Assembly (NCBI RefSeq): GCF_001856665.1
Contig: NZ_CP017781.1
Location: 2,451,501-2,515,500 of the forward strand
Length of the DNA stretch: 64,000 nucleotides
Source of the DNA: Rhodobacter xanthinilyticus
GTDB lineage: Bacteria; Pseudomonadota; Alphaproteobacteria; Rhodobacterales; Rhodobacteraceae
Direction of reading: 5' to 3'
A model generated the notes under the pieces. The model saw only the letters and a program-made list of their open reading frames with translations. It did not search any database and was not told the origin of the DNA. Position numbers and translations under genes: made by a program. This document shows, one piece after another, positions 1-64,000 of the stretch. Positions within the stretch are counted from its first letter, which is position 1. Every line of letters begins with the position of its first letter.

Positions 1-519
1 TCTTCGGCTAAAACCCTGTGCGGTGCCCAGCCCTCCGAGGGCCAGACCCGTATTGAGATTTACACCGATGGCTCCTGCATCGGAAACCCCGGCCCCGGTG
101 GCTACGGTATCTTGACGCTTCGGCTGAGCGCCGACGGACGCCTCGTCAAGCGGCGCGAGCGCAAGGGGCACGAGGTGGCGCCGACAACGAACATCCGTAT
201 GGAGATGACCGCCGCCTGTGTAGCGCTCGAACAGCTCGGATCACCGACCACCGAACAAGTCACCATCTTCTGCGATGCAAACCTGATACCGAACGCCATG
301 AACGGATGGCTGGAAAAGTGGAAGGCGAACGGCTGGAAGAAGAGCGACGGCAAGGCACCCGATAACCGCGACCTTTGGGAACGGCTCGAACAGGCTGCCG
401 AGGGGCGCAACGTGGTGTTCGCGTGGGTTCGTGGCCATAACGGCACCGAACACAATGAGCGGGCCGACAAACTCGCCTATGCCGCCGCACGGAAGGCCGA
501 AGAGATGAGCGCGCGATGA
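1..519 (+). CDS. rnhA: Ribonuclease HI, 5' end beyond window
   Basis: Cleaves the RNA strand of RNA:DNA hybrids. The frame is open from base 1, so the start lies outside the window. The signature YTDGSCIGNPGPGGYG begins at base 61 and carries the first catalytic Asp. It is followed by RMEM (catalytic Glu), FCDANL (Asp) and GHNGTEHNERAD (His and last Asp), so all four acidic/His positions of the RNase HI fold are present. The stop overlaps the ATG of the next gene (ATGA), indicating an operon. Its position beside a ParB-like gene and an integrase suggests an island-borne copy rather than the housekeeping rnhA; that is inference. Confidence 0.9.
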   Translation, partial: SSAKTLCGAQPSEGQTRIEIYTDGSCIGNPGPGGYGILTLRLSADGRLVKRRERKGHEVAPTTNIRMEMTAACVALEQLGSPTTEQVTIFCDANLIPNAMNGWLEKWKANGWKKSDGKAPDNRDLWERLEQAAEGRNVVFAWVRGHNGTEHNERADKLAYAAARKAEEMSAR

Positions 520-1370
520 CGGCAGTGCCCAACCCCGCGCAAGCGATCACCCAGAGAGTGGCTTCGGTCACTCTCAACCAGATCACGCGCAGCGGCGATT
601 TCTGTTTCCGCGCCGGGGGCACCGATCCGGCCCACAAGGCAGATCTCGCGAGCACCCTCAGAAACACCGGGCGGGCGCTCGATCCGGTTCTTCTCTGGCA
701 ACCGAACGCCGACAAGCCCGAAACGCTCGTCTTGCTGGACGGAGAGCACCGGGTCGCGGCCTATCAGGCGGCAAAATGGCTGGGTGAAATCCCTGCCTTG
801 ATCCTTGTCGGGGTGGATCGCAGGGCGGCGCTCGGAGCCGCGTTGAAGGCGAACTCGAAGCGGACCTTGGGGCTGACCCAAGCGGAAAGGATGGACGCCG
901 CATGGCGCTTCGTGCGCGAGCCGGTGACGCCTCGTTTCAAGGTCAGAGAGATCGCCTTTCTGGCTGACGTTTCGGAGCGGGCAGTCAAATACATGCGCTC
1001 ACGTTTTCGCACCATGCACGAGGAGAAGATCGAAATCACCGGCTCATGGGCGCGAGATCGAAAGACTATGGCAGAGAGCGATGACTGGGCAGGAGGACTG
1101 GACGAGGCCGAGCGCCGCGCTGAAATCGAGAGGCTGGCAGCCGATATTCGTGACCTCGTGGACCGGCGCAAGCATCCCGAACGGGCGATCCTGTGCGAAA
1201 GCGAAGCGGTCTATGAGGCTATTCAGGTCGCGCTGGGCGAGCAAGCCATGAAGGCGATGCTGGCCTACCTTCTCGGGGGCGACGACGACGAGGCCGACGA
1301 GTGGCTGGCGATGGCAGCGACAAGCTATGACGCCGAGGACTTAGACGACGACTCCGATGCAGCCTTCTGA
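516..1370 (+). CDS. ParB/sulfiredoxin-fold (ParB N-terminal-like) protein
   Basis: A 284-residue soluble protein. The N-terminal part contains LDGEHRVAAY near residues 74-83, which matches the conserved box of ParB/Srx-fold proteins (D/NGxHR). The segment around residues 145-165 (VREIAFLADVSERAVKYMR) looks like a helix-turn-helix. The C-terminus is very acidic (DDDEADEW, DAEDLDDDSD). Its start overlaps the stop of the RNase HI gene by four bases, so the two are probably co-translated. No ParA partner is visible here. Such proteins are frequent on phages and integrative elements as DNA-binding or partition-like factors; the exact role is unknown. Confidence 0.7.
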   Translation: MTAVPNPAQAITQRVASVTLNQITRSGDFCFRAGGTDPAHKADLASTLRNTGRALDPVLLWQPNADKPETLVLLDGEHRVAAYQAAKWLGEIPALILVGVDRRAALGAALKANSKRTLGLTQAERMDAAWRFVREPVTPRFKVREIAFLADVSERAVKYMRSRFRTMHEEKIEITGSWARDRKTMAESDDWAGGLDEAERRAEIERLAADIRDLVDRRKHPERAILCESEAVYEAIQVALGEQAMKAMLAYLLGGDDDEADEWLAMAATSYDAEDLDDDSDAAF

Positions 1371-1630
1371 GCCCCGAAGGGTGCATGTAGTAGGAGGGTG
1401 CATTTGCACCTTTTTGGCGCCGATCCGATAGCGCAAAGGCGGGGCGGCTTAGCACGCCCCCATCCACCTCCCGAAGCCCCAGATGGCCGCTTCGTGGCCT
1501 CGACACAAACACGCGAACGGGCGGCGTCACGGCCCTCTGAAATACCCGTCCGCGCACCCCCGGCGAGTAAATACAAGACCGCAGGGGCCACAACGATCAC
1601 GAGAACATTCAGCCAGATTTTGAAGTCCAT
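1325..1630 (-). CDS. Small putative membrane protein coupled to integrase
   Basis: A 101-residue frame whose ATG overlaps the integrase stop codon (TGATG), the usual sign of translational coupling. The N-terminus is one clear hydrophobic helix (about residues 5-24, IWLNVLVIVVAPAVLYLLAG); the rest is basic, Ser/Ala-rich and without recognisable motifs. Its 3' end runs 46 bases into the ParB-like gene on the other strand, which weakens the case for the full length. The hydrophobic N-terminus and the start position are the only real support. Function unknown. Confidence 0.4.
   Translation of the reverse strand: MDFKIWLNVLVIVVAPAVLYLLAGGARTGISEGRDAARSRVCVEATKRPSGASGGGWGRAKPPRLCAIGSAPKRCKCTLLLHAPFGAQKAASESSSKSSAS
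1396..1415 (+). terminator. Rho-independent terminator after the ParB-like gene
   Basis: The sequence GGTGCATTTGCACCTTTTT forms a 5-6 bp stem with a short AT loop followed at once by five T, 26 bases after the stop codon at 1370. The rest of the 1371-1629 gap shows only the opposite-strand small reading frame. Confidence 0.6.
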
Positions 1631-3063
1631 CAGTTCCCCCCGTCTTCGTCTATCTGCCGAATCTCGACGCCCAGCGCCTTCTTCATTGCCTTGGTGGTCA
1701 CCCGCAGCTTCCGCACCGCGCCCCCATAAACGGCATCCCCGACTCCCTCGACCGCATGACCGAGGATCAGGTTCTGGTCGAGCGACGACACCTCGGCCTC
1801 GACAAGCCGGTCCTTCATGTTGTGGCGTAGCGAGTGGATCACATGCTTTGGGTCTGTGGTCACAGCCCTGACGTGTTTCATGAGCGCAGCGGAAGCCGCG
1901 TCAGAGCCACGCTTCCGCCCATACAGGGAGAACAGCATGTCGCCGCTTCGCGACCTGCCAACGGCCTCCCGCGCAGCCCTCAGGGCATCCCCGACAAGGG
2001 GCACCACACGGCGGCTTGCGTCGGTCTTGAGGGTCCGCACCTCGTTCGCCTCGATCCTGATATGCGGGAACTCGGTGGAGAGAACCACGTCCTCGACCCT
2101 CAGCCCGGAGACTTCGGCAATACGCGCCCCGGTCCCTTCCAAGATGCGCCAGATCAGCACAAGTTCAGGGTTCGCCATTGCGATCACCCGGGCGCGCACC
2201 CCGGCGAGCACCTCAGGCGGCAACGGGTCCCTCTTGTCCGCCCGCTTTACCCTCCGGCCCTTTTGACCACCTGCCACCGGGAGCTTGCTGAACGGGTTCT
2301 GGAAGGCATCGGACAGGCCGAACTCCACCTTGGCGAAATTGACCACGGCTGCGATGATCGACAGTTCTCGGCCCACCGTGGCCGGGCTGACCTTCTCCCC
2401 GACCCCGCGCCCCGTATTCTTGACCCGGTCAAGCATCTCATCGCGCACCTTGCGGGCGTCCTCGCGGGTGATGGAGGTTAGCAGCGGATCCTTCCCGAGC
2501 GCGTTGATAGCCGCGCCCACGACGCGCTTGGCGAGCCCTACGACGCGGCTATCCGTGGCCGGGTCATCCTCCCGCAAGTGCTCCTTGCAGTAGAGGCTCA
2601 GGGCATCCCCCAGCGTCGGATCGGGGGCCATGTAGCGATCAGGACCGAGGCGCAGGAGGTTGATCGTGTGCCGCTCGACAGCGGGCACGCCCTGCGGCTC
2701 GTATTCGTCTTGTGGGTAGCTATCCGCCATGATGTCAGCGACCAGGGCCGCCCCCTCCTCGGTCTCTCCCGCCGCGATCAGATCGGCACGACGGCGCAAA
2801 GCCTCGGCATAAGCTGCGCTGTCTGACGCATCGGAGCGCAATGCAGCTTCGGCAGTTGCGAGCCTTCGCTTCGCCGCAGCGATCTCCCGCTCGACCTTGG
2901 CGTGAAAACCCGGCCAAGCCTTCAAGGCTTCCTTCTCGGTATCCCCGAGTTTCCCCTTGAACTCCCGCTTGGTTATGATTCCCGAGACCGCCTTGGGAAC
3001 CCTCCGGCGATACTGAAAGCCGCCCGATTTAGTGCGCTCGACGTGCTTCAAAACAAGACCCAT
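1630..3063 (-). CDS. Tyrosine-type site-specific integrase (tRNA-Gly island)
   Basis: A 477-residue tyrosine recombinase of the phage-integrase family. The C-terminal catalytic domain shows the first Arg in GTGARIAEVSGL, then H410-x-x-R413 in HSLRH, H436 in GHAV and the nucleophile Y446 in VYGG, so it looks catalytically complete. The N-terminal third is a basic, alpha-helical DNA-binding region. The gene starts 88 bases from the 3' end of tRNA-Gly, the classic position for an integrase next to its attachment site. It likely catalysed insertion of the island that lies to the left. Confidence 0.93.
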   Translation of the reverse strand: MGLVLKHVERTKSGGFQYRRRVPKAVSGIITKREFKGKLGDTEKEALKAWPGFHAKVEREIAAAKRRLATAEAALRSDASDSAAYAEALRRRADLIAAGETEEGAALVADIMADSYPQDEYEPQGVPAVERHTINLLRLGPDRYMAPDPTLGDALSLYCKEHLREDDPATDSRVVGLAKRVVGAAINALGKDPLLTSITREDARKVRDEMLDRVKNTGRGVGEKVSPATVGRELSIIAAVVNFAKVEFGLSDAFQNPFSKLPVAGGQKGRRVKRADKRDPLPPEVLAGVRARVIAMANPELVLIWRILEGTGARIAEVSGLRVEDVVLSTEFPHIRIEANEVRTLKTDASRRVVPLVGDALRAAREAVGRSRSGDMLFSLYGRKRGSDAASAALMKHVRAVTTDPKHVIHSLRHNMKDRLVEAEVSSLDQNLILGHAVEGVGDAVYGGAVRKLRVTTKAMKKALGVEIRQIDEDGGN

Positions 3064-3150
3064 GTGTGCCCCGCGTGTGCCTGAATGTGCACCGGAGCGA
3101 AGCGTATGTCACGGAAGTTGTTGAGAAATTTGCCAATTATAGGCACTCGA

Positions 3151-3224
3151 TGGAGCGGGCGGCGGGAATCGAACCCGCGTCATTAGCTTGGAAGGCTAAG
3201 GTCTTACCACTACACAACGCCCGC
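3151..3224 (-). tRNA. tRNA-Gly (anticodon TCC)
   Basis: The reverse strand folds as a cloverleaf. The acceptor stem is GCGGGCG with CGCCCGC, and the anticodon arm is TTAGC-CTTCCAA-GCTAA, giving TCC. The T arm is GCGGG-TTCGATT-CCCGC, with discriminator T and an encoded CCA (3151-3153). Its 3' end faces the integrase gene and is the likely attachment site of the island to the left. Confidence 0.97.
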
Positions 3225-3226
3225 GT

Positions 3227-3248
3227 GCGGCCCCTGATACAGGGCCGC
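3227..3248 (-). terminator. Hairpin between lipoprotein gene and tRNA-Gly
   Basis: GCGGCCC (3227-3233) pairs with GGGCCGC (3242-3248) around an 8-base loop, 18 bases beyond the lipoprotein stop. There is no U-tract, so termination is uncertain. Confidence 0.35.
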
Positions 3249-3265
3249 GCGCGCCCGTGCAAGCC

Positions 3266-3724
3266 TCAGAACAGGAGCTTGTAGGTATTGCCCAGCGTGT
3301 CGGTGACGGTGCCGGTGCCGCTTTGCGTGCCCGAGCCGGAGATGAACGTGCCCTGCACCTTGATGCCATCGCCGCAGACCGCGTAGATCTCGCCCGAGTT
3401 CACGCCGCCCACATCGGCGGTGGCGTTCTTGTATTTGCCGCCGGTATCCGAGAGCGTCAGCGACAGCCCGCGCTCCTGGGTGCGCACCTTCGGCGCGACC
3501 GAGCTCCAGGTGCCCTTGCATTTCACCTTGGTGGGCTTGGGCAGGCGGAAGGAGATGATCCCCGAGGTCTCGGAATCGTCATCCTCGAAGGTGATCGGGA
3601 TCACCTTGTCGGGGCTGGCTTCGGCGATCGGGCCGGAGACCGGATAAAGGCGCATGTCGCCATTGTCGCCGCAGGCGGCGATCAGCGGGATCAGGGAGAA
3701 AGCGGCAAAGGCACGCAAATTCAC
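3266..3724 (-). CDS. Hypothetical secreted lipoprotein
   Basis: A 152-residue protein with a short basic N-terminus, a hydrophobic stretch and a lipobox LIAAC at residues 14-18, so Cys18 should be lipidated and the protein anchored to a membrane on the periplasmic side. The mature part is rich in Gly, Thr and Ser with alternating hydrophobic residues, suggesting a beta-rich fold, and has two further Cys (KCKG and VCGDG) that could pair. No family recognised. It is a single gene between tRNA-Gly and nrdJ on the same strand. Confidence 0.75.
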   Translation of the reverse strand: MNLRAFAAFSLIPLIAACGDNGDMRLYPVSGPIAEASPDKVIPITFEDDDSETSGIISFRLPKPTKVKCKGTWSSVAPKVRTQERGLSLTLSDTGGKYKNATADVGGVNSGEIYAVCGDGIKVQGTFISGSGTQSGTGTVTDTLGNTYKLLF

Positions 3725-3887
3725 GGCAAAGCTCTTTCGGCTGGCCCCCGATGCGCCGATCTGCGGCGCGCCGGGCGGCGCGTGTGTGACATCATCCGGC
3801 GCGAGGGCCCGGACAGCGCCGAGGCCTACAAGATCGCCCCCCCGCGCGCAAGAGCTGCGCGCAAGGCCCGCCCCCGCGAAAAGGAAA

Positions 3888-3912
3888 GCGCCGCCGGGGG
3901 GCCCGACGGCGC
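3888..3912 (-). terminator. Rho-independent terminator of nrdJ
   Basis: On the minus strand GCGCCGTCGGG pairs with CCCGGCGGCGC (11 bp, one G-T) around a 3-base loop and is followed by TTTCCTTTT, about 45 bases after the nrdJ stop. The rest of 3725-3957 shows nothing else. Confidence 0.75.
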
Positions 3913-3957
3913 GTCCAGATCCCGAGCGGGCTCAGCGCCCCGCGGGCCGCACCGGCC

Positions 3958-6222
3958 TCAGCCGCATTTGCTATGCCCACAATCGGCGCAAGTCATGCAG
4001 CCCTCGACCTTGCGCATCGCATAGGAGCCGCAGCTCGGGCAGGCCGCCCCGCGCGGCGCCTCGCCGACCACCATCGCCTCGGCCTTCGGGTCGCTCTTCA
4101 GCCCCATCCCCTCGCCCGCGATGAAGCCGATCGCGACCAGATGCCGCTCGATCACGCCGCCGATCGCGGCGAGGATCGAGGGGATATATTGCCCCTGGAT
4201 CCAGGCGCCGCCGCGCGGATCGAAGACCGCCTTCAGCTCCTCGACGACAAAGCTCACATCGCCCCCGCGCCGGAACACCGCCGAGACCATCCGCGTCAGC
4301 GCCACCGTCCAGGCGTAATGCTCCATGTTCTTCGAGTTGATGAACACCTCGAAGGGCCGCCGATGCCCGCCCTGCACGATATCGTTCACGGTGATGTAGA
4401 TCGCGTGTTCCGAGCCCGGCCATTTCAGCTTGTAGGTCGCGCCCTCGAGCGCGGCGGGGCGGTCGAGCGGCTCGGTGAGGTAAACCACCTCGGCGCCGGT
4501 GTCGGCCTCGGGCGCCTTCTCCGAGCTTTCCGAAACGGTGAGCACCGAGCCCGTCACATCATTCGGGCGATAGGTCGTGCAGCCCTTGCAGCCCTGATCC
4601 CAGGCCGCCATGTAGACATCCTTGAAATCGTCGAACGAGATATCCTCGGGGCAGTTGATCGTCTTGGAAATCGACGAGTCGATCCATTTCTGCGCCGCCG
4701 CCTGCATCTTCACATGCGCCATCGGCGCGAGCGTCTGGGCGTTGACGAAATACTCCGGCAGCGCCTTGTCGCCGAATTTGTCGCGCCACATCTGCACCGC
4801 GTAATCGACGACCTCTTCCTCGGTCCGCGAGCCATCCTTCTGCAAGACCTTGCGGGTATAGGCATAGGCGAAGACCGGCTCGATCCCCGAGGAAACGTTG
4901 CCCGCATAGAGCGAAATCGTCCCCGTCGGCGCGATCGAGGTCAGGAGCGCGTTGCGGATCCCATGGGTGCGGATCGCGGCGCGCACGTCCTCGTCCATCT
5001 GCATCATATTGCCCGAGGCGAGGTATTTCTCGGCGTCAAAGAGCGGGAAGGCGCCCTTCTCCTTGGCGAGCTCGACCGAGGCGAGATAGCTCGCCCGCGC
5101 GATCGCCTTCATCCAGGCCTCGGTCTGCGCCGCAGCCTCGTCGGTGCCGTATTTCAGCCCGAGCATCAAAAGCGCATCGGCAAGCCCGGTCACGCCGAGC
5201 CCGATGCGGCGCTTGTTGGTGGCCTCCTCGGCCTGCTGCGGCAGCGGGAAGCGGGACGCATCGACGACATTGTCCATCATCCGCACCGCCAGCGCCACCA
5301 GCTCCTCGAGCCGCACCGGATCGAGCTCGGCATCCGCCTCGAAGGGCCGCGCGACCAGCGTGGCGAGGTTGATCGAGCCGAGCAGACAGGCGCCATAGGG
5401 CGGCAGCGGCTGCTCGCCGCAGGGGTTCGTCGCGCAGATCTCCTCGATATAGCCGAGGTTGTTCATCTGGTTGATGCGGTCGATGAAGATCACGCCCGGC
5501 TCGGCGAAATCATAGGTCGCGCGCATGATCTTGTTCCACAGATCGCGCGCCTTGACGGTGTGGTAGATCTTGCCGCCGAATTTCAGATCCCACGAGCCAT
5601 CGGCCTTCACCGCCTCCATGAACGGGTCGGTGACCAGCACGGAGAGGTTGAACATCCGCAGCCGCGCCGAATCCTGCTTGGCGGTGATGAATTGCTCGAT
5701 ATCGGGGTGGTCGCAGCGCATCGTCGCCATCATCGCGCCGCGGCGCGAGCCCGCCGACATGATCGTGCGGCACATCGCATCCCAGACATCCATGAAGGAG
5801 AGCGGCCCCGAGGCATCGGCCGCCACGCCCTTGACCTCGGCGCCGCGCGGCCGGATCGTCGAGAAATCATAGCCGATGCCGCCGCCCTGCTGCATGGTCA
5901 GCGCGGCTTCCTTGAGCATGTCGAAGATCCCCGACATGCTGTCGGGCACGGTGCCCATCACGAAACAGTTGAACAGCGTCACCGCCCGCCCGGTGCCCGC
6001 GCCCGCGATGATCCGCCCGGCGGGGAGATATTTGAACCCTTCGAGGGCGCCATAGAACCGCTCCTCCCAAAGCGCCGGGTCGGCCTCGACGCTCGCGAGC
6101 GCGCGCGCGATGCGCCGCCAGCTGTCCTCGACGGTGAGATCCACCGGCGTGCCATCGGCCTCCTTCAGACGATATTTCATGTCCCAGATCTGCTCGGCGA
6201 TGGGGGCGGCGAAACGGCTCAT
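3958..6222 (-). CDS. nrdJ: Class II (adenosylcobalamin-dependent) ribonucleotide reductase
   Basis: Reduces ribonucleotides to deoxyribonucleotides using a B12-generated radical, independent of oxygen. The active-site motif NPCGEQPLPPYG (Asn, Cys and Glu of the radical chemistry) is present, as are SAGSRRGAMMA and GIGYDFSTIRPRG in the N-terminal half. The C-terminus has a cysteine-rich tail (ACPSCG, GCMTCADCGHSKCG), fitting the redox-active and zinc-binding Cys of NrdJ. I chose the start at 6222 (MSRFAAPIAEQIWD) because AGAGGA lies just upstream; a 28-codon upstream extension is open but poorly conserved-looking. Length 754 residues is usual. Paired NrdR-like boxes lie upstream and a good terminator downstream. 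Confidence 0.95.
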   Translation of the reverse strand: MSRFAAPIAEQIWDMKYRLKEADGTPVDLTVEDSWRRIARALASVEADPALWEERFYGALEGFKYLPAGRIIAGAGTGRAVTLFNCFVMGTVPDSMSGIFDMLKEAALTMQQGGGIGYDFSTIRPRGAEVKGVAADASGPLSFMDVWDAMCRTIMSAGSRRGAMMATMRCDHPDIEQFITAKQDSARLRMFNLSVLVTDPFMEAVKADGSWDLKFGGKIYHTVKARDLWNKIMRATYDFAEPGVIFIDRINQMNNLGYIEEICATNPCGEQPLPPYGACLLGSINLATLVARPFEADAELDPVRLEELVALAVRMMDNVVDASRFPLPQQAEEATNKRRIGLGVTGLADALLMLGLKYGTDEAAAQTEAWMKAIARASYLASVELAKEKGAFPLFDAEKYLASGNMMQMDEDVRAAIRTHGIRNALLTSIAPTGTISLYAGNVSSGIEPVFAYAYTRKVLQKDGSRTEEEVVDYAVQMWRDKFGDKALPEYFVNAQTLAPMAHVKMQAAAQKWIDSSISKTINCPEDISFDDFKDVYMAAWDQGCKGCTTYRPNDVTGSVLTVSESSEKAPEADTGAEVVYLTEPLDRPAALEGATYKLKWPGSEHAIYITVNDIVQGGHRRPFEVFINSKNMEHYAWTVALTRMVSAVFRRGGDVSFVVEELKAVFDPRGGAWIQGQYIPSILAAIGGVIERHLVAIGFIAGEGMGLKSDPKAEAMVVGEAPRGAACPSCGSYAMRKVEGCMTCADCGHSKCG

Positions 6223-6323
6223 GGATGTCCTCTGTCCTGTCCCAAGGGGTTTTGCCCGCTTGGTTTTTCCTGTCCTGGGGTCTCTTGCGGGTCGTGGCGC
6301 CCACATGAAATGGCAAAGCCCCC

Positions 6324-6372
6324 GTATACATCTAGTGGTGCGGGGGGCGGGGGATACCCTACATCAGGTGTT
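6324..6372. promoter_or_regulatory. Pair of NrdR-box-like sites upstream of nrdJ
   Basis: Two related 16-bp sites, GTATACATCTAGTGGT (6324-6339) and ACCCTACATCAGGTGT (6357-6372 region), share the core TACATC spaced 33 bp apart, about three helical turns. They resemble the NrdR consensus ACACWATATWTWGTGT, and phased pairs are the known arrangement for this repressor. They lie about 100-150 bp upstream of the nrdJ start in the divergent region with the DUF1489 gene. Confidence 0.6.
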
Positions 6373-6464
6373 TTCCGCTTTCCAGCGCCAATCTGCCTGA
6401 AAACCTGAGAGATTTGCATTGGCGCCCCCGGCGGCCTATCTGTGAAGGCGAAACCGACAAGGGC

Positions 6465-6884
6465 ATGATGATGATTCACCTCCTCAAACTCTGCGTGGGC
6501 GCCGAGCGGGTCGAGGACCTGCTCGCCTGGCAGGCGGCCCATTACGGCACCGGCCCGGCCGCCCATGTCACCCGCATGTGGCCCAAACGCAGCGAAGAAA
6601 TCCTCGACGGCGGCTCGCTCTACTGGGTGTTCAAGGGGGTGATCCTGGCCCGCCAACGGATCCTCGGCCTCGAGGAACGCCCCGGCGCCGATGGCATCAC
6701 CCGCTGCGCGATCGTGCTCGACCGCGAGGTGGTGCGCACCGAGGCACTGCCGCGCCGGCCGTTCCAGGGCTGGCGCTACCTCGCCCCCGAGGACGCCCCG
6801 CGCGACCTCGCCAAAGGCCGCGACCGCGAGGATGTCCTGCCGCGCGAGCTGCAGGCCGCACTCGCCGAAATCGGGCTGCGCTGA
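6465..6884 (+). CDS. DUF1489 family protein
   Basis: A 139-residue soluble protein beginning MMMIHLLKLCVGAERVEDL, which is the typical start of the alphaproteobacterial DUF1489 family. The core includes HVTRMWPKRSEEIL and GGSLYWVFKGVILARQRI, and near the end RPFQGWRYL. It is divergent from nrdJ with the NrdR-like boxes between them. An upstream in-frame ATG at 6414 exists but the conserved family sequence begins at 6465. The biochemical function of this family is not known; conservation suggests a housekeeping role, possibly nucleic-acid binding. Confidence 0.85.
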   Translation: MMMIHLLKLCVGAERVEDLLAWQAAHYGTGPAAHVTRMWPKRSEEILDGGSLYWVFKGVILARQRILGLEERPGADGITRCAIVLDREVVRTEALPRRPFQGWRYLAPEDAPRDLAKGRDREDVLPRELQAALAEIGLR

Positions 6885-6896
6885 GCCCGGGCGCCG

Positions 6897-6913
6897 AGGG
6901 GGCCGCGCCCCCT
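6897..6913. terminator. Bidirectional hairpin between convergent genes
   Basis: AGGGGGC (6897-6903) pairs perfectly with GCCCCCT (6907-6913) around CGC, in the 35-base gap between the ends of the DUF1489 and SseB-like genes. Confidence 0.45.
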
Positions 6914-6919
6914 GCCCGG

Positions 6920-7723
6920 TCAGAACCGCAGGATCGGCGGTTTTGTCGGGTCCATCCCCGGCGCGGCGGGTTTGCGCTCCTCGGGGTCTTCCTCGACGAT
7001 CTCGGGCAGATGCAGCACCAGCGCCTTTTCGAGGAGGATCTGCGCCGCCGGGTCGGTCTCCTCGAGGAAGGTCACGTCGAGCTCGCCCGCCTCGAGCCCG
7101 GAGAACGCCAGCGCCTCGGCCATCGCTTTCGCGATCCCGGGCCGCGCGGCTTCGGGCGCGCCGAGGATCGCCAGCACATGGCCGCGCCGCCCGCCCTCAT
7201 AGGTCACGCCACCGAGGAGCGCATGGCTCGCCAGCCCCATCAGCTGATCGAATTTCGCCTCGAAGGCCGGCAGGAGCAGCGCCAGCGCCCCGGGCGGCAG
7301 CGCCGGCGCGTCGAAGGCCACCGGCCGCGCCTGCGCCTCTTCGGGGGTGTGGGTGAGCGTATGGGTCAGCCACTCAAGCGCCTCGGGCGGCAGCAGAAAG
7401 GCCGACTCCGCCACGCCGAGGTTGATGCCAAGCCCCACCCCCTCGCCCGCGAGATGATGCGCGATCACCCGCCCCGGCAGCGCCGCATAGGGCGCGGGCT
7501 CGCCGTCCGAAAACGCCGCCAGCCGCTCCTCGAGATCGAAGGCGAGCACGAAATCCCCCTCCTCGGTCTCGAACACCTGCGGGCGGATATCGTCGCCCTC
7601 GGGCTCTTCCTCGAGTAGCAGAAACAGCTCGGCATCCGCCAGCCGGTCAAAGACCGCCAGCCGCGCCGCCTCATTCTCCGGGTCGGCTTCCATCGCCGCA
7701 TGGGCGCGATCATAGGGCGTCAT
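6920..7723 (-). CDS. SseB-like family protein
   Basis: A 267-residue acidic protein. The N-terminal half (MTPYDRAHAAMEADPENEAARL, then LADAELFLLLEEEP and EEGDFVLAFDLEERLAAF) matches the SseB N-terminal domain found in many alphaproteobacteria. The C-terminal half is a second alpha/beta domain with no clear motif. Start at 7723 is chosen because the ATG overlaps the stop of the uracil-DNA glycosylase gene (ATGA), and the sequence upstream belongs to that gene's 3' end. Likely cytoplasmic; function unknown, although SseB homologues have been linked to enhanced-serine-sensitivity phenotypes in enterics. Confidence 0.75.
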   Translation of the reverse strand: MTPYDRAHAAMEADPENEAARLAVFDRLADAELFLLLEEEPEGDDIRPQVFETEEGDFVLAFDLEERLAAFSDGEPAPYAALPGRVIAHHLAGEGVGLGINLGVAESAFLLPPEALEWLTHTLTHTPEEAQARPVAFDAPALPPGALALLLPAFEAKFDQLMGLASHALLGGVTYEGGRRGHVLAILGAPEAARPGIAKAMAEALAFSGLEAGELDVTFLEETDPAAQILLEKALVLHLPEIVEEDPEERKPAAPGMDPTKPPILRF

Positions 7724-8301
7724 CGCAGAACCTCCTTCACCCGGGCGCGCAGGGCCGGCAGCAGATCGGCCGCGAACCAGGGGTTGCGTTTGAGCCATGC
7801 CGTATTGCGCCACGACGGATGAGGCAAGGGAAAGACGCGCGGAGCGTGGTTTTGCCACGCGGCGACGGTGGCGGTGACCGCGCGCGCGCCCAGATGCCAG
7901 CGCTGCGCCGCGCCGCCGACGAGGAGCGTCAGATCGACCGGGCCGAGCTCGGCCAGCACCCGCGCCCGCCAGCGCGCCGCGCAGATCGGCGGCGGCGGCA
8001 GATCGGCGCCTTTCGCATCATAGCCCGGGAAACAGAAGGCCATCGGCACGATGGCGACCCGGGCGAGGTCGTAGAACGCCGCCTCGTTCACCCCCATCCA
8101 GTCGCGCAACCGCTCGCCCGAAGCATCGGTGAAGGGCCGCCCCGAGGCATGGACCCGCGCGCCCGGCGCCTGCCCCGCGATCAAGATCCGCGCCCCGGGC
8201 CGGAACCAGACCACCGGCCGCGGCGCATGGGCCGTCGCGCTCGCGCCAAACTGCGCCGCGCAGAGGCCACAGCCCCGGATCTCCGTCTCGAGTCGCTCCA
8301 T
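7720..8301 (-). CDS. Uracil-DNA glycosylase superfamily protein
   Basis: A 193-residue member of the uracil-DNA glycosylase fold. GQAPGARVHASGRPF near residues 43-57 corresponds to the water-activating motif A (GQxPG type), and LPHPSWRN near the C-terminus is motif B with HPS. Two cysteines near the start (RGCGLC) recall the Fe-S-binding Cys of family 4/5 enzymes, but the remaining two ligands are not obvious. Start at 8301 (MERLETEIRGCGLC) gives the normal family N-terminus; the long in-frame extension upstream runs under the capsule gene on the other strand. Coupled to the downstream SseB-like gene by ATGA. Role in base excision repair is inferred from family. Confidence 0.82.
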   Translation of the reverse strand: MERLETEIRGCGLCAAQFGASATAHAPRPVVWFRPGARILIAGQAPGARVHASGRPFTDASGERLRDWMGVNEAAFYDLARVAIVPMAFCFPGYDAKGADLPPPPICAARWRARVLAELGPVDLTLLVGGAAQRWHLGARAVTATVAAWQNHAPRVFPLPHPSWRNTAWLKRNPWFAADLLPALRARVKEVLR

Positions 8302-8448
8302 CTGGTTTCCGGGCTGGAAACAAACCCGCCCGCCCCTGTATCTTTGTCGCAATCGGACATATTCTTGCCCGAAAGTTACGATAGGGCGATTTATTAACCA
8401 GACACCTGCATCCTGAGACAAGCCGGTGCAACGAGGCAGCAGCACGCG

Positions 8449-9102
8449 ATGCTCGAGTTCGACAATGTCAGCAAGTCCTTCTGGACGGGCAAGCAGCGCA
8501 AGGTGATCCTTGATCGCGCGAGCTTCCGCGTGGAGCTCGGCAACAGCCTCGGCATTCTCGCCCCCAACGGCACCGGCAAGACCACGATCATCAACATGAT
8601 GGCCGGGCTCGAGAAACCCGACGAGGGCGAGATCCGCAAGACCTGCCGGGTGTCGTTTCCGCTCGGCTTCATGGGCGGGGTGGTCAACAAACATTCCGCG
8701 CGCGAAAACGCCCGCTTCATCGCGCGGCTTTACGGGCTCGACCCCGATTATATCGAGGCCTTCTGCCGCTGGCTGACCGGGATCGCGGAATATTTCGACA
8801 TGCCGGTGGGCACTTACAGCTCAGGCATGCGCTCGCGCTTCACCTTCGCGCTGCTGCTCGCGCTCGAATTCGATATCTATCTGATCGACGAGGGCATGCC
8901 CTCGACCACCGATGTCGAGTTCAACCGCAAGGCCGGCTCGATCCTGAAGGACCGGCTGCGCGACGCCACCGTCGTCGTCGTCTCCCACCAGCCCTCGACG
9001 CTGGAAAAATTCTGCCGCTCGGCCGCGGTCTTGCACAACGGCCAGCTTTACATGTTCGATACTCTGGAAGAAGCGAAGCGGATGTATGACTATGCAACCT
9101 AA
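8449..9102 (+). CDS. kpsT: Capsular polysaccharide export ATPase (KpsT-like)
   Basis: A 217-residue ABC ATPase of the ABC-2 polysaccharide exporter type. The P-loop reads APNGTGKT (an Ala at the first position is allowed), the signature region is TYSSGMRSRFTFALLLAL as in KpsT/Wzt proteins, and the Walker B is YLIDEGMPSTTD. It energises export of a group 2-type capsule together with a KpsM permease and KpsE. Its last codons overlap the start of the kpsE-like gene, so the two are coupled. No kpsM, kpsD or glycosyltransferases are adjacent in the window. A 147-bp upstream gap should hold the promoter. Confidence 0.88.
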   Translation: MLEFDNVSKSFWTGKQRKVILDRASFRVELGNSLGILAPNGTGKTTIINMMAGLEKPDEGEIRKTCRVSFPLGFMGGVVNKHSARENARFIARLYGLDPDYIEAFCRWLTGIAEYFDMPVGTYSSGMRSRFTFALLLALEFDIYLIDEGMPSTTDVEFNRKAGSILKDRLRDATVVVVSHQPSTLEKFCRSAAVLHNGQLYMFDTLEEAKRMYDYAT

Positions 9103-10915
9103 AGCGACCAAATATCGCATCCGCCGCAACGCGCCGGTGCTGGCCGGGGCGGGCGCCCCGAAACCTGCCGCCGAAACGGTGGGCGCGGCCAATGCCACGC
9201 TCGCGCCGGAGGCGGCGGTGCGCCCCGCGACGCCGGCGGGCCCCGCCGCTTCGGCCGCCGCATCGGGCGCCGCAACCGCCGCCGCCCCCGCCGGGCGGCG
9301 CGCCCGCGCGGCCCGCGAGATCGCGCCCGAGGACATGTTCGAGCCGCAAGACGACGGCTTTGGCGACACCCGCTTCCCGACCGCCGCCGCCCCCGCCCCC
9401 GCGCCTGCCGAGGGCGATGCGGTGATCGCGCCCAACCAGATGACCGCCGAGGAGGAAATCGCCGCGATCCGCGCCGAGGGCCTGACCGGCCGCCAGCTGC
9501 GCCTCGCGCGGCGGATGGCGCAAAAGCACGGGATCGAGGCGACCTCGGATTTCGAGGCGGTGCGGCTCTTGCGCCGCGCCGGCATCGACCCGTTCGACCG
9601 CTCGAACATCCTTGCGATGGTGCGCCCCGACAAGGAGGAGGACGGCTCCGCCACCACCCGCGCGCTCGCGCGCATCGACGGCGCGGGCGCCGATACCCGG
9701 GTGCAACTGCCGCAGACCATGGCGCCCGGGCAAGTCCCCTCGACCGAAGTGCTGAACGAAGACCAGCGCGCGCGAGAGATCATCCGCATCCAGCGCGACA
9801 TCGCCCGCCGCCGCCGCCGCCGGCTCGCGCTGCTGATGGCGCGGCTGAGCTTCTTCGTCTTCCTGCCGACCATCGTCGCGGCCTATTATTACTTCGTGAT
9901 GGCGACGCCGATGTATGCCACGAAGGCCGAATTCGTGATCCAGAAGGCCGATGGCGTCGCGGGCGGCTCGGGGCTTGCGGGGCTGTTTTCCGGCACCCAG
10001 CTCGCCACCAACCAGGATTCGGTGACGGTGCAAAGTTACATGCAATCGCGCGATGCGATGCTGCGCCTCGATGCCGATCAGGGCTTCAAGGCGCATTTCG
10101 AACAGCCCTCGATCGACCCGCTGCAACGGCTCGAGCCGGGCGCCACCAACGAAGATGCCTACAAGCTCTACAAGCGGATGGTGAAGATCGGCTATGACCC
10201 TTCGGAGGGGCTGGTGAAGATGGAAGTCATCGCCGCCGACCCGGAGGTCTCGCGCAAGTTCTCGGAATCGTTGATTTCTTACGCCGAGGAACAGGTCGAC
10301 CAGCTTACCGCGCGGCTGCGCGAGGATCAGATGAAGGGCGCGCGCGAGAGCTATGAGGACGCCGAGGCGAAGGTCTTTGCCGCCCAGGCCAAGGTGCTCG
10401 AGCTGCAAGAACAGGTGGGCATCCTCGACCCGGCCTCGGAAAACAGCCTCGTGATGAGCCAGGTCTCGGGCTTTGAAAGCGAGCTGCAGAAGAAGCGCCT
10501 CGAGCTTGGCCAGCTGCTCGACAACCCGAGCCCGAATGCGGCGCGCGTCTCCGGGGTGAAGGGCGATATCGCGCGGCTCGAGAAGCTGATCGGCGAGCTG
10601 CGCGCTCAGCTCACCGTGAAGGGCGCCTCGAATGAATCGCTCGCCTCGATCACCGGCCAGCTGCGCATCGCCGAGGCCGAGCTCGAGACCCGCCAGATGC
10701 TGCTCTCGGCCGCCGCGCAACAAAACGAGACCGCGCGGATCGAGGCCAACAAGCAGGTGCGCTACCTCGAGATGGGCGTGCGCCCGGTGGCCCCCGATGC
10801 GCCCACTTATCCGCGCGCCTTCGAGAACACGCTGCTCGCCTTCCTGATCTTCTCGGGGATCTATCTGATGCTCTCGCTCACCGCCTCGATCCTGCGCGAA
10901 CAGGTCTCGAGCTGA
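9086..10915 (+). CDS. kpsE: Capsule export inner-membrane protein (KpsE-like), long N-terminus
   Basis: A 609-residue polysaccharide co-polymerase-like protein. Residues 1-245 are a low-complexity Ala/Pro/Arg-rich cytoplasmic extension ending in a basic cluster IARRRRRRLALL. One membrane helix (about 255-275, LSFFVFLPTIVAAYYYFVM) precedes a periplasmic domain, including MYATKAEFVIQKADG and long coiled-coil stretches (about 410-560). A second helix lies at 585-602. This TM-coiled-coil-TM layout is that of KpsE/BexC, but the family is usually nearer 380 residues, so the N-terminal extension is unusual. Starts 9086 or 9092 are both possible. Follows kpsT with overlap. Confidence 0.85.
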   Translation: MTMQPKATKYRIRRNAPVLAGAGAPKPAAETVGAANATLAPEAAVRPATPAGPAASAAASGAATAAAPAGRRARAAREIAPEDMFEPQDDGFGDTRFPTAAAPAPAPAEGDAVIAPNQMTAEEEIAAIRAEGLTGRQLRLARRMAQKHGIEATSDFEAVRLLRRAGIDPFDRSNILAMVRPDKEEDGSATTRALARIDGAGADTRVQLPQTMAPGQVPSTEVLNEDQRAREIIRIQRDIARRRRRRLALLMARLSFFVFLPTIVAAYYYFVMATPMYATKAEFVIQKADGVAGGSGLAGLFSGTQLATNQDSVTVQSYMQSRDAMLRLDADQGFKAHFEQPSIDPLQRLEPGATNEDAYKLYKRMVKIGYDPSEGLVKMEVIAADPEVSRKFSESLISYAEEQVDQLTARLREDQMKGARESYEDAEAKVFAAQAKVLELQEQVGILDPASENSLVMSQVSGFESELQKKRLELGQLLDNPSPNAARVSGVKGDIARLEKLIGELRAQLTVKGASNESLASITGQLRIAEAELETRQMLLSAAAQQNETARIEANKQVRYLEMGVRPVAPDAPTYPRAFENTLLAFLIFSGIYLMLSLTASILREQVSS

Positions 10916-10936
10916 GCCCCGGCGGGGGCGGGCGGC

Positions 10937-12127
10937 TCAGGCCACCTGCCCCGCCGCCCAGGCCGAAGCCCAGGCCCATTGGAAATTATACCCGCCGAGC
11001 CAGCCCGTCACATCGACCACCTCGCCGATGAAATGCAGCCCCGGCACGCGCTTGGCCTCGAGCGTCTTGGCGTCGAGCTCCGCCGTCGAAACCCCGCCCA
11101 GCGTCACCTCCGCGGTGCGATAGCCCTCCGAGCCCACCGGCCGCACCTGCCAGCGATGCACCTGCCCCGCCAGCCGCTCGAGCGCGCGATTGTTCTGATC
11201 CGCAAGCCGCCCCGCAAGCCCCGCCTCGGCCACGACAAACTGCGCGAGCTTCTCCGGCACGAGCCGCCCGAGCGCGGTCTGGATCGCGATCCGCCCCTGC
11301 TCGGCGCGGATCTGCGCGAGCTCGGCCGCGATGTCGCGCCCCGGCGCGAGGTCGATCTCGAGCGCGTCGCCCTCCCGCCAATAGCTCGAGATCTGCAAGA
11401 TCGCCGGCCCCGAGAGCCCGCGATGGGTGAACAGCAGATCCTCGTCGAAAGCCACCTTGCCGCGCCGCACCCGTGCCGCCCGCGCGATCCCCGCAAGCGG
11501 CGCCGTGCGCGCCAGATCCTGCTCGGCAAAGGTCAGCGGCACGAGCCCCGGCCGCGTCTCGACAAGCGCAAGCCCGAAACTCTCGGCGATCTTGTAGCCC
11601 AGCGCACTCGCCCCCATCTTCGGGATCGACTTGCCGCCCGTCGCCACCACCACGCGCTCCGCCGCAATCGGCCCGCCCGAGGTCTCGACGACAAAGCCCT
11701 CGCCCAAGCGCTCGAGCCCCGCGACCGAGGTGCCCAGCCGCAGCTCGCCCCCCCCGGCGCGCAGATCCTCGACCAGCATCTCGACGACCTGCGTCGCCTT
11801 GCCGTCGCAAAAGAGCTGCCCGCGATGTTTCTCATGCCAGGCGATCCCCGCCCGATCGAGCCGCGCGATCATGTCGGCGGGCGTGAAGCGGCTCAGCGCC
11901 GACAGCGCAAAGCGCGGATTTTCCGAGACGAATCGCTCCGCCGCATTCTGCCGCGTCAGCTCGCGGTTGGTGAAATTGCACCGCCCACCGCCCGAGATGC
12001 GAATCTTCTCGCCCGGCCGCGCAGCATGATCGAGCACCACGACCCGCCGCCCGCGCCGCGCCGCCGCCCCCGCGCAAAAGAGCCCCGCCGCGCCGGCCCC
12101 AAGGATTACAAGGTCAAATCTTTCCAT
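10937..12127 (-). CDS. BaiN/HI0933-family FAD-dependent oxidoreductase
   Basis: A 396-residue flavoprotein of the YhiN/HI0933 group. The N-terminus FDLVILGAGAAGLFCAG is the dinucleotide-binding motif, followed by the family hallmark KIRISGGGRCNFTN and VVVATGGKSIPKMG. The C-terminal hallmark is FIGEVVDVTGWLGGYNFQWA. Members are dehydrogenases/reductases of uncertain substrate; the fold is clear but the reaction here is unknown. The start at 12127 gives the canonical beginning (MERFDLVILGAG); the frame stays open further upstream only because it runs antisense through the tRNA-Gln gene. Confidence 0.9.
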   Translation of the reverse strand: MERFDLVILGAGAAGLFCAGAAARRGRRVVVLDHAARPGEKIRISGGGRCNFTNRELTRQNAAERFVSENPRFALSALSRFTPADMIARLDRAGIAWHEKHRGQLFCDGKATQVVEMLVEDLRAGGGELRLGTSVAGLERLGEGFVVETSGGPIAAERVVVATGGKSIPKMGASALGYKIAESFGLALVETRPGLVPLTFAEQDLARTAPLAGIARAARVRRGKVAFDEDLLFTHRGLSGPAILQISSYWREGDALEIDLAPGRDIAAELAQIRAEQGRIAIQTALGRLVPEKLAQFVVAEAGLAGRLADQNNRALERLAGQVHRWQVRPVGSEGYRTAEVTLGGVSTAELDAKTLEAKRVPGLHFIGEVVDVTGWLGGYNFQWAWASAWAAGQVA

Positions 12128-12224
12128 CCTCGCGGCATAGGCCGGGCGCGAAACCGCCGCAATGAAATTTCTCGATTTTCCCTCTTGCGGCCCCCCGCGG
12201 CCTTGGCTAAACACCGCCCCACGT

Positions 12225-12299
12225 TGGGGCGTAGCCAAGTGGTAAGGCACCGGTTTTTGGTACCGCGCACCGTAGGTTCGAATCCTACCGCCCCAGCCA
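12225..12299 (+). tRNA. tRNA-Gln (anticodon TTG)
   Basis: Cloverleaf with acceptor TGGGGCG/CGCCCCA, anticodon loop TTTTGGT (TTG) and T arm GTAGG-TTCGAAT-CCTAC, with an encoded CCA at 12297-12299. The anticodon stem CCGGT/ACCGC has a C-C mismatch at its outer pair (27-43). The 3' half from 12277 onward is also the left copy of the direct repeat that bounds the integrated element, so the tRNA stays intact after insertion. Confidence 0.96.
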
Positions 12300-12312
12300 T
12301 CCTCCCTTTTCG
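12277..12312. repeat. attL-like 36-bp direct repeat at tRNA-Gln 3' end
   Basis: The 36 bases beginning TTCGAATCCTACCGCCCC and ending CCCTTTTCG are identical to 18433-18468. The repeat begins in the T loop of tRNA-Gln and runs 13 bases past the CCA. The sequences on either side of the two copies differ, which fixes the repeat borders. Confidence 0.93.
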
Positions 12313-12437
12313 TTCGTGGCGTCAACCTTTCCAATAACTTGGTTCTGGCGTGGTGGGGGCGTTTGCCCCACGGGATGCCCCAGGCGGGTGTTACGGGTGT
12401 CGGGTTTGGATGTTGGCGGGGGCCAGTGTAACGCCCC

Positions 12438-12806
12438 CTACAGCAAACCAAAATCCACCCCATTCGCAGCGAAGTCCCGCTCATCCTGCAGGTTCTCTCC
12501 GCGTGATCCCAACTCCAGGTGCAGCGGATTAATACAGCGCTTGTTGTTGCAGCGGTGACGAACCACATCGTCATAACCCGCCTCAACCCCGTTCAGGATG
12601 CAGAAGATAAACCGATAGGCTGGCATCTGCCGCCCCATGAACCGCACCCGTCTGGCATCCTGCGTTGGCGTCTCGATACAGCCGCTTTCAGTTGTATCCC
12701 CCGCTTCAACCAAGGCGAAGGCCCGCGAACGAGCCTCCTCCCCATGGTCTGCCAATACCACCGCGAACCACTGCTGCGATGCGTCGGCATAGCTGAACCC
12801 CGTCAT
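12438..12806 (-). CDS. HNH endonuclease
   Basis: A 122-residue protein with a clear HNH module in the second half: VVRHRCNNKRCINPLHLELGSRGEN, where the His, Cys pair, Asn and second His fit the HNH_3-type zinc/metal-binding ββα fold common in phage genes. The N-terminal half, with a short Arg/Phe-rich part (RRVRFMGRQMPAYRF), resembles the DNA-binding lead-in of phage HNH proteins. It is translationally coupled to the primase gene upstream (ATGA overlap at 12803-12806). Likely nicks or cleaves DNA during element replication or transfer; free-standing homing activity is an alternative. Confidence 0.82.
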   Translation of the reverse strand: MTGFSYADASQQWFAVVLADHGEEARSRAFALVEAGDTTESGCIETPTQDARRVRFMGRQMPAYRFIFCILNGVEAGYDDVVRHRCNNKRCINPLHLELGSRGENLQDERDFAANGVDFGLL

Positions 12807-14197
12807 CGGATCACCTCCACCTCGTCATTCAGGTGCTGACCTAGCGCTTCCTCAAAGCCATCTGGCCCGAAGATCTTGCCGCGTTCAACCACGTAACCGG
12901 GCCTCACCCAAAGCGCGCGGGCATAATCGATCCCACCCCACTTCACGGCAGACTTGCTCCAACCCAAGTCAGACATCAAATGCTTGGTCGTGTTGATGTT
13001 GGCATGAAGCTTACCCGTCACCACCTCCACCACGTCAGTCTCTGCGATGGCGTGTTGCCGTTTGGCGTCCAGATGCTCCTTCAACTGGTCAAGGATCGTA
13101 GCTCGCCCGTTGCCGAACACCTGCCGCATGATCTCGGTGCCATGGGTATCGACGTTCAGCGTCTTGGCCGAGAAGTCCGCTTGCAACTGCCGCTGCATCA
13201 GCGCGTTATAGAGGCGGGCGATATTGGCCGGGTCCGCTGACCAGTCCTCCAACCGACCTACCAAGGCCGCGAACTCCTCTGCCCGTGGCCCCCGTGCATA
13301 TCCCTCGTGATCGACGTTGACGATGTAATACCGCCGATCTTCAGGCTCGATCCAGAACGGCATGTGATTGCTGGTCAGAACCAAGCATACTCGTTGCTCC
13401 ACGCGTTCCGTTTCCTTGCCCTTGGCCTCCCCCGCCGTGAACTTCTCGGTGATGTAGGTCTTGAGCGTATTGGCATCCCCGCTACCGGGCCGAAGATTGA
13501 CCTCCTCACAGACGACCAGTTTACTGCGCAGAAGCGTCATGTTGAACCGCCCGGTCAGCTTGTCGATATTGTTCTGGGTGATCGCGTTTGCCTCGCCAAA
13601 GAGCCGGATCAGCAAGCGACCCAGCGCACTCTTGCCCGTGCCCATCTTGGCCGAGTAGAAGAACGGTGCCCAGTTTGGCTTATCCCCTTCGTTCTGCAGC
13701 GACCACGCCAGCCAGTTCAGGAACATTTCCTTCTCTGCCGGTCTGGTGAAGAACCAGTCGAAGAACTCACCTGCCACGCCGTATTCGGCATCACCAACGC
13801 CAAACCGCCGATAAGCTGGCTCCTTCCACGCGTTGATGGTGGCCACCCCACGTTCGACGATAATCCGCCGACGATCACCAGGACGGCAGACGACCCGCCC
13901 GTTCCAAGGCAGAATGGTTTCGTCGATCACGGTATGGCGTGTATGGATCGCCCGCTTGAGGACCGCACTCAGCAGCACGTTATTCAACGGGATGCCGGGG
14001 AACTCCTCTTGGAACCGGATCACCGCAACGTGTTCAACATCGACCCGTGAGCGCTTGTGTCCAAGGTCGTCCACGTCGAAGAAGCTGTTATCCAGCCTGA
14101 CGAACCAGCTTGCCAGCGCGCGCGATAGGGTGGTGAGGTGTTCAGGGTCAAAGCCCTGCGCCGCAACAATATGCGGCTTCATCATCGTTACTGTCAT
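12803..14197 (-). CDS. SF3-like primase/helicase replication protein (DUF5906 type)
   Basis: A 464-residue protein. The central ATPase has a P-loop SAKMGTGKSALGRLL (about residues 182-196), a Walker B-like KLVVCEEV and a sensor-like VCLVLTSNHMPFWI, all typical of the phage/plasmid DUF5906 superfamily 3 helicase domain. The N-terminal 150 residues lack primase motifs that I can identify. The start at 14197 has AGGAAA eight bases upstream. It heads a two-gene unit with the HNH nuclease and is preceded by a 340-bp AT-richer non-coding region, which suggests local replication initiation. It most likely unwinds the element's origin. Confidence 0.8.
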   Translation of the reverse strand: MTVTMMKPHIVAAQGFDPEHLTTLSRALASWFVRLDNSFFDVDDLGHKRSRVDVEHVAVIRFQEEFPGIPLNNVLLSAVLKRAIHTRHTVIDETILPWNGRVVCRPGDRRRIIVERGVATINAWKEPAYRRFGVGDAEYGVAGEFFDWFFTRPAEKEMFLNWLAWSLQNEGDKPNWAPFFYSAKMGTGKSALGRLLIRLFGEANAITQNNIDKLTGRFNMTLLRSKLVVCEEVNLRPGSGDANTLKTYITEKFTAGEAKGKETERVEQRVCLVLTSNHMPFWIEPEDRRYYIVNVDHEGYARGPRAEEFAALVGRLEDWSADPANIARLYNALMQRQLQADFSAKTLNVDTHGTEIMRQVFGNGRATILDQLKEHLDAKRQHAIAETDVVEVVTGKLHANINTTKHLMSDLGWSKSAVKWGGIDYARALWVRPGYVVERGKIFGPDGFEEALGQHLNDEVEVIR

Positions 14198-14505
14198 TGT
14201 TATTTTCCTGATAAATTACTTGGTGGATCAAGAACCAAAGCACCTCAAACCGACGCTCTGAGAGGCCGATTTCGGGTCAAATCCAGAGGTGCTGTTCTCT
14301 ATTAACGCACGCTGGTAGATTATTGTTATTTATCAGCAACTTATCGAGTCGACCCAAACGCGCCAACTTCGCCCCGTTTCCCCGCCCTTGCCCGACCCAA
14401 AAACAGGCCTCCCAAGCCACCCGAGGACGCCCCCAAAACCTAGGCCCCTCACCCTACCAAGTTACCAATGATCCTTCAGAAACGATGAAAAAAGCAAAGT
14501 GGTTA
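14198..14505. other. AT-richer non-coding region before the replication gene (candidate origin)
   Basis: About 310 bases without a convincing gene. It is visibly richer in A/T than the rest of the window and contains a near-perfect inverted repeat: CTGATAAATTAC at 14208-14219 and GTTATTTATCAG at 14325-14336 (11 of 12 bases complementary). The primase promoter must also lie here. Assignment as an origin is inference from its position and composition. Confidence 0.35.
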
Positions 14506-14531
14506 CCCCCGGCAACCGAAGCTGCCGAGGG
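14506..14531 (-). terminator. UUCG-capped terminator hairpin
   Basis: On the minus strand CCCTCGGCAGC pairs with GTTGCCGGGGG around a TTCG tetraloop (11 bp with two G-T pairs), 7 bases after the stop of the membrane-protein gene. A T-run follows only after about 13 bases, so termination is probable but not ideal. Confidence 0.55.
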
Positions 14532-14537
14532 TGATTG

Positions 14538-14915
14538 CTAGTTTTTCTTCTTCTCTGGCCAGTAATACCAAAGGGTAAAGTAGAGCGATGCGAGCGCCAC
14601 GACGACGGCCCCTTTGAAAGCCATGCTTACCGCCTTTTCAAAGGGCGGGCTGACCCATACCACCATGATAAACATACAAGCCATCAAGGGAATCGAGAGG
14701 GTCAGACGAATGGCAACCCCAAACCACTTGGTCCTGAAGGTCCAAATGATACCTGTGACGCCCGCCAGAGCTAGCAGTGCGACGATGATGCCGAACTTCC
14801 ATACCTCAACTACGATTTCACGCTGATGACTGTCCCACCCACTGGCAATCAGCAGGGCAAACGCAAGGATCGCAGCAGTCAGGGCCACGCGCACCAAAAT
14901 TGATACCAAGCTCAT
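14538..14915 (-). CDS. Hypothetical membrane protein with four predicted helices
   Basis: A 125-residue protein composed almost wholly of hydrophobic segments: about residues 3-24, 38-58, 66-86 and 95-115, with short loops and a Lys-rich tail (PEKKKN). I place the start at 14915 (MSLVSILVRVAL), where a purine-rich GGGGGTAGAG sits upstream; upstream codons in the same frame belong to the neighbouring small gene's region. No family recognised. It lies between the replication module and the regulator of the integrative element and may alter the host envelope, but nothing in the sequence proves that. Confidence 0.6.
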   Translation of the reverse strand: MSLVSILVRVALTAAILAFALLIASGWDSHQREIVVEVWKFGIIVALLALAGVTGIIWTFRTKWFGVAIRLTLSIPLMACMFIMVVWVSPPFEKAVSMAFKGAVVVALASLYFTLWYYWPEKKKN

Positions 14916-14925
14916 CTCTACCCCC

Positions 14926-15141
14926 TTACCGTTTGGTCGTTTCAACGTAGGTGTAGATTTCCCGCCCATCGAAGCGTAGGCACTCCCAGTGCTCGTCCCC
15001 CTCCGCATTGATCTTGGTCTGCCAAGACGCCTCGCTCTGGCATTCGGCAAGGTCATCATACAGGGCCGGCTCGTCCGTCATGGTGTTGCAGATATCGCTG
15101 GCTGCGTAGCCCAAGCACAGGGCCATAACAAAGGTGTTCAT
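14926..15141 (-). CDS. Small hypothetical protein, possibly exported
   Basis: A 71-residue protein with a short hydrophobic start (MNTFVMALCLGYAA) that may act as a signal peptide and four Cys (LCLG, DICN, AECQ, WECL), enough for two disulfides in the periplasm. GGAGA lies six to ten bases upstream of the ATG. It is transcribed with the following membrane-protein gene, ten bases apart, from the divergent promoter region 15142-15307. No family recognised. Confidence 0.55.
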   Translation of the reverse strand: MNTFVMALCLGYAASDICNTMTDEPALYDDLAECQSEASWQTKINAEGDEHWECLRFDGREIYTYVETTKR

Positions 15142-15307
15142 TGATCAGTCTCCGTTGATTGATGGTTCTGGGTTGAGGGGTCACCCCAGCTAACCCGTTT
15201 TGTTTGGTGATCTTTGCGCTGCCCCCTTGGCCTGAGGGAGCTAACTCCAGCCCTATCAAATATTTATCCTGATTTGGGATTATTCTGTTCTGGAATTACC
15301 GCTGCCG
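15142..15307. promoter_or_regulatory. Divergent control region of the integrative element
   Basis: A 166-bp region between the leftward operon (start 15141) and the rightward XRE regulator (15308). It is partly AT-rich (15250-15295, with ATCAAATATTTATCCTGATT) and is the likely place for both promoters and the regulator's operators. No exact operator palindrome can be named. Confidence 0.45.
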
Positions 15308-15562
15308 TTGAAACCGGTCAAACGGAATGCGCAGTTGGCGAAGAGCATCTACGACGAGGAGTATCAAAAGCTCATCGAAGCCCTTAAGGCTGCGAGGAAA
15401 TCTGCTGGCTTGACCCAACAGGCCCTTGCCGACAGGCTTCAACGCCCTCAGTCCTTCGTTGCCAAAGTCGAAGGCTGCGAGCGCCGTCTAGACGTGGTCG
15501 AGTTTTTGCATCTATGCCGGGCCATAGGTGCCGATCCAGCCGCCATCTTTGACACGTTGTAG
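15308..15562 (+). CDS. XRE-family transcriptional regulator
   Basis: An 84-residue DNA-binding protein. Residues 20-80 form a Cro/C1-type helix-turn-helix: LIEALKAARKSAGLTQQALADRLQRPQSFVAKVE, followed by the usual dimer-side helices RLDVVEFLHLCRAIG. The start codon appears to be TTG with no strong ribosome site, so expression may be low or the start may be further upstream at a CTG. It is divergent from the membrane-protein/primase side and is the natural candidate for the element's repressor, comparable in position to the Stl/CI regulators of satellites and prophages. Confidence 0.82.
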   Translation: MKPVKRNAQLAKSIYDEEYQKLIEALKAARKSAGLTQQALADRLQRPQSFVAKVEGCERRLDVVEFLHLCRAIGADPAAIFDTL

Positions 15563-15591
15563 CCCCGGCAGCATGGCCGCCGAGGCTTTGG

Positions 15592-15777
15592 TTAGGGCAG
15601 TTTGCGGCTCACCACATAGTCGGCCAAGACTTGCCAATAGTGCTCGGCATCCCTGAACCCTTGGGCTTGGGCCGCGCGGTTCTCAGCCTCAGAACGAGAA
15701 AGACCGCCATCATACTGGATGATAGCGGCCCTCTCCTCGAACGCGTCGATGTCTGGGATGGGTTTCAGTGGCGGCAT
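15592..15777 (-). CDS. Small integrase-linked protein
   Basis: A 61-residue, Ala/Glu-rich, probably helical soluble protein (DAFEERAAIIQYDGGLSRSE and NRAAQAQGFRDAEHYWQVLADYV). Its ATG lies 12 bases inside the 3' end of the integrase gene, so it is coupled to it. Similar short proteins often sit directly behind integrases in alphaproteobacterial islands, but I know no function for them. An excisionase role is conceivable although it lacks a clear helix-turn-helix. Confidence 0.6.
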   Translation of the reverse strand: MPPLKPIPDIDAFEERAAIIQYDGGLSRSEAENRAAQAQGFRDAEHYWQVLADYVVSRKLP

Positions 15778-16982
15778 GGCAACCCCAGCTTCTCGACAAT
15801 CCCCCGCTTCTGCTCATCGCTGATCCCGGCTGAGTAGATGCCATAGGTCATCCGGTTCTCTGACCTTGCCGACTGATGACCAACGATTGACGCGGTGAAA
15901 TGTTCAGGCACGCCAGCCCGCTCGCATTGCGTCACGAACCACTTGCGAGAGGAATGAAACACCACCCCTTGCCTGTTGATCCCTGCCTCTTCTCGCAGAA
16001 CAGCAAAGCGTTTGGTGATGGCATTGACCGACAAGGCGGGAAACAGCCGCCCTTCCTTGGGTAGACTGGCCAGCAGAGGCGTCAGCGCAGAATGTAAGGG
16101 AATGAACCGTTCCGCTGCATCAGTCTTCAACGTCCGAACCTCGTTGGGTCTGATCCAAGCGAACCAGCCCAAGTTGCCCTTCAAGATCAGATCGCCGCGA
16201 ACCAACCCAGCCGCTTCCCCCGCCCTTAGCCCCGTCAGCAAACAGACCTGCAAGACAGCCCCGATCTTTGGATCATTCAGCGCAAGCAGGCGCAGCACCT
16301 CCTCATCTGTCATGGCCTCATAGTGATTGGGTTTCCCCTTGGCTTCTACCCGCACCGTCTTGAAGGGGTTGGTTGCGACCTGCCCTTCATAGACCACCCA
16401 GTCCAGGAAGTGACCGACCTGAGACACGATCCGTCTTTGGGTTTGGGGGCTGATCCTCTCCCCCTCACTGGCCGCCAGAAGCCTGTCCAGCCCATAGCCT
16501 TTGGTCCGGTAGGACTTGCCAACATGCCGCCCAAGCCCTGCCACCTTGCGCGTAAACACCAAGGCGTCGTCCCGACTGATCGCCCCAATTGGACGTGCCC
16601 CAAAGCAAGACACAAACAACCCAACCGAGAAGCGGACAGACTTGAACCCGCCATGCTGCAACTCGTTAGAGCGGCGGTTCAGATATTGCTTGGCCAATTC
16701 CCCCACGCTGACCCTGCCTATGACCGTCACTGGTGCAAAGGCAGGCACAGCCACTTGAACAGGTTGCGGCTTTTCTACCAGCCCCCCTGCCTTGGCCTTG
16801 GTGATGATCTCCTCATACTTGGCGTTGACTTCAGCGGCCCTCGCCTTGGCGACCCTTGCGTCACCCGTCTTCAGCGACTGTTTGAAGGCCTGCCCAAGCA
16901 CGGGTTGCAGTTCCTTGGGGTAGTTGCGACGGTAAAGCCACGTTTGCTGTTTCAGATAGGCATACTGGATACGAACAGACAT
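15765..16982 (-). CDS. Tyrosine integrase of the tRNA-Gln element
   Basis: A 405-residue site-specific recombinase. The N-terminus (YLKQQTWLYRRNYPKELQ) is the arm/DUF6538-like lead often seen in alphaproteobacterial integrases. The catalytic part has Arg in LLTGLRAGEAAGL, HSSRKW (His and Arg), GHQSAR (His) and the nucleophile Tyr in MTYGIYS. All catalytic residues are present, so the element may still be able to excise. The gene is 1.45 kb from attR and about 3.5 kb from attL, not directly next to either att site. Confidence 0.93.
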   Translation of the reverse strand: MSVRIQYAYLKQQTWLYRRNYPKELQPVLGQAFKQSLKTGDARVAKARAAEVNAKYEEIITKAKAGGLVEKPQPVQVAVPAFAPVTVIGRVSVGELAKQYLNRRSNELQHGGFKSVRFSVGLFVSCFGARPIGAISRDDALVFTRKVAGLGRHVGKSYRTKGYGLDRLLAASEGERISPQTQRRIVSQVGHFLDWVVYEGQVATNPFKTVRVEAKGKPNHYEAMTDEEVLRLLALNDPKIGAVLQVCLLTGLRAGEAAGLVRGDLILKGNLGWFAWIRPNEVRTLKTDAAERFIPLHSALTPLLASLPKEGRLFPALSVNAITKRFAVLREEAGINRQGVVFHSSRKWFVTQCERAGVPEHFTASIVGHQSARSENRMTYGIYSAGISDEQKRGIVEKLGLPCRH

Positions 16983-17063
16983 GCGTCCTCCATCTGGGGC
17001 CTTTGCCCCAATGTTTGGTTGTTGCTGATTTTTCTGATTTGGTTCTTCGGCTTAGAGGGATTG

Positions 17064-17258
17064 CTAAGTTCCCTGCCGTGCCTCGTCTGGCCCCAAGACC
17101 TTGATAATCATCGAAAGGTCTGGTTCCCCATACTCCCCCGCCAGTGGTCCGCTTAAGGCCACCCCGGTCACATGGTCGTCTTCCACCGTCTCCACCCAGA
17201 ACCAATGCTCTGGCACCTCGTCAAAGGCCCCGATCACCACCACGTCACCGGGTTTCAT
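17064..17258 (-). CDS. Small acidic hypothetical protein
   Basis: A 64-residue acidic protein (MKPGDVVVIGAFDEVPEHWFWVETV) with a beta-rich, SH3-like look: MKPGDVVVI, HWFWVETVEDDHVTGVAL. The start at 17258 overlaps the end of the preceding 55-residue gene by 14 bases, so the two are probably co-translated. No family recognised. It may be a small DNA- or protein-binding accessory of the element; this is a guess from size and context. Confidence 0.55.
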   Translation of the reverse strand: MKPGDVVVIGAFDEVPEHWFWVETVEDDHVTGVALSGPLAGEYGEPDLSMIIKVLGPDEARQGT

Positions 17259-17412
17259 CGAACCACCCTGCCTTGAGGCACTCTTTGAACAAGGCCATAG
17301 CCAGCCCATGGCTGATCCTGCCTGCCACCCAGACCACCAGAAAAAGGCTGATCCAGCCCCGCACTGCAAAAAGAAAACCCCCGGCCAAGCCGAGGGTGAC
17401 GATCGCTTTCAT
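17245..17412 (-). CDS. 55-residue membrane peptide
   Basis: Begins MKAIVTLGLAGGFLFAVRG and continues WISLFLVVWVAGRISHG, giving one or two hydrophobic helices, and ends KAGWFDETR. AGGAG is placed eight bases before the ATG, and the 3' end overlaps the next gene, both supporting translation. Codons 6-15 coincide with a stem-loop followed by a T-rich run on the same strand, which would act as a terminator inside the coding sequence. It is either a real small membrane protein under attenuation or an open frame over a terminator. Confidence 0.5.
   Translation of the reverse strand: MKAIVTLGLAGGFLFAVRGWISLFLVVWVAGRISHGLAMALFKECLKAGWFDETR
17367..17397 (-). terminator. Intrinsic terminator or attenuator inside the start of a small gene
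   Basis: On the minus strand ACCCTCGGC pairs with GCCGGGGGT (9 bp, one T-G) around TTG and is followed directly by TTTCTTTTT. It lies 15-45 bases inside the 55-residue frame starting at 17412. Confidence 0.55.
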
Positions 17413-17544
17413 CGGATATACTCCTGTTTCTGCTTCCTATTTCAGATACGGGAGCTTCCTCAGTTTTCTTGGGGTGGGGCGAAGTTGCCTATTGCGAAGC
17501 GGACCTAAACAGGTGACTTTCCTCGGTAACCAATGGAGCGCCCG

Positions 17545-17922
17545 ATGAATCGAATTTTATGTTTGGGTGCGATTGCGGCTCTTCTTTCTGCTTGCTACCC
17601 GACCGCAGAAGTTACTGAACGTTTCCCTGTTGCGGCTAAGGCAAAAGTGACGAACGTAGATGCTTTTCGCGATTGCATGATGGATGGTCTAAACCCCATG
17701 GAAGGCTGGCTGACTAATCGTCGCGATGTTCAGCAAGAAGTTCGATCCGATGGAACTCGAATTGACACGAGTGTCGCGGGTGGGAATGTGCAACTCTCAC
17801 GAACCGAAATCTTCGCAACTGGTGACGTCCAAATTCGTATTGCCGAGTACGCGAACGTAGCCCTTATTGACCGAAGCCCTGAGAGAGAAGTGTTCAGGAA
17901 ATGTGCTGCAATCCAGGGCTAG
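17545..17922 (+). CDS. Hypothetical lipoprotein of the integrative element
   Basis: A 125-residue protein with an N-terminal signal and lipobox LLSAC (Cys at residue 17), so it should be a periplasm-facing lipoprotein. The mature part has two more Cys (RDCMMDG and RKCAAIQ). I prefer the start at 17545 (MNRILCLGAI) because GGAG lies six bases upstream. No family recognised. As cargo of a mobile element, a surface lipoprotein could modify phage adsorption or cell contact, but no direct evidence exists here. Confidence 0.65.
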   Translation: MNRILCLGAIAALLSACYPTAEVTERFPVAAKAKVTNVDAFRDCMMDGLNPMEGWLTNRRDVQQEVRSDGTRIDTSVAGGNVQLSRTEIFATGDVQIRIAEYANVALIDRSPEREVFRKCAAIQG

Positions 17923-17953
17923 CCTTCAGTATTTCCCATGATGGACCTACAGT

Positions 17954-18367
17954 ATGTGGAGCAGAATAAAAGAAAAGTTCAGTGGATCAACAGATTTGGT
18001 CCACCAGATCTATGAACGCGCCATCAAAGAGACTGGGGCCGCCGTGGACAGCGAAGCGGCTGGAAAGATCAAGGAGGCGACCAGATCCGCCATCACTACA
18101 GCGCGCAGGATCTCACTTTATCTGACCGATGTGAACGGTGACGGCAAGTTCGACGGTGACGACATCAAGCTTGCCGCAGAGAAGGCGGGCGTTGCATGGG
18201 ACAAGATCGACCCAGACCTAAAGACCGCATTGCTAGCGGGTGGAGCCGCAGGGATAGGTGTCAACTTCATCCCTTTCGTGGGTCAAGCAATTGCGATTCC
18301 CGCCTTCGTTGGCACCTCCGCCTATTTCTATCTGGTCGCCAAACTTAGGGGGATCGGAAAGAATTAG
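17954..18367 (+). CDS. Hypothetical protein with EF-hand-like loop and C-terminal hydrophobic helices
   Basis: A 137-residue protein in three parts. Residues 1-55 form a charged helical region. DVNGDGKFDGDDIKLAAEKA at about 58-77 matches a calcium-binding EF-hand loop (Asp/Asn at positions 1, 3, 5 and an acidic residue at 12). Residues 92-130 are hydrophobic with a helical hairpin (LLAGGAAGIGVNFIPFVGQA, then IPAFVGTSAYFYLVAKL) that could insert into a membrane. It lies 31 bases after the lipoprotein gene on the same strand. No family recognised; a calcium-responsive or membrane-inserting cargo protein is possible. Confidence 0.6.
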   Translation: MWSRIKEKFSGSTDLVHQIYERAIKETGAAVDSEAAGKIKEATRSAITTARRISLYLTDVNGDGKFDGDDIKLAAEKAGVAWDKIDPDLKTALLAGGAAGIGVNFIPFVGQAIAIPAFVGTSAYFYLVAKLRGIGKN

Positions 18368-18432
18368 TCGCCCCACCCGTTGCCCCACGCCCAACGGTCT
18401 TGGCAGAAACCCTTTGGCGGTCAGTACAGTCT

Positions 18433-18468
18433 TTCGAATCCTACCGCCCCAGCCATCCTCCCTTTTCG
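18433..18468. repeat. attR-like 36-bp direct repeat
   Basis: Identical to 12277-12312, carrying only the 3' part of tRNA-Gln (from the T loop) and 13 bases beyond CCA. No upstream tRNA half is present, so this is the distal att copy and not a second tRNA gene. Between 18469 and 18614 there is only non-coding sequence, presumably the promoter of the next gene. Confidence 0.93.
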
Positions 18469-18614
18469 AGAGCCGATCAACGCCGCGCCGCGCGCCAGCG
18501 ATCGCCTGCGCTTTGCCCGAGGCGCTGTCACCGTCCCCGGCCGAAACGCGCCGCGTCCGAGAGCGCGAAACCTGTCGTTAACCCCGCCCCGATAGTCTGA
18601 TCGCAAGGTCCTCC

Positions 18615-18914
18615 ATGCGAATCGAACTCTCTGTCCTGCTGTTTTCAGCCCTTGTCGGCCCGCTGGCCGCGCTGCACGCCCCCGATGCGCGCAGCGAAGG
18701 CCCCTGGATCGTGATCGTGCCGCCCTGGCGAGACCCCGGCACCGTGATTTCGCGCGCCGGCGCGCGGGAGATCGGCCCAAGCTCGGCCCCCTGGGGCCAC
18801 CTCGTCGCCGCCCCCTCCCCCGCGGCCCGCGAGGCCCTGATCGAAACCGGGGGATGGTTGGTGATGAATGCCGACTTTGCCCTCGGGCTCTGCGGCTCTG
18901 ATGATGGTGGATGA
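18615..18914 (+). CDS. Hypothetical exported protein upstream of chemoreceptor
   Basis: A 99-residue protein with a hydrophobic N-terminal segment ([20 protein letters not shown]) that looks like a signal peptide or membrane anchor, followed by a short periplasmic domain ([33 protein letters not shown]). Its stop overlaps the ATG of the chemoreceptor gene, so both are likely one transcript. Positional coupling suggests a partner or regulator of the receptor; no family recognised. Confidence 0.6.
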
Positions 18915-20614
18915 TGACAACTGAACTCGAACATTTGCTCTCCCGCACGCGGCTGAACTTCTTGCTCGGGGCGGCGCTCGGCGCGGTCCTGGTGATCACC
19001 ATCGCCTGGCAGGTCGGCACCGCACTGCCCTTCGCCGCCAGCGTCTCGACGATTTTCGTTACCGTCGCCTTCCTCGGCTGGCGCCTGGGGGATACGCCGA
19101 CCGGCCGCACCCTGCTCGCCCAGGGCGCCGTCGGTCAGGCGATCGCGCTGACCGGCGCGCTCACCGGCCATCCGTGGCAGGTCGACAGCCACATGATCTT
19201 CTTCGCATTGCTCGCGGTGATCATCCGCCTCGTCGATATCCGCGCGATCGTGTTCGCCGCTGCCACGATCGTGGCGCATCACCTGGTCCTCTCGGTCGCG
19301 ATGCCGGGGCTGCTCTACCCGGGCGCCGACCTGCTCGCCAATGTCTCGCGCACCCTCGTCCATGGCGCCATCGTCGCCGCCGAAACCGTCGTGCTCGTGC
19401 TCGCCGTGCGCAACCGTCAACAGATGCTAGCCTCGCTCGAGGAGCGCCTCGCCGAGGTCCAGGCGATCTCGGTGGAGGCCGAACGCGCCCGCGCCGAGGC
19501 CGAAGCCACCGCGGTTGAGGCCGAAGCCCGCCGCATCGAGGCCGACCGGATCGCCGCCGAGGCCGAGACCCTGCGCGCCGAAGCCGAGACCACCGCGCGC
19601 GCCGCCTCCGAGGCCAACGCCCGCGCTATCGCCGCCTCCGAAGATCTCGCCGCCGAGCGCGCCGCCCAGGCCGAGCGTCAGGCCCGCGTCGTCAGCGCGT
19701 TGAAAGAGGCGCTGCACCGGCTGTCGCAGGGCGATCTGACCGTGCGCCTGCAACCGCTCGAAGGCGCCGATTACGCCTCGCTCAGCGATGATTTCAACGC
19801 CGCGATCACCCAACTCGCGCAAGCGATCATCATGGCGTTCAACAGCTCGACCGAAATCAGCGGCCAGATCGAGGATATCAGCGCCGCCGCCGAAAACCTC
19901 TCGAGCCGCACCGAACAACAAGCCCATTCGCTGGCCAATGCCGCCGCCGCGATCAACGAGCTCACCTCCTCGGTGCAATCGGCCGCCCATGTCGCCGCCG
20001 ACGCCGCGAGCGCCGCGCGCTCGGCCGAAACGCTCGCGCGCGAGAGCACGGCGGTGGTCACGGAATCGATCTCGGCCATGCATCAGATCGAGCAAAGCTC
20101 GCACCAGATCGCCCGGATCACCTCGGTGATCGACGATATCGCCTTCCAGACAAACCTACTCGCGCTCAACGCCGGCGTCGAGGCCGCGCGCGCGGGCGAG
20201 GCCGGGCGCGGCTTTGCCGTCGTCGCCTCCGAAGTGCGCGATCTGGCCCAGCGCTCGGCTGCCTCCGCGCAGGAGATCAGCGGGCTCATCGATGCCTCGG
20301 AGCGGCAGGTGAAGAACGGCGTGGATCTGGTCAACCGGATGGTCGGCGCCCTCGACCGGATCGCGAGCTCGGTCGAACAGATCACCGCCCGCGTCGCCGA
20401 AATCGCCCGCTCGACCGATGAGCAATCCCGCGCGCTGGGGGAAATCAACGGCTCGGTCGAGCAGCTCGACCACGTCACCCAGCAAAATGTGGCGATGTTC
20501 GAAGAGACGACCGCGGCGAGCCGCACCCTCAACGACATGGCGCAGGGGCTGCGCGATGCGATGATGCTGTTCCGCACCGAGGCGGCGGCAGAAGAGCTGC
20601 GTCAGGCGGGCTGA
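18911..20614 (+). CDS. Methyl-accepting chemotaxis protein with multi-span N-terminus
   Basis: A 567-residue chemoreceptor. The first 170 residues are five or six membrane helices without a large periplasmic sensor, so sensing would be membrane-embedded. A long Ala/Glu coiled coil (about 175-265) follows, then a HAMP-like stretch and the cytoplasmic signalling domain with the conserved hairpin [40 protein letters not shown] (split over residues 415-455). It should control CheA activity. There is no C-terminal CheR-docking pentapeptide. No che genes adjoin it. Confidence 0.92.
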
Positions 20615-20634
20615 CCCGCCCGCGCGTAGCGCGC

Positions 20635-20661
20635 GCGCGCCTCAGCCTCGCTGAGGCGCGC
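20635..20661. terminator. Perfect 11-bp hairpin between convergent genes
   Basis: GCGCGCCTCAG (20635-20645) pairs with CTGAGGCGCGC (20651-20661) around CCTCG, overlapping the stop of the DUF455 gene. No T-run is present, so it may be a factor-assisted bidirectional terminator. Confidence 0.5.
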
Positions 20662-21508
20662 CCCCCTCGACCAATGGCCAGTAGAAATCGGGCGGCAGCC
20701 CCGCCTCGGCCCGCTTTTCCTCGTTGAACGGCGGCTTCAACGCCCCGAAGAAATAGCGCCGCACCAGCGCATGGAAGCTCTCCTTCGGGTCGCGGTCGTG
20801 CCGGCCACAAAGAAAGTTGAACCATTTCGAGCCATAGGCGACATGGCCCACCTCCTCGGCATAGATCACCTCGAGCGCCGCAACGATCTCGGGCTGTTTG
20901 CTCTTGCGAAAGATCTCGATCATTCCCGGCGTCACATCGAGCCCGCGCGCCTCGAGCACCATCGGCACCACCGTCAGCCGCCCGAGCAGATCCTCCGCCG
21001 TATCCTCCGCCGCGCGCCACATCCCCGCATGCGCCGCCAACGCGCCATAGTGGCTGCCCATCGACGCGAGCCCCGCGCTCACCAATCGGAAATGCTTGGC
21101 CTCCTCATCAGCCGCCTTCACCCAATCGTCGTAAAACCCGAGCGGCATCGGCACATCGGTGAACCGCGCAATGATGTCCCAATGCAGATCAACCGCGTTG
21201 AGCTCGATATGGGCGATCGCATGGAGCAGCGCGATCCGCCCCGCCTCCGAGCCCGGGCGGCGGCGCGGCACCTCGCGCGGGTCGAGCAACTCGGGCCGCG
21301 CAGGCCGCGCCGGCCGCAAGGGCGGCGCGGCCTGCCCCACCGGCATCGGCGCGCCCGCCGCCCGGCCCGCGACCCAGGCCCGCGCATAAGCCCTCGATTT
21401 CCCGGTCTTTTCCATCGCATCCGCGGTCGTCAACACATCCACCGCCGCCGCCGCCAAACTCTCCGGGCAGGGCAGATCGGGGATGTCATCAGGGCCAAAG
21501 CGCTCCAT
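20642..21508 (-). CDS. DUF455 family ferritin-like protein
   Basis: A 288-residue protein of the DUF455 family. The ferritin-like helical core supplies carboxylate/His ligands that could bind a di-metal centre: HAIAHIELNAVDLHWD, ADEEAKHFRLV and EVIYAEEVGHVAYG, each with the spaced E and H typical of four-helix-bundle diiron proteins. The start at 21508 overlaps the upstream acetyltransferase stop by one base. The N-terminal part is variable and Pro/Arg-rich. The family is widespread in alphaproteobacteria; a redox or tRNA-modification-like function has been suspected for related proteins, but none is proven here. Confidence 0.85.
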   Translation of the reverse strand: MERFGPDDIPDLPCPESLAAAAVDVLTTADAMEKTGKSRAYARAWVAGRAAGAPMPVGQAAPPLRPARPARPELLDPREVPRRRPGSEAGRIALLHAIAHIELNAVDLHWDIIARFTDVPMPLGFYDDWVKAADEEAKHFRLVSAGLASMGSHYGALAAHAGMWRAAEDTAEDLLGRLTVVPMVLEARGLDVTPGMIEIFRKSKQPEIVAALEVIYAEEVGHVAYGSKWFNFLCGRHDRDPKESFHALVRRYFFGALKPPFNEEKRAEAGLPPDFYWPLVEGGAPQRG

Positions 21509-22095
21509 CACGCCGCCCCCGGGTCGCGCCCGTCCTCGCCCAAGAAGCGCAGCACCCGGCAGGGGTTGCCCGCCGCCACGCAATTGGCCGGCAGATCCTT
21601 CGTCACCACCGCGCCCGCCCCCACGACCGTATTCGCCCCGATCGTAACGCCCGGGCAAACGATCACCCCGCCGCCGAGCCAGACCCCGTCGCCGATGCGA
21701 ATCGGCAGGGCAAACTCCGCCCCCGAGCGCCGCAGCGGCCCGTCGAGCGGATGCGTCGCGGTGTAAAGATGCACCCCCGGCGCGATCTGCACATCCGCCC
21801 CGATCTCGATCGCCGCGCAATCGAGCATCACCGCATCATAATTGATGAAGGTCCGCGCGCCGATGCGGATCTGGGTGCCGTAATCGCACCGCAGGCTCGG
21901 CTTGATCACCACCCCCTCGCCGATCTCGCCCAGCAGATCGCGCAAGATCGCCCGCCGCTCGGCCTCGGCCCCCGGCGCCGCACCGTTGAACGCCGCCAAC
22001 AGCTCCTGCGCGCGCGCCTGCGCCGCCACGAGCTCCGGGTCGCTCGCCAGATAAAGCTCCCCCGCGAGCATCTTTTCCCGTTCCGTCTGTGCCAT
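21508..22095 (-). CDS. Sugar O-acetyltransferase (maltose/galactoside type)
   Basis: A 195-residue member of the LacA/Maa group. The N-terminal MAQTEREKMLAGELYLASDPEL is the mac domain, and the body is a left-handed beta helix of hexapeptide repeats (IRIGAR, IEIGAD, VTIGAN). It contains the catalytic His in HPLDGPLRRSG and the acetyl-CoA-loop motif GNPCRVLR near the end. It transfers acetyl from acetyl-CoA to sugars or glycosides in the cytoplasm. Coupled with the following DUF455 gene. The natural acceptor is unknown. Confidence 0.88.
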   Translation of the reverse strand: MAQTEREKMLAGELYLASDPELVAAQARAQELLAAFNGAAPGAEAERRAILRDLLGEIGEGVVIKPSLRCDYGTQIRIGARTFINYDAVMLDCAAIEIGADVQIAPGVHLYTATHPLDGPLRRSGAEFALPIRIGDGVWLGGGVIVCPGVTIGANTVVGAGAVVTKDLPANCVAAGNPCRVLRFLGEDGRDPGAA

Positions 22096-22120
22096 CGCCC
22101 ACCTCCGGGCCGAAAACTAA

Positions 22121-22153
22121 CGCGCCGCCGCCGGAAAAACCAGCGGCGGCGCG
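22121..22153 (-). terminator. Terminator of katG
   Basis: On the minus strand CGCGCCGCCGCTGG pairs with CCGGCGGCGGCGCG around TTTTT and is followed by TTAGTTTTC, 35 bases after the katG stop. A second smaller stem, GGGGCC with GGCCCC, precedes it. Confidence 0.7.
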
Positions 22154-22187
22154 CCCGGGGCCAGATCCGCCCGGCCCCGACTTCGTG

Positions 22188-26232
<4,045 letters not shown>

Positions 26233-26328
26233 GCGATACCTGAAAGCTATGATGAAGACCTGTTTCATATATTAGATAAATCACCACGCGGGCGCTATCT
26301 GGATCTTGTGCCACAAAGGACCGCCCCG

Positions 26329-27546
26329 ATGACCCTCGCCCCCGCCCAACCGCTCGCCCAACCGCTCGCCCCCGCCGCCCGCATCGCCGCCGATACGCCC
26401 GCCTGGCGCCACGCGGGCTTTGCGCTCTTTCTCGCCGGCTTCTCGAGCTTCGCGCTGATCTATTGCGTCCAGCCGCTGCTGCCGACCTTCGCGGCCCATT
26501 TCGGCCGCACCCCGGCCACGGCCTCGCTCGCACTCTCGCTCACCACCGGCGCGCTCGCCGTCGCGATCGTGGCGACCGGGGCGCACGCGGAAAACCTGCC
26601 GCGCAAGGCGGTGATGCTCGCCTCGATGCTGGCGGCGGCGGTGCTCAACCTCGCCGCCGCCGCCGCGCCCGATTGGCAAAGCCTGCTGATCGCGCGCGCG
26701 CTCGAGGGGCTCGCGCTCGGCGGCGTGCCGGCGGTGGCGATGGCCTGGCTCGCCGAGGAAATCGAGCCGCGCGATCTCGGCCGCGCGATGGGGCTCTATA
26801 TCGCCGGCACCGCCTTTGGCGCGATGATGGGGCGCGTCGGCATGGGCGTTCTGACCGAATTCGCCGATTGGCGGGTGGCGATGGCGGGGCTCGGCGCGCT
26901 CTGCCTCGCCGCGGCGATCGGCTTTGCGTGGCTCCTGCCCGCGGCCCGGCCGCGCGCCGCCGCCCCCCGCACCAGCCATCTCGCGCTCTGGGCGCGCCAC
27001 CTCGCCAACCCCGCGCTGCGCCGCGCCTATGCGACCGGCTTTTGCCTGACCTCGGTCTTCGTCACCGTCTTCAACTACGCCACCTTCCGCCTCGCCGCCG
27101 CGCCCTACAGCCTCGGCCAGACCGCGCTGAGCCTGATTTTCTTGGCCTTCGGCTTCGGCATCGTCTCGGCCACCGTCGCCGGGCGCCTCGCCGACCGGCT
27201 CGGCCGCCGCCCGCTCCTGATCGCGGCCTTCGTCACGATCCTTGCGGGCCTCGCGGCGACGCTCGCCGCGGCCCTTTGGGCGATTTTCGCGGGCATCGGG
27301 CTGATCACCACCGGGTTTTTCATCGGCCATGCGGTGGCCTCGGGCTCGGTCGGCGCCGAGGCGGAGGGCGCCAAGGGCCATGCCTCGGCGCTCTACCTGC
27401 TCTTCTATTACGCGGGTTCGGCGCTGACCGGCTCGGCGGGGGGCTGGCTCTGGGCGGCGGGGGGCTGGCCCGCGGTCGCGGCGCTCTGCGCGGCGGCGGC
27501 GCTGGGCGGGATCGCGCTCGCCGCCACCGGCGCGCGGCGGGGTTAA
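26329..27546 (+). CDS. MFS transporter (YnfM-like)
   Basis: A 405-residue major facilitator with about 12 membrane helices. The loop motif GRLADRLGRRPLL between helices 8 and 9 is the MFS signature, and the region around FALIYCVQPLLPTFAAHFG is typical of YnfM/YgaY-type proteins that export unknown small molecules. AAAGGA lies nine bases upstream of the ATG. The divergent LysR gene is the probable regulator. Its stop overlaps the end of the P-type ATPase gene by four bases. Confidence 0.88.
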   Translation: MTLAPAQPLAQPLAPAARIAADTPAWRHAGFALFLAGFSSFALIYCVQPLLPTFAAHFGRTPATASLALSLTTGALAVAIVATGAHAENLPRKAVMLASMLAAAVLNLAAAAAPDWQSLLIARALEGLALGGVPAVAMAWLAEEIEPRDLGRAMGLYIAGTAFGAMMGRVGMGVLTEFADWRVAMAGLGALCLAAAIGFAWLLPAARPRAAAPRTSHLALWARHLANPALRRAYATGFCLTSVFVTVFNYATFRLAAAPYSLGQTALSLIFLAFGFGIVSATVAGRLADRLGRRPLLIAAFVTILAGLAATLAAALWAIFAGIGLITTGFFIGHAVASGSVGAEAEGAKGHASALYLLFYYAGSALTGSAGGWLWAAGGWPAVAALCAAAALGGIALAATGARRG

Positions 27547-29405
27547 TCGCCGCCCGGCTCCCCGCTCGGCGGCACGATCCTGAGCGCGCGCAACGCATTG
27601 AGGATCACCGCGACATCGATCACCTCCTGCAAGATCGCGCCCTCGACCGGCGCGAGCCCGCCCGCCGCCGCAACCCCCATCCCGATCACCGAAAGCCCGA
27701 TCCCCACACCCGCGCTTTGCAGCGCAATCGCGCGGGCGCGCCGCGCGATCTCGAGCCCGGGCAGGAGCCGGTCCACCCGGTCGACGAGGAGGACGACATC
27801 GGCGGCCTCGGCCGAGGCGGCGGCGCCGCGCGCCCCCATCGCCACGCCGACATCCGCCGCCGCGAGCGCAGGCGCATCGTTCACCCCGTCACCCACCATC
27901 ATCACCGGGCCGAATTTGCGCTCGGAGAGCACGGTGAGCACCTTCTGATCGGGGCTGAGCCCGGCGCGCAGCGCATCGAGCCCGAGCCCGCGGGTGACCT
28001 CCTCGGCCACCTCGGCCCGGTCGCCGGTGGCGAGCACGACCCGCCCCACGCCTGCGCGCCGCAGCCCCGCGACGAAATCCGCCGCCCCCGCGCGCAGCGG
28101 GTCGGCCATCACCAGCCAGCCGAGAAACCGCCCCGCGCCGCCGACCGCCACCAAAACCGCGCCCGGCGCCGCGCCGGGCGGCGCGGGCACCGCACCAAGC
28201 CCGAGCGCACGCGCCACGAACGCGCCGCCCCCCACCGCTGCCGCGCCGCCCTCAAACCGCCCCGAAACCCCCTCGCCCGGCGCCTCCGCAAGCCCCTCGG
28301 GCAGCGCAAGCACCATCCCCCGCGCCTGCGCCGCCGCCACGATCGCCTGCGCGACCGGGTGTTTCGAGCCCTGATCGAGCCCCGCCGCCACCCGCAAGAC
28401 CGCGTCCTCGGCCACCCCCGCCGCCGGCACGATCGCGACAATCTGCGGCCGGCCATCGGTCAGCGTGCCGGTCTTGTCGAGCACCAGAACCCGCCCCCGC
28501 GCCATCGCCTCCAAGGGCCCCGCGCCCTTGATCAGCACCCCGTAATGCGCCGCCCGCGACAGCCCCGCGACCAGCGCCACCGGCACCGCAAGGATCAGCG
28601 GACACGGCGTCGCGATGACCAGAACCGCCACCGCCCGCACCGGATCGCCCGAGGCCGCCCAAGCCGCCCCGGCCAGCACGAGCGTCACCGCCAGAAACCC
28701 CATCGACCAGCGATCGGCGAGCCGCGCCATCGGCGCTTTCGAGGCCTGCGCCGCCTCGACGAGCCGCACGATCCCGGCATAGGTGCTCTCGGCGGCGGGC
28801 CGCGCCGCGATCATCTCGAAAGCGTCGCCCGCATTCATCGCCCCGCTCAGGAGATCCGCCCCGCGCCCGAGCCGCACCGGCATCGCCTCGCCGGTGAGCG
28901 CGGAGGTGTCGAGAAAACCGAGAGCGCTGTCGAGCCGCCCGTCGACCGCCACCACCTCGCCCTGACGCACCAAAAGCCGGTCGCCCGGCGCGATCTGATC
29001 GAGCGCGATCTCCTCGAGCACCCCGCCCCGCAGCCGCCCGGCCTCGCGCGGCACCCGCTCCAGAAGCGCACGCATCGCCCCGCGCGCACGGCCCTCGGCG
29101 TAGCTTTCGAGAAAGGCGCCGCCCGCATACATCACCGCGACCACCGCCGCCGCCAGCGGCTCGCCGAAGATCAGCGCCGCGCTCATCGACAGCGCCGCGA
29201 CGACATCGAGCCCGACCTCGCCGCGCCGCAGGCTCAGCACGATCTCGACGACAAGCCCGGCCAGAACCGGCACCACCCCCGCCGCCCAAAGCCCGCGCGC
29301 AAGCCCCTCCTGCCCCGCGCCATAGGCGCCAAGCCCCGCCAGCAGCCCGCAGACCGCGAGCCCAAGAAGCCCCCGCCGCCCCAGATCGCGCCCGTTTCCG
29401 CTCAT
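27543..29405 (-). CDS. P1B-type metal-transporting ATPase without N-terminal metal domain
   Basis: A 620-residue P1B ATPase. Features in order: two N-terminal helices, [16 protein letters not shown] and TGEAMPV (actuator), the ion-channel motif [22 protein letters not shown] (phosphorylated Asp), [10 protein letters not shown] and [20 protein letters not shown]. There is no CxxC heavy-metal-binding domain at the N-terminus, and the channel motif is CPL rather than CPC or CPH, so copper or zinc cannot be read directly from it. Start 29405 is supported by the short hydrophilic lead [12 protein letters not shown]. Metal specificity unknown. Confidence 0.88.
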
Positions 29406-29628
29406 GTCCCGCCCTCCGGCCGATGCGCCAGTCTCGCGCGGCAAGAGAGTCGCGTCGAGACAAATGCGCGCGGATATCTCCCGATGTTTTGCGAAATCCT
29501 CGAAGAAATCCACGCGATTCCGCCATTCCAGCATTGATCCTCCCGATATTTTGCCCCGTGCCCGCAACATCGGCCATTTCTTGCGCCGCGCTGCCCTTAT
29601 GGTGCGACAATCTGTCAGGGAGCGCGTC

Positions 29629-30885
29629 ATGCAGATCACCATTCTCGGGGCCGGCGTCGTCGGCGTCACCTCCGCCTATTACCTCGCCCGTGCGGGCCAT
29701 GAGGTCACCGTCCTCGACCGTCAGCCGGGCCCCGCGCTCGAGACGAGCTTTGCCAATGCCGGCGAGATCTCGCCCGGCTATGCCGCGCCCTGGGCCGCGC
29801 CCGGGATCCCGTCGAAGGCGATCAAATGGATGTTCCAGAAACACGCGCCGCTGGTGATCCGGCCGACGACCGACGCCGAGACCTGGCGCTGGATGGTCGA
29901 GATGCTGCGCAATTGCACGGCCGATCGCTATGCGGTGAACAAGGCGCGGATGGTGCGGCTTGCGGAATACAGCCGCGATTGCCTGATCGCGCTGCGCGAG
30001 GACACCGGGATCAGCTACGACAACCGCTCGCAGGGCACGCTCGAAGTGTTCCGCAGCCAAAAGCAGCTCGACGCGATCGGCAAGGATCTGGCGGTGCTCG
30101 AGCGCGACGGGGTGCCGTTTGAGGTGCTCAACCGGGCGGGCTGCATCGCGGCCGAACCCGCGCTCGCGCAGGCGCGGGCGCCGATCGTGGGCGGGCTGCG
30201 GCTGCCGCGCGACGAGACGGGGGATTGCTTCCTGTTCACCAATGCGCTGCGCGAACGCGCCGAGGCGCTCGGCGTGACCTTCCGCTTTGGCACGGAAATC
30301 AAGGGCTTGGCGATTTCGGGCGGGCGGATCGACCACGTCGAGACCGCAACCGGCCCGGTGCGGGCGGAGGCCTTCGTCGTGGCGATGGGCAGCTTCTCGC
30401 CGAAGCTTCTCAAGCCGCTCGGGCTGCGCGCGCCGATCTACCCGGTGAAGGGCTATTCGCTGACCCTGCCGATCCGCGACGCCGCCCGCGCGCCGGTCTC
30501 GACCGTGATGGACGAGGCCTACAAGGTCGCGATCACCCGGCTCGGCGAGCGGATCCGCGTCGGCGGCATGGCCGAGATCGCGGGCTTCTCGACCGATCTG
30601 CCCGAGGCGCGGCGCGCCACGCTCGAGCTCTCGCTCGAGGATCTGTTCGGCGGCGCGGGCGATCTCGGCGCGGTCAGTTTCTGGAGCGGGCTGCGCCCGA
30701 TGACGCCCGACGGCACGCCGATCATCGGCGCCACGCGGTTCGACAACCTGTTCCTCAACACCGGCCACGGCACGCTTGGCTGGACGATGGCCTGCGGCTC
30801 GGCGCAGGTGCTCGCCGATACGATCTCGGCGCGCCGCCCGGCGATTGCGGCGGACGACCTCGCGATCGCGCGTTACGCCGCCTGA
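29629..30885 (+). CDS. dadA: D-amino-acid dehydrogenase small-subunit type flavoenzyme
   Basis: A 418-residue FAD oxidoreductase of the DadA family. [20 protein letters not shown] is the FAD-binding motif, [19 protein letters not shown] the DadA signature, and the C-terminus has [12 protein letters not shown] and [17 protein letters not shown]. It oxidises D-amino acids (D-alanine being the usual substrate) to 2-keto acids, passing electrons to the respiratory chain. The ATG at 29629 has AGGGAG upstream. Its 3' end overlaps the EEP gene by 13 bases tail to tail. The 223-bp region upstream probably holds the promoter; no site is clear. Confidence 0.93.
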
Positions 30886-31873
30886 GCGGGCGCGAGGCCG
30901 AGGATCTCGGTCTCGATCCGGTCATGATCGGAGAGCGGCCGGCCCGTGGCATCCAGCGCGGGCCGGATCGCGACCGGGCCGAGCACGAGGCCCTTCGCCA
31001 AAAACCAGTCGAGCTTCATCGCGCGTTCGGGCCAGCGGGTGATCAGCGAGGGGCGCGTCGTGGGCGCCTCCTCGCACCCGCCATGGGCCGAAAACCCCGC
31101 CGCGCGGGCGATCTCGAAGAGGCTCTCGCCGCGCCAATCGCCGCCCGCATGGTTGCCGGTGTTCAGATCCCCCCCGATCAGCACCGGGCGGCCGGGGAAT
31201 TCGGCCTCCAGCGCCTCGATCAGCGCGCCGATCTGCGCGGCGCGGTGGCCCTGGCCGCAGGCGCTCTCGAGATGGGTGGAGACGAAGACGACCGGGCCCG
31301 CCTCGGTCTCGATCTCGGCGCCGACCGCGACGCGCTCGCCCAGGCGCGGCTGCTCGGGGTCGAAGAACCACTGCCCGAGCCCGGGCAGCGTCAGCCGGAA
31401 GGGCCGCGCAAGCGCCGCGCGGGAGAGGAGCGCATTGCCATGAAAGCCGCGCGCATTCTCGGCCTCGGTGGCAAAGCCGCGCTCGATCTCGGAGCCGAGG
31501 CCAAGTTCAAGGAATTCAAGCGCATAGCCGTAGCCCATGCCGAGCGCGGCGGCGATTTCGGCGGTCGGGTGGCGCTGGCCCGTGCGCGCCATGCCGTGAT
31601 CCATCTCGGAGAGGAGCACGACATCGAGGCCGCCGAGCGCCGCGGCGCTCTCCTCGGGGAAGAGGCAGCGCTCGAGGTTCCAGGCCGCGACGCGGAGCGG
31701 CAGCGCGAGGCGCGCGGGCGCGGGCGGCGGGGCCAGCTCGACCGCGCCGAAGGCCGGCAGCTCGGCGCGCGCGGCCTTATGCACCGCGAGGCTGCGGCGC
31801 AACCCGGCAAGCGCGCCGCGCGCGGGCTCGGGCGTCACCGGCAGCGCCGCGCAGGTGGCGAAGGAAAGCGCGC

Positions 31874-31877
<4 letters not shown>
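30873..31877 (-). CDS. Endonuclease/exonuclease/phosphatase (EEP) family protein in the ugp operon
   Basis: A 334-residue protein of the EEP (DNase I-like) fold. Metal and catalytic residues are seen in [11 protein letters not shown] (Asn), LLSEMDHGM (Glu), VFVSTHLES (His), [11 protein letters not shown] (Asp, Asn) and [11 protein letters not shown] (Asp-His). There is no signal peptide. The start overlaps the ugpC stop (ATGA), so it is the last gene of the ugp operon, where other bacteria often have the glycerophosphodiesterase ugpQ. A phosphodiesterase acting on imported glycerophosphodiesters is plausible, but a nuclease role cannot be excluded. Confidence 0.83.
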
Positions 31878-32961
<1,084 letters not shown>

Positions 32962-32965
<4 letters not shown>

Positions 32966-33804
32966 TTATCGCTTTCGGTAAGGCCCTTGATGAACAGGCG
33001 CTGGAAGGCGAGCACGACGCCCAGAGGCGGCAGCATCGCCAGCACCGCAAGGGCGAAGGCTTCGTTGTAATCGGGGATCTGCGCGCCGATCCAGACCTGC
33101 AGGATCGACTTGATACCGCGCAAGAGCGTGAAGAACCGCTCATCGGTGGTCATCAGCATCGGCCAGAGATATTGGTTCCAGCCATAGACGAACATGATGA
33201 TGAAGATCGCCGCCATCATCGGGCGCGAGAGCGGCACCAGCACGCCCAGAAAGAACCGCCAGGGCCCCGCGCCATCGATCCGCGCGGCCTCGAGAAGCTC
33301 GTCGGGGACCGATTTGAAGAACTGGCGGAAGTAGAAGGTGCCGGTGGCCGAGGCCAGCAGCGGCACGATCAGCCCCCAGTAGCTGTTGAGCGCGCCCAAG
33401 GTGCTCATCACCTGATAGGACGGCATGATCCGCACCTCGAGCGGCAGCAGGAGCGTGGTGAAGATCATCCAGAAGATCGGCGTGGCGAAGCGGAAGCGGA
33501 AGTAGACGAGCCCATAGGCCGCCATCATCGAGAGCGCGATCTTGCCCAGCGCAAAGCCAAGCCCGAGGATCAGCGAGTTCATCGCCATCCGCGCGCCGGT
33601 GACCTCGCCGGTGAAGCCGCCCTTCTGGGTCAGCACCTTGGTATAGGTCGCCACCCCCTCGGCGCCGGGGGTGAGAAAGAGCCCGCGCGCATGGATCTCG
33701 GCCGCCGCATGGGTCGAGGACATGAACGCGACGAGCACCGGAAGAACCAGCACCGCGGCGCCGAGCATGAGGATCAGGTGGTCGAAAAACTTGATACGTT
33801 GCAT
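32962..33804 (-). CDS. ugpE: sn-glycerol-3-phosphate ABC importer permease UgpE
   Basis: A 280-residue permease with six membrane helices. The EAA loop that contacts the ATPase is seen as [22 protein letters not shown]. The sequence GATTYTKVL-type periplasmic loop and [21 protein letters not shown] place it in the UgpE/MalG group. It overlaps ugpC by four bases and follows ugpA by four bases. Confidence 0.92.
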
Positions 33805-33808
33805 GGGC

Positions 33809-34744
33809 TTATCCGTAATGCACGCGGCGTTCGAGGAACCGGAACTGCGCCACCGTCAGCGCCGCGACGACCGCCATCAGGATCACCGACTGCGCCGCCG
33901 AGCCGCCGATGTCATTGCCTTTGAACCCGTCGAGATAGACCTTGTAGACCAGCGTGATCGGGTTGTTGGCGGGCTTGTCCTTCACCATCACGTCGATGAT
34001 CCCGAAGGTATCGAAGAGCGCATAGGTGATGTTGATGATCAGCAGGAAAAACGCGGTCGGCGCCAGAAGCGGCGCGGTGACATCGCGAAACCGCGCCCAG
34101 CCCGAGCGGGTATCGATCAGCGCCGCCTCGCGCACCGCGGTGGGCACCGATTGCAGCCCCGAGAGGAAGAAGATGAAGTTGTAGGGGATCTGCTTCCAGA
34201 CCGCGACGGTGACGAGCGCCACGACCGTATCCCAGTAGTCGATCCCCACCTGCATCTGCCAGCCAAAGAGCGCGGCGAGCTCGGTGAACGGGCCGATATG
34301 CATGTCGAACATCATCATGCCCACAAGCCCCACCACCGGCGGCGCGATCGCATAGACCGAGATCAGCGCGGTCTTGTAGGCCGAAGCGCCGCGGATCACC
34401 TTGTCGGCCTTGACCGCGAACAAGAGCCCGAGCCCGAGCGCCAGCGCCGTCACCACCGCCGCAAAGAACGCCGTGAAGGCCGCGATCATCCGATATTCGG
34501 GCGCGGCGAGCGTGTCGCGGTAATTGTCGAGCCCGACGAAAGAGGCGCCAAAGCCGAACGGATCCTCGAGATAGAAGGAGGATTGCACCGCCTGCACCGA
34601 GGGCCAGTAGAAAAACACAGCCACGACAACGAGTTGCGGCAAGACGAAGAGCCAGGGCGTGACCGGGCGGTCGAATTGCACGCGCTTGGCGGGCGGCGCG
34701 GGGGGCGCGGGCGCGCGGCGGCGGGCGGGGATGGAAACCGACAT
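33809..34744 (-). CDS. ugpA: sn-glycerol-3-phosphate ABC importer permease UgpA
   Basis: A 311-residue permease with a Pro/Arg-rich N-terminus followed by six membrane helices (first at VTPWLFVLPQLVVVAVFFYW). The sequence SVQAVQSSFYLEDPFG and the EAA loop VREAALIDTRSGWARFRDVTAPLL are UgpA-like. Start 34744 has CCGGAGAGAG just upstream. It follows ugpB after a strong intercistronic hairpin and is four bases from ugpE. Confidence 0.92.
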   Translation of the reverse strand: MSVSIPARRRAPAPPAPPAKRVQFDRPVTPWLFVLPQLVVVAVFFYWPSVQAVQSSFYLEDPFGFGASFVGLDNYRDTLAAPEYRMIAAFTAFFAAVVTALALGLGLLFAVKADKVIRGASAYKTALISVYAIAPPVVGLVGMMMFDMHIGPFTELAALFGWQMQVGIDYWDTVVALVTVAVWKQIPYNFIFFLSGLQSVPTAVREAALIDTRSGWARFRDVTAPLLAPTAFFLLIINITYALFDTFGIIDVMVKDKPANNPITLVYKVYLDGFKGNDIGGSAAQSVILMAVVAALTVAQFRFLERRVHYG

Positions 34745-34766
34745 CTCTCTCTCCGGGAAAACGAGA

Positions 34767-34793
34767 CCCCGGCGCGGACGGGCCGCGCCGGGG
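34767..34793 (-). terminator. Intercistronic hairpin between ugpB and ugpA
   Basis: CCCCGGCGCGG (34767-34777) pairs perfectly with CCGCGCCGGGG (34783-34793) around a 5-base loop. With no T-run it is more likely to protect the ugpB message and lower expression of the downstream genes than to stop transcription fully. Confidence 0.65.
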
Positions 34794-34809
34794 CCAAGGT
34801 CAGGGCCGA

Positions 34810-36108
34810 TCAGCCCGCGGTTTTCGCGAATTTCGCCAAGAGCGCATCGCCTTCGCTCTGGATCGTGTCGAGCGCCTGTTTCGGCGTGACCTCGCCCGAG
34901 AAGATGCGGTTGAACTCGCGCTCCATCACGGTGCGGATCTGCGGGTAGAAGCCCATCCGGTAGCCCTTCGACCATTCGCCGCCCGGCAGCATCAGCTGCT
35001 GGATGCCGACCTCGGCGACCGGGGTCTTCTCGTAATAGCCCTCGGATTTCGCGAGCTCATAGGCGGCGGTGGTGATCGGCACATAGCCGGTCGCCTGATG
35101 GTAGAATTTCTGCACCTCGGGCTGGGTCAGGAAGGAGAAGAACTCCCCCGTGCATTTGTTTTCCGCCTCGGGCTTGCCGGAGAAGGCAAAGAGCGCGGCG
35201 CCGCCGATGAAGCTCTGCGTGCCTTGGCCGAGCGCGGCCCAATAGGGCAGGAATTCGGCCGAGAACGGCGCGGTCGCGGTCTTTTGCAGCCCGCCGAAGC
35301 TCCCCGAGGAGCCAACCCACATCGCCGCCTTGCCTTCCTCGAAGGGCTTTTGGTTATCCGCCCAGCCCGCGCCGTAGAACCCGTACCAGCCCTTGTCGGC
35401 CCAATCCTTGAGATGGTCGAACATCATCACGGTCGCGTCGTCATTGACCAGGATCTCGGTGCCCTCGGTCGCGGCATAGCCGTTTTCATTGGTGGCGAAT
35501 TGCTGGTTGTTGCGCGATTTGAAGTTCTCGACGAACTGCCAGGTGAGCTGCGAAGCGGTCAGCGGCAGATAGCCCGCCTCCTTGAGCTTCGGCGCGACGG
35601 CCTCGAACTCTTCCCAGGTTTTCGGCGGTTCGACCCCGGCCTTCGCGAAGGCCTCGGTGTTGATATAGAGGATCGGCGCCGAGGAGTTGAACGGCATGCC
35701 GATGAACTTGCCATCGCGGTCGGCGTAGAAATTGCGCACGCCCGGGATGAAGGCGTCGCGCTCGAAGGGTTTGCCCGCGCCGGTGATCATGTCCTCGGCC
35801 GGGATCGTGGCGCCCTTGGCGGCGATGATCGTGGCCGCGCCCGCGTCGAAGACCTGCAAGATATTGGGCTGCTCACCCGAGCGGAACGCCGCGATCCCGG
35901 ACGCGAGCGCCTCTTCATAGGTGCCCTTCGAGAGCGGGGTCAGGTGGCATTCGCTCTGGGCTTCGTTGAATTTCGTGGCGATCTCGTTGATCACCTCGCC
36001 ATTGCGCCCGCCCATGCCGTGCCACCAGCTGATCTCGGTCTGCGCGAGCGCCGTGGTGGCGGTGAGCGCGAGCGCGGTGGCGGCGAGGGTCGTCGTCTTG
36101 AGGAACAT
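34810..36108 (-). CDS. ugpB: sn-glycerol-3-phosphate-binding periplasmic protein
   Basis: A 432-residue solute-binding protein. Signal peptide FLKTTTLAATALALTATTALA with cleavage near residue 22, then EISWWHGMGGRNGEVINEIA, which is the UgpB start, and AFRSGEQPNILQVFDAGAATI as in the glycerol-3-phosphate binders. It acts in the periplasm and feeds UgpAEC. It heads the operon. Its upstream region (36109-36321) is shared with the divergent deacetylase gene and contains PHO-box-like repeats and a palindrome. Confidence 0.93.
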   Translation of the reverse strand: MFLKTTTLAATALALTATTALAQTEISWWHGMGGRNGEVINEIATKFNEAQSECHLTPLSKGTYEEALASGIAAFRSGEQPNILQVFDAGAATIIAAKGATIPAEDMITGAGKPFERDAFIPGVRNFYADRDGKFIGMPFNSSAPILYINTEAFAKAGVEPPKTWEEFEAVAPKLKEAGYLPLTASQLTWQFVENFKSRNNQQFATNENGYAATEGTEILVNDDATVMMFDHLKDWADKGWYGFYGAGWADNQKPFEEGKAAMWVGSSGSFGGLQKTATAPFSAEFLPYWAALGQGTQSFIGGAALFAFSGKPEAENKCTGEFFSFLTQPEVQKFYHQATGYVPITTAAYELAKSEGYYEKTPVAEVGIQQLMLPGGEWSKGYRMGFYPQIRTVMEREFNRIFSGEVTPKQALDTIQSEGDALLAKFAKTAG

Positions 36109-36170
36109 CCGGGGTCTCCCATCGGGTGAATTGATGGCGCGGACCCTGCGCGCCGGTCGCGACAAAAATT

Positions 36171-36209
36171 TTACCGTCCGGTAACAGTTTCCCAAAACCT
36201 TGCCGACAG
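36171..36209. promoter_or_regulatory. PHO-box-like repeats and palindrome upstream of ugpB
   Basis: The palindrome TTACCGTCCGGTAA lies at 36171-36184. On the minus strand two CTGT-start units, CTGTCGG (36209-36203) and CTGTTAC (36187-36181), are exactly 22 bases apart, that is two 11-bp repeat steps as in PhoB sites, with weak intermediate units. Either PhoB control, as known for ugp genes elsewhere, or a TetR/LacI-type repressor at the palindrome is possible. Confidence 0.4.
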
Positions 36210-36321
36210 AGGGGTGACGAAACTTTCTCCGCGCGAGAATCTGTCGTTGTTTTTGCATTTTACACCGAGGCCGCGGGGCGCCACTCTGGGCGGGCAAAGG
36301 CGCGCAAGACCGGAGAGAGCG

Positions 36322-37422
36322 ATGGCGACGGGGTGGAATTTTCATGAGCTTTATCTGTGGCATGACACCGGGCGCTCGGCGCTTGTCTGCCCGCCGGGGC
36401 TCACCGTCGAGCCCGGCGAGCACGCCGAAAACCCCGAGACGAAGCGCCGTTTTCGCAACCTGATGGAGGTCTCGGGGCTCACCGAGGCGCTGACGCCCAT
36501 CCGCGCGAGCGCCTATACCGACGCCGATCTCGGGCGCTATCACCCGGCCGAGTATATCGAGAAGCTGCGCGCGCTCTCGGCGGGGATGGGCGGCGAGGCG
36601 AGCCCCGGCCCCCCCTTCGGCCCGGGCAGTTTCGAGATCGCGCGGCTCGCGGCGGGGGGCACGCATGCGGTGCTCGATGCGGTGGTGACGGGCAAGGTCG
36701 CGAACGGTTATGCGCTGGTGCGCCCGCCCGGGCATCATGCCGAGGCCGCCGACGGGCTGGGCTTTTGTCTCTTCGCCAATATCCCGCTCGCGATCCTGAA
36801 GGCGCGGGCCGAGCGGGGGCTCGAACGCGTGGCGGTGGTCGATTGGGATGTGCACCACGGCAACGGCACCCAGGCGGCCTTTTACGAGGACCCCGATGTG
36901 CTCGCGATCTCGCTTCATCAGGAGGGGCTCTACCCCTTCGCGAGCGGCACGCTCTCCGAGCGCGGCGCGGGGGCGGGGGTCGGGCTGAACCTGAACATCC
37001 CGCTGATGGCCGGCTGCGGGCATGGCGCCTATCTCGCGGCCTTCGAGCGCGTGGTGCTCCCGGCGCTGCGGCGCTTCAAGCCCGATCTGATCGTGGTGGC
37101 CTCGGGGTTCGATGCCTCGGCGGCCGATCCGCTCGGGCGGATGATGCTGCACTCGGAGAGCTACCGCGCGATGACGCGGATGCTGATGGAGGCGGCGGCG
37201 GATCTCTGCGGCGGGCGGCTCGTGATGAGCCATGAGGGCGGCTATTCGGCGGCCTATGTGCCCTATTGCGGGCTTGCGGTGCTCGAGGAGCTGTCGGGGA
37301 TCAAGACCCCGATCACCGACCCGTTCCTCGAGGAATTCGCCCATTACCCGGGCCAGGAGCTGCGCCCCTGGCAGGAGGCCGCGATCGCGCAGGCCGCAGA
37401 GCTGCTCGAGGGCATCAAGTGA
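36322..37422 (+). CDS. Class II histone-deacetylase-like amidohydrolase (probable acetylpolyamine deacetylase)
   Basis: A 366-residue zinc-dependent deacetylase of the HDAC/acetylpolyamine amidohydrolase fold. The active-site His pair is in RPPGHHAEA, the zinc ligands in VDWDVHHGNGT (Asp, His) and VASGFDASAADPLG (Asp). The catalytic-side Tyr or its equivalent would be in MSHEGGYSA. The start has GGAGAGAGC upstream. It lies divergent from ugpB and next to a polyamine-type locus, favouring acetylated polyamines as substrate; that is inference from neighbours. Confidence 0.88.
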   Translation: MATGWNFHELYLWHDTGRSALVCPPGLTVEPGEHAENPETKRRFRNLMEVSGLTEALTPIRASAYTDADLGRYHPAEYIEKLRALSAGMGGEASPGPPFGPGSFEIARLAAGGTHAVLDAVVTGKVANGYALVRPPGHHAEAADGLGFCLFANIPLAILKARAERGLERVAVVDWDVHHGNGTQAAFYEDPDVLAISLHQEGLYPFASGTLSERGAGAGVGLNLNIPLMAGCGHGAYLAAFERVVLPALRRFKPDLIVVASGFDASAADPLGRMMLHSESYRAMTRMLMEAAADLCGGRLVMSHEGGYSAAYVPYCGLAVLEELSGIKTPITDPFLEEFAHYPGQELRPWQEAAIAQAAELLEGIK

Positions 37423-37424
37423 AA

Positions 37425-37442
37425 GGGGCGCCGCGGCGCCCC
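37425..37442. terminator. Hairpin between convergent genes
   Basis: GGGGCGCC (37425-37432) pairs perfectly with GGCGCCCC (37435-37442), in the 24-base space between the deacetylase and aminotransferase stops. Confidence 0.45.
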
Positions 37443-37446
37443 CCCC

Positions 37447-38811
37447 TCAGAGGCTCGCCTGCACCTCGGTGATCGCCTCGCGCAGGATCCCGGCCACCTC
37501 GTCGATCTCGGCCTCGGAGAGCACGAGCGTCGGCGCGAGAATGAGAATATTGCCCAAGGGTCGCGCGATCAGCCCGCGCTTTTGCGCAGCCGCCGCGACC
37601 TTCATGCCGATCTTCGCCTCCTCGGCGAAGGGCGCGCCGGCGGCCTTGTCGCGCACGAATTCGATGCCGATCATGAAATGGCTGCCGCGCACCTCGCCCA
37701 CCAGATCGAGATCGATCAGCCCCCGCAGCGCGGCCTCGAAACGCTTGCCCGTGACGCGCACCCGCTCGGGGATCTGCTCGGCCTCCATCAGCGCGATATT
37801 GGCAAGCCCCGCCGCTGCCGCCGCCGGATGGCCCGAATAGGTCATCCCGTGCAGGAACGCCCCGCCCGGCCCCGAGATCACCTCATGGATCTCGTCGGAG
37901 ATGATCGTGGCCGAGAGCGGCTGATAGCCCGAGGTCAGGCCCCTGGCGGTGGTGATGATGTCGGGCTCGACCCCGAAGACATCTTGCGAGGCGAAGAAAT
38001 GCCCGAGCCGGCCAAAGGAGGTCACCACCTCGTCGGAGATATATTTGATCTCATGCGCGCGGCAGATCGCGGCCATCCGCGCATGATAGCCCGCGGGCGC
38101 GGTGATCACGCCGCCCGCGCCCATGATCGGCTCGGCGATGAAAGCCGCGATCGTCTCGGCGCCGTAGAACGCGATCGTGGCGGTCAGATCCTCGGCCAGC
38201 GCGTCGAGGAACTCGGCCTCGGTCATCCCCGCGCCCTCGCGCCAGTGATGGGGGCAGCGCAGGTGGTGGACGAGCTCGCGCGCGGCGTCCCAGCCCTTCG
38301 AATAGCCCGGCGTGGTCATCGCGATCGCGAGATGGGTCGAGCCGTGATAGGCGCCGATCCGGCTCAGGATGCGCTTCTTCTGCGGCCGGCCGAGGCGGTT
38401 GTTGTAGTGATGCAGCATCCGCACCGCGGTTTCATTCGCGACCGAGCCGGAATTGCCGAAATGCACTTTGTTGAGCGAACCGGGCGCGAGCGCGGCGAGT
38501 TTCTCGGCCAGCGCCGCCGCCGCGGGGTGGGTGAAATTGTAGAAGGTCGAGTAGAAATCGAGGGTCTCGAGCTGGGTGGTGATCGCCTCGATGATCTCGC
38601 GCCGGCCGTGGCCCACGTTGACGCACCAGAGCCCGCCAATCCCGTCGATCAGCTCGCGCCCGTCGCTGTCGCGCACGCGGGTGCCCTTGGCACCCACGAT
38701 CACCGTGCGCGCGCCGTTTTGCTTGAGCGCGTCGAGATCGGCCCAGGACTGGATCAGATGGGTGTCGGCGGTGAGCACCGCATCGGTGGTGGCGGGGATA
38801 TCAAGCGTCAT
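37447..38811 (-). CDS. Class III aminotransferase (putrescine-pyruvate type) lacking the PLP lysine
   Basis: A 454-residue fold-type I aminotransferase similar to SpuC. HFGNSGSVANETAVRMLHHY, GAYHGST, DEVVTSFGRLG and the end motifs are normal. But the segment expected to read AKGLTSGY has ARGLTSGY: residue 290 is Arg (codon AGG, complement of 37942-37944) instead of the Lys that forms the Schiff base with PLP. A single A-to-G change would do it. Without that lysine normal transamination should be lost, so the protein is predicted inactive or altered. The gene overlaps the nitrilase-like gene by 11 bases and belongs to the polyamine locus. Confidence 0.87.
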   Translation of the reverse strand: MTLDIPATTDAVLTADTHLIQSWADLDALKQNGARTVIVGAKGTRVRDSDGRELIDGIGGLWCVNVGHGRREIIEAITTQLETLDFYSTFYNFTHPAAAALAEKLAALAPGSLNKVHFGNSGSVANETAVRMLHHYNNRLGRPQKKRILSRIGAYHGSTHLAIAMTTPGYSKGWDAARELVHHLRCPHHWREGAGMTEAEFLDALAEDLTATIAFYGAETIAAFIAEPIMGAGGVITAPAGYHARMAAICRAHEIKYISDEVVTSFGRLGHFFASQDVFGVEPDIITTARGLTSGYQPLSATIISDEIHEVISGPGGAFLHGMTYSGHPAAAAAGLANIALMEAEQIPERVRVTGKRFEAALRGLIDLDLVGEVRGSHFMIGIEFVRDKAAGAPFAEEAKIGMKVAAAAQKRGLIARPLGNILILAPTLVLSEAEIDEVAGILREAITEVQASL

Positions 38812-39579
38812 CGGAGATACTCCTCAAATCCGAAAGCTGGGTGGAGCGGTGCGCGGCCGGCACGAGCGCGGCGGCGCCGAGATCCGTGATGAGCAGCGTC
38901 TCGCCCGGGCCCGCGGCGGCGAGCGCCCGCCCGTCGGGCCCCGCGATCAGCGAGCGCCCGCAGAAGCCAAGCCCCGCATCCTCGCCGCAGAAATTGGCGT
39001 AAGCCACGATCAGGCCGAGCTCGGCCGCGCGGGCGGGCACGAGGAAATCCTGCACATGTTCAAAGCCTCGCGGGTTGGCGGTGGGCACCAGCACAAGCTC
39101 GGCCCCCGCCGCCGCCAGCGCGCGCAAATGCGGCGCGAATTCAACGTCATAGCAGATCAGGAGGGCACATTTCACGCCCTCGAGATCGAACAGGCAGTAG
39201 CCCCCCCGGGGGTGAAACTCGCCCTCTCCATCGGCCCGTAGAGCTGGATCTTGCGGTAATGGCCGCGCAGCGCGCCGCCCGCGTCGATCGTGGTGGCGGC
39301 GTTGTAGACGGTGCCGTCCGCCGCCTCGGCCCAACCGATGGTCAGCCCGCAGCCGGTCTCCCGCGCGAGCGCGGAAAGCGCGGTCATCCAGGCGCCGCCC
39401 AGCGGCTGGGCGAGGGCCGCGTGATGCTCGGGGTGGTTGTAGCCGGGCAGGAAGAGCTCGGGAAAGAGCGCCATCCTGGCCCCCGCCGCCGCCGCCGCCG
39501 TCAGAACCTCCCGGATCTTGGCAAAAGCCTCCCCGGTGGCCCCGTCGATGACGGGGCCCTGATAGAGTGCGAGTTTCAT
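38801..39579 (-). pseudogene. Nitrilase-family carbon-nitrogen hydrolase, one frameshift
   Basis: Two overlapping frames together give one protein of about 259 residues. The upstream part (39579 down to about 39208) has the catalytic Glu in LFPELFLPGYN and Lys in YRKIQLYG; the downstream part has the catalytic Cys in LLICYDVEF. Reading switches inside a C7-G5 run (39201-39212 on the plus strand). One additional base there restores SFTPGGGYCLFDLEG. The total length of 779 bases is one short of a multiple of three. The family hydrolyses amides or carbamoyl compounds, here perhaps in putrescine breakdown. Slippage in the homopolymer or a base-calling error are alternatives to true loss. Confidence 0.8.
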
Positions 39580-39591
39580 GGGGATGACCGG

Positions 39592-40620
39592 TTACTTTTT
39601 CAGATTGGTCCAGATCGCGTCATACATCTTCTGCACCTCCTGCGGGCAGGCCTCGACGAAGACCGCATTGCCCCCCGCCGGCGGGTTCGACTCGGGCGAA
39701 TTCGCGACCTCGGGGCTGAGGAACGGCGCAACCCCCGAAACCCCGGCCGAATATTGCGCGTAATTGGTCAGCGCCGCGGCGTTTTCCGGCTCGAGCATGA
39801 AGTTCATGAACTTCAGCGCATTCTCGCGGTTGGGCGCGTCCTTCAAGAGCGCGACGTTATCCATCCAGACGATATAGCCCTGTTTGGGGAAGGCATATTC
39901 GATCGGCGCGCCCTCGACGCGGGCCTTGGCCGAGAAGCCCGACCAGATCATGCCGACCGAGGCCTCGCCCGAGACCAGCACCTCCTTGGCGGTATCGGAG
40001 CCGAACGACGCCCAATCCTTCTTGGCGCCGAGCACGAGATCGTTGAGCGCCTTGAGCTGGGCGCGGTCGGTGGTGCATTGCGGGATGCCCAGATGCAGCG
40101 AGGCGAAGGTCAGCAGCTCGCCCGCGGTGTCGAGCACGTTGATCTTGCCCTTCACCTCTTCGGGCGGGTTGAAGATCATGTCGGTGGTGTTGATATCGCC
40201 CTTGTAGACGGTGCGGTTCACCGCAAACGAGGTCGAGCCCCATTGATAGGGGATCGTCGAATGGCGGCCCGGGTCGAAGGGCACATCGACCCATTCGGGC
40301 GAGATATTGGCGAAATTCGGGATCTCGTCGGGGGTGAAGGTGTCGAGCATGCCCTCATCGGCGAGGATCTTGACCATGTAATCGCCCGGCACCGCGAGGT
40401 CATAGGAGCCGAGCTTGCCCGCCTTCAGCGCCGCGAGGAGCGCCTCGTTGCTGTCGTAGGTATCCATGGTGACCTTGACGTCATATTCCTTGGAGAACTT
40501 GTCGACGAGCTCCTGGGGCAGGTATTCGAACCAGTTATAGAGCAGCAGGCTGCCCTCGGCCTCGGCGGCGGAGGCGAGCGCGAGAAGGCTGATCGCGGAG
40601 GAAGCGAGGAGGGATTTCAT
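39592..40620 (-). CDS. Polyamine-type ABC substrate-binding protein (PotF/SpuD-like)
   Basis: A 342-residue periplasmic binding protein with signal peptide KSLLASSAISLLALASAAEA. The mature start GSLLLYNWFEYLPQELVDKF matches PotD/PotF. Residues that contact the ligand in the family are present in YDLAVPGDYMV and GMIWSGFSA and in the Trp/Asp-rich segments PYQWGSTSFAVN. It should bind putrescine or spermidine. It is downstream of the two permeases and upstream of the hydrolase gene on the same strand. The gene itself is intact although the ATPase of the cassette is frameshifted. Confidence 0.88.
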   Translation of the reverse strand: MKSLLASSAISLLALASAAEAEGSLLLYNWFEYLPQELVDKFSKEYDVKVTMDTYDSNEALLAALKAGKLGSYDLAVPGDYMVKILADEGMLDTFTPDEIPNFANISPEWVDVPFDPGRHSTIPYQWGSTSFAVNRTVYKGDINTTDMIFNPPEEVKGKINVLDTAGELLTFASLHLGIPQCTTDRAQLKALNDLVLGAKKDWASFGSDTAKEVLVSGEASVGMIWSGFSAKARVEGAPIEYAFPKQGYIVWMDNVALLKDAPNRENALKFMNFMLEPENAAALTNYAQYSAGVSGVAPFLSPEVANSPESNPPAGGNAVFVEACPQEVQKMYDAIWTNLKK

Positions 40621-40670
40621 CAGGTTGGCTCCACTGTTGGGTTGGTTTGGTTGGTCTTGTTATGAGGTGG

Positions 40671-41492
40671 TCAGGCGCGTTCGGCGCGGCCCTGCCCGGC
40701 CCGGCCGATCAGCCAGGAGAGCGTGACGAAAAGCGCCGAGATCGCCAGCATCAGCGTCGAGATCGCCATGATATTGGGTTTGATCCCCTGTTTGACGGCG
40801 CCGAAGATCGCGGTGGGCAGGGTCTCGACGCCCGCGCCCTTGACGAAATTGGTGATCAGGAAGTCATCGAGCGAGATGATGAAGGCGAGCAGGAACCCCG
40901 AGAGGATCCCCGGCGCGAGAAGCGGTATCAGCACCAGTTTGAAGGCCTCGCGGGGCGAGGCGTAGAGATCCATCGCCGCCTGTTCATAGGTATCGGGCAG
41001 GCTTTGCAGCCGCGCCGCGATCGGCAGATAGGCGAAGGGGATGCAGAAGGTGATATGGGCGAGCAGGATCGTGCCGAGCCCGCCCTTGAAGCCGAGCGTG
41101 GTGAAGAAGATCAGGCTCGCGACCGCGGTCACCACCTCGGGCACCATGAGCGGCAGGTTGATCAGCGCAAACGAGAGGGCCTTGGCGCGGAACCGCCCGG
41201 CGCGGTGCATGGCGACGGCGGCCGCGGTGGCGATCATCGTCGCGGTGATCGAGGCGGTGACCGCGATCAGGAGCGAATTCACCGTCGCGGCGCGGAACTT
41301 GCCCGCCTCGGGCCCGGTGAAGACATCGAGATACCATTTGAGCGACCAGCCGCCCCAGTTGGTGATCGAAGCCGAGGCGTTGAAGCTGTAGACCGCGACG
41401 ACGATCAGCGGCGTGTAAAGCACCACGAGGCAGAGCACGGTGATCGCGCGAAAGCCGGTGAAATGGCGCAGGTCGATCTTGCGAGCCATCAT
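40671..41492 (-). CDS. Polyamine-type ABC permease (PotC/PotI-like)
   Basis: A 273-residue permease with six helices. The EAA loop is [24 protein letters not shown], and the sequence [15 protein letters not shown] is the conserved PotC/PotI segment. The start overlaps the PotB-like stop (ATGA). Full length and intact. Confidence 0.9.
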
Positions 41493-42409
41493 TTGCCCCC
41501 CTTGGCCTGAGCCCGCGCATAGACGAGCAAAACCCCCATCACGATCGTCATCAAGACCATCGAGACCGCCGCGCCGAAGGGCCAGTTGCCGGCCGCGCCC
41601 TTGAACTGCTCCTCGATCAGCGAGCCGATCATGAAAGCCTTGGCCCCGCCGAGGAGATCGGGCGCGAGGAAGGCGCCGAGCGAGGGCACGAAGACCAGGA
41701 TGCAGCCCGCCACGATCCCCGGTTTGACCACCGGCAGGATGATCAGCGCGAGCGTCTCCCAGGCGCCGGCGTAAAGATCGGCCGCGGCCTCGGAGAGGGC
41801 GAAATCATAGCGCTCCACCGCCGCATAGATCGGCAGGACCATGAACGGCAGGTAGCTGTAGAAGAGCCCGAGCTGCACCGCGAGGTTGGTGTTGACGATG
41901 CCGAGCGCGCCGTCGAAGAGGCCCAGCGCGTTCAGAAGCTCGTTCAGCGGGCCGCCGTCGCGGATCAGGAATTTCATCGAGACGGTGCGGATCAAGAGGT
42001 TCACCCAATAGGGCACGGTGACGAGAAAGAGCCAGAGCGCGCGGCTTCTCGGCGCCCGCGTGGCGATGAACCAGGCGGTCGGGAAGCCGACGATGAGGCA
42101 CAGGAGCGTCGCCAGCCCCGCCTGCCAGATCGAGCGCCAGAAGATCGTCAGATAGGTCCATTCGATCACCGGCGGCTCATCGCCGAAGAACCCGCGGTTG
42201 AGGAAGAAATGGTCATAGGCCGCAAGCGTCGGGCGCCAGATCACGCCGCCGCGGAACTCCTGGGTGAGGAAGGAGTAGACCGCCATCAGGAGCACCGGCA
42301 CCAGCATGAAAAGGCCGATCATCAGCCAGCCGGGCAGCATCAGCCGCCCCGCCGCGCCGCGGTAGATCGACGAGCCGGAGCCGCCGCCCGAGGGACCCCC
42401 GCCCGCCAT
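41489..42409 (-). CDS. Polyamine-type ABC permease (PotB/PotH-like)
   Basis: A 306-residue permease with six helices after a Gly/Ser-rich lead. [19 protein letters not shown] and the EAA loop [24 protein letters not shown] fit PotB/PotH. Its ATG overlaps the stop of the ATPase gene by one base (TGATG). Intact. Confidence 0.9.
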
Positions 42410-43474
42410 CAGTCGACGAGCAGGCGCGCCGCGCCCGCCTCCGGTTTGAGCCCGACCTCGGCGCCCACCTCGGGCAGGCCGGAGGCCACGTTTTGCACCC
42501 GCACCACCACCTCTTCGCCATCGACAAGCCGCGTGCGCAGCTGGATATCGGTGCCGAGATAGACATGATCGAGCACAGTGGCCCGCATCAGCCCCGCGCC
42601 CGGCGCGCAGAGGTCGATCCGCTCGGGGCGCAGGCTCAGATGCCCCCGCCCGAGCCCCGGCGCATGGCCCGCGCAGACAAGCCGCGCCCCGCCCGGCAAG
42701 ATCACCTCGGCGGTGCCGTCCCCCTGCCCCGCGATCTCGACTCGATCAGGTTGGTCTCGCCGATGAAATCGGCCACGAAGCGGTTGACCGGCGCCTCATA
42801 GATCTCGCGCGGGGTGCCGACCTGCTGGACGCGGCCGGCCGACATCACCGCGATCCGGTCGGACATGGTCAGCGCCTCCTCCTGGTCATGGGTGACGAAG
42901 ATGAAGGCGATGCCGGTCTCGCGTTGCAGCGCCTTGAGCTCGGGGCGCACCGCCTGGCGCAGCTTCAGATCGAGCGCCGAGAGCGGCTCGTCGAGGAGCA
43001 GCACCTTGGGCCGCGGCGCAAGCGCGCGGGCGAGCGCCACGCGCTGTTGCTGGCCGCCCGAAAGCTGCGCGGGGCGGCGCTCGGCGAACTCGGAAAGCTG
43101 CACCAGATCAAGCACTTGCCGCGCGCGGTCGCGGGCGTCCTCGACCGTCCAGCCGAGCCGGCGGGTGCCGAAGACGACATTCTCGAGCACCGTCATATGG
43201 GGGAACAGCGCATATTGCTGGAACACCGTGTTGATCGGGCGCTTGTAGGGCGGCAGCGGCGCGATATCCTCGCCATGGAGCAAGATCGCCCCCTCGGTGA
43301 CATCCTCGAACCCCGTGATCGCGCGCAAAAGCGTGGTCTTGCCGCAGCCCGAGGGGCCGAGCAGCGTGAAGAATTCCTGCGCGCGGATCTCGAGCGAGAC
43401 GCCATGCAGCCGGTCACCGTGCCGTATGTCTTGACGACCTTGTCGACATGGATCGCGATATCCTGTGCGGGCAT
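42409..43474 (-). pseudogene. Polyamine-type ABC ATPase (PotA/PotG-like), two frameshifts
   Basis: The protein is spread over three frames. Frame one starts at 43474 ([21 protein letters not shown]) and is lost near 43410. Frame two supplies the Walker A region, [25 protein letters not shown] and FVTHDQEEA down to about 42742. Frame three gives the C-terminal OB-like domain down to 42409. In both places a single missing base explains the switch (GG where three bases are needed at about 43410; GA followed by GTC at about 42742). The span of 1066 bases plus two equals 356 codons, the expected family length. As read, no functional ATPase is made; two independent base-calling errors are the alternative. 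Confidence 0.85.
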
Positions 43475-43533
43475 GTTTTTCCCTTTATTGATACCCCCCT
43501 GCGGGCCTGGAAAGCGTAAGGGAGAGGTTTTGC

Positions 43534-43549
43534 GGGGGTATATACCCCC
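43534..43549. promoter_or_regulatory. Perfect 16-bp palindrome between polyamine operon and LuxR gene
   Basis: GGGGGTATATACCCCC is a perfect palindrome ending nine bases before the LuxR-type ATG at 43558, and a related half-site TACCCCCC lies at 43493-43500. Location in the divergent 83-bp region makes it a strong candidate operator for the LuxR-type protein, probably auto-regulatory because of overlap with its own translation start region. Confidence 0.6.
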
Positions 43550-43557
43550 AAGGTGGT

Positions 43558-44361
43558 ATGATGCGGCCCTTGCCGAATTCGACCGAAGCGAGCCTCGGGC
43601 GCGCGATCGAGGCGCTCGGCGGCGAGCGCTTCGAAGTCACGCTATATCAATGGCTTGCGCGGTGTTATGAAATCGACAACACGACCATGTTGGCCTATTT
43701 TCAGAACCGCGCGCCCGAAGTTCTGTTCACCCAGTCGATGCAGCCGCGCGTGCATGATCAAATTTTCAGCACTTATCTCGCGGGCGCCTATCTGGTGGAC
43801 CCTTTCTATACGCTCCACCTCGAGCGCGCGCCCGCCGGCCTCTACCGGATGCAAGACATCGCCCCCGACCATTTCCAGCGCAACGAATATTACGCCACCT
43901 ATTACCGCGCGACGACGCTGGTCGACGAGATCGCCTATGTCGCCTACTCCGCCGAGGGGGTGTCGGTGCATATCGGCCTCGGCCGCGACGCGGCCTCGGG
44001 GCGGCGGTTCAGCCCGCGCGACATCGCCGAGGCCGAGCGGATCACGCCGATCGTCTGCGGGCTGATCGCGCAAAACTGGGCGAGCCTGAAATCGGGGGGC
44101 GATTTCAACGACGAGGCGCTTCTCGATGTGCTGATCGCCGAGTTGCGCGCGGTGCATGATATCGCGCTCAGCCCCCGTCAGGCGCAGATCGCGCTGATGA
44201 TCCTGCGCGGCCACAGCTCGGTCTCGATCGCGCTGCGCCTCGAGATCTCGGCGCAGACGGTGAAGGTGTTTCGCAAACAGCTCTACCGCAAATGCGCGAT
44301 CAGCTCGCAAGCCGAGCTCTTCTCGCTGGTGATGCCGCTTTTGTCGCAAAAACTGGCCTGA
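43558..44361 (+). CDS. LuxR-type transcriptional regulator
   Basis: A 267-residue regulator with a C-terminal LuxR/Fix[44 protein letters not shown]. The N-terminal 190 residues form a sensor-like domain without an obvious receiver Asp or autoinducer pocket; an aromatic-rich stretch ([15 protein letters not shown]) is notable. It is divergent from the frameshifted polyamine importer and most likely regulates it, possibly in response to a polyamine. Confidence 0.85.
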
Positions 44362-44491
44362 GGCGGCGGCGCGGCGCTCGCGACACGGCGATTTAAGTCT
44401 ACCGGCGGCATTTTCTGCGCCTTTGCCCGTATTTTTACGGTTTCTTTCGCTTTTGCGGCGAGGGTTGCCCGAAACCTATAGGAGCCTCGGC

Positions 44492-46774
44492 ATGAAATCG
44501 CTCTTCGCCACCGTCTCGGGAAAACTGGTGCTCGCCACCGGCCTCGCCATCGCGTTGATCGTCACGCTGATCACTGCGGTCGGCGGCTGGATGACCTTTC
44601 ATCGGGTCGAGGCGCAGGTGACCGACCTCGCCCATGACAAATCCGAATGGGCCGCGAGCGAGGTCTCGCGCGAGATCACCGTGGCGACCTCGGCCGCGAC
44701 CGGGCTTGCCGGGGCGCTCGGCGGTTACCTGGGCACCGGCGCGGCCACGAGCGAGCAGCTGATCGCGCTGCTCGAGGCGGTTCCGGGCGAATATGACACG
44801 CTCTTCTCCTCCTGGATGTCGGGCCTCACCGACGGCACGACCGACCGATTCGTGACCGGCGCGAGCGGGCGCAACGAGGCGGGCGTGTTCACCCCGTTCT
44901 GGACGAAATCCGACACCGGCGGGCTGAATTTCTCGACCTTCGCGATCGACGAGAGCGCGAGCTGGTATGCCTCGCCGCTCGCCACGGGAAAGATCCTGAT
45001 CACCGAACCCTATATCACCGACGAGGGATTCGTGATGACCTCGGCAGCGGCGCCGGTGCGGGTGAAGGGCGAAATCGTCGCGATCGCGGGCGTCGACATC
45101 ACGCTGAAAGAACTCTCCAGCCTGCTGGCCGCGATGGAAACTTTCGAAGGCGGGCGAATGACGCTGGTCGACAGCAATGGCAAATGGGTCGCCCACCCCG
45201 ATGCCGCGCGGCTGACCAAACCCTATGAAGACGAGGGCAAGGAGCTGCTCGCTCAGGCCCTCGCCGATGGCAAGCCGCGCGAGTTGCGGAGCCTCGATGG
45301 CAGCTATCGCCGCTTCATCTACCCGTTCACGACGACCGGGATGAACACCACCTGGGCGACGATTCTCGACGTGCCGGAAACGGTCTTCACCGCGCCGGTG
45401 CGCCATGAGGTGCTCGGCGCGATCGCGGGGGGCGCTGCGATCTTGCTGATGGCGCTGCTTACCATCGGCTTCTCCGCACGCAAGATGGTGCGCCGCCCGC
45501 TCGCGCAGATGCTGGCCTCCGTCGATGGCCTCGCGCAAGGCCATTATGACACCGAAGTGCCCGGCGCCGACCGCCACGACGAGATCGGCACGATGGCGGG
45601 CGCGGTCGAAACCCTGCGCCGCGGCCTGATCGAGAAGCGCAGTCTCGAAGGCGAACAGGCCCGCCTGCGCGCCGAGGCCGAGCGTCAGCGCGAAGAACGC
45701 CTCGAGGAGCAACGCCGCCTCGCCGAGGAACGCGAGGCCCTGCGCCGCGCCGAAGAGGAGCGGGAACGCCAAGCCGCCGAGGCCGCCGAGGCCGCCCGCG
45801 CGCGCGAAGAGGCCCAGCGCGCCGCGCGCGCGCGCGAACAGGGCGCGGTCGTCGACAGCCTCGCCTCCTCGCTACGCGCCCTCGCCGGCGGCAATCTCGA
45901 TGTCGCGATCTCCGAGCAATTCTCGAGCGATTACGAACAGTTGCGCCTCGATTTCAATGAAACCGTGGCGCGGCTGAGCGATCTTCTCTCCGCGATCGAT
46001 GGCGCCACGCGCAACATCGTCGGCGGGGTCCACGAGATCACCAACGCGACCGGAGACATGTCGCGCCAGACCGAAACCTCGGCCGCGACGCTCGAGGAAA
46101 CCGCCGCGGCGCTCAATGAGCTCACCAATGCCGTGCAATCGGCCGCCTCGAGCGCGCGCGACGCCGATGCGCTGGTGCGCCGCGCGACCGACGAGGCCCG
46201 CGACACCACCCGCGTCGTTGAAGAAGCGGTGACCGCAATGGGCACGATCCAGGGCTCCTCGGCGCAGATCTCGAAGATCATCAACGTGATCGACGACATC
46301 GCCTTCCAGACCAACCTGCTCGCGCTGAACGCAGGCGTCGAAGCGGCGCGCGCGGGCGAGGCCGGCCGCGGGTTTGCGGTCGTCGCCTCGGAGGTGCGCG
46401 CCCTTGCCCAGCGCGCCTCGGAAGCCGCCCGCGACATCAACTCGCTGATCTCGGAAAGCGGGGTGCAGGTCGATACCGGCGTGGCGCTCGTCGGCCGGGC
46501 CGGCGAAGCGCTGCATTCGATCGTCGTCTCGATCGAAACGATCTCGCGCAATGTCAGCGAAATCGCGTCCTCCGCACATGAGCAAGCCTCGGGGATCGCC
46601 GAGATCAACACCGCCGTGACGCAGCTCGACCGGGCCCAGCAGACCAATGCCGCAGGCGTCGAAGAGACCGCCGCCGCCTGCATGGTGCTGCGCGATCAGG
46701 CCCTCTCGCTCGACGAGCTGGTCGGCCGGTTCCGCGGCGACGAGAGCGCGGGCGCCGCCTCCCGGGCGGCGTAA
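44492..46774 (+). CDS. Methyl-accepting chemotaxis protein with periplasmic dCache-like sensor
   Basis: A 760-residue chemoreceptor. TM1 at about residues 12-34, a periplasmic dCache-type domain (about 40-320, with [20 protein letters not shown] and [13 protein letters not shown]), TM2 at about 328-350, a HAMP domain, a long Glu/Arg coiled coil (about 385-470) and the signalling hairpin [20 protein letters not shown]. The WYASP...Y...GVD pattern is that of many amino-acid- or amine-binding Cache domains; whether polyamines are sensed is inferred only from position beside the polyamine locus. AGGAG precedes the ATG. Confidence 0.93.
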
Positions 46775-46792
46775 CCTCCGCCGTGCCCTGCG

Positions 46793-47257
46793 TCAGGCCA
46801 CAGCCCGGCGCCGCGCCGCGTTGCGCAAATCGCGGTGCAACGAGGAATAGGGCCAATCTTCCGGCGTGCGCACCAACCCATGCCGGACCGGGTCTTGCCA
46901 GCAGAGCGCCAGGTGGCGATTGACCTCGGCCTCATCGCGCAGATCCTGCGCGAGGATCTCGGGCTCCCAGACGGTCTGCGGCGCGTCCGGCCGCACCGTG
47001 CGGGCAAAAGCGTCGCGAAAACACCGCCAGCGCGTGAGCGCCTCGCGCGGTCCCGGCGGCAGGGTCAGCACCGCATGGAGGTGATCAGGCAGCACCACCA
47101 TCGCCTCGCAGCGCGTTGCATGGGCCGCGACCGTCGCGCGCCAGGCAAGCCGCAGCGTCTCGATCTCGCGGATCAACAGATCCGTCTCGCCCCGCGCCAG
47201 GCGAAGGGTGAAAAACCGGGTCTGCCCGGGAAGGGGGATTCGACTCAGTGCAACCAT
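46793..47257 (-). CDS. RayT-like (Y1/REP-associated) transposase relative
   Basis: A 154-residue HUH-type protein of the RayT/Y1_Tnp group. The HUH motif is PDHLHAVLTLP and the conserved C-terminal block is DPVRHGLVRTPEDWPYSSLHRD. In family members the nucleophilic Tyr usually lies a few residues before NPVR/DPVR; here the segment is HLALCWQDPVRHG and has Leu at that place. The protein may therefore be a domesticated or inactive member. No flanking inverted repeats typical of an IS200 element were recognised. Confidence 0.75.
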   Translation of the reverse strand: MVALSRIPLPGQTRFFTLRLARGETDLLIREIETLRLAWRATVAAHATRCEAMVVLPDHLHAVLTLPPGPREALTRWRCFRDAFARTVRPDAPQTVWEPEILAQDLRDEAEVNRHLALCWQDPVRHGLVRTPEDWPYSSLHRDLRNAARRRAVA

Positions 47258-47512
47258 GCGAGCAGGATTGCCCGACAGGGTTAACAAATCCTGAATCCGA
47301 GGCGCCCCGCCCGACGCGATCGCGCTCACGACTATGTGAGAAACCGGTTGCCCAAAAACGGACAAGATGCTCAAATATCCCCGGAGCAGAAAGATTCGCG
47401 CCCTGATTGTAACGAAGGGAAGCCGGGACCGGCCCCATCGCAGCGTTCCGCCTTTGCCGTGCAGCATTTTACCCGTCCACACCCGCAGCCTCACACCGCC
47501 CCGAGGGATCCG

Positions 47513-48199
47513 ATGGCAGACACTTTCGCCCTTATCACGCGCTCCTGCGCCCTGCTCCGCGCCGCCGGCCCGCAGACCCGCGAGCGCCTCAGACGAAGCG
47601 CGCGGCTGCGCCACTATCATCGGGGCGAGACGATCTTCCTCCACCAGAGCCGGGCTCAAGCCTGTCATCTGGTGCTCGAGGGCTGGGTCAAACTCTACCG
47701 AATCGCCCCGAATGGCTGCGAGGCGCTGCTGGGCATCCACACCCGCGGCGAAACGTTTGGCCTCGCCGACGGGCTGCGCGGCGCGGCGCGCAGCTTCGGC
47801 GCCGATGCCGCCTCGGACTGCGACTTGCTGATCCTGCCGGCGCCCGAGATCCGCGCCGCAGCCGCAACAGACCCGGGCCTGCAAGAGGCCTTGCTGCACG
47901 AGAGCTTCGCCGCGACAGACGGGCTGCTCGACCAGATCACCGATCTGAAATCGTGCAGCGCCCTGCAGCGCGTCGCGGCCTTCCTGTGCGCCCATGCCTG
48001 CGTGACCGAGGACGGGCTGCGCGTCATCCTGCCGTTCGAAAAACACCTAATCGCGGCCTATCTCGGGATCAAACCAGAGAGCCTGTCGCGCGCGCTCTCG
48101 CGGCTGAAGCCGCTCGGCGTCACGATCTCGCGCGACATCGTCCTGATCCGAGACCCGGAGGCGCTCGACGCGCTGTTGCGCGAAGAGGCCGCGGCCTGA
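47513..48199 (+). CDS. Crp/Fnr-family transcriptional regulator
   Basis: A 228-residue regulator. An N-terminal cyclic-nucleotide-binding-like beta roll (residues 20-120; IFLHQSRAQACHLVLEGWVK) and a C-terminal winged HTH with recognition helix PESLSRALSRLKPLG, where the ExxSR pattern is that of FNR-like proteins and suggests TTGAT-type half-sites. The four-Cys cluster of FNR is not present, so it is more like Dnr/NnrR proteins. Its stop is adjacent to the ParA-like stop (convergent). The 255-bp region upstream (47258-47512) shows no other gene. Confidence 0.87.
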   Translation: MADTFALITRSCALLRAAGPQTRERLRRSARLRHYHRGETIFLHQSRAQACHLVLEGWVKLYRIAPNGCEALLGIHTRGETFGLADGLRGAARSFGADAASDCDLLILPAPEIRAAAATDPGLQEALLHESFAATDGLLDQITDLKSCSALQRVAAFLCAHACVTEDGLRVILPFEKHLIAAYLGIKPESLSRALSRLKPLGVTISRDIVLIRDPEALDALLREEAAA

Positions 48200-48200
48200 G

Positions 48201-48824
48201 TCAGGCGAGAAGCTCGTCGAGCAGCGCCTCGATCTCGGCGCTCGCCGGGCCACGCCGCGGCGCCTCGAGCACGCCGAGCCCCTGCCCCAGCGTTTCGGCA
48301 AAAACCACCCGATGCGCGAGCGAGGCCTCCACGAGATCGGCCTCGAGCTGCTCGGCCGCCTCGCGCACCTCGGCGTCGAGCCGGGTGCCGCGCTTGACAC
48401 GGTTGAGCACGACCTTCGGCCGCTTGCCCTCGCGCCGCGCGAGATCGAGCACCCCTTCCGTCGCCCAGAGATCGACATGGCTCGCCGCCACCGGCACCAC
48501 GATCAGATCCGCCTCGCGCAGCGCCGGGCGCAGATCGCTGTCCACCTTCGGCGGCGTGTCGATGATCACCACATCGACGATTTTCTTAAGCTTTTCACAC
48601 TCATAGCTGACACCCCAAGCCGAGGAGGTCGAAAAATCGAGCCCCGGATCGCCCAGCACATCGCGCCGCGCCATGAACCAGCGGCCGAGCGAGCCCTGCG
48701 GATCGGTGTCGAGAAGCGCGACGCTGCGCCCCCGCGCGCGCAGCGCCACCGCGAGGTTGACCGCCAGCGTCGTCTTGCCCGCGCCGCCCTTTTGCTGCGC
48801 CACCGTGATTACCAATCCAGCCAT
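48201..48824 (-). CDS. Orphan ParA-type ATPase
   Basis: A 207-residue deviant Walker-type ATPase. Deviant P-loop QQKGGAGKTTLAVNLA, Walker A' LDTDPQGSLGRW and VVIIDTPPKVDSD are intact. The start at 48824 (MAGLVITVAQQKGG) has GGGGGTCGG upstream; an ATG four codons earlier is possible. No parB gene accompanies it. Such orphans position protein complexes such as chemosensory arrays or other cargo in alphaproteobacteria; the two chemoreceptors nearby make that a mild possibility. Confidence 0.87.
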   Translation of the reverse strand: MAGLVITVAQQKGGAGKTTLAVNLAVALRARGRSVALLDTDPQGSLGRWFMARRDVLGDPGLDFSTSSAWGVSYECEKLKKIVDVVIIDTPPKVDSDLRPALREADLIVVPVAASHVDLWATEGVLDLARREGKRPKVVLNRVKRGTRLDAEVREAAEQLEADLVEASLAHRVVFAETLGQGLGVLEAPRRGPASAEIEALLDELLA

Positions 48825-48887
48825 CCGACCCCCCATGCTGCGCCGCAGAATAGGGCGAGTCGGCCCGCATTGCACGCGAATTCGGGC

Positions 48888-49205
48888 TCAGAAATCGGCC
48901 TGGACCTCATACATCACCGGCTCGAAACTGCGGCACAGCGTCGCGATATGGCGGTTACGCTTGATCATCTCGGGGGTGCGCAGCATCGCCTGATAATCGC
49001 CGCGCTTGTCCCATTTGGAATAGGTGGCGATCCGGGTCTGGGCGTCGTTCATATGCAGCCCCGCGCCGATGAACCCCGGCTGATGGCGGATGCAATGGGT
49101 ATAGGCCTCGCGCAGCGCCTCCATCAGCTCGGCCGCGGTGGCGGGCGTCATCTCGAAGGTGCAGATGACGGTTTGGCCTTGAAAATCCTTGGTAATTTCG
49201 GTCAT
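48888..49205 (-). CDS. Antibiotic-biosynthesis-monooxygenase (ABM) domain protein
   Basis: A 105-residue single-domain protein of the ABM/dimeric ferredoxin-like fold: VICTFEMTPATAAELMEALR, PGFIGAGLHMNDAQTRIATY, then the Trp-containing KWDKRGDYQAML. Such proteins act as small oxygenases, heme-degrading enzymes or have no known activity. Stand-alone gene; function unknown. Confidence 0.75.
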   Translation of the reverse strand: MTEITKDFQGQTVICTFEMTPATAAELMEALREAYTHCIRHQPGFIGAGLHMNDAQTRIATYSKWDKRGDYQAMLRTPEMIKRNRHIATLCRSFEPVMYEVQADF

Positions 49206-49521
49206 GTCGCAATCCTCCCGAGGCTCAGGATCGCATGGATCGGGCGGAAAATCACCAGAAATAAGCCGCGACAGAGGCGCGCGGCGGCGCCGCCCCGCGC
49301 CCGGGCCCGCCCTGCCGCAAGGTCAGCCGCGTAAATTTTCGGCAAAGATGACGACTGCGTAACAGAATTGTTGCGAAGCGCCGGATTTCAGGCAAGTCTT
49401 GCCCAACCGGTCAAAGAAACCGGGCCACGTCGCGCCGCTGTCGCGAGAGTGTCACAGAAGGCGCCTAGCTGCTTGTCGAAGCCCAGAGGGGGCCGACACC
49501 GATCACGGGGAGTGAGACCAC
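49206..49521. promoter_or_regulatory. 316-bp intergenic control region of the ABC importer, with PHO box at 49438-49455
   Basis: CTGTCGC-GAGA-GTGTCAC (49438-49455) has two 7-bp repeats with a 4-base spacer and matches the PHO box consensus (CTGTCAT-N4-CTGTCAC) at 11 of 14 positions. It ends 66 bases before the ATG at 49522. No coding capacity was seen in the remainder, which contains a GC-rich stretch at 49280-49330. Confidence 0.6.
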
Positions 49522-50625
49522 ATGACGATGAATTCGAAGCACTGGTTGATGGGCGTTGCGGCGCTTTTGGCCAGCACGGCGATGGTGCAGGCCGAGGACA
49601 TGGCCGCGCTCGAGGCCGCGGCGAAGGCCGAAGGCATGCTGACCACGATCGCGCTGCCGCATGATTGGTGCGGCTATGGCGCGGTGATCGACGGGTTCAA
49701 GGCGAAATACCCGGACATCACCGTCAACGAGCTGAACCCCGATGCGGGCTCGGCCGATGAGCTCGAGGCGATCCGCGCCAACAAGGGCAACACCGGCCCG
49801 CAGGCCCCCGACGTGATCGACGTCGGCCTCGCCTTCGGCCCGCAGGCCAAGGAAGAAGGGCTGATCCAGCCCTACAAGGTCGCGACTTGGGACGAGATCC
49901 CGGACACGATCAAGGACGCCGACGGCTATTGGTATGGCGACTATTACGGCGTGATGTCGTTCATGGTGAACAAGGATCTCGTCGAGAACGTGCCGACCGA
50001 CTGGGCCGATCTTCTGAAGCCCGAATATGCCGGTCAGGTAGCGCTCGCGGGCGATCCGCGCGCCTCGAACCAGGCGATCCTCGCGGTGCTCGCGGCGGGC
50101 CTGTCGAAAGGCGCCGAAGCGGGCAAGGCCTCGGGTGAGGCGGGGCTCGAGTACTTCAAGGAGCTCAACGCGGCCAACAATTTCGTGCCGGTGATCGGCA
50201 AGGCCGGCACCCTCGCGCAAGGCGCGACGCCGATCGTGATCTCGTGGGATTACAATGCGCTGTCGTGGCGCGACACGCTCGCCGGCAACCCGCCGGCCGA
50301 GGTGGTCGTGCCCGCCACCGGCGTGCTCGCGGGCGTCTATGTTCAGGCGATCTCGGCCCATGCGCCGCACCCGAACGCCGCGAAACTCTGGATGGAATAC
50401 CTCTATTCGGATGAAGGTCAGAACCTCTGGCTGAAGGGCTATTGCCACCCGGCGCGCTTCAACGCGATGGCCGAGGCCGGCAAGATCCCGCAGGAGCTGA
50501 TCGACGCGCTGCCGCCGGCGGAGGGCTATGCCAAGGCCTATTTCCCGACCATCGAGGAGCAGGGCGCCAACAAGGAAGCCGTTGTCGGCGGCTGGGATGC
50601 CGTCGTCGGCGCCAACGTCCAGTAA
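49522..50625 (+). CDS. ABC substrate-binding protein, phosphate-regulated candidate
   Basis: A 367-residue periplasmic binding protein with signal peptide HWLMGVAALLASTAMVQA. The mature part (MLTTIALPHDWCGYGAVIDG, APDVIDVGLAFGPQAK, GDYYGVMSFMVNKDLVEN) belongs to the iron/putrescine/2-aminoethylphosphonate class II binding-protein group. The PHO box upstream favours an organophosphorus ligand such as 2-aminoethylphosphonate, but neither ligand nor catabolic genes are visible here. It is followed by two permeases and an ATPase. Confidence 0.85.
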   Translation: MTMNSKHWLMGVAALLASTAMVQAEDMAALEAAAKAEGMLTTIALPHDWCGYGAVIDGFKAKYPDITVNELNPDAGSADELEAIRANKGNTGPQAPDVIDVGLAFGPQAKEEGLIQPYKVATWDEIPDTIKDADGYWYGDYYGVMSFMVNKDLVENVPTDWADLLKPEYAGQVALAGDPRASNQAILAVLAAGLSKGAEAGKASGEAGLEYFKELNAANNFVPVIGKAGTLAQGATPIVISWDYNALSWRDTLAGNPPAEVVVPATGVLAGVYVQAISAHAPHPNAAKLWMEYLYSDEGQNLWLKGYCHPARFNAMAEAGKIPQELIDALPPAEGYAKAYFPTIEEQGANKEAVVGGWDAVVGANVQ

Positions 50626-50632
50626 CGAGACC

Positions 50633-50678
50633 CGGAGCCGCAAGGCTCCGCCCGGCGCCGCGCGACCCGCGCGGCGCC
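50633..50678 (+). terminator. Double hairpin after the substrate-binding gene
   Basis: CGGAGCC-GCAA-GGCTCCG (50633-50650) and GGCGCCGCGCG-ACC-CGCGCGGCGCC (50654-50678) are both perfect stems, without T-runs. They probably stabilise the upstream message and reduce read-through into the permeases. Confidence 0.6.
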
Positions 50679-50698
50679 CCTGACCGATCGGAGACCGC

Positions 50699-51610
50699 GT
50701 GAGCGAGACCCAAAGCCCCCCCGCGTCCGGCCCCCTGGCCCCCGCGAGCCCGCCCGCCCCGGCCCGGCGCCTGCCGCTGGCCTGGCTCGGCATCGTGCCT
50801 TTCGCGCTCTTCGTCGCGCTGTTTCTGATCGCGCCCACGATGAAGATCGTGCTCGGCGCCTTCCAGCGTGTCGACGGCTCCTTCACCTTCGAGAACATCG
50901 CCGGGCTCTTCACCCCGTCGATCCTCTCAAGCTACTGGATTTCCATCAAGATCTCGGTGGCCTCCGCCGCGCTTGGCTGCCTTGCGGGGTTCTTGATGGC
51001 CGCGGCGATGGTGCTCGGCGGGCTGCCGCGCGCGATCCGCGCGCCGCTCTTGACCTTCTCGGGCGTGGCCTCGAACTTCGCCGGCGTGCCGCTCGCCTTC
51101 GCCTTTCTGGCCACGCTTGGCCCGCTCGGCCTCGTCACGGTGTTCCTGAAGACCGAATTCGGCATCAACCTGCGCGCAATGGGCTTCAACATCCTCAGCT
51201 TCTGGGGCCTGACGATCACTTATCTGTTCTTCCAGATCCCGCTGATGATCCTGATCATCACCCCCGCGCTCGACGGGCTCAAGCGCGAGTGGCGCGAGGC
51301 GGCGGCGTGTCTGGGCGCCTCGGGCGGGCAATATTGGCGCATGGTGGCGCTGCCGATCCTGTTCCCGACGATTTTGGGCACCTTCGCGCTCCTTTTCGCC
51401 AATTCCTTCGGCGCGGTGGCGACGGCGATCGCGCTCACCGGCTCGTCGCTCAATATCGTGCCGGTGATGCTCTTCGCGCAGATCCGCGGCGATGTGCTCG
51501 GCAACCCGCATCTGGGCTATGCGATGGCCTTTGGCATGATCCTGATCACCGGGGTCGCGAATGTGATCTATATCTGGCTGCGGATGCGCTCCGAGAGGTG
51601 GCTGAAATGA
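50699..51610 (+). CDS. ABC permease (first) of the PHO-box importer
   Basis: A 303-residue permease with a Pro/Ala-rich lead (start codon GTG at 50699) and six membrane helices. The EAA loop is WREAAACLGASGGQYWRMVALPIL. It overlaps the second permease gene by four bases (ATGA). It belongs to the PotB-like/phosphonate group. Confidence 0.88.
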   Translation: MSETQSPPASGPLAPASPPAPARRLPLAWLGIVPFALFVALFLIAPTMKIVLGAFQRVDGSFTFENIAGLFTPSILSSYWISIKISVASAALGCLAGFLMAAAMVLGGLPRAIRAPLLTFSGVASNFAGVPLAFAFLATLGPLGLVTVFLKTEFGINLRAMGFNILSFWGLTITYLFFQIPLMILIITPALDGLKREWREAAACLGASGGQYWRMVALPILFPTILGTFALLFANSFGAVATAIALTGSSLNIVPVMLFAQIRGDVLGNPHLGYAMAFGMILITGVANVIYIWLRMRSERWLK

Positions 51611-52389
51611 AACGCGCCGCCGCCTGGGCCGTGCTCCTGCTGGGGCTTGGCTATTTCATCTTGCCGCTGATCGGCATGGTCGAGTTTTCGCTCTCGATGC
51701 GCCGCGGCGCCTACAGCTTCGACGCCTATGCCAAGGTGCTCGCCGATCCGCGCTTCCGCGAGACGTTTTCCTATTCGGTGATGATGGCGCTGCTGACCAT
51801 CGTCTTTGGCGTGCTGCTGGTGGTGCCGACGGCCTATTGGGTGCGCCTCAAACTGCCGCGGCTGCGCCCCTATATCGAGTTCATCACGCTCCTGCCGCTC
51901 GTCATCCCGGCGATTGTCATCGTCTTTGGCTATATTCGGCTCTTCAACACCTCGAGCTGGCTGCCGCTGACCGGCACGACGGCGGGCACCAACCTGCTGC
52001 TGATGTTCGGCTATGCCACGCTGTCGCTGCCCTATATGTATCGCGCCGTCGATACCGGGCTGCGCACCATTGATGTCGCGACGCTCACCGAGGCCGCGCA
52101 ATCGCTCGGTGCGGGCTGGGTGACGGTGCTGGCGCGGGTGATCTTGCCCAATGTGCTCGTCGCGGTGCTCTCGGGCGCCTTTGTCACCTTCGCGATCGTG
52201 ATGGGCGAATTCACCATGGCCGCGCTTCTCAACCGGCCCGCCTTCGGGCCCTATCTGCAGCTGATGGGCGCCAACCGCGCCTATGAGCCCTTCGCGCTCG
52301 CCACGATCGCCTTCGGCATCACCTGGGCCTGCATGGGACTCATTCAGCTCGTCACCCGTCTCTCCAAGCATTCCAAGGCCGCCCGATGA
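51607..52389 (+). CDS. ABC permease (second) of the PHO-box importer
   Basis: A 260-residue permease with six helices and EAA loop LTEAAQSLGAGWVTVLARVILPNV. It is coupled upstream and downstream by four-base ATGA overlaps. Type as for PotC/PhnV-like permeases. Confidence 0.88.
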   Translation: MKRAAAWAVLLLGLGYFILPLIGMVEFSLSMRRGAYSFDAYAKVLADPRFRETFSYSVMMALLTIVFGVLLVVPTAYWVRLKLPRLRPYIEFITLLPLVIPAIVIVFGYIRLFNTSSWLPLTGTTAGTNLLLMFGYATLSLPYMYRAVDTGLRTIDVATLTEAAQSLGAGWVTVLARVILPNVLVAVLSGAFVTFAIVMGEFTMAALLNRPAFGPYLQLMGANRAYEPFALATIAFGITWACMGLIQLVTRLSKHSKAAR

Positions 52390-53432
52390 GCTATCTCACC
52401 CTCTCCCATCTGGAAAAGACCTTCGGCGCGAACCGCGTGGTGAAGGATTTCTCGCTCGATGTCGACAAGGGCGAGTTCATCTCGCTGCTCGGCCCCTCGG
52501 GCTGCGGCAAGACGACGGTTCTGCGCATGGTCGCGGGGTTCGAGGTGCCGACCTCCGGCGCGATCTCGATCGCGGGCAAGGAGGTCACGCGCCTCAAGCC
52601 CAACCAGCGCAATATCGGCATGGTGTTTCAGGCCTATGCGCTCTTCCCGAACCTGACGGTGGCGCAGAATGTGGGCTTCGGGCTGAAGGTGCAGGGCCGG
52701 CCCAAGGCCGAGATCGCGGCGCGGGTGGCCGAGATGCTGGCGCTGATCGGGCTCTCCGATCTGGGCAACCGCTACCCGTTCCAGCTCTCGGGCGGCCAGC
52801 AACAGCGCGTGGCGCTGGCGCGCGCGCTCGCACCGAAGCCGCAGGTGTTGCTCCTCGACGAGCCGCTCTCGGCGCTTGATGCGAAAGTGCGCGTGAGCCT
52901 GCGCAACGAGATCCGCGCGATCCAGCGCGAGCTCGGCATCACCACGATCTTCGTCACCCATGACCAGGAGGAAGCGCTGTCGATGTCGGACCGCGTGGTG
53001 GTGATGCATGAAGGCATCGCCGATCAGGTCGGCGCGCCCTTCGAGATCTACAACCGCCCCGCGACGCGCTTTGTCGCGAGCTTTGTCGGCACGCTCAACA
53101 CGCTCGAGGCCGAGGTGCGCGACGCCGCGACCGGGCGCGTGGCCCTCGGCGGCACCGAGATCTTGCTGCATCGCCCGCTGCCCGAGGGCCGCGTCACGCT
53201 CGGGCTGCGCCCGGAGATGGTGCGGCTCGGTCAGGACGGGCTCGACACCGGGCTGACCGGGGTGATCACCGATGTCGATTTTCTCGGCGCGGTGATCCGG
53301 TTGAAGGCCGATCTGGGCGGGCAAAGCCTCGCGCTTGATATGTTCAACTCCTCGCATATGACGCCGCCGCGGCTGGGCGAGACTGTCGTGCTCGGGCTGC
53401 GCGCGGCCGATCTTCTGGTGATCGGGGCCTGA
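52386..53432 (+). CDS. ABC ATPase of the PHO-box importer
   Basis: A 348-residue PotA-type ATPase. Walker [10 protein letters not shown], signature [15 protein letters not shown], Walker [13 protein letters not shown], switch His FVTHDQEEA, and a C-terminal TOBE-like domain (GLRPEMVRLGQDG, MFNSSHMTPP). Last gene of the four-gene operon, ending before a terminator at 53502. Confidence 0.9.
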   Translation: MSYLTLSHLEKTFGANRVVKDFSLDVDKGEFISLLGPSGCGKTTVLRMVAGFEVPTSGAISIAGKEVTRLKPNQRNIGMVFQAYALFPNLTVAQNVGFGLKVQGRPKAEIAARVAEMLALIGLSDLGNRYPFQLSGGQQQRVALARALAPKPQVLLLDEPLSALDAKVRVSLRNEIRAIQRELGITTIFVTHDQEEALSMSDRVVVMHEGIADQVGAPFEIYNRPATRFVASFVGTLNTLEAEVRDAATGRVALGGTEILLHRPLPEGRVTLGLRPEMVRLGQDGLDTGLTGVITDVDFLGAVIRLKADLGGQSLALDMFNSSHMTPPRLGETVVLGLRAADLLVIGA

Positions 53433-53501
53433 GGGCGGAGGGGGCGCTGCCCCCTCTCCGGCTTGCGCCGGAGCCCCCCGGGATATTTCTGCATCGTTGA
53501 A

Positions 53502-53535
53502 ACCGCTCGGGGGCAGACCCGGGCGGTTTTTCTTT
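53502..53535 (+). terminator. Rho-independent terminator of the importer operon
   Basis: ACCGCTCGGG pairs with CCCGGGCGGT (one bulge/mismatch) and is followed by TTTTTCTTTT. Two further stems at 53434-53477 (AGGGGGC with GCCCCCT; CTCCGGC with GCCGGAG) lie between it and the stop. The 53536-53718 remainder should hold the promoter of the next operon; no site is clear. Confidence 0.7.
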
Positions 53536-53718
53536 TGCGCGCCGGAGCGGCAGATTTCTCGGTTTGGCCGAAATTATCCGGGCAAAATCCGCACTTTTGC
53601 ATCATAGGTTGCGCATTGCCGCGCAGGCTTTCAGGAATCTTCGCGCGAAACAGAAATTCGCGTTGAGATTCGCCCCCTCCCCTTTCCCGATAGGCTCATG
53701 AGACAAGGACCCACCCCG

Positions 53719-54864
53719 ATGCGAGACGACCGCGATTGCCATCTCGATCTGCCGATGCCGGTGGCGCTGATTGCGCCCTCGGGCACGATCGAGGCGCTGA
53801 ATGCCGCGGCCCGGCGCGAGTTGCCGCAGCCCGAGGGCGCCTCCGAGGGGGCGCCGCTCGAGGCGCTTTATGCCGCGCAAAGCGCCGAGTGGCTGCGCGC
53901 GCTTGCTGCGGGCGGCGAGCTGCCGGCGCGGCCCGTGGCCGTGTGGTTGCGCGAGCGCGAGGAGACCGAGCAGGCGATGATGGCGGCGGTGGCGCGGCGC
54001 GCGGGTGGCGGCATCAGCGTGTTTCACACCGCCCTCGATGGCGCGGCGCTGCGGCTGCCCGGTGAGATCCTCGAGCGCGTCGAGATCTTGTCGCAGATGA
54101 TCGGTGCGGCGAGCGATGCCTGTTGGTGCATCGAGTTTCTCGAGCCCGTCGACGTGGCGCGCCCGGAGGCCGAGATCGTCGATCAGGTGTTTCGCAATGC
54201 GTCGCGCTGGCGGGCCTGCAATGCGGCGATGGCCGAGCTTTACGACGTGCCGGCCGATCAGGATTTCAACACCCAGCCCGTTACCCGCTACTTCCCCGAG
54301 ACCGCGGTCAACCGCGCGATGATCCATGATCTCGTGCGCGCGGGCTACCGGCTCGATGGCGCGCAGGCGATCGACCAGCGCCATGACGGCACGCCGATGC
54401 TGGTCGAGAACGATTTTCGCGCGCTGATCCGCGAGGGGCAGCTCGTGCGGCTGTGGGGCACCACGCGCGACATCGGGCCGTCGCGGGCGCGCGAGCAGGC
54501 GCTGAGCTCGGAGGCGGAGGTGATGCGCGATATTCTGGGCGCGGCGCCCGATCCGGTGTTCGTGCTCTCCGAGGAGGGCACGGTGCTCGCCGCCAACCCC
54601 GCCACGCAGCGCGCCTTTGGCGATGACCAGATCCTCGGCCAGCCGCTCGAGGGCTTCGTCAGCACCCGCCATGCGCGCGAGGCGCTGGTCGCGGCGGCGC
54701 TGAGCGAGAGCGAGGCGGAGGTCGAGCTGACGCTCGGCGCGGGCGCGGTCTGGCGGATGCGCGCGGCCGCGATGCCGGGCGCGCCGGGGCGCTATGTCGT
54801 CACCGCGCGGCGCAAGGCGCGCCGGCGGCCGCGGGCGGGCGCGGGCGCGGAGGTGCAGGCATGA
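53719..54864 (+). CDS. PAS-domain sensor protein without output domain
   Basis: A 381-residue soluble protein with three PAS-like segments. The first begins DLPMPVALIAPSGTIEALNA. The middle one contains the conserved-looking NASRWRACNAAMAELYDVPA and TPMLVENDFRALIREGQLV. The third begins ILGAAPDPVFVLSEEGTVLA. No kinase, GGDEF or HTH domain is present. The start at 53719 has AAGGA nine bases upstream (53698 is an alternative). It ends overlapping the AAA regulator gene by four bases, so the two are expected to act together. Ligand unknown. Confidence 0.8.
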   Translation: MRDDRDCHLDLPMPVALIAPSGTIEALNAAARRELPQPEGASEGAPLEALYAAQSAEWLRALAAGGELPARPVAVWLREREETEQAMMAAVARRAGGGISVFHTALDGAALRLPGEILERVEILSQMIGAASDACWCIEFLEPVDVARPEAEIVDQVFRNASRWRACNAAMAELYDVPADQDFNTQPVTRYFPETAVNRAMIHDLVRAGYRLDGAQAIDQRHDGTPMLVENDFRALIREGQLVRLWGTTRDIGPSRAREQALSSEAEVMRDILGAAPDPVFVLSEEGTVLAANPATQRAFGDDQILGQPLEGFVSTRHAREALVAAALSESEAEVELTLGAGAVWRMRAAAMPGAPGRYVVTARRKARRRPRAGAGAEVQA

Positions 54865-56258
54865 AATTCTACGGCCTCGACACCACCGCCCGCGCCGGCC
54901 GCACCCGCCCGGTGTTCTTCGACGACCCGGCCTTCGCGAGCTTCCTCGAAGGGCTGCCCGAGGGCGCCGCGCTGATCGAGCTCGACGGTCGGATCCGGCT
55001 GGTCAACAGCGCGCTCGAGCGGTTGTTGCGGCTCAGCCGCGCCGATCTCGTCGGCACCGATCTCGCGCGGCATCTGCGCGGCGCCGACCCGGAGCTGGGC
55101 GCAATTGCGCAATCGCTGCTGCAATTGCGCCGCACCGAGGCCACGGGGCGGCTCGGCTCGGGGCGGCAGGTGGCGGCGCGGCTCTCGATCCTGCGCACGG
55201 CGGGCGAGGCTTATGGCGCGCTCTTCACCCTGCGCGAGGCCGCGGGCAGCGCGGTGAGCGCGCCCCGTGCGGGCCAGTTCCGCTTTGCCCGCGAGGCCAG
55301 TGCCGCGCCGCTCTACCTCGAGAGCCCGCTGCGCCGCACCCTCGCCGAGACGCTGCGCGCGGGCCTGGGCCAGGGGCTGCGGATCGCGCTTTCGGGGCCG
55401 ACGGGCGCGGGCAAGACCACGCTTTTGCGCCGCGTGGCGGCGGCGCAGGGCGGCCCGGTCGCCTCGCTCGCCTGTGCCGCGCTCACCGCCGAGAGTTTCG
55501 AGCGCGAGCTTTTTGGCGCGGGCGCCGAGGCGCCGGGCGCCTTCGCCGCCGCGCAGGGCGGCGCGCTGATCCTCGACGGGCTCGACGATCTCGCCCCCGC
55601 GCTGCAACCGCGCCTTGCCGCCGCGCTCGACCGCGACGAGGCGGGCGGATTTGCGATTTTGACGGCGGCGCGCAGCCCGCTCGAGGCCGCGCTCGCCTCC
55701 GGCGCGCTCAGCGAGGCGCTTTACCACCGGCTCGCGGGGCTTTCGCGCGCGCTCCCGCCGCTCGCCGAGGAGCCCGAGCTTCTCGACCCGCTCGCCGAGG
55801 CGATCGTGGCCGCCCGCGCCCGCGCGCGCGGCGAGGGGCCTGCCCTCTCTGCCGCGGCGCGCAAGGCGCTGCGCGCGCGCGCCTGGCCGGGCAACCTGCG
55901 CGAACTTGCCACCGCGCTCGGCTGCGCCGCGCTCGCCGCCGAGGCCGCAGGCGCCGCCCGGATCGAGCCCGCGCATCTGCCCCCCGAGGCGCCGCCCGCC
56001 CCCGCCCCGGGCGCCGCCCCCTACGCCGCGGCCTCCCCCTTCCCCGCCCCCTCCCCCGCGCCCGCCCCCGGCGCGGCCGGCCCGCTGCCCGAAGACCTGA
56101 GCCTGCGCGCCCTCGTGCAGGCCTTCGAGAGCCGGGTGATCGAAATTTCCGTCGCACAGAACGGAAGCAAGCGAAGCGCCGCCAAGGCGCTCGGCATCGA
56201 TATCGCCACGCTGGTCCGCAAGACCAAGCGCGCGCGATCCCCAACCAACAAGGAGTGA
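54861..56258 (+). CDS. Degenerate NtrC/TyrR-like AAA regulator with PAS domain
   Basis: A 465-residue regulator: PAS (about 25-130; LPEGAALIELDGRIRLVNSA), AAA (about 150-340) and a Fis-type HTH (NGSKRSAAKALGIDIATLVRK). The AAA part keeps the P-loop SGPTGAGKTTLL and the LYHRLAGLSRALPPL region. But the GAFTGA loop that contacts sigma-54 is replaced by GAGAEAPGAFAAAQGG and the Walker B second acid is lost (LILDGLDDL). It should therefore not activate sigma-54 but may work like TyrR with sigma-70. A Pro/Ala linker separates AAA and HTH. Four bases after it begins the binding-protein gene, its likely target. Confidence 0.85.
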   Translation: MKFYGLDTTARAGRTRPVFFDDPAFASFLEGLPEGAALIELDGRIRLVNSALERLLRLSRADLVGTDLARHLRGADPELGAIAQSLLQLRRTEATGRLGSGRQVAARLSILRTAGEAYGALFTLREAAGSAVSAPRAGQFRFAREASAAPLYLESPLRRTLAETLRAGLGQGLRIALSGPTGAGKTTLLRRVAAAQGGPVASLACAALTAESFERELFGAGAEAPGAFAAAQGGALILDGLDDLAPALQPRLAAALDRDEAGGFAILTAARSPLEAALASGALSEALYHRLAGLSRALPPLAEEPELLDPLAEAIVAARARARGEGPALSAAARKALRARAWPGNLRELATALGCAALAAEAAGAARIEPAHLPPEAPPAPAPGAAPYAAASPFPAPSPAPAPGAAGPLPEDLSLRALVQAFESRVIEISVAQNGSKRSAAKALGIDIATLVRKTKRARSPTNKE

Positions 56259-56261
56259 CCC

Positions 56262-57314
56262 ATGACCTTCAAGACCCTCGCGACCGGGCTCACGAGCCTC
56301 GCGCTCGTCGCCCAGCCGCTCTCCGCGCTCGCGGGCGAGCTCAATCTGCTGACCTGGGAGGGCTATGCCGACGCCTCCTTTATCGCCCCCTTCGAGGCGC
56401 AATCGGGCTGCAAGGTCTCGACGACCTATGTCGGCTCGAACGATGATTTCGCGGCGAAACTGGCCGCGGGCGGCGGCGTCTATGACGTGATCACCCCCTC
56501 GCTCGACACGGTCGGCATGATGCGCATGGCGGGTTTCGTCGACCCGATCGAGGCGCCGAAAGTCACGGGCTTTGACGGCATCTACCCCGAGTTCTCGGGC
56601 GATGCGACGATCATGGCCGATGGCGGGCCCTGGGCCGTGCCGCTGATCTGGGGCTCGGTCTCGATGATCTACCGCCCCGATCAGGTCGCGGGCACCCCCG
56701 ATTCGATCGGCCTGCTCTTCGACCCGGCCTACAAGGGCAAGATCTCTATGTGGGATGACAAATCCGCCATCTATTGGGCCGCGCGCTATCTGGGCTACCC
56801 CAATGTCTTCGACCTCTCCGACGAGGAGCTCGAGGCGGTCAAGGCCAAGCTGATCGAGCAAAAGCCGCTGGTGCGCAAATACTGGACCACCGCGGGCGAG
56901 CTGACCGAGCTGATGGCCAACCAGGAGGTCTATGTCTCGAACGCCTGGACCGGGCTGACCAGCAAGGATGTCAACGCGCTGGGCAAGGGCTTCACCGTGG
57001 CCGAATTCTCGCCCAAGGAAAAATCCGAAGGCTGGATGGATTCGATGATGCTGGCGAAAGGCTCGCCCAACACCGAATGCGCCTATCAGTTCCTCTCCTT
57101 CATGCAATCGCCCGAGGGCCAATGCGGTCTGGCCAAGGCCACCGGCTATTTCCCGGTCAACCCGGTCGCGGTCGAGGCCTGCATGGATGAGGAGATGAAG
57201 AAGGAACGTCAGGTCGGCAATATCGACTTCGTCAAAAGCCTCGTGATGTGGCAACAACCCGCCCGGCTCGACAAATATATCGAGACCTGGAACGCGGTGA
57301 AGGCGGCGCCGTAA
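56262..57314 (+). CDS. Polyamine-type ABC substrate-binding protein (PotD-like)
   Basis: A 350-residue periplasmic protein with signal peptide KTLATGLTSLALVAQPLSALA; the mature start GELNLLTWEGYADASFIAPF is PotD/PotF-like. Includes YDVITPSLDTVGMM and KPLVRKYWTTAGELTELMAN. Its ribosome site AAGGAG overlaps the end of the preceding regulator gene. It should bind a polyamine or related amine. First gene of an intact four-part importer. Confidence 0.87.
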   Translation: MTFKTLATGLTSLALVAQPLSALAGELNLLTWEGYADASFIAPFEAQSGCKVSTTYVGSNDDFAAKLAAGGGVYDVITPSLDTVGMMRMAGFVDPIEAPKVTGFDGIYPEFSGDATIMADGGPWAVPLIWGSVSMIYRPDQVAGTPDSIGLLFDPAYKGKISMWDDKSAIYWAARYLGYPNVFDLSDEELEAVKAKLIEQKPLVRKYWTTAGELTELMANQEVYVSNAWTGLTSKDVNALGKGFTVAEFSPKEKSEGWMDSMMLAKGSPNTECAYQFLSFMQSPEGQCGLAKATGYFPVNPVAVEACMDEEMKKERQVGNIDFVKSLVMWQQPARLDKYIETWNAVKAAP

Positions 57315-57325
57315 GGCCCGCTCGG

Positions 57326-57358
57326 GCGCCCGGGGTTCCCCCTTTCCCCCGGGCGCCG
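57326..57358 (+). terminator. Intercistronic hairpin after the PotD-like gene
   Basis: GGCGCCCGGGG (57326-57336) pairs perfectly with CCCCGGGCGCC (57348-57358). As in the other two importers it stands between binding-protein gene and the membrane components, without a T-run. Confidence 0.6.
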
Positions 57359-57389
57359 ATCCGCCTCCCCCTCAATCAAGGATACAGCA

Positions 57390-58502
57390 ATGGTCGCGAC
57401 CCCGATCGTGACGCTCTCGGGCGTCACCAAGAATTTTGGCACCTTCAAAGCCCTCCACGAGACCGATTTCGAGATCGGCGAGGGCGAATTCGTCACCCTG
57501 CTCGGCCCCTCGGGCTGCGGCAAGACCACCACGCTGCGGCTGATCGGCGGCTTCGAGCTGCCCTCGAGCGGGCGCATCGAGATCGCCGGGCAGGATGTGA
57601 CGAAGAACCCGCCCTACCGCCGCCCGGTGAACACGGTGTTTCAGGATTACGCGCTCTTTCCGCATATGACGGTGGCCGAGAACGTGGCCTACGGGCTCAC
57701 GACCGGCGGCGCGCGGCCCGATCGGGGCGATCTGGGGCGGCAGGTGGGCGAGGTGCTCGAGATGGTCGGGCTCGCGCAGGCGGGGATGAAACGCCCCGGC
57801 GCGCTCTCGGGCGGCCAGCGCCAGCGCGTCGCGATGGCGCGCGCGCTGATCCGCCGGCCGCGGGTGCTGCTCCTCGATGAGCCGCTCTCGGCGCTCGATG
57901 TGAAGCTGCGCGAGACCATGCAGGTCGAGCTCAAGCGCCTCCACCGCGAGCTCGGCATCACCTTCCTGATGGTCACCCATGACCAGACCGAGGCGCTCGC
58001 GCTGTCCGACCGGATCGTGGTCATGCAACAGGGCCGGATCTGCCAGATCGGCTCGCCCGGCGCGCTCTATGACCGCCCCGCGACCCCCTATGTCGCCGAT
58101 TTCATCGGCGCGGCGAACCTGATCGAAGCCGAGTTCAAGGGCCTCGAGGGCGGGCTCGAGCGGCTGACCCTGCAAGGCGGCACCGAGATCACCCGCCGCC
58201 CCGGCGGCGCCGGCAGCCCGGGCCCGTTCCGCTCCGGCCAGCGCGTGCGGATCGGGCTGCGCCCCGAACGGCTGCGCCCCGAGATCGAGACCAACCGCTT
58301 CACCGGCCAGATCGTCGAGACGCTGTTCCATGGCGACCGGATCCGCATCGAGTTTACCTTCGCGGGCAACCCGACCCCCGCCTTCGTCGAGCTTGGCCGC
58401 GCGATGGCCGACCGGATGGGCACGCTCGCCCCCGGCGCGCCGATCACGCTCGGCGTCGACCCGGCCGAGGTGATGCTCTTTGCCGAGGAGGCCTCGGCAT
58501 GA
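57390..58502 (+). CDS. Polyamine-type ABC ATPase (PotA-like)
   Basis: A 370-residue ATPase. Walker [10 protein letters not shown], signature [15 protein letters not shown], Walker [21 protein letters not shown], plus a C-terminal TOBE domain (RIGLRPERLRPEIE). AAGGA lies upstream of the ATG. It overlaps the following permease gene by four bases. This is the intact counterpart of the frameshifted ATPase at 42409-43474. Confidence 0.92.
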   Translation: MVATPIVTLSGVTKNFGTFKALHETDFEIGEGEFVTLLGPSGCGKTTTLRLIGGFELPSSGRIEIAGQDVTKNPPYRRPVNTVFQDYALFPHMTVAENVAYGLTTGGARPDRGDLGRQVGEVLEMVGLAQAGMKRPGALSGGQRQRVAMARALIRRPRVLLLDEPLSALDVKLRETMQVELKRLHRELGITFLMVTHDQTEALALSDRIVVMQQGRICQIGSPGALYDRPATPYVADFIGAANLIEAEFKGLEGGLERLTLQGGTEITRRPGGAGSPGPFRSGQRVRIGLRPERLRPEIETNRFTGQIVETLFHGDRIRIEFTFAGNPTPAFVELGRAMADRMGTLAPGAPITLGVDPAEVMLFAEEASA

Positions 58503-59368
58503 CCCCCGCCCGCGCAACGCCGCTCGCCTTCTCCGGGCTCTTCGGGCTGCCGCTCCTGTGGGTGCTGCTCCTGCTCGTCGTGCCCTATCTCTTGATGATC
58601 GCGGTGGGCTTCTGGACGCGCCAGTTCCCGCTCTTCGTGCCCGATTTCCAGTTCGGCAACTACGTCCAGCTATTCTCCGACCCGCAATATACCACCGTGA
58701 TCCTGCGCACGCTGAAGATCGCGGTGATGGTCACGGCCTTCGCCCTCGCGCTCGGCTACCCTCTCGCCTACTTCCTTGTTTTCACGGTGGACTCCGACAA
58801 GCTGCGCAACCTGCTCTACATGCTGGTGATCGTGCCGCTCTGGGTCAGCTACCTGCTGCGCGCCTATACCTGGAAGATCATCCTGGGCAATGATGGCGCG
58901 CTCAACTCGGCGCTGATCGCGCTTGGCGTGATCGACACGCCGCTCGATGCCTTCCTCTACAACCAGACCGCGATGGTCATCACCCTGACCTATATCTTCG
59001 TGCCCTTCATGGTCATGCCGATCTATGCGGTGCTCGAAAATATCCCCAAACGGCTGATCGAGGCCTCCGAGGATCTCGGCGTCGGCCCGATGCGCACCTT
59101 CTGGAAAGTGATCGCGCCGCTCTCGCTCGGCGGCGTGGTGGCGGGCGCCACGATGACCTTCTGCCTCGCGTTTGGCGATTTCGTCGCCCCCGTTCTGGTC
59201 GGCGGGCCCGATGGCACGATGGTGGCGAACCTTCTGCAAAGCCAGTTCGGCGCGGCGCTCAACTGGCCGCTCGGCTCGGCGCTCGCCACGCTGGTTCTGA
59301 TCATGGTGATGGCAATCCTGTGGCTCTCGGCGCGGCTCGACCGCGCGGGCCGCGTGGCGATGAAGTGA
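58499..59368 (+). CDS. Polyamine-type ABC permease (PotB-like)
   Basis: A 289-residue permease with six helices; WVSYLLRAYTWKIILGNDGA is the PotB/PotH segment and IEASEDLGVGPMRTFWKVIAPL the EAA loop. Coupled to the ATPase gene (ATGA). Confidence 0.92.
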   Translation: MTPARATPLAFSGLFGLPLLWVLLLLVVPYLLMIAVGFWTRQFPLFVPDFQFGNYVQLFSDPQYTTVILRTLKIAVMVTAFALALGYPLAYFLVFTVDSDKLRNLLYMLVIVPLWVSYLLRAYTWKIILGNDGALNSALIALGVIDTPLDAFLYNQTAMVITLTYIFVPFMVMPIYAVLENIPKRLIEASEDLGVGPMRTFWKVIAPLSLGGVVAGATMTFCLAFGDFVAPVLVGGPDGTMVANLLQSQFGAALNWPLGSALATLVLIMVMAILWLSARLDRAGRVAMK

Positions 59369-59377
59369 GGTGGCGCG

Positions 59378-60160
59378 ATGAAATCCCTCCTGTGGTGGCA
59401 AAAAGGCATGATCGGCTTCGTGTTCGGGGTGCTCATGTTCCTCTACCTGCCGATCGTGATGCTCGTGCTCTTCTCCTTCAACGACAGCTCGGTGACCTCC
59501 TTCCCGCTCGCGGGCTTCACCTGGCGGTGGTATCAGGCGGTTCTGGCCAATGAGCAGATGCTGCGCGCGCTCGGCAACAGCCTGATCGTGGCCTCGGCCG
59601 CGACCGCGATCACCCTCTCGCTCGGCACGCTGGCCGCGCTCGCGCTCGATCGCTACGACTTCCCCGGCAAGGGCCTCTTCCAGAACGCGATCCTCTTGCC
59701 GCTCAGCCTGCCGGGCCTCGTCACCGGGATCGCGATGCTGAACTTCTACAAGCAGCTCGGCATCCCGCAGAGCCTCACCGCGGTCGTCATCGGCCATGCG
59801 ACGGCGCTTCTGGGCGTGGTGGTCAGCCAGGTGATGGCGCGGCTGGCGAAACTCGATGCGCGTCAGGCCGAGGCCTCGGCCGACCTCGGCGCGGGGCCCT
59901 TCGAGACCTTCCGCCGCGTGACGCTGCCCGCGATCCGCCCGGCGATCCTCGGCGCGGGGCTGTTGAGCTTCACGCTCAGCTTCGACGAGATCCCGGTGAC
60001 CTATTTCCTCACCGGCCGCGAAATCACCCTGCCGATCTACATCTACTCGACCCTGCGCCGCGGCATCACGCCCGAGATCAACGCCATCGGCGCGCTGATC
60101 GTGGCGGCCTCGATCGGCCTCATCATCCTCTCGGTCGGCCTCCTGCGCGACCGCAAATAA
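59378..60160 (+). CDS. Polyamine-type ABC permease (PotC-like)
   Basis: A 260-residue permease with six helices; FSFNDSSVTSFPLAGFTWRW is the PotC start, AEASADLGAGPFETFRRVTL the EAA loop. Nine bases after the PotB-like gene, 23 bases before the aldehyde dehydrogenase. Confidence 0.92.
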   Translation: MKSLLWWQKGMIGFVFGVLMFLYLPIVMLVLFSFNDSSVTSFPLAGFTWRWYQAVLANEQMLRALGNSLIVASAATAITLSLGTLAALALDRYDFPGKGLFQNAILLPLSLPGLVTGIAMLNFYKQLGIPQSLTAVVIGHATALLGVVVSQVMARLAKLDARQAEASADLGAGPFETFRRVTLPAIRPAILGAGLLSFTLSFDEIPVTYFLTGREITLPIYIYSTLRRGITPEINAIGALIVAASIGLIILSVGLLRDRK

Positions 60161-60183
60161 CCAATCAACCCAGGGAGTTACCC

Positions 60184-61683
60184 ATGACTGACTACACGCT
60201 CGATTTCTGGATGGCGAAGGCCGCCGGGCTGAAACTGCGCACCGAGCATTTCATCGACGGCGCCTATCTGCCCTCGGCCGACGGCCGCCGCTTCCCGACC
60301 ATCAACCCCGCCACCGGCGAGACGATCACCGAGGTCGCCCGCGGCGGTCAGGCCGAGATCGACCGCGCCGTCGCCTCCGCCCGCAAGGCCTTCCGCTCGG
60401 GCGTCTGGTCGAAAATGGCCCCGCGCGAGCGCATGGCGGTGCTCGAGAAATTCGCCGCCCTCGTCGAGGCCCACACGGACGAATTCGCCGTGCTCGACAG
60501 CCTCGACATGGGCAAGCCGGTGATGGACATGATCAACATCGACGTGCCCGGCTCGGTGATGGCGCTGAAATTCTTCGCCGAGACGATCGACAAGTTCAAC
60601 GGCTCGGTCACCAACACCGCCGCCGACGCGCTCCATTACATCCTGCGCCAGCCGCTCGGCGTCGTCGGGCTGATCGTGCCGTGGAACTACCCGCTGATGA
60701 TGGCCGCCTGGAAGCTCGGCCCGGCGCTCGCGGCGGGCAACTCGGTGGTGCTCAAACCCGCCGAACAATCGCCCCTCTCGGCGAACCTTCTGGCCGAGCT
60801 CTTCCTCGAGGCCGGCGGCCCGACCGGCGTGTTCAACGTCGTCCATGGCCTCGGCGAGGAAGCCGGCCGCGCGCTCGCGCTGCATATGGATGTCGACAAG
60901 ATCGCCTTCACCGGCTCGACCGAGGTCGGCAAGCTGCTGATGGTCTATGCCGGCCAGTCGAACATGAAACGCGTCTCGACCGAATGCGGCGGCAAGACGC
61001 CGCAGATCATCCTGAGCGACTGGGATGACCTCGAAACCGCCGCGACCTATGCCGTCAACGGCATCTATGGCAACCAGGGCGAGGTCTGCAACGCCGGCTC
61101 GCGGATCCTCGTCGCGCGCGAGATCCATGACGCTTTCGTCGAGAAATTCATCGAGATCGCGCAGGCGAGCTTCCTCCCCGGCAACCCGCTCGACCCGGCG
61201 ACCACGATGGGCCCGCTCGTCACCGCCGAACATCAGGCGCGTGTGCTCGGCTATGTCGAGAAGGGCCGCGCGGAGGGCGCCACGCTCGCGATGGGCGGCG
61301 CCGCCCCCGCCGCGCTCAACGCCGGCGCCTATGTCGCCCCCACCCTCTTCACCGGCGTGACCAACCAGATGACCATCGCGCGCGAGGAAATCTTCGGGCC
61401 GGTCGGCGCGATCATCCCGGTCGACGGGCTCGACAACGCCCTCGAGATCGCCAACGACTCGATCTACGGCCTCGCCGCCTCGGTCTGGACGCGCGACCTC
61501 AACGCCGCGCATCGCTTCGCGCGCGACATGGAGGCGGGCGTGTGCTGGGTGAACTGCTTCGATCATGGCGACATGACCTCGATCTGGGGCGGCTACAAAC
61601 AGACCGGCAACGGCCGCGACAAATGCTTCGAGGCGCTGAGCCAATATACCCAGACGAAATCGGTCTGGCTGAACCTCGGCTGA
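60184..61683 (+). CDS. puuC: PuuC-like NAD(P)-dependent aldehyde dehydrogenase
   Basis: A 499-residue aldehyde dehydrogenase. Catalytic Cys in NQGEVCNAGSR, general-base Glu in VSTECGGKTPQ, NAD-binding VPWNYPLMMAAWK and FTGSTEVGK. Closest in look to gamma-glutamyl-gamma-aminobutyraldehyde dehydrogenases of putrescine breakdown. AGGGAG precedes the ATG. Being last in an operon with a PotDABC-type importer, it likely oxidises the aldehyde formed from the imported amine, although the amine-oxidising enzyme is not in this operon. Confidence 0.88.
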   Translation: MTDYTLDFWMAKAAGLKLRTEHFIDGAYLPSADGRRFPTINPATGETITEVARGGQAEIDRAVASARKAFRSGVWSKMAPRERMAVLEKFAALVEAHTDEFAVLDSLDMGKPVMDMINIDVPGSVMALKFFAETIDKFNGSVTNTAADALHYILRQPLGVVGLIVPWNYPLMMAAWKLGPALAAGNSVVLKPAEQSPLSANLLAELFLEAGGPTGVFNVVHGLGEEAGRALALHMDVDKIAFTGSTEVGKLLMVYAGQSNMKRVSTECGGKTPQIILSDWDDLETAATYAVNGIYGNQGEVCNAGSRILVAREIHDAFVEKFIEIAQASFLPGNPLDPATTMGPLVTAEHQARVLGYVEKGRAEGATLAMGGAAPAALNAGAYVAPTLFTGVTNQMTIAREEIFGPVGAIIPVDGLDNALEIANDSIYGLAASVWTRDLNAAHRFARDMEAGVCWVNCFDHGDMTSIWGGYKQTGNGRDKCFEALSQYTQTKSVWLNLG

Positions 61684-61691
61684 GGCCGACG

Positions 61692-61716
61692 GCGGCCCGG
61701 GGCACCCTCGGGCCGC
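61692..61716. terminator. Hairpin between aldehyde dehydrogenase and RpiR gene (convergent)
   Basis: GCGGCCCG (61692-61699) pairs with CGGGCCGC (61709-61716) in the 32-base convergent gap; the end overlaps the RpiR stop. Confidence 0.5.
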
Positions 61717-62585
61717 TACTTCCGCCCGCCAAAGAACCGCGCGCGGGCGTAGAGCTCCTCGAGCCGGCGCATCCGCGCCTCGGTCTCGCGCCAGGTCAGC
61801 GATTGCACCGAAGCCATCAGCGTCTCGACCAGAACCTGGATCGCGACGGTCGAGTCCCAGGCACTCGGCACCTCGATCTGCGCCGAGAAGCGATAGCGCG
61901 CATGCGCCGCCGCGGGGCTCACCCAAGGGTCGGTGACGAGGATCACCTCGGCGCCCTGTTCCGCCGCCATTTCAACGAGTTGCAACACATTCGCCTCATA
62001 GCGGCGGATATCGAAGACGAGCAGAACATCGCCCGGCCGCATCTCGATGAGCTGCGGCGGCCAGGCGTTCGAGACCGGGCTGAGCAGCTCCACCTGCGGC
62101 CGGATCACCTTCATATGGGTGACGAAATATTCCGCCATCGCCAGCGTGATCCGCCCGCCGGTGGCATAGATCTTGCGCGCGGGGTCCGCGAGCAACGCCG
62201 CCGCCGCGTCGAATTCCGCATGGTCGATCTGCGCGAGCGTGGCTTGCAGATTGCCGAGCACCGCATCGGCGAAGCGGTTGAGGATATGGGCCTTGGGCGC
62301 ATCCGCGGCCCAGCGGTCATGCTTGGCCAGCGGGCTCTCGAGCCGCGCCTCGAGCTCCTCGCGCACCGCCGCCTGAAGCCCGGGATACCCCCCAAACCCC
62401 ATCTTCTGCGCCAGCCGCACCACGGTCGGCGAGCTCACCTCGGCCGCGCGCGCAAGCTGCGTCACCGAGCCCCAGAGCGCCACCGGATAATGCCGCAAAA
62501 TATGGCCCGCGAGCTGCTTTTCGGCCCGCGTCATCGCCCCGATCGCGGCGCGCAACTGCTCTTCGATACTCTCTTGTGCCGCCAA
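61716..62585 (-). CDS. RpiR/MurR-family transcriptional regulator
   Basis: A regulator of about 289 residues with an N-terminal RpiR HTH (RAEKQLAGHILRHYPVALWG and SSPTVVRLAQKMGFGGYPGL) and a C-terminal SIS sugar-phosphate-binding domain (KIYATGGRITLAMAEYFV, PGDVLLVFDIRRYE). The start is uncertain: TTG at 62585 with GGGGAGA ten bases upstream gives a normal N-terminus, and the frame stays open to 62705. Divergent from the N-formylglutamate amidohydrolase/TRAP genes, which it probably controls. Confidence 0.83.
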   Translation of the reverse strand: MAAQESIEEQLRAAIGAMTRAEKQLAGHILRHYPVALWGSVTQLARAAEVSSPTVVRLAQKMGFGGYPGLQAAVREELEARLESPLAKHDRWAADAPKAHILNRFADAVLGNLQATLAQIDHAEFDAAAALLADPARKIYATGGRITLAMAEYFVTHMKVIRPQVELLSPVSNAWPPQLIEMRPGDVLLVFDIRRYEANVLQLVEMAAEQGAEVILVTDPWVSPAAAHARYRFSAQIEVPSAWDSTVAIQVLVETLMASVQSLTWRETEARMRRLEELYARARFFGGRK

Positions 62586-62725
62586 ATCAGGCAATCTCCC
62601 CGCCGCCGCCCGACTCGCGGCCAGAACAGATTGTAACAGAATTTGGAAATTTGAAATGATGTTGACAGAAGGGGGCGCGCCGCGCGAGCCTGACCAAAAG
62701 ATCAAATCAGAATCGACAGGGTAAC
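62586..62725. promoter_or_regulatory. Divergent control region between rpiR and amidohydrolase genes
   Basis: About 140 bases with an AT-rich core at 62630-62668 containing TTGTAACAGAATTTGG and AAATTTGAAATGAT, partly palindromic around AAATTT. Likely RpiR operator and promoters; no exact site is certain. Confidence 0.4.
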
Positions 62726-63490
62726 ATGACGGATCAGGCCGACGGATTGGCTGTGACCGTGGAACGGATCGAGGCGGCGGGCCGCTTCGTTCTGGTCTGT
62801 GAGCACGCGAGCAATTTCTTCCCGCCGCGCTGGGGCGATCTGGGCCTCGACGCGGAGGCGCGCGCCGCGCATATCGCCTGGGATCCGGGCGCGCTGGGGC
62901 TCGCGCGCGGGCTCGCGCGCCGGCTCGATGCGCCCCTCGTGCGCGCCGGAGTCACCCGCCTCGTCTATGACCTCAACCGCCCGCCAAACGCCCCCGCCGC
63001 GATGCCCGCGCGCTCCGAGATCTACGACATCCCCGGCAACCGCGGCCTCACCCCCGCCCAGCGCTATGAGCGCACCGAGGCGCTCTACCTGCCCTTCCAC
63101 GCCCGCACCTGCGCCGAAATCTCGCGCCGCCTCGCGCTCGGGCTCGTGCCGGTTCTGGTCACCGTCCACAGCTTCACCCCGGTGTTCAACGGCACCCCCC
63201 GCGCGGTCGAGCTCGGCCTGATCCACGACGCCGACCCGCGCTTTGCCGAAAGCCTGCTCGCCGAGGCGCGCGCGCGCACCGGCCTCGATTGCCGCCTCAA
63301 CGAGCCCTATTCGGGCGCCGATGGCGTGGCCCATACGCTCGCGCGTCACGCGACGCCCATGGGCCTGCCGCATGTGATGATCGAGCTGCGCAACGACCTG
63401 ATCGCGACCGAGGCCGCTCAGGAGGCGATGGCCGAGACCCTCGCCCCGGCCCTCACCGCCGCGCTCACCCGCTTCGAGGGGGGCGCGTGA
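62726..63490 (+). CDS. N-formylglutamate amidohydrolase family protein
   Basis: A 254-residue amidohydrolase. LVCEHASNFFPPRW near the start, RLVYDLNRPPNAP, LVTVHSFTPVFNG and the C-terminal IELRNDLIATE are the FGase motifs, with His/Glu zinc ligands. It hydrolyses N-formyl- or related N-acyl-glutamate in histidine or amino-acid catabolism. Its stop overlaps the next ATG (TGATG), coupling it to a TRAP transporter that may import its substrate. Confidence 0.9.
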   Translation: MTDQADGLAVTVERIEAAGRFVLVCEHASNFFPPRWGDLGLDAEARAAHIAWDPGALGLARGLARRLDAPLVRAGVTRLVYDLNRPPNAPAAMPARSEIYDIPGNRGLTPAQRYERTEALYLPFHARTCAEISRRLALGLVPVLVTVHSFTPVFNGTPRAVELGLIHDADPRFAESLLAEARARTGLDCRLNEPYSGADGVAHTLARHATPMGLPHVMIELRNDLIATEAAQEAMAETLAPALTAALTRFEGGA

Positions 63491-63996
63491 TGCCCGGCTG
63501 GTGCCTCGCCTATATCCGCCTCATCGACCGCGTGACCCTGCGCGTCGGGCGCTTCGCCATGTATCTGCTCTATGTGATGATGGCGATCATGCTGTTCTCC
63601 TCGGTGACGAAGATCCTGCATATGCCGGCGATCTGGACGCTGGAGATGGCGCAATTCGTGCTCGTCGCCTACTACATGTTGGGGGCGCCCTATACGTTCC
63701 AGCTCGACACCAATGTGCGCATGGATCTGCTCTATTCGCGCTACAGCCCGCGCGGTCAGGCGATCTGGGATGCGTTCACGGTCTTTGCGCTGATGTTCTA
63801 CCTCGGCGTGATGCTCTGGGGCGCGTTCGATTCGACCGTCTACGCCTTCGAGATGAACGAGGTGAACCCGACCGCCTGGCGCCCGCCGCTCTGGCCGATC
63901 AAGTCGATCATCACCTTTTCCTTTCTTCTCATGCTGTTGCAGGCCGGAGTTCATCTGATCCGCGACATTGCGACGATCCGCGGGGTGAAGATCTGA
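63490..63996 (+). CDS. TRAP transporter small permease (DctQ-like)
   Basis: A 168-residue membrane protein with four helices and the DctQ-like region ITFSFLLMLLQAGVHLIRDI; it is the small membrane subunit of a tripartite periplasmic transporter. Coupled to the amidohydrolase upstream and to the next gene by an overlapping ATG (TGATGG). Confidence 0.88.
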   Translation: MPGWCLAYIRLIDRVTLRVGRFAMYLLYVMMAIMLFSSVTKILHMPAIWTLEMAQFVLVAYYMLGAPYTFQLDTNVRMDLLYSRYSPRGQAIWDAFTVFALMFYLGVMLWGAFDSTVYAFEMNEVNPTAWRPPLWPIKSIITFSFLLMLLQAGVHLIRDIATIRGVKI

Positions 63997-64000
63997 TGGA
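63996..64000 (+). CDS. Start of next TRAP gene (probable large permease), truncated by window
   Basis: ATG at 63996 overlaps the stop of the DctQ-like gene. Only the first codon and two more bases lie in the window; a DctM-like large subunit is expected from gene order but not seen. Confidence 0.4.

Follow-up and report, generated by a model that had tools for sequence, protein, structure and literature searches.

Probable recent decay of an amine-uptake operon in Rhodobacter xanthinilyticus

An operon for amine uptake in Rhodobacter xanthinilyticus has probably undergone real and recent decay, leaving a young pseudo-operon with three frameshifts and one active-site substitution. This explanation is the best supported because frameshifts that passed a homology check are few in the rest of the scanned chromosome but concentrated in two ABC operons of the amine type, and because indels of 2, 5, and 309 bp, which are not typical base-calling errors, are found in other broken genes. 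The operon lies on the reverse strand of the window, the 64,000-nucleotide stretch of contig NZ_CP017781.1 analyzed here, and encodes a PotA/PotG-type ATPase (42409..43474), a PotB/PotH-type permease (41489..42409), a PotC/PotI-type permease (40671..41492), a PotD-like substrate-binding protein (39592..40620), a carbon-nitrogen hydrolase of the nitrilase superfamily (38801..39579), and a class III aminotransferase (37447..38811). The frames of the permeases, the binding protein, and the aminotransferase are intact, and no nonsense mutations were seen in the frames of the operon. Two intact genes on the forward strand flank it: a divergent LuxR-type regulator (43558..44361; ORF of 267 aa, Pfam GerE) and a convergent amidohydrolase of the histone-deacetylase fold (36322..37422; Pfam Hist_deacetyl). 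An Rfam search of the whole window at the gathering score returned nothing but two tRNAs.

The ATPase gene carries two single-base deletions, at ~43410 and ~42738, both outside homopolymers: they were located by tblastn with the proteins of relatives and by a codon-usage HMM, and Pfam places the ABC_tran and TOBE_2 domains in different frames. Of 54 orthologs, 52 have the middle and C-terminal parts in a single ORF (the other two have no C-terminal match), and in 41 of the 54 that ORF also matches the N-terminal piece, which has 21 residues and is a weak query. The nitrilase gene is split once, at ~39201-39226, by a single-base deletion in a G/C run of seven; its halves match the proteins of relatives in different frames (39585-39199 and 39226-38816 by tblastn) and cover complementary parts of the CN_hydrolase domain (1-113 and 132-247 of 256, Pfam). 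Eighty loci were fetched with the aminotransferase; 44 of them contain an ORF of at least 150 aa that matches the nitrilase, and in each of these both halves match a single ORF, the frame being split in 0/44. An alignment of the DNA with eight relatives finds one base fewer at each of the three sites, bearing out the preliminary description, which had reported three single-base frameshifts, two of them in the ATPase gene and the third in the nitrilase-like gene. The same description had noted the loss of the lysine that binds pyridoxal phosphate (PLP) in the aminotransferase; indeed, residue 290 (codon 37942-37944) is arginine in this member of Aminotran_3 (PF00202, 283.5 bits) and lysine in 80/80 orthologs.

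How unusual is this density of lesions? The HMM was run on both strands with two penalties. At the lower penalty it yields exactly the three frameshifts, in line with the earlier remark that none was noticed in the other roughly 58 kb; at the higher penalty the nitrilase site drops out and the two of the ATPase gene remain, and a model retrained on more sequence adds one weak candidate (window position 20664, at a gene end, with a negative right-hand score). Thus, three frameshifts fall within 4.2 kb and none other was found in 64 kb, a count to be read with the sensitivity of the scan: when 103 single-base deletions were planted, it found 74 of them, so a few other frameshifts could be missed. 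Codon usage is coding-like on both sides of each break, which fits recent loss.

Comparison with relatives, recommended in the preliminary description, finds the lesioned positions whole. Other Alphaproteobacteria, Roseibium, Salipiger, Alloyangia, and Thalassospira among them, have the operon in intact form, with the order LuxR / ATPase-permease-permease-binding protein-nitrilase-aminotransferase; the two genes that are frameshifted in the window, for the nitrilase and the ATPase, have open frames there, and the aminotransferase has its PLP lysine. The gene order and the divergent LuxR-type gene are common to these operons and the window; among the 80 loci, 52 gave matches to both that gene and the ATPase, and in 49 of these it is the divergent neighbour, and the aminotransferase, binding protein, and permeases of the window share 73-80% protein identity with those of the first-listed relatives' loci (L037-L043). 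Our literature searches, not aimed at this operon by name, found no experimental work on it. Among 17 other genomes of the genus no close aminotransferase was found (the best match has 46% identity), and a plasmid search with the same enzyme gave three records at 69-71% and nothing closer.

These comparisons bear on two readings in which the genes would remain useful. Reversible phase variation or programmed frameshifting could in principle keep split genes usable: such mechanisms are known (PMC3711429), the nitrilase break lies in a C/G run, and a racemase gene in the second broken operon (see below) carries a run of 15 G. But in the relatives counted above the nitrilase is whole, as is the ATPase over its middle and C-terminal parts, two of the three sites lie outside repeats, and neither mechanism explains K290R; we rejected both because the split frames are not conserved in relatives, and give this reading hardly any weight. 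Still harder to credit is a change of function, in which the aminotransferase no longer needs its lysine and the operon has been remodelled rather than lost. In its favour, just 2/171 near-invariant aminotransferase columns deviate in the window (K290R and S426A); however, frameshifts break the adjoining enzyme and the ATPase, and residue 290 is changed in 0/80 relatives.

If the operon is decaying, it has not been doing so for long. The window departs at 12/781 near-invariant positions; of the 39 loci with the complete gene set, 37 depart at fewer. A test that corrected for terminal branch length, and that left out the nitrilase and the C-terminal piece of the ATPase, counted 11 changes at conserved sites vs 8.7 expected, no clear excess; these changes are therefore not used as evidence for long decay. 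The preliminary description held that clustering in one operon fits relaxed selection better than random error: the clustering stands, and in fact extends to a second operon, whereas relaxation leaves no clear mark on the conserved sites. Near-expected change is compatible with both recent decay and sequencing error, and conserved sites that show no long relaxation imply that decay, if real, is young.

Could the lesions instead be errors of the local consensus? In this reading, which is the main rival because all three frameshifts in the window are single-base deletions, one of them in a G/C run, too few or poorly polished reads produced false 1-bp deletions and perhaps one false substitution, and the operon is intact in the cell. 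The uniformity of the deletions counts against decay, and so do the lack of nonsense mutations in the operon and the context of the breaks across the scanned chromosome, where G/C runs of at least six hold 7 of 13 sites examined. There is also precedent: in one report, 75/82 suspect loci were sequencing errors (PMC2330054). The remaining sequence of the operon is normally conserved, and six sites at 1.45-1.60 Mb likewise lie in G/C runs of at least six, although half of them are no more than probable frameshifts. Against this, two of the three deletions in the window are not in homopolymers, the one substitution among the four lesions hits precisely the catalytic lysine, the estimated completeness of the genome is 99.99%, and few frameshifts occur elsewhere despite 1089 G/C runs of at least six in the scanned sequence. 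On balance, consensus error is a serious but unlikely explanation.

The chromosome scan covered 1.984 of 3.46 Mb and gave 81 raw candidates, 52 of them with a stop <20 bases from the frame change, as in neighbouring overlapping genes; this genome, with 29 in 804 kb, has a raw rate like those of two other members of the genus, with 8 in 220 kb and 6 in 180 kb. The homology check covered 18 of the 81, the three of the window as described above and 15 more by family searches; some of the other 63 were viewed by eye. Homology supports 11 frameshifts in the 1.984 Mb, seven of them within two operons. The second amine-type ABC operon, at chromosome 1,511,355-1,516,099, has four, all supported by family searches, one being a 5-bp deletion. 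Family searches also support breaks in a PuuC gene, in RbbA, which has a 5-bp insertion, and in a GlpK copy, which carries 2-bp and 309-bp deletions. One of the 11, a TrbE/VirB4 candidate, is weakly supported: the left part matches the family, but the matches of the right part are limited to P-loop models and score below cut-off. Family searches gave no firm support to candidates in a histidine kinase (1497442) and a methylase (1584667), at 2204005, 2548946, and 1417065, or in a glycosyl-hydrolase-like gene (1454217), where only the right part matched; the candidate at 593568 is probably two neighbouring genes. When the 11 events are placed at random, two triplets within 4.3 kb, a span chosen after the clusters were seen, arise in 0/20000 trials; with all 81 raw candidates, two or more triplets arise in 24.7% of trials, which is not significant. 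Considering the homology-checked events only, two triplet clusters are thus not expected from evenly scattered errors, and the 5-bp and 309-bp lesions in the same genome also speak against consensus error.

Two amine-type operons and a PuuC dehydrogenase gene broken in one genome raise the question of a common cause. Their parallel recent loss, with amine uptake harmful or useless in the niche or in culture and a metabolic shift caught early, is an improbable reading. A stronger version, in which inactivation of both operons was favoured (e.g., the uptake of a toxic amine being harmful) and null mutations were enriched, is more doubtful still: the joint involvement of these genes and the fall of the sole missense lesion on the PLP lysine, which a random change would be unlikely to hit, speak for it, but further lesions bring no gain once the first null is fixed, and GlpK and RbbA are not amine genes. 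Moreover, related ABC ATPases are numerous in the stretch that holds the second operon, and the shared amine theme may therefore be chance.

The preliminary description called this a polyamine uptake and catabolism locus. All four importer parts are present, the same subunit set as in the PotABCD/PotFGHI polyamine importers, and their best NCBIfam models are PotA, PotB (228 bits, cut-off 348), PotC (202.6 bits, cut-off 326), and PotD (208.8 bits, cut-off 582); both permeases match Pfam BPD_transp_1 and the binding protein SBP_bac_8. No family score reaches its curated cut-off, however, and, unlike in the Pot systems, the ATPase is broken; because the Pot scores fall short, the substrate is not assigned. 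The two partial nitrilase halves, scored separately, reach 46 and 23.9 bits against the AguB model TIGR03381 (cut-off 410.25). The aminotransferase shares the Aminotran_3 family with the SpuC-like class III enzymes of the putrescine-pyruvate type; its best NCBIfam models are PRK07036 and PRK07480, and its PDB relatives are led by 3i5t, an unspecified aminotransferase, and include a putrescine aminotransferase (6gwi) and a polyamine:pyruvate transaminase (9j4z). It differs from the putrescine-pyruvate type in scoring below the cut-offs and in having arginine in place of the PLP lysine. The histone-deacetylase-fold neighbour is possibly linked to the operon in function: a distant member (31-37% identity) sits between the binding protein and the aminotransferase in 8/80 loci, confirmed by Pfam in 7/7 tested of those eight, and an initial view of the gene as unrelated to the operon was dropped on this ground. 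Closer members (49-50%) sit elsewhere in 3/80 loci.

A plausible course of events starts from an ancestor that would have had, as intact relatives show, a working four-part importer together with two enzymes, an amidase of the nitrilase type and a class III aminotransferase, and next to them a divergent regulator of the LuxR type, the imported compound probably being small and amine-like. In this lineage, the operon would have become dispensable and then gathered independent inactivating changes: the two ATPase deletions, the nitrilase deletion, and the Lys-to-Arg change at the PLP site, which are present in the assembly and probably real mutations. Read from its first start codon, the ATPase frame stops short of the Walker A motif, so import would be expected to fail; the nitrilase and aminotransferase would be inactive as well. 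The likely cause is relaxed selection, the genome having at least one further amine-type importer, apparently intact, at a distance of 13 kb. That importer, with its PuuC-like aldehyde dehydrogenase (56262..61683, forward strand), is present as the preliminary description had it, and no frameshift was found in it; it might, as that description proposed, make the broken one redundant. Its PotA model score is 357 bits (cut-off 482) and its PuuC model score 575 bits (cut-off 850), and neither the binding protein nor one of the two permeases has an NCBIfam match at E 1e-60.

Decay of this kind, if real, is ordinary gene decay. The GeneTack survey recognized frameshift pseudogenes by ab initio frame analysis, and its cases resemble the window in having frame breaks in genes that are intact elsewhere; unlike them, the window has several breaks in one operon and an active-site substitution (PMC3711429). 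For annotators, the use of polyamines should not be predicted from this operon, and the assembly is worth checking. If the lesions are real, this would be an early stage of operon loss, with 3/6 structural genes broken and the others remaining well conserved, and another operon of broadly similar type would be on the same path; the pair could then serve to order the steps of loss and to test whether amine uptake is being shed.

The operon (window 37,447-43,474, minus strand), which lies on the 3.46-Mb contig of a 3.78-Mb, four-contig genome, in a window with 67% G+C that spans contig positions 2,451,501-2,515,500, encodes an ATPase, two permeases, a binding protein, a carbon-nitrogen hydrolase and a class III aminotransferase; a LuxR-type gene (43,558-44,361) is divergent from it. 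Relatives were sampled with the aminotransferase as query, keeping the best 80 of 425 named loci, and the same arrangement is seen among these in Roseibium, Salipiger, Alloyangia, Thalassospira, Tropicimonas and others. At the identity limits applied, 52 of these 80 loci have both transporter and aminotransferase (39 of them also the nitrilase), and, counted separately, a divergent adjoining LuxR-type gene is present in 49 of the 52 in which a LuxR-type gene and the ATPase both matched.

The preliminary description had placed four lesions here, carefully and correctly: ORFs, DNA alignment and orthologs bear out three single-base frameshifts and the loss of a lysine. The ATPase gene changes frame at ~43,410 and ~42,738; its middle and C-terminal pieces fall on one ORF in 52/54 orthologs, and all three pieces do so in 40/54, where the N-terminal piece, at 21 residues, makes a weak query. 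The nitrilase gene is divided across two frames, the halves of which match one ORF in all 44 loci with a match (among the best 80 of 425). Aligned at the DNA level with eight relatives, the window lacks a single base at every one of these frameshift sites; the nitrilase site is inside a G/C run of 7, and the ATPase sites have no run longer than 2. Residue 290 of the aminotransferase, which from family knowledge we take to be the PLP-binding lysine, is Arg in the window vs Lys in 80/80 orthologs (best 80 of 425 loci); across 171 near-invariant columns, the window deviates at two, K290R and S426A.

What would an intact operon do? No operon protein score reached an NCBIfam cut-off. Judging by families and intact relatives, the binding protein would take up a small amine or amide; going by families, the ATPase and permeases would bring the captured compound into the cell, the nitrilase-type amidase would strip an amide or carbamoyl group, and the aminotransferase would turn the amine into an aldehyde. 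Read from its first start, the ATPase frame in this genome closes before Walker A, the amidase is split in two and the transaminase is without its lysine, so that the import, amidase and transaminase steps should each fail. Some enzymes of the histone-deacetylase fold deacetylate acetylpolyamines; since an amidohydrolase gene of this fold lies inside the operon, between the binding protein and the aminotransferase, in 8 of the best 80 of 425 loci (L070, L074, L077, L081, L082, L091, L101 and L105, all from relatives), a polyamine reading gains mild support. Pfam confirms the fold in 7/7 loci tested (all except L082). The window's own copy (36,322-37,422), convergent with the operon, is only 31-37% alike to these in-operon copies; its best PDB relatives are HDAH-type enzymes, with the polyamine deacetylase HDAC10 also among them.

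Trained on the genome itself and run on both strands, a frame-aware Markov model recovered 74/103 planted single-base deletions (54/67 of those placed 200 or more bases away from a gene end). At the lower penalty it returned the three operon frame changes and none besides in the window; at the higher penalty, just the two ATPase changes. The earlier remark that no frameshift was noticed in the other ~58 kb is borne out, apart from one weak candidate, at a gene end, that appeared with more training data. Likewise, no frameshift was found in the second importer with its PuuC-like dehydrogenase (56,262-61,683), in keeping with its description as intact.

Elsewhere in the window, an ORF resembling a phage-type integrase by eye (1630-3224) adjoins a tRNA, and beyond a second tRNA (12,225-12,296) the G+C content is low (0.58-0.61; 12,000-20,000); both are possible genomic islands. 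L138, a small contig (C3) of this genome, resembles a Gemmobacter aquarius plasmid in one part, and another part matches records that carry resistance genes and IS1247-type elements.

The scan of 1.984 Mb of chromosome (10 kb masked) yielded 81 raw candidates, 15 of which, besides those of the window, were subjected to family searches and some also compared with relatives. Supported breaks are four in an operon at 1,511,355-1,516,099 and one each in PuuC (~1,490,511), GlpK (~1,530,956) and RbbA (~1,562,463); a TrbE/VirB4 break at 113,288 is weakly supported, and a histidine kinase (1,497,442), a methylase (1,584,667), a glycosyl-hydrolase-like gene (1,454,217) and three more stand as candidates only. 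Unusually long runs for the scanned sequence occur at 2,105,838 (19 C) and 987,412 (13 G).

The operon at 1,511,355-1,516,099 (L209:11355-16099) is broadly of the same type, with an ATPase, a binding protein (87-89% identity in 5/17 other genus genomes), two permeases and an Asp/Glu/hydantoin racemase, and has four frameshifts spread over four of its five genes. With rows below 55% identity left out, the halves fall on one ORF of eight relatives in 7/8 (ATPase), 7/8 (permease 1) and 8/8 (permease 2) cases. Alignment with six relatives reveals deletions of 5 bp in the ATPase and of 1 bp in each permease, and also an apparent 1-base difference right where the binding-protein gene begins. The frame of the racemase is broken within a run of 15 G, and its two halves match complementary parts of one Pfam family. 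The PuuC-type aldehyde dehydrogenase (1,489,457-1,490,940; L281/L282) has a 1-bp deletion and the RbbA-like fused transporter (L210:1347-4054) a 5-bp insertion, each vs two genus-mates; a GlpK copy (L283:10595-11792), one of three GlpK-like copies, has 2-bp and 309-bp deletions relative to sequences only about 73% alike.

Are these breaks in the genome or in its assembly? With the 4.3-kb span picked after the clusters were seen, random placement of 11 events produced one triplet within it in 0.2% of the trials, and two triplets in 0/20,000. The corresponding figures were 0.6% and 0.005% for 15 events, and 64% and 25% for the full set of 81 raw candidates. The clustering conclusion depends on the homology-checked set. 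The first proposal, that clustering fits relaxed selection better than random error, is supported for this set as far as decay is concerned; conserved-site changes do not discriminate between decay and error. Local sequencing error is the less likely source of the window lesions. In its favour, all window frameshifts are 1-bp deletions, 7/13 of the sites examined fall within G/C runs of 6 or more, and there is precedent: a resequencing study found errors at 75/82 suspect loci (PMC2330054). Six of the seven sites lie between 1.45 and 1.60 Mb; of the 1,089 G/C runs of this length in the scanned sequence, 136 fall within 1.44-1.60 Mb. Frameshift candidates also appear denser at 1.45-1.60 Mb than elsewhere along the scanned chromosome. 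This stretch may be a decaying accessory region or one of locally lower quality; a drop in quality there would account for some of the listed breaks but not for those of the window, which lies 0.9 Mb away. We judge real decay the probable explanation because the lesions cluster by operon, other broken genes carry 5-bp, 2-bp and 309-bp lesions, two of the three window deletions are outside homopolymers, one substitution hits a catalytic residue, and the nearby second importer has no frameshift found. Literature searches, at the level of titles and abstract openings, found no description of decay of this operon; PMC3711429 and PMC8437039 are further literature considered.

The window operon is an ordinary kind of thing, a putative young pseudo-operon, and probably one of two in this genome. 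A close aminotransferase is absent from 17/17 other genus genomes, two of them just 81-84% complete (top identity 46%), and the binding protein occurs at E ≤ 1e-100 in 48/294 other genomes of the family sample; therefore, the operon may be a relic, or else a segment gained by the species and now being lost.
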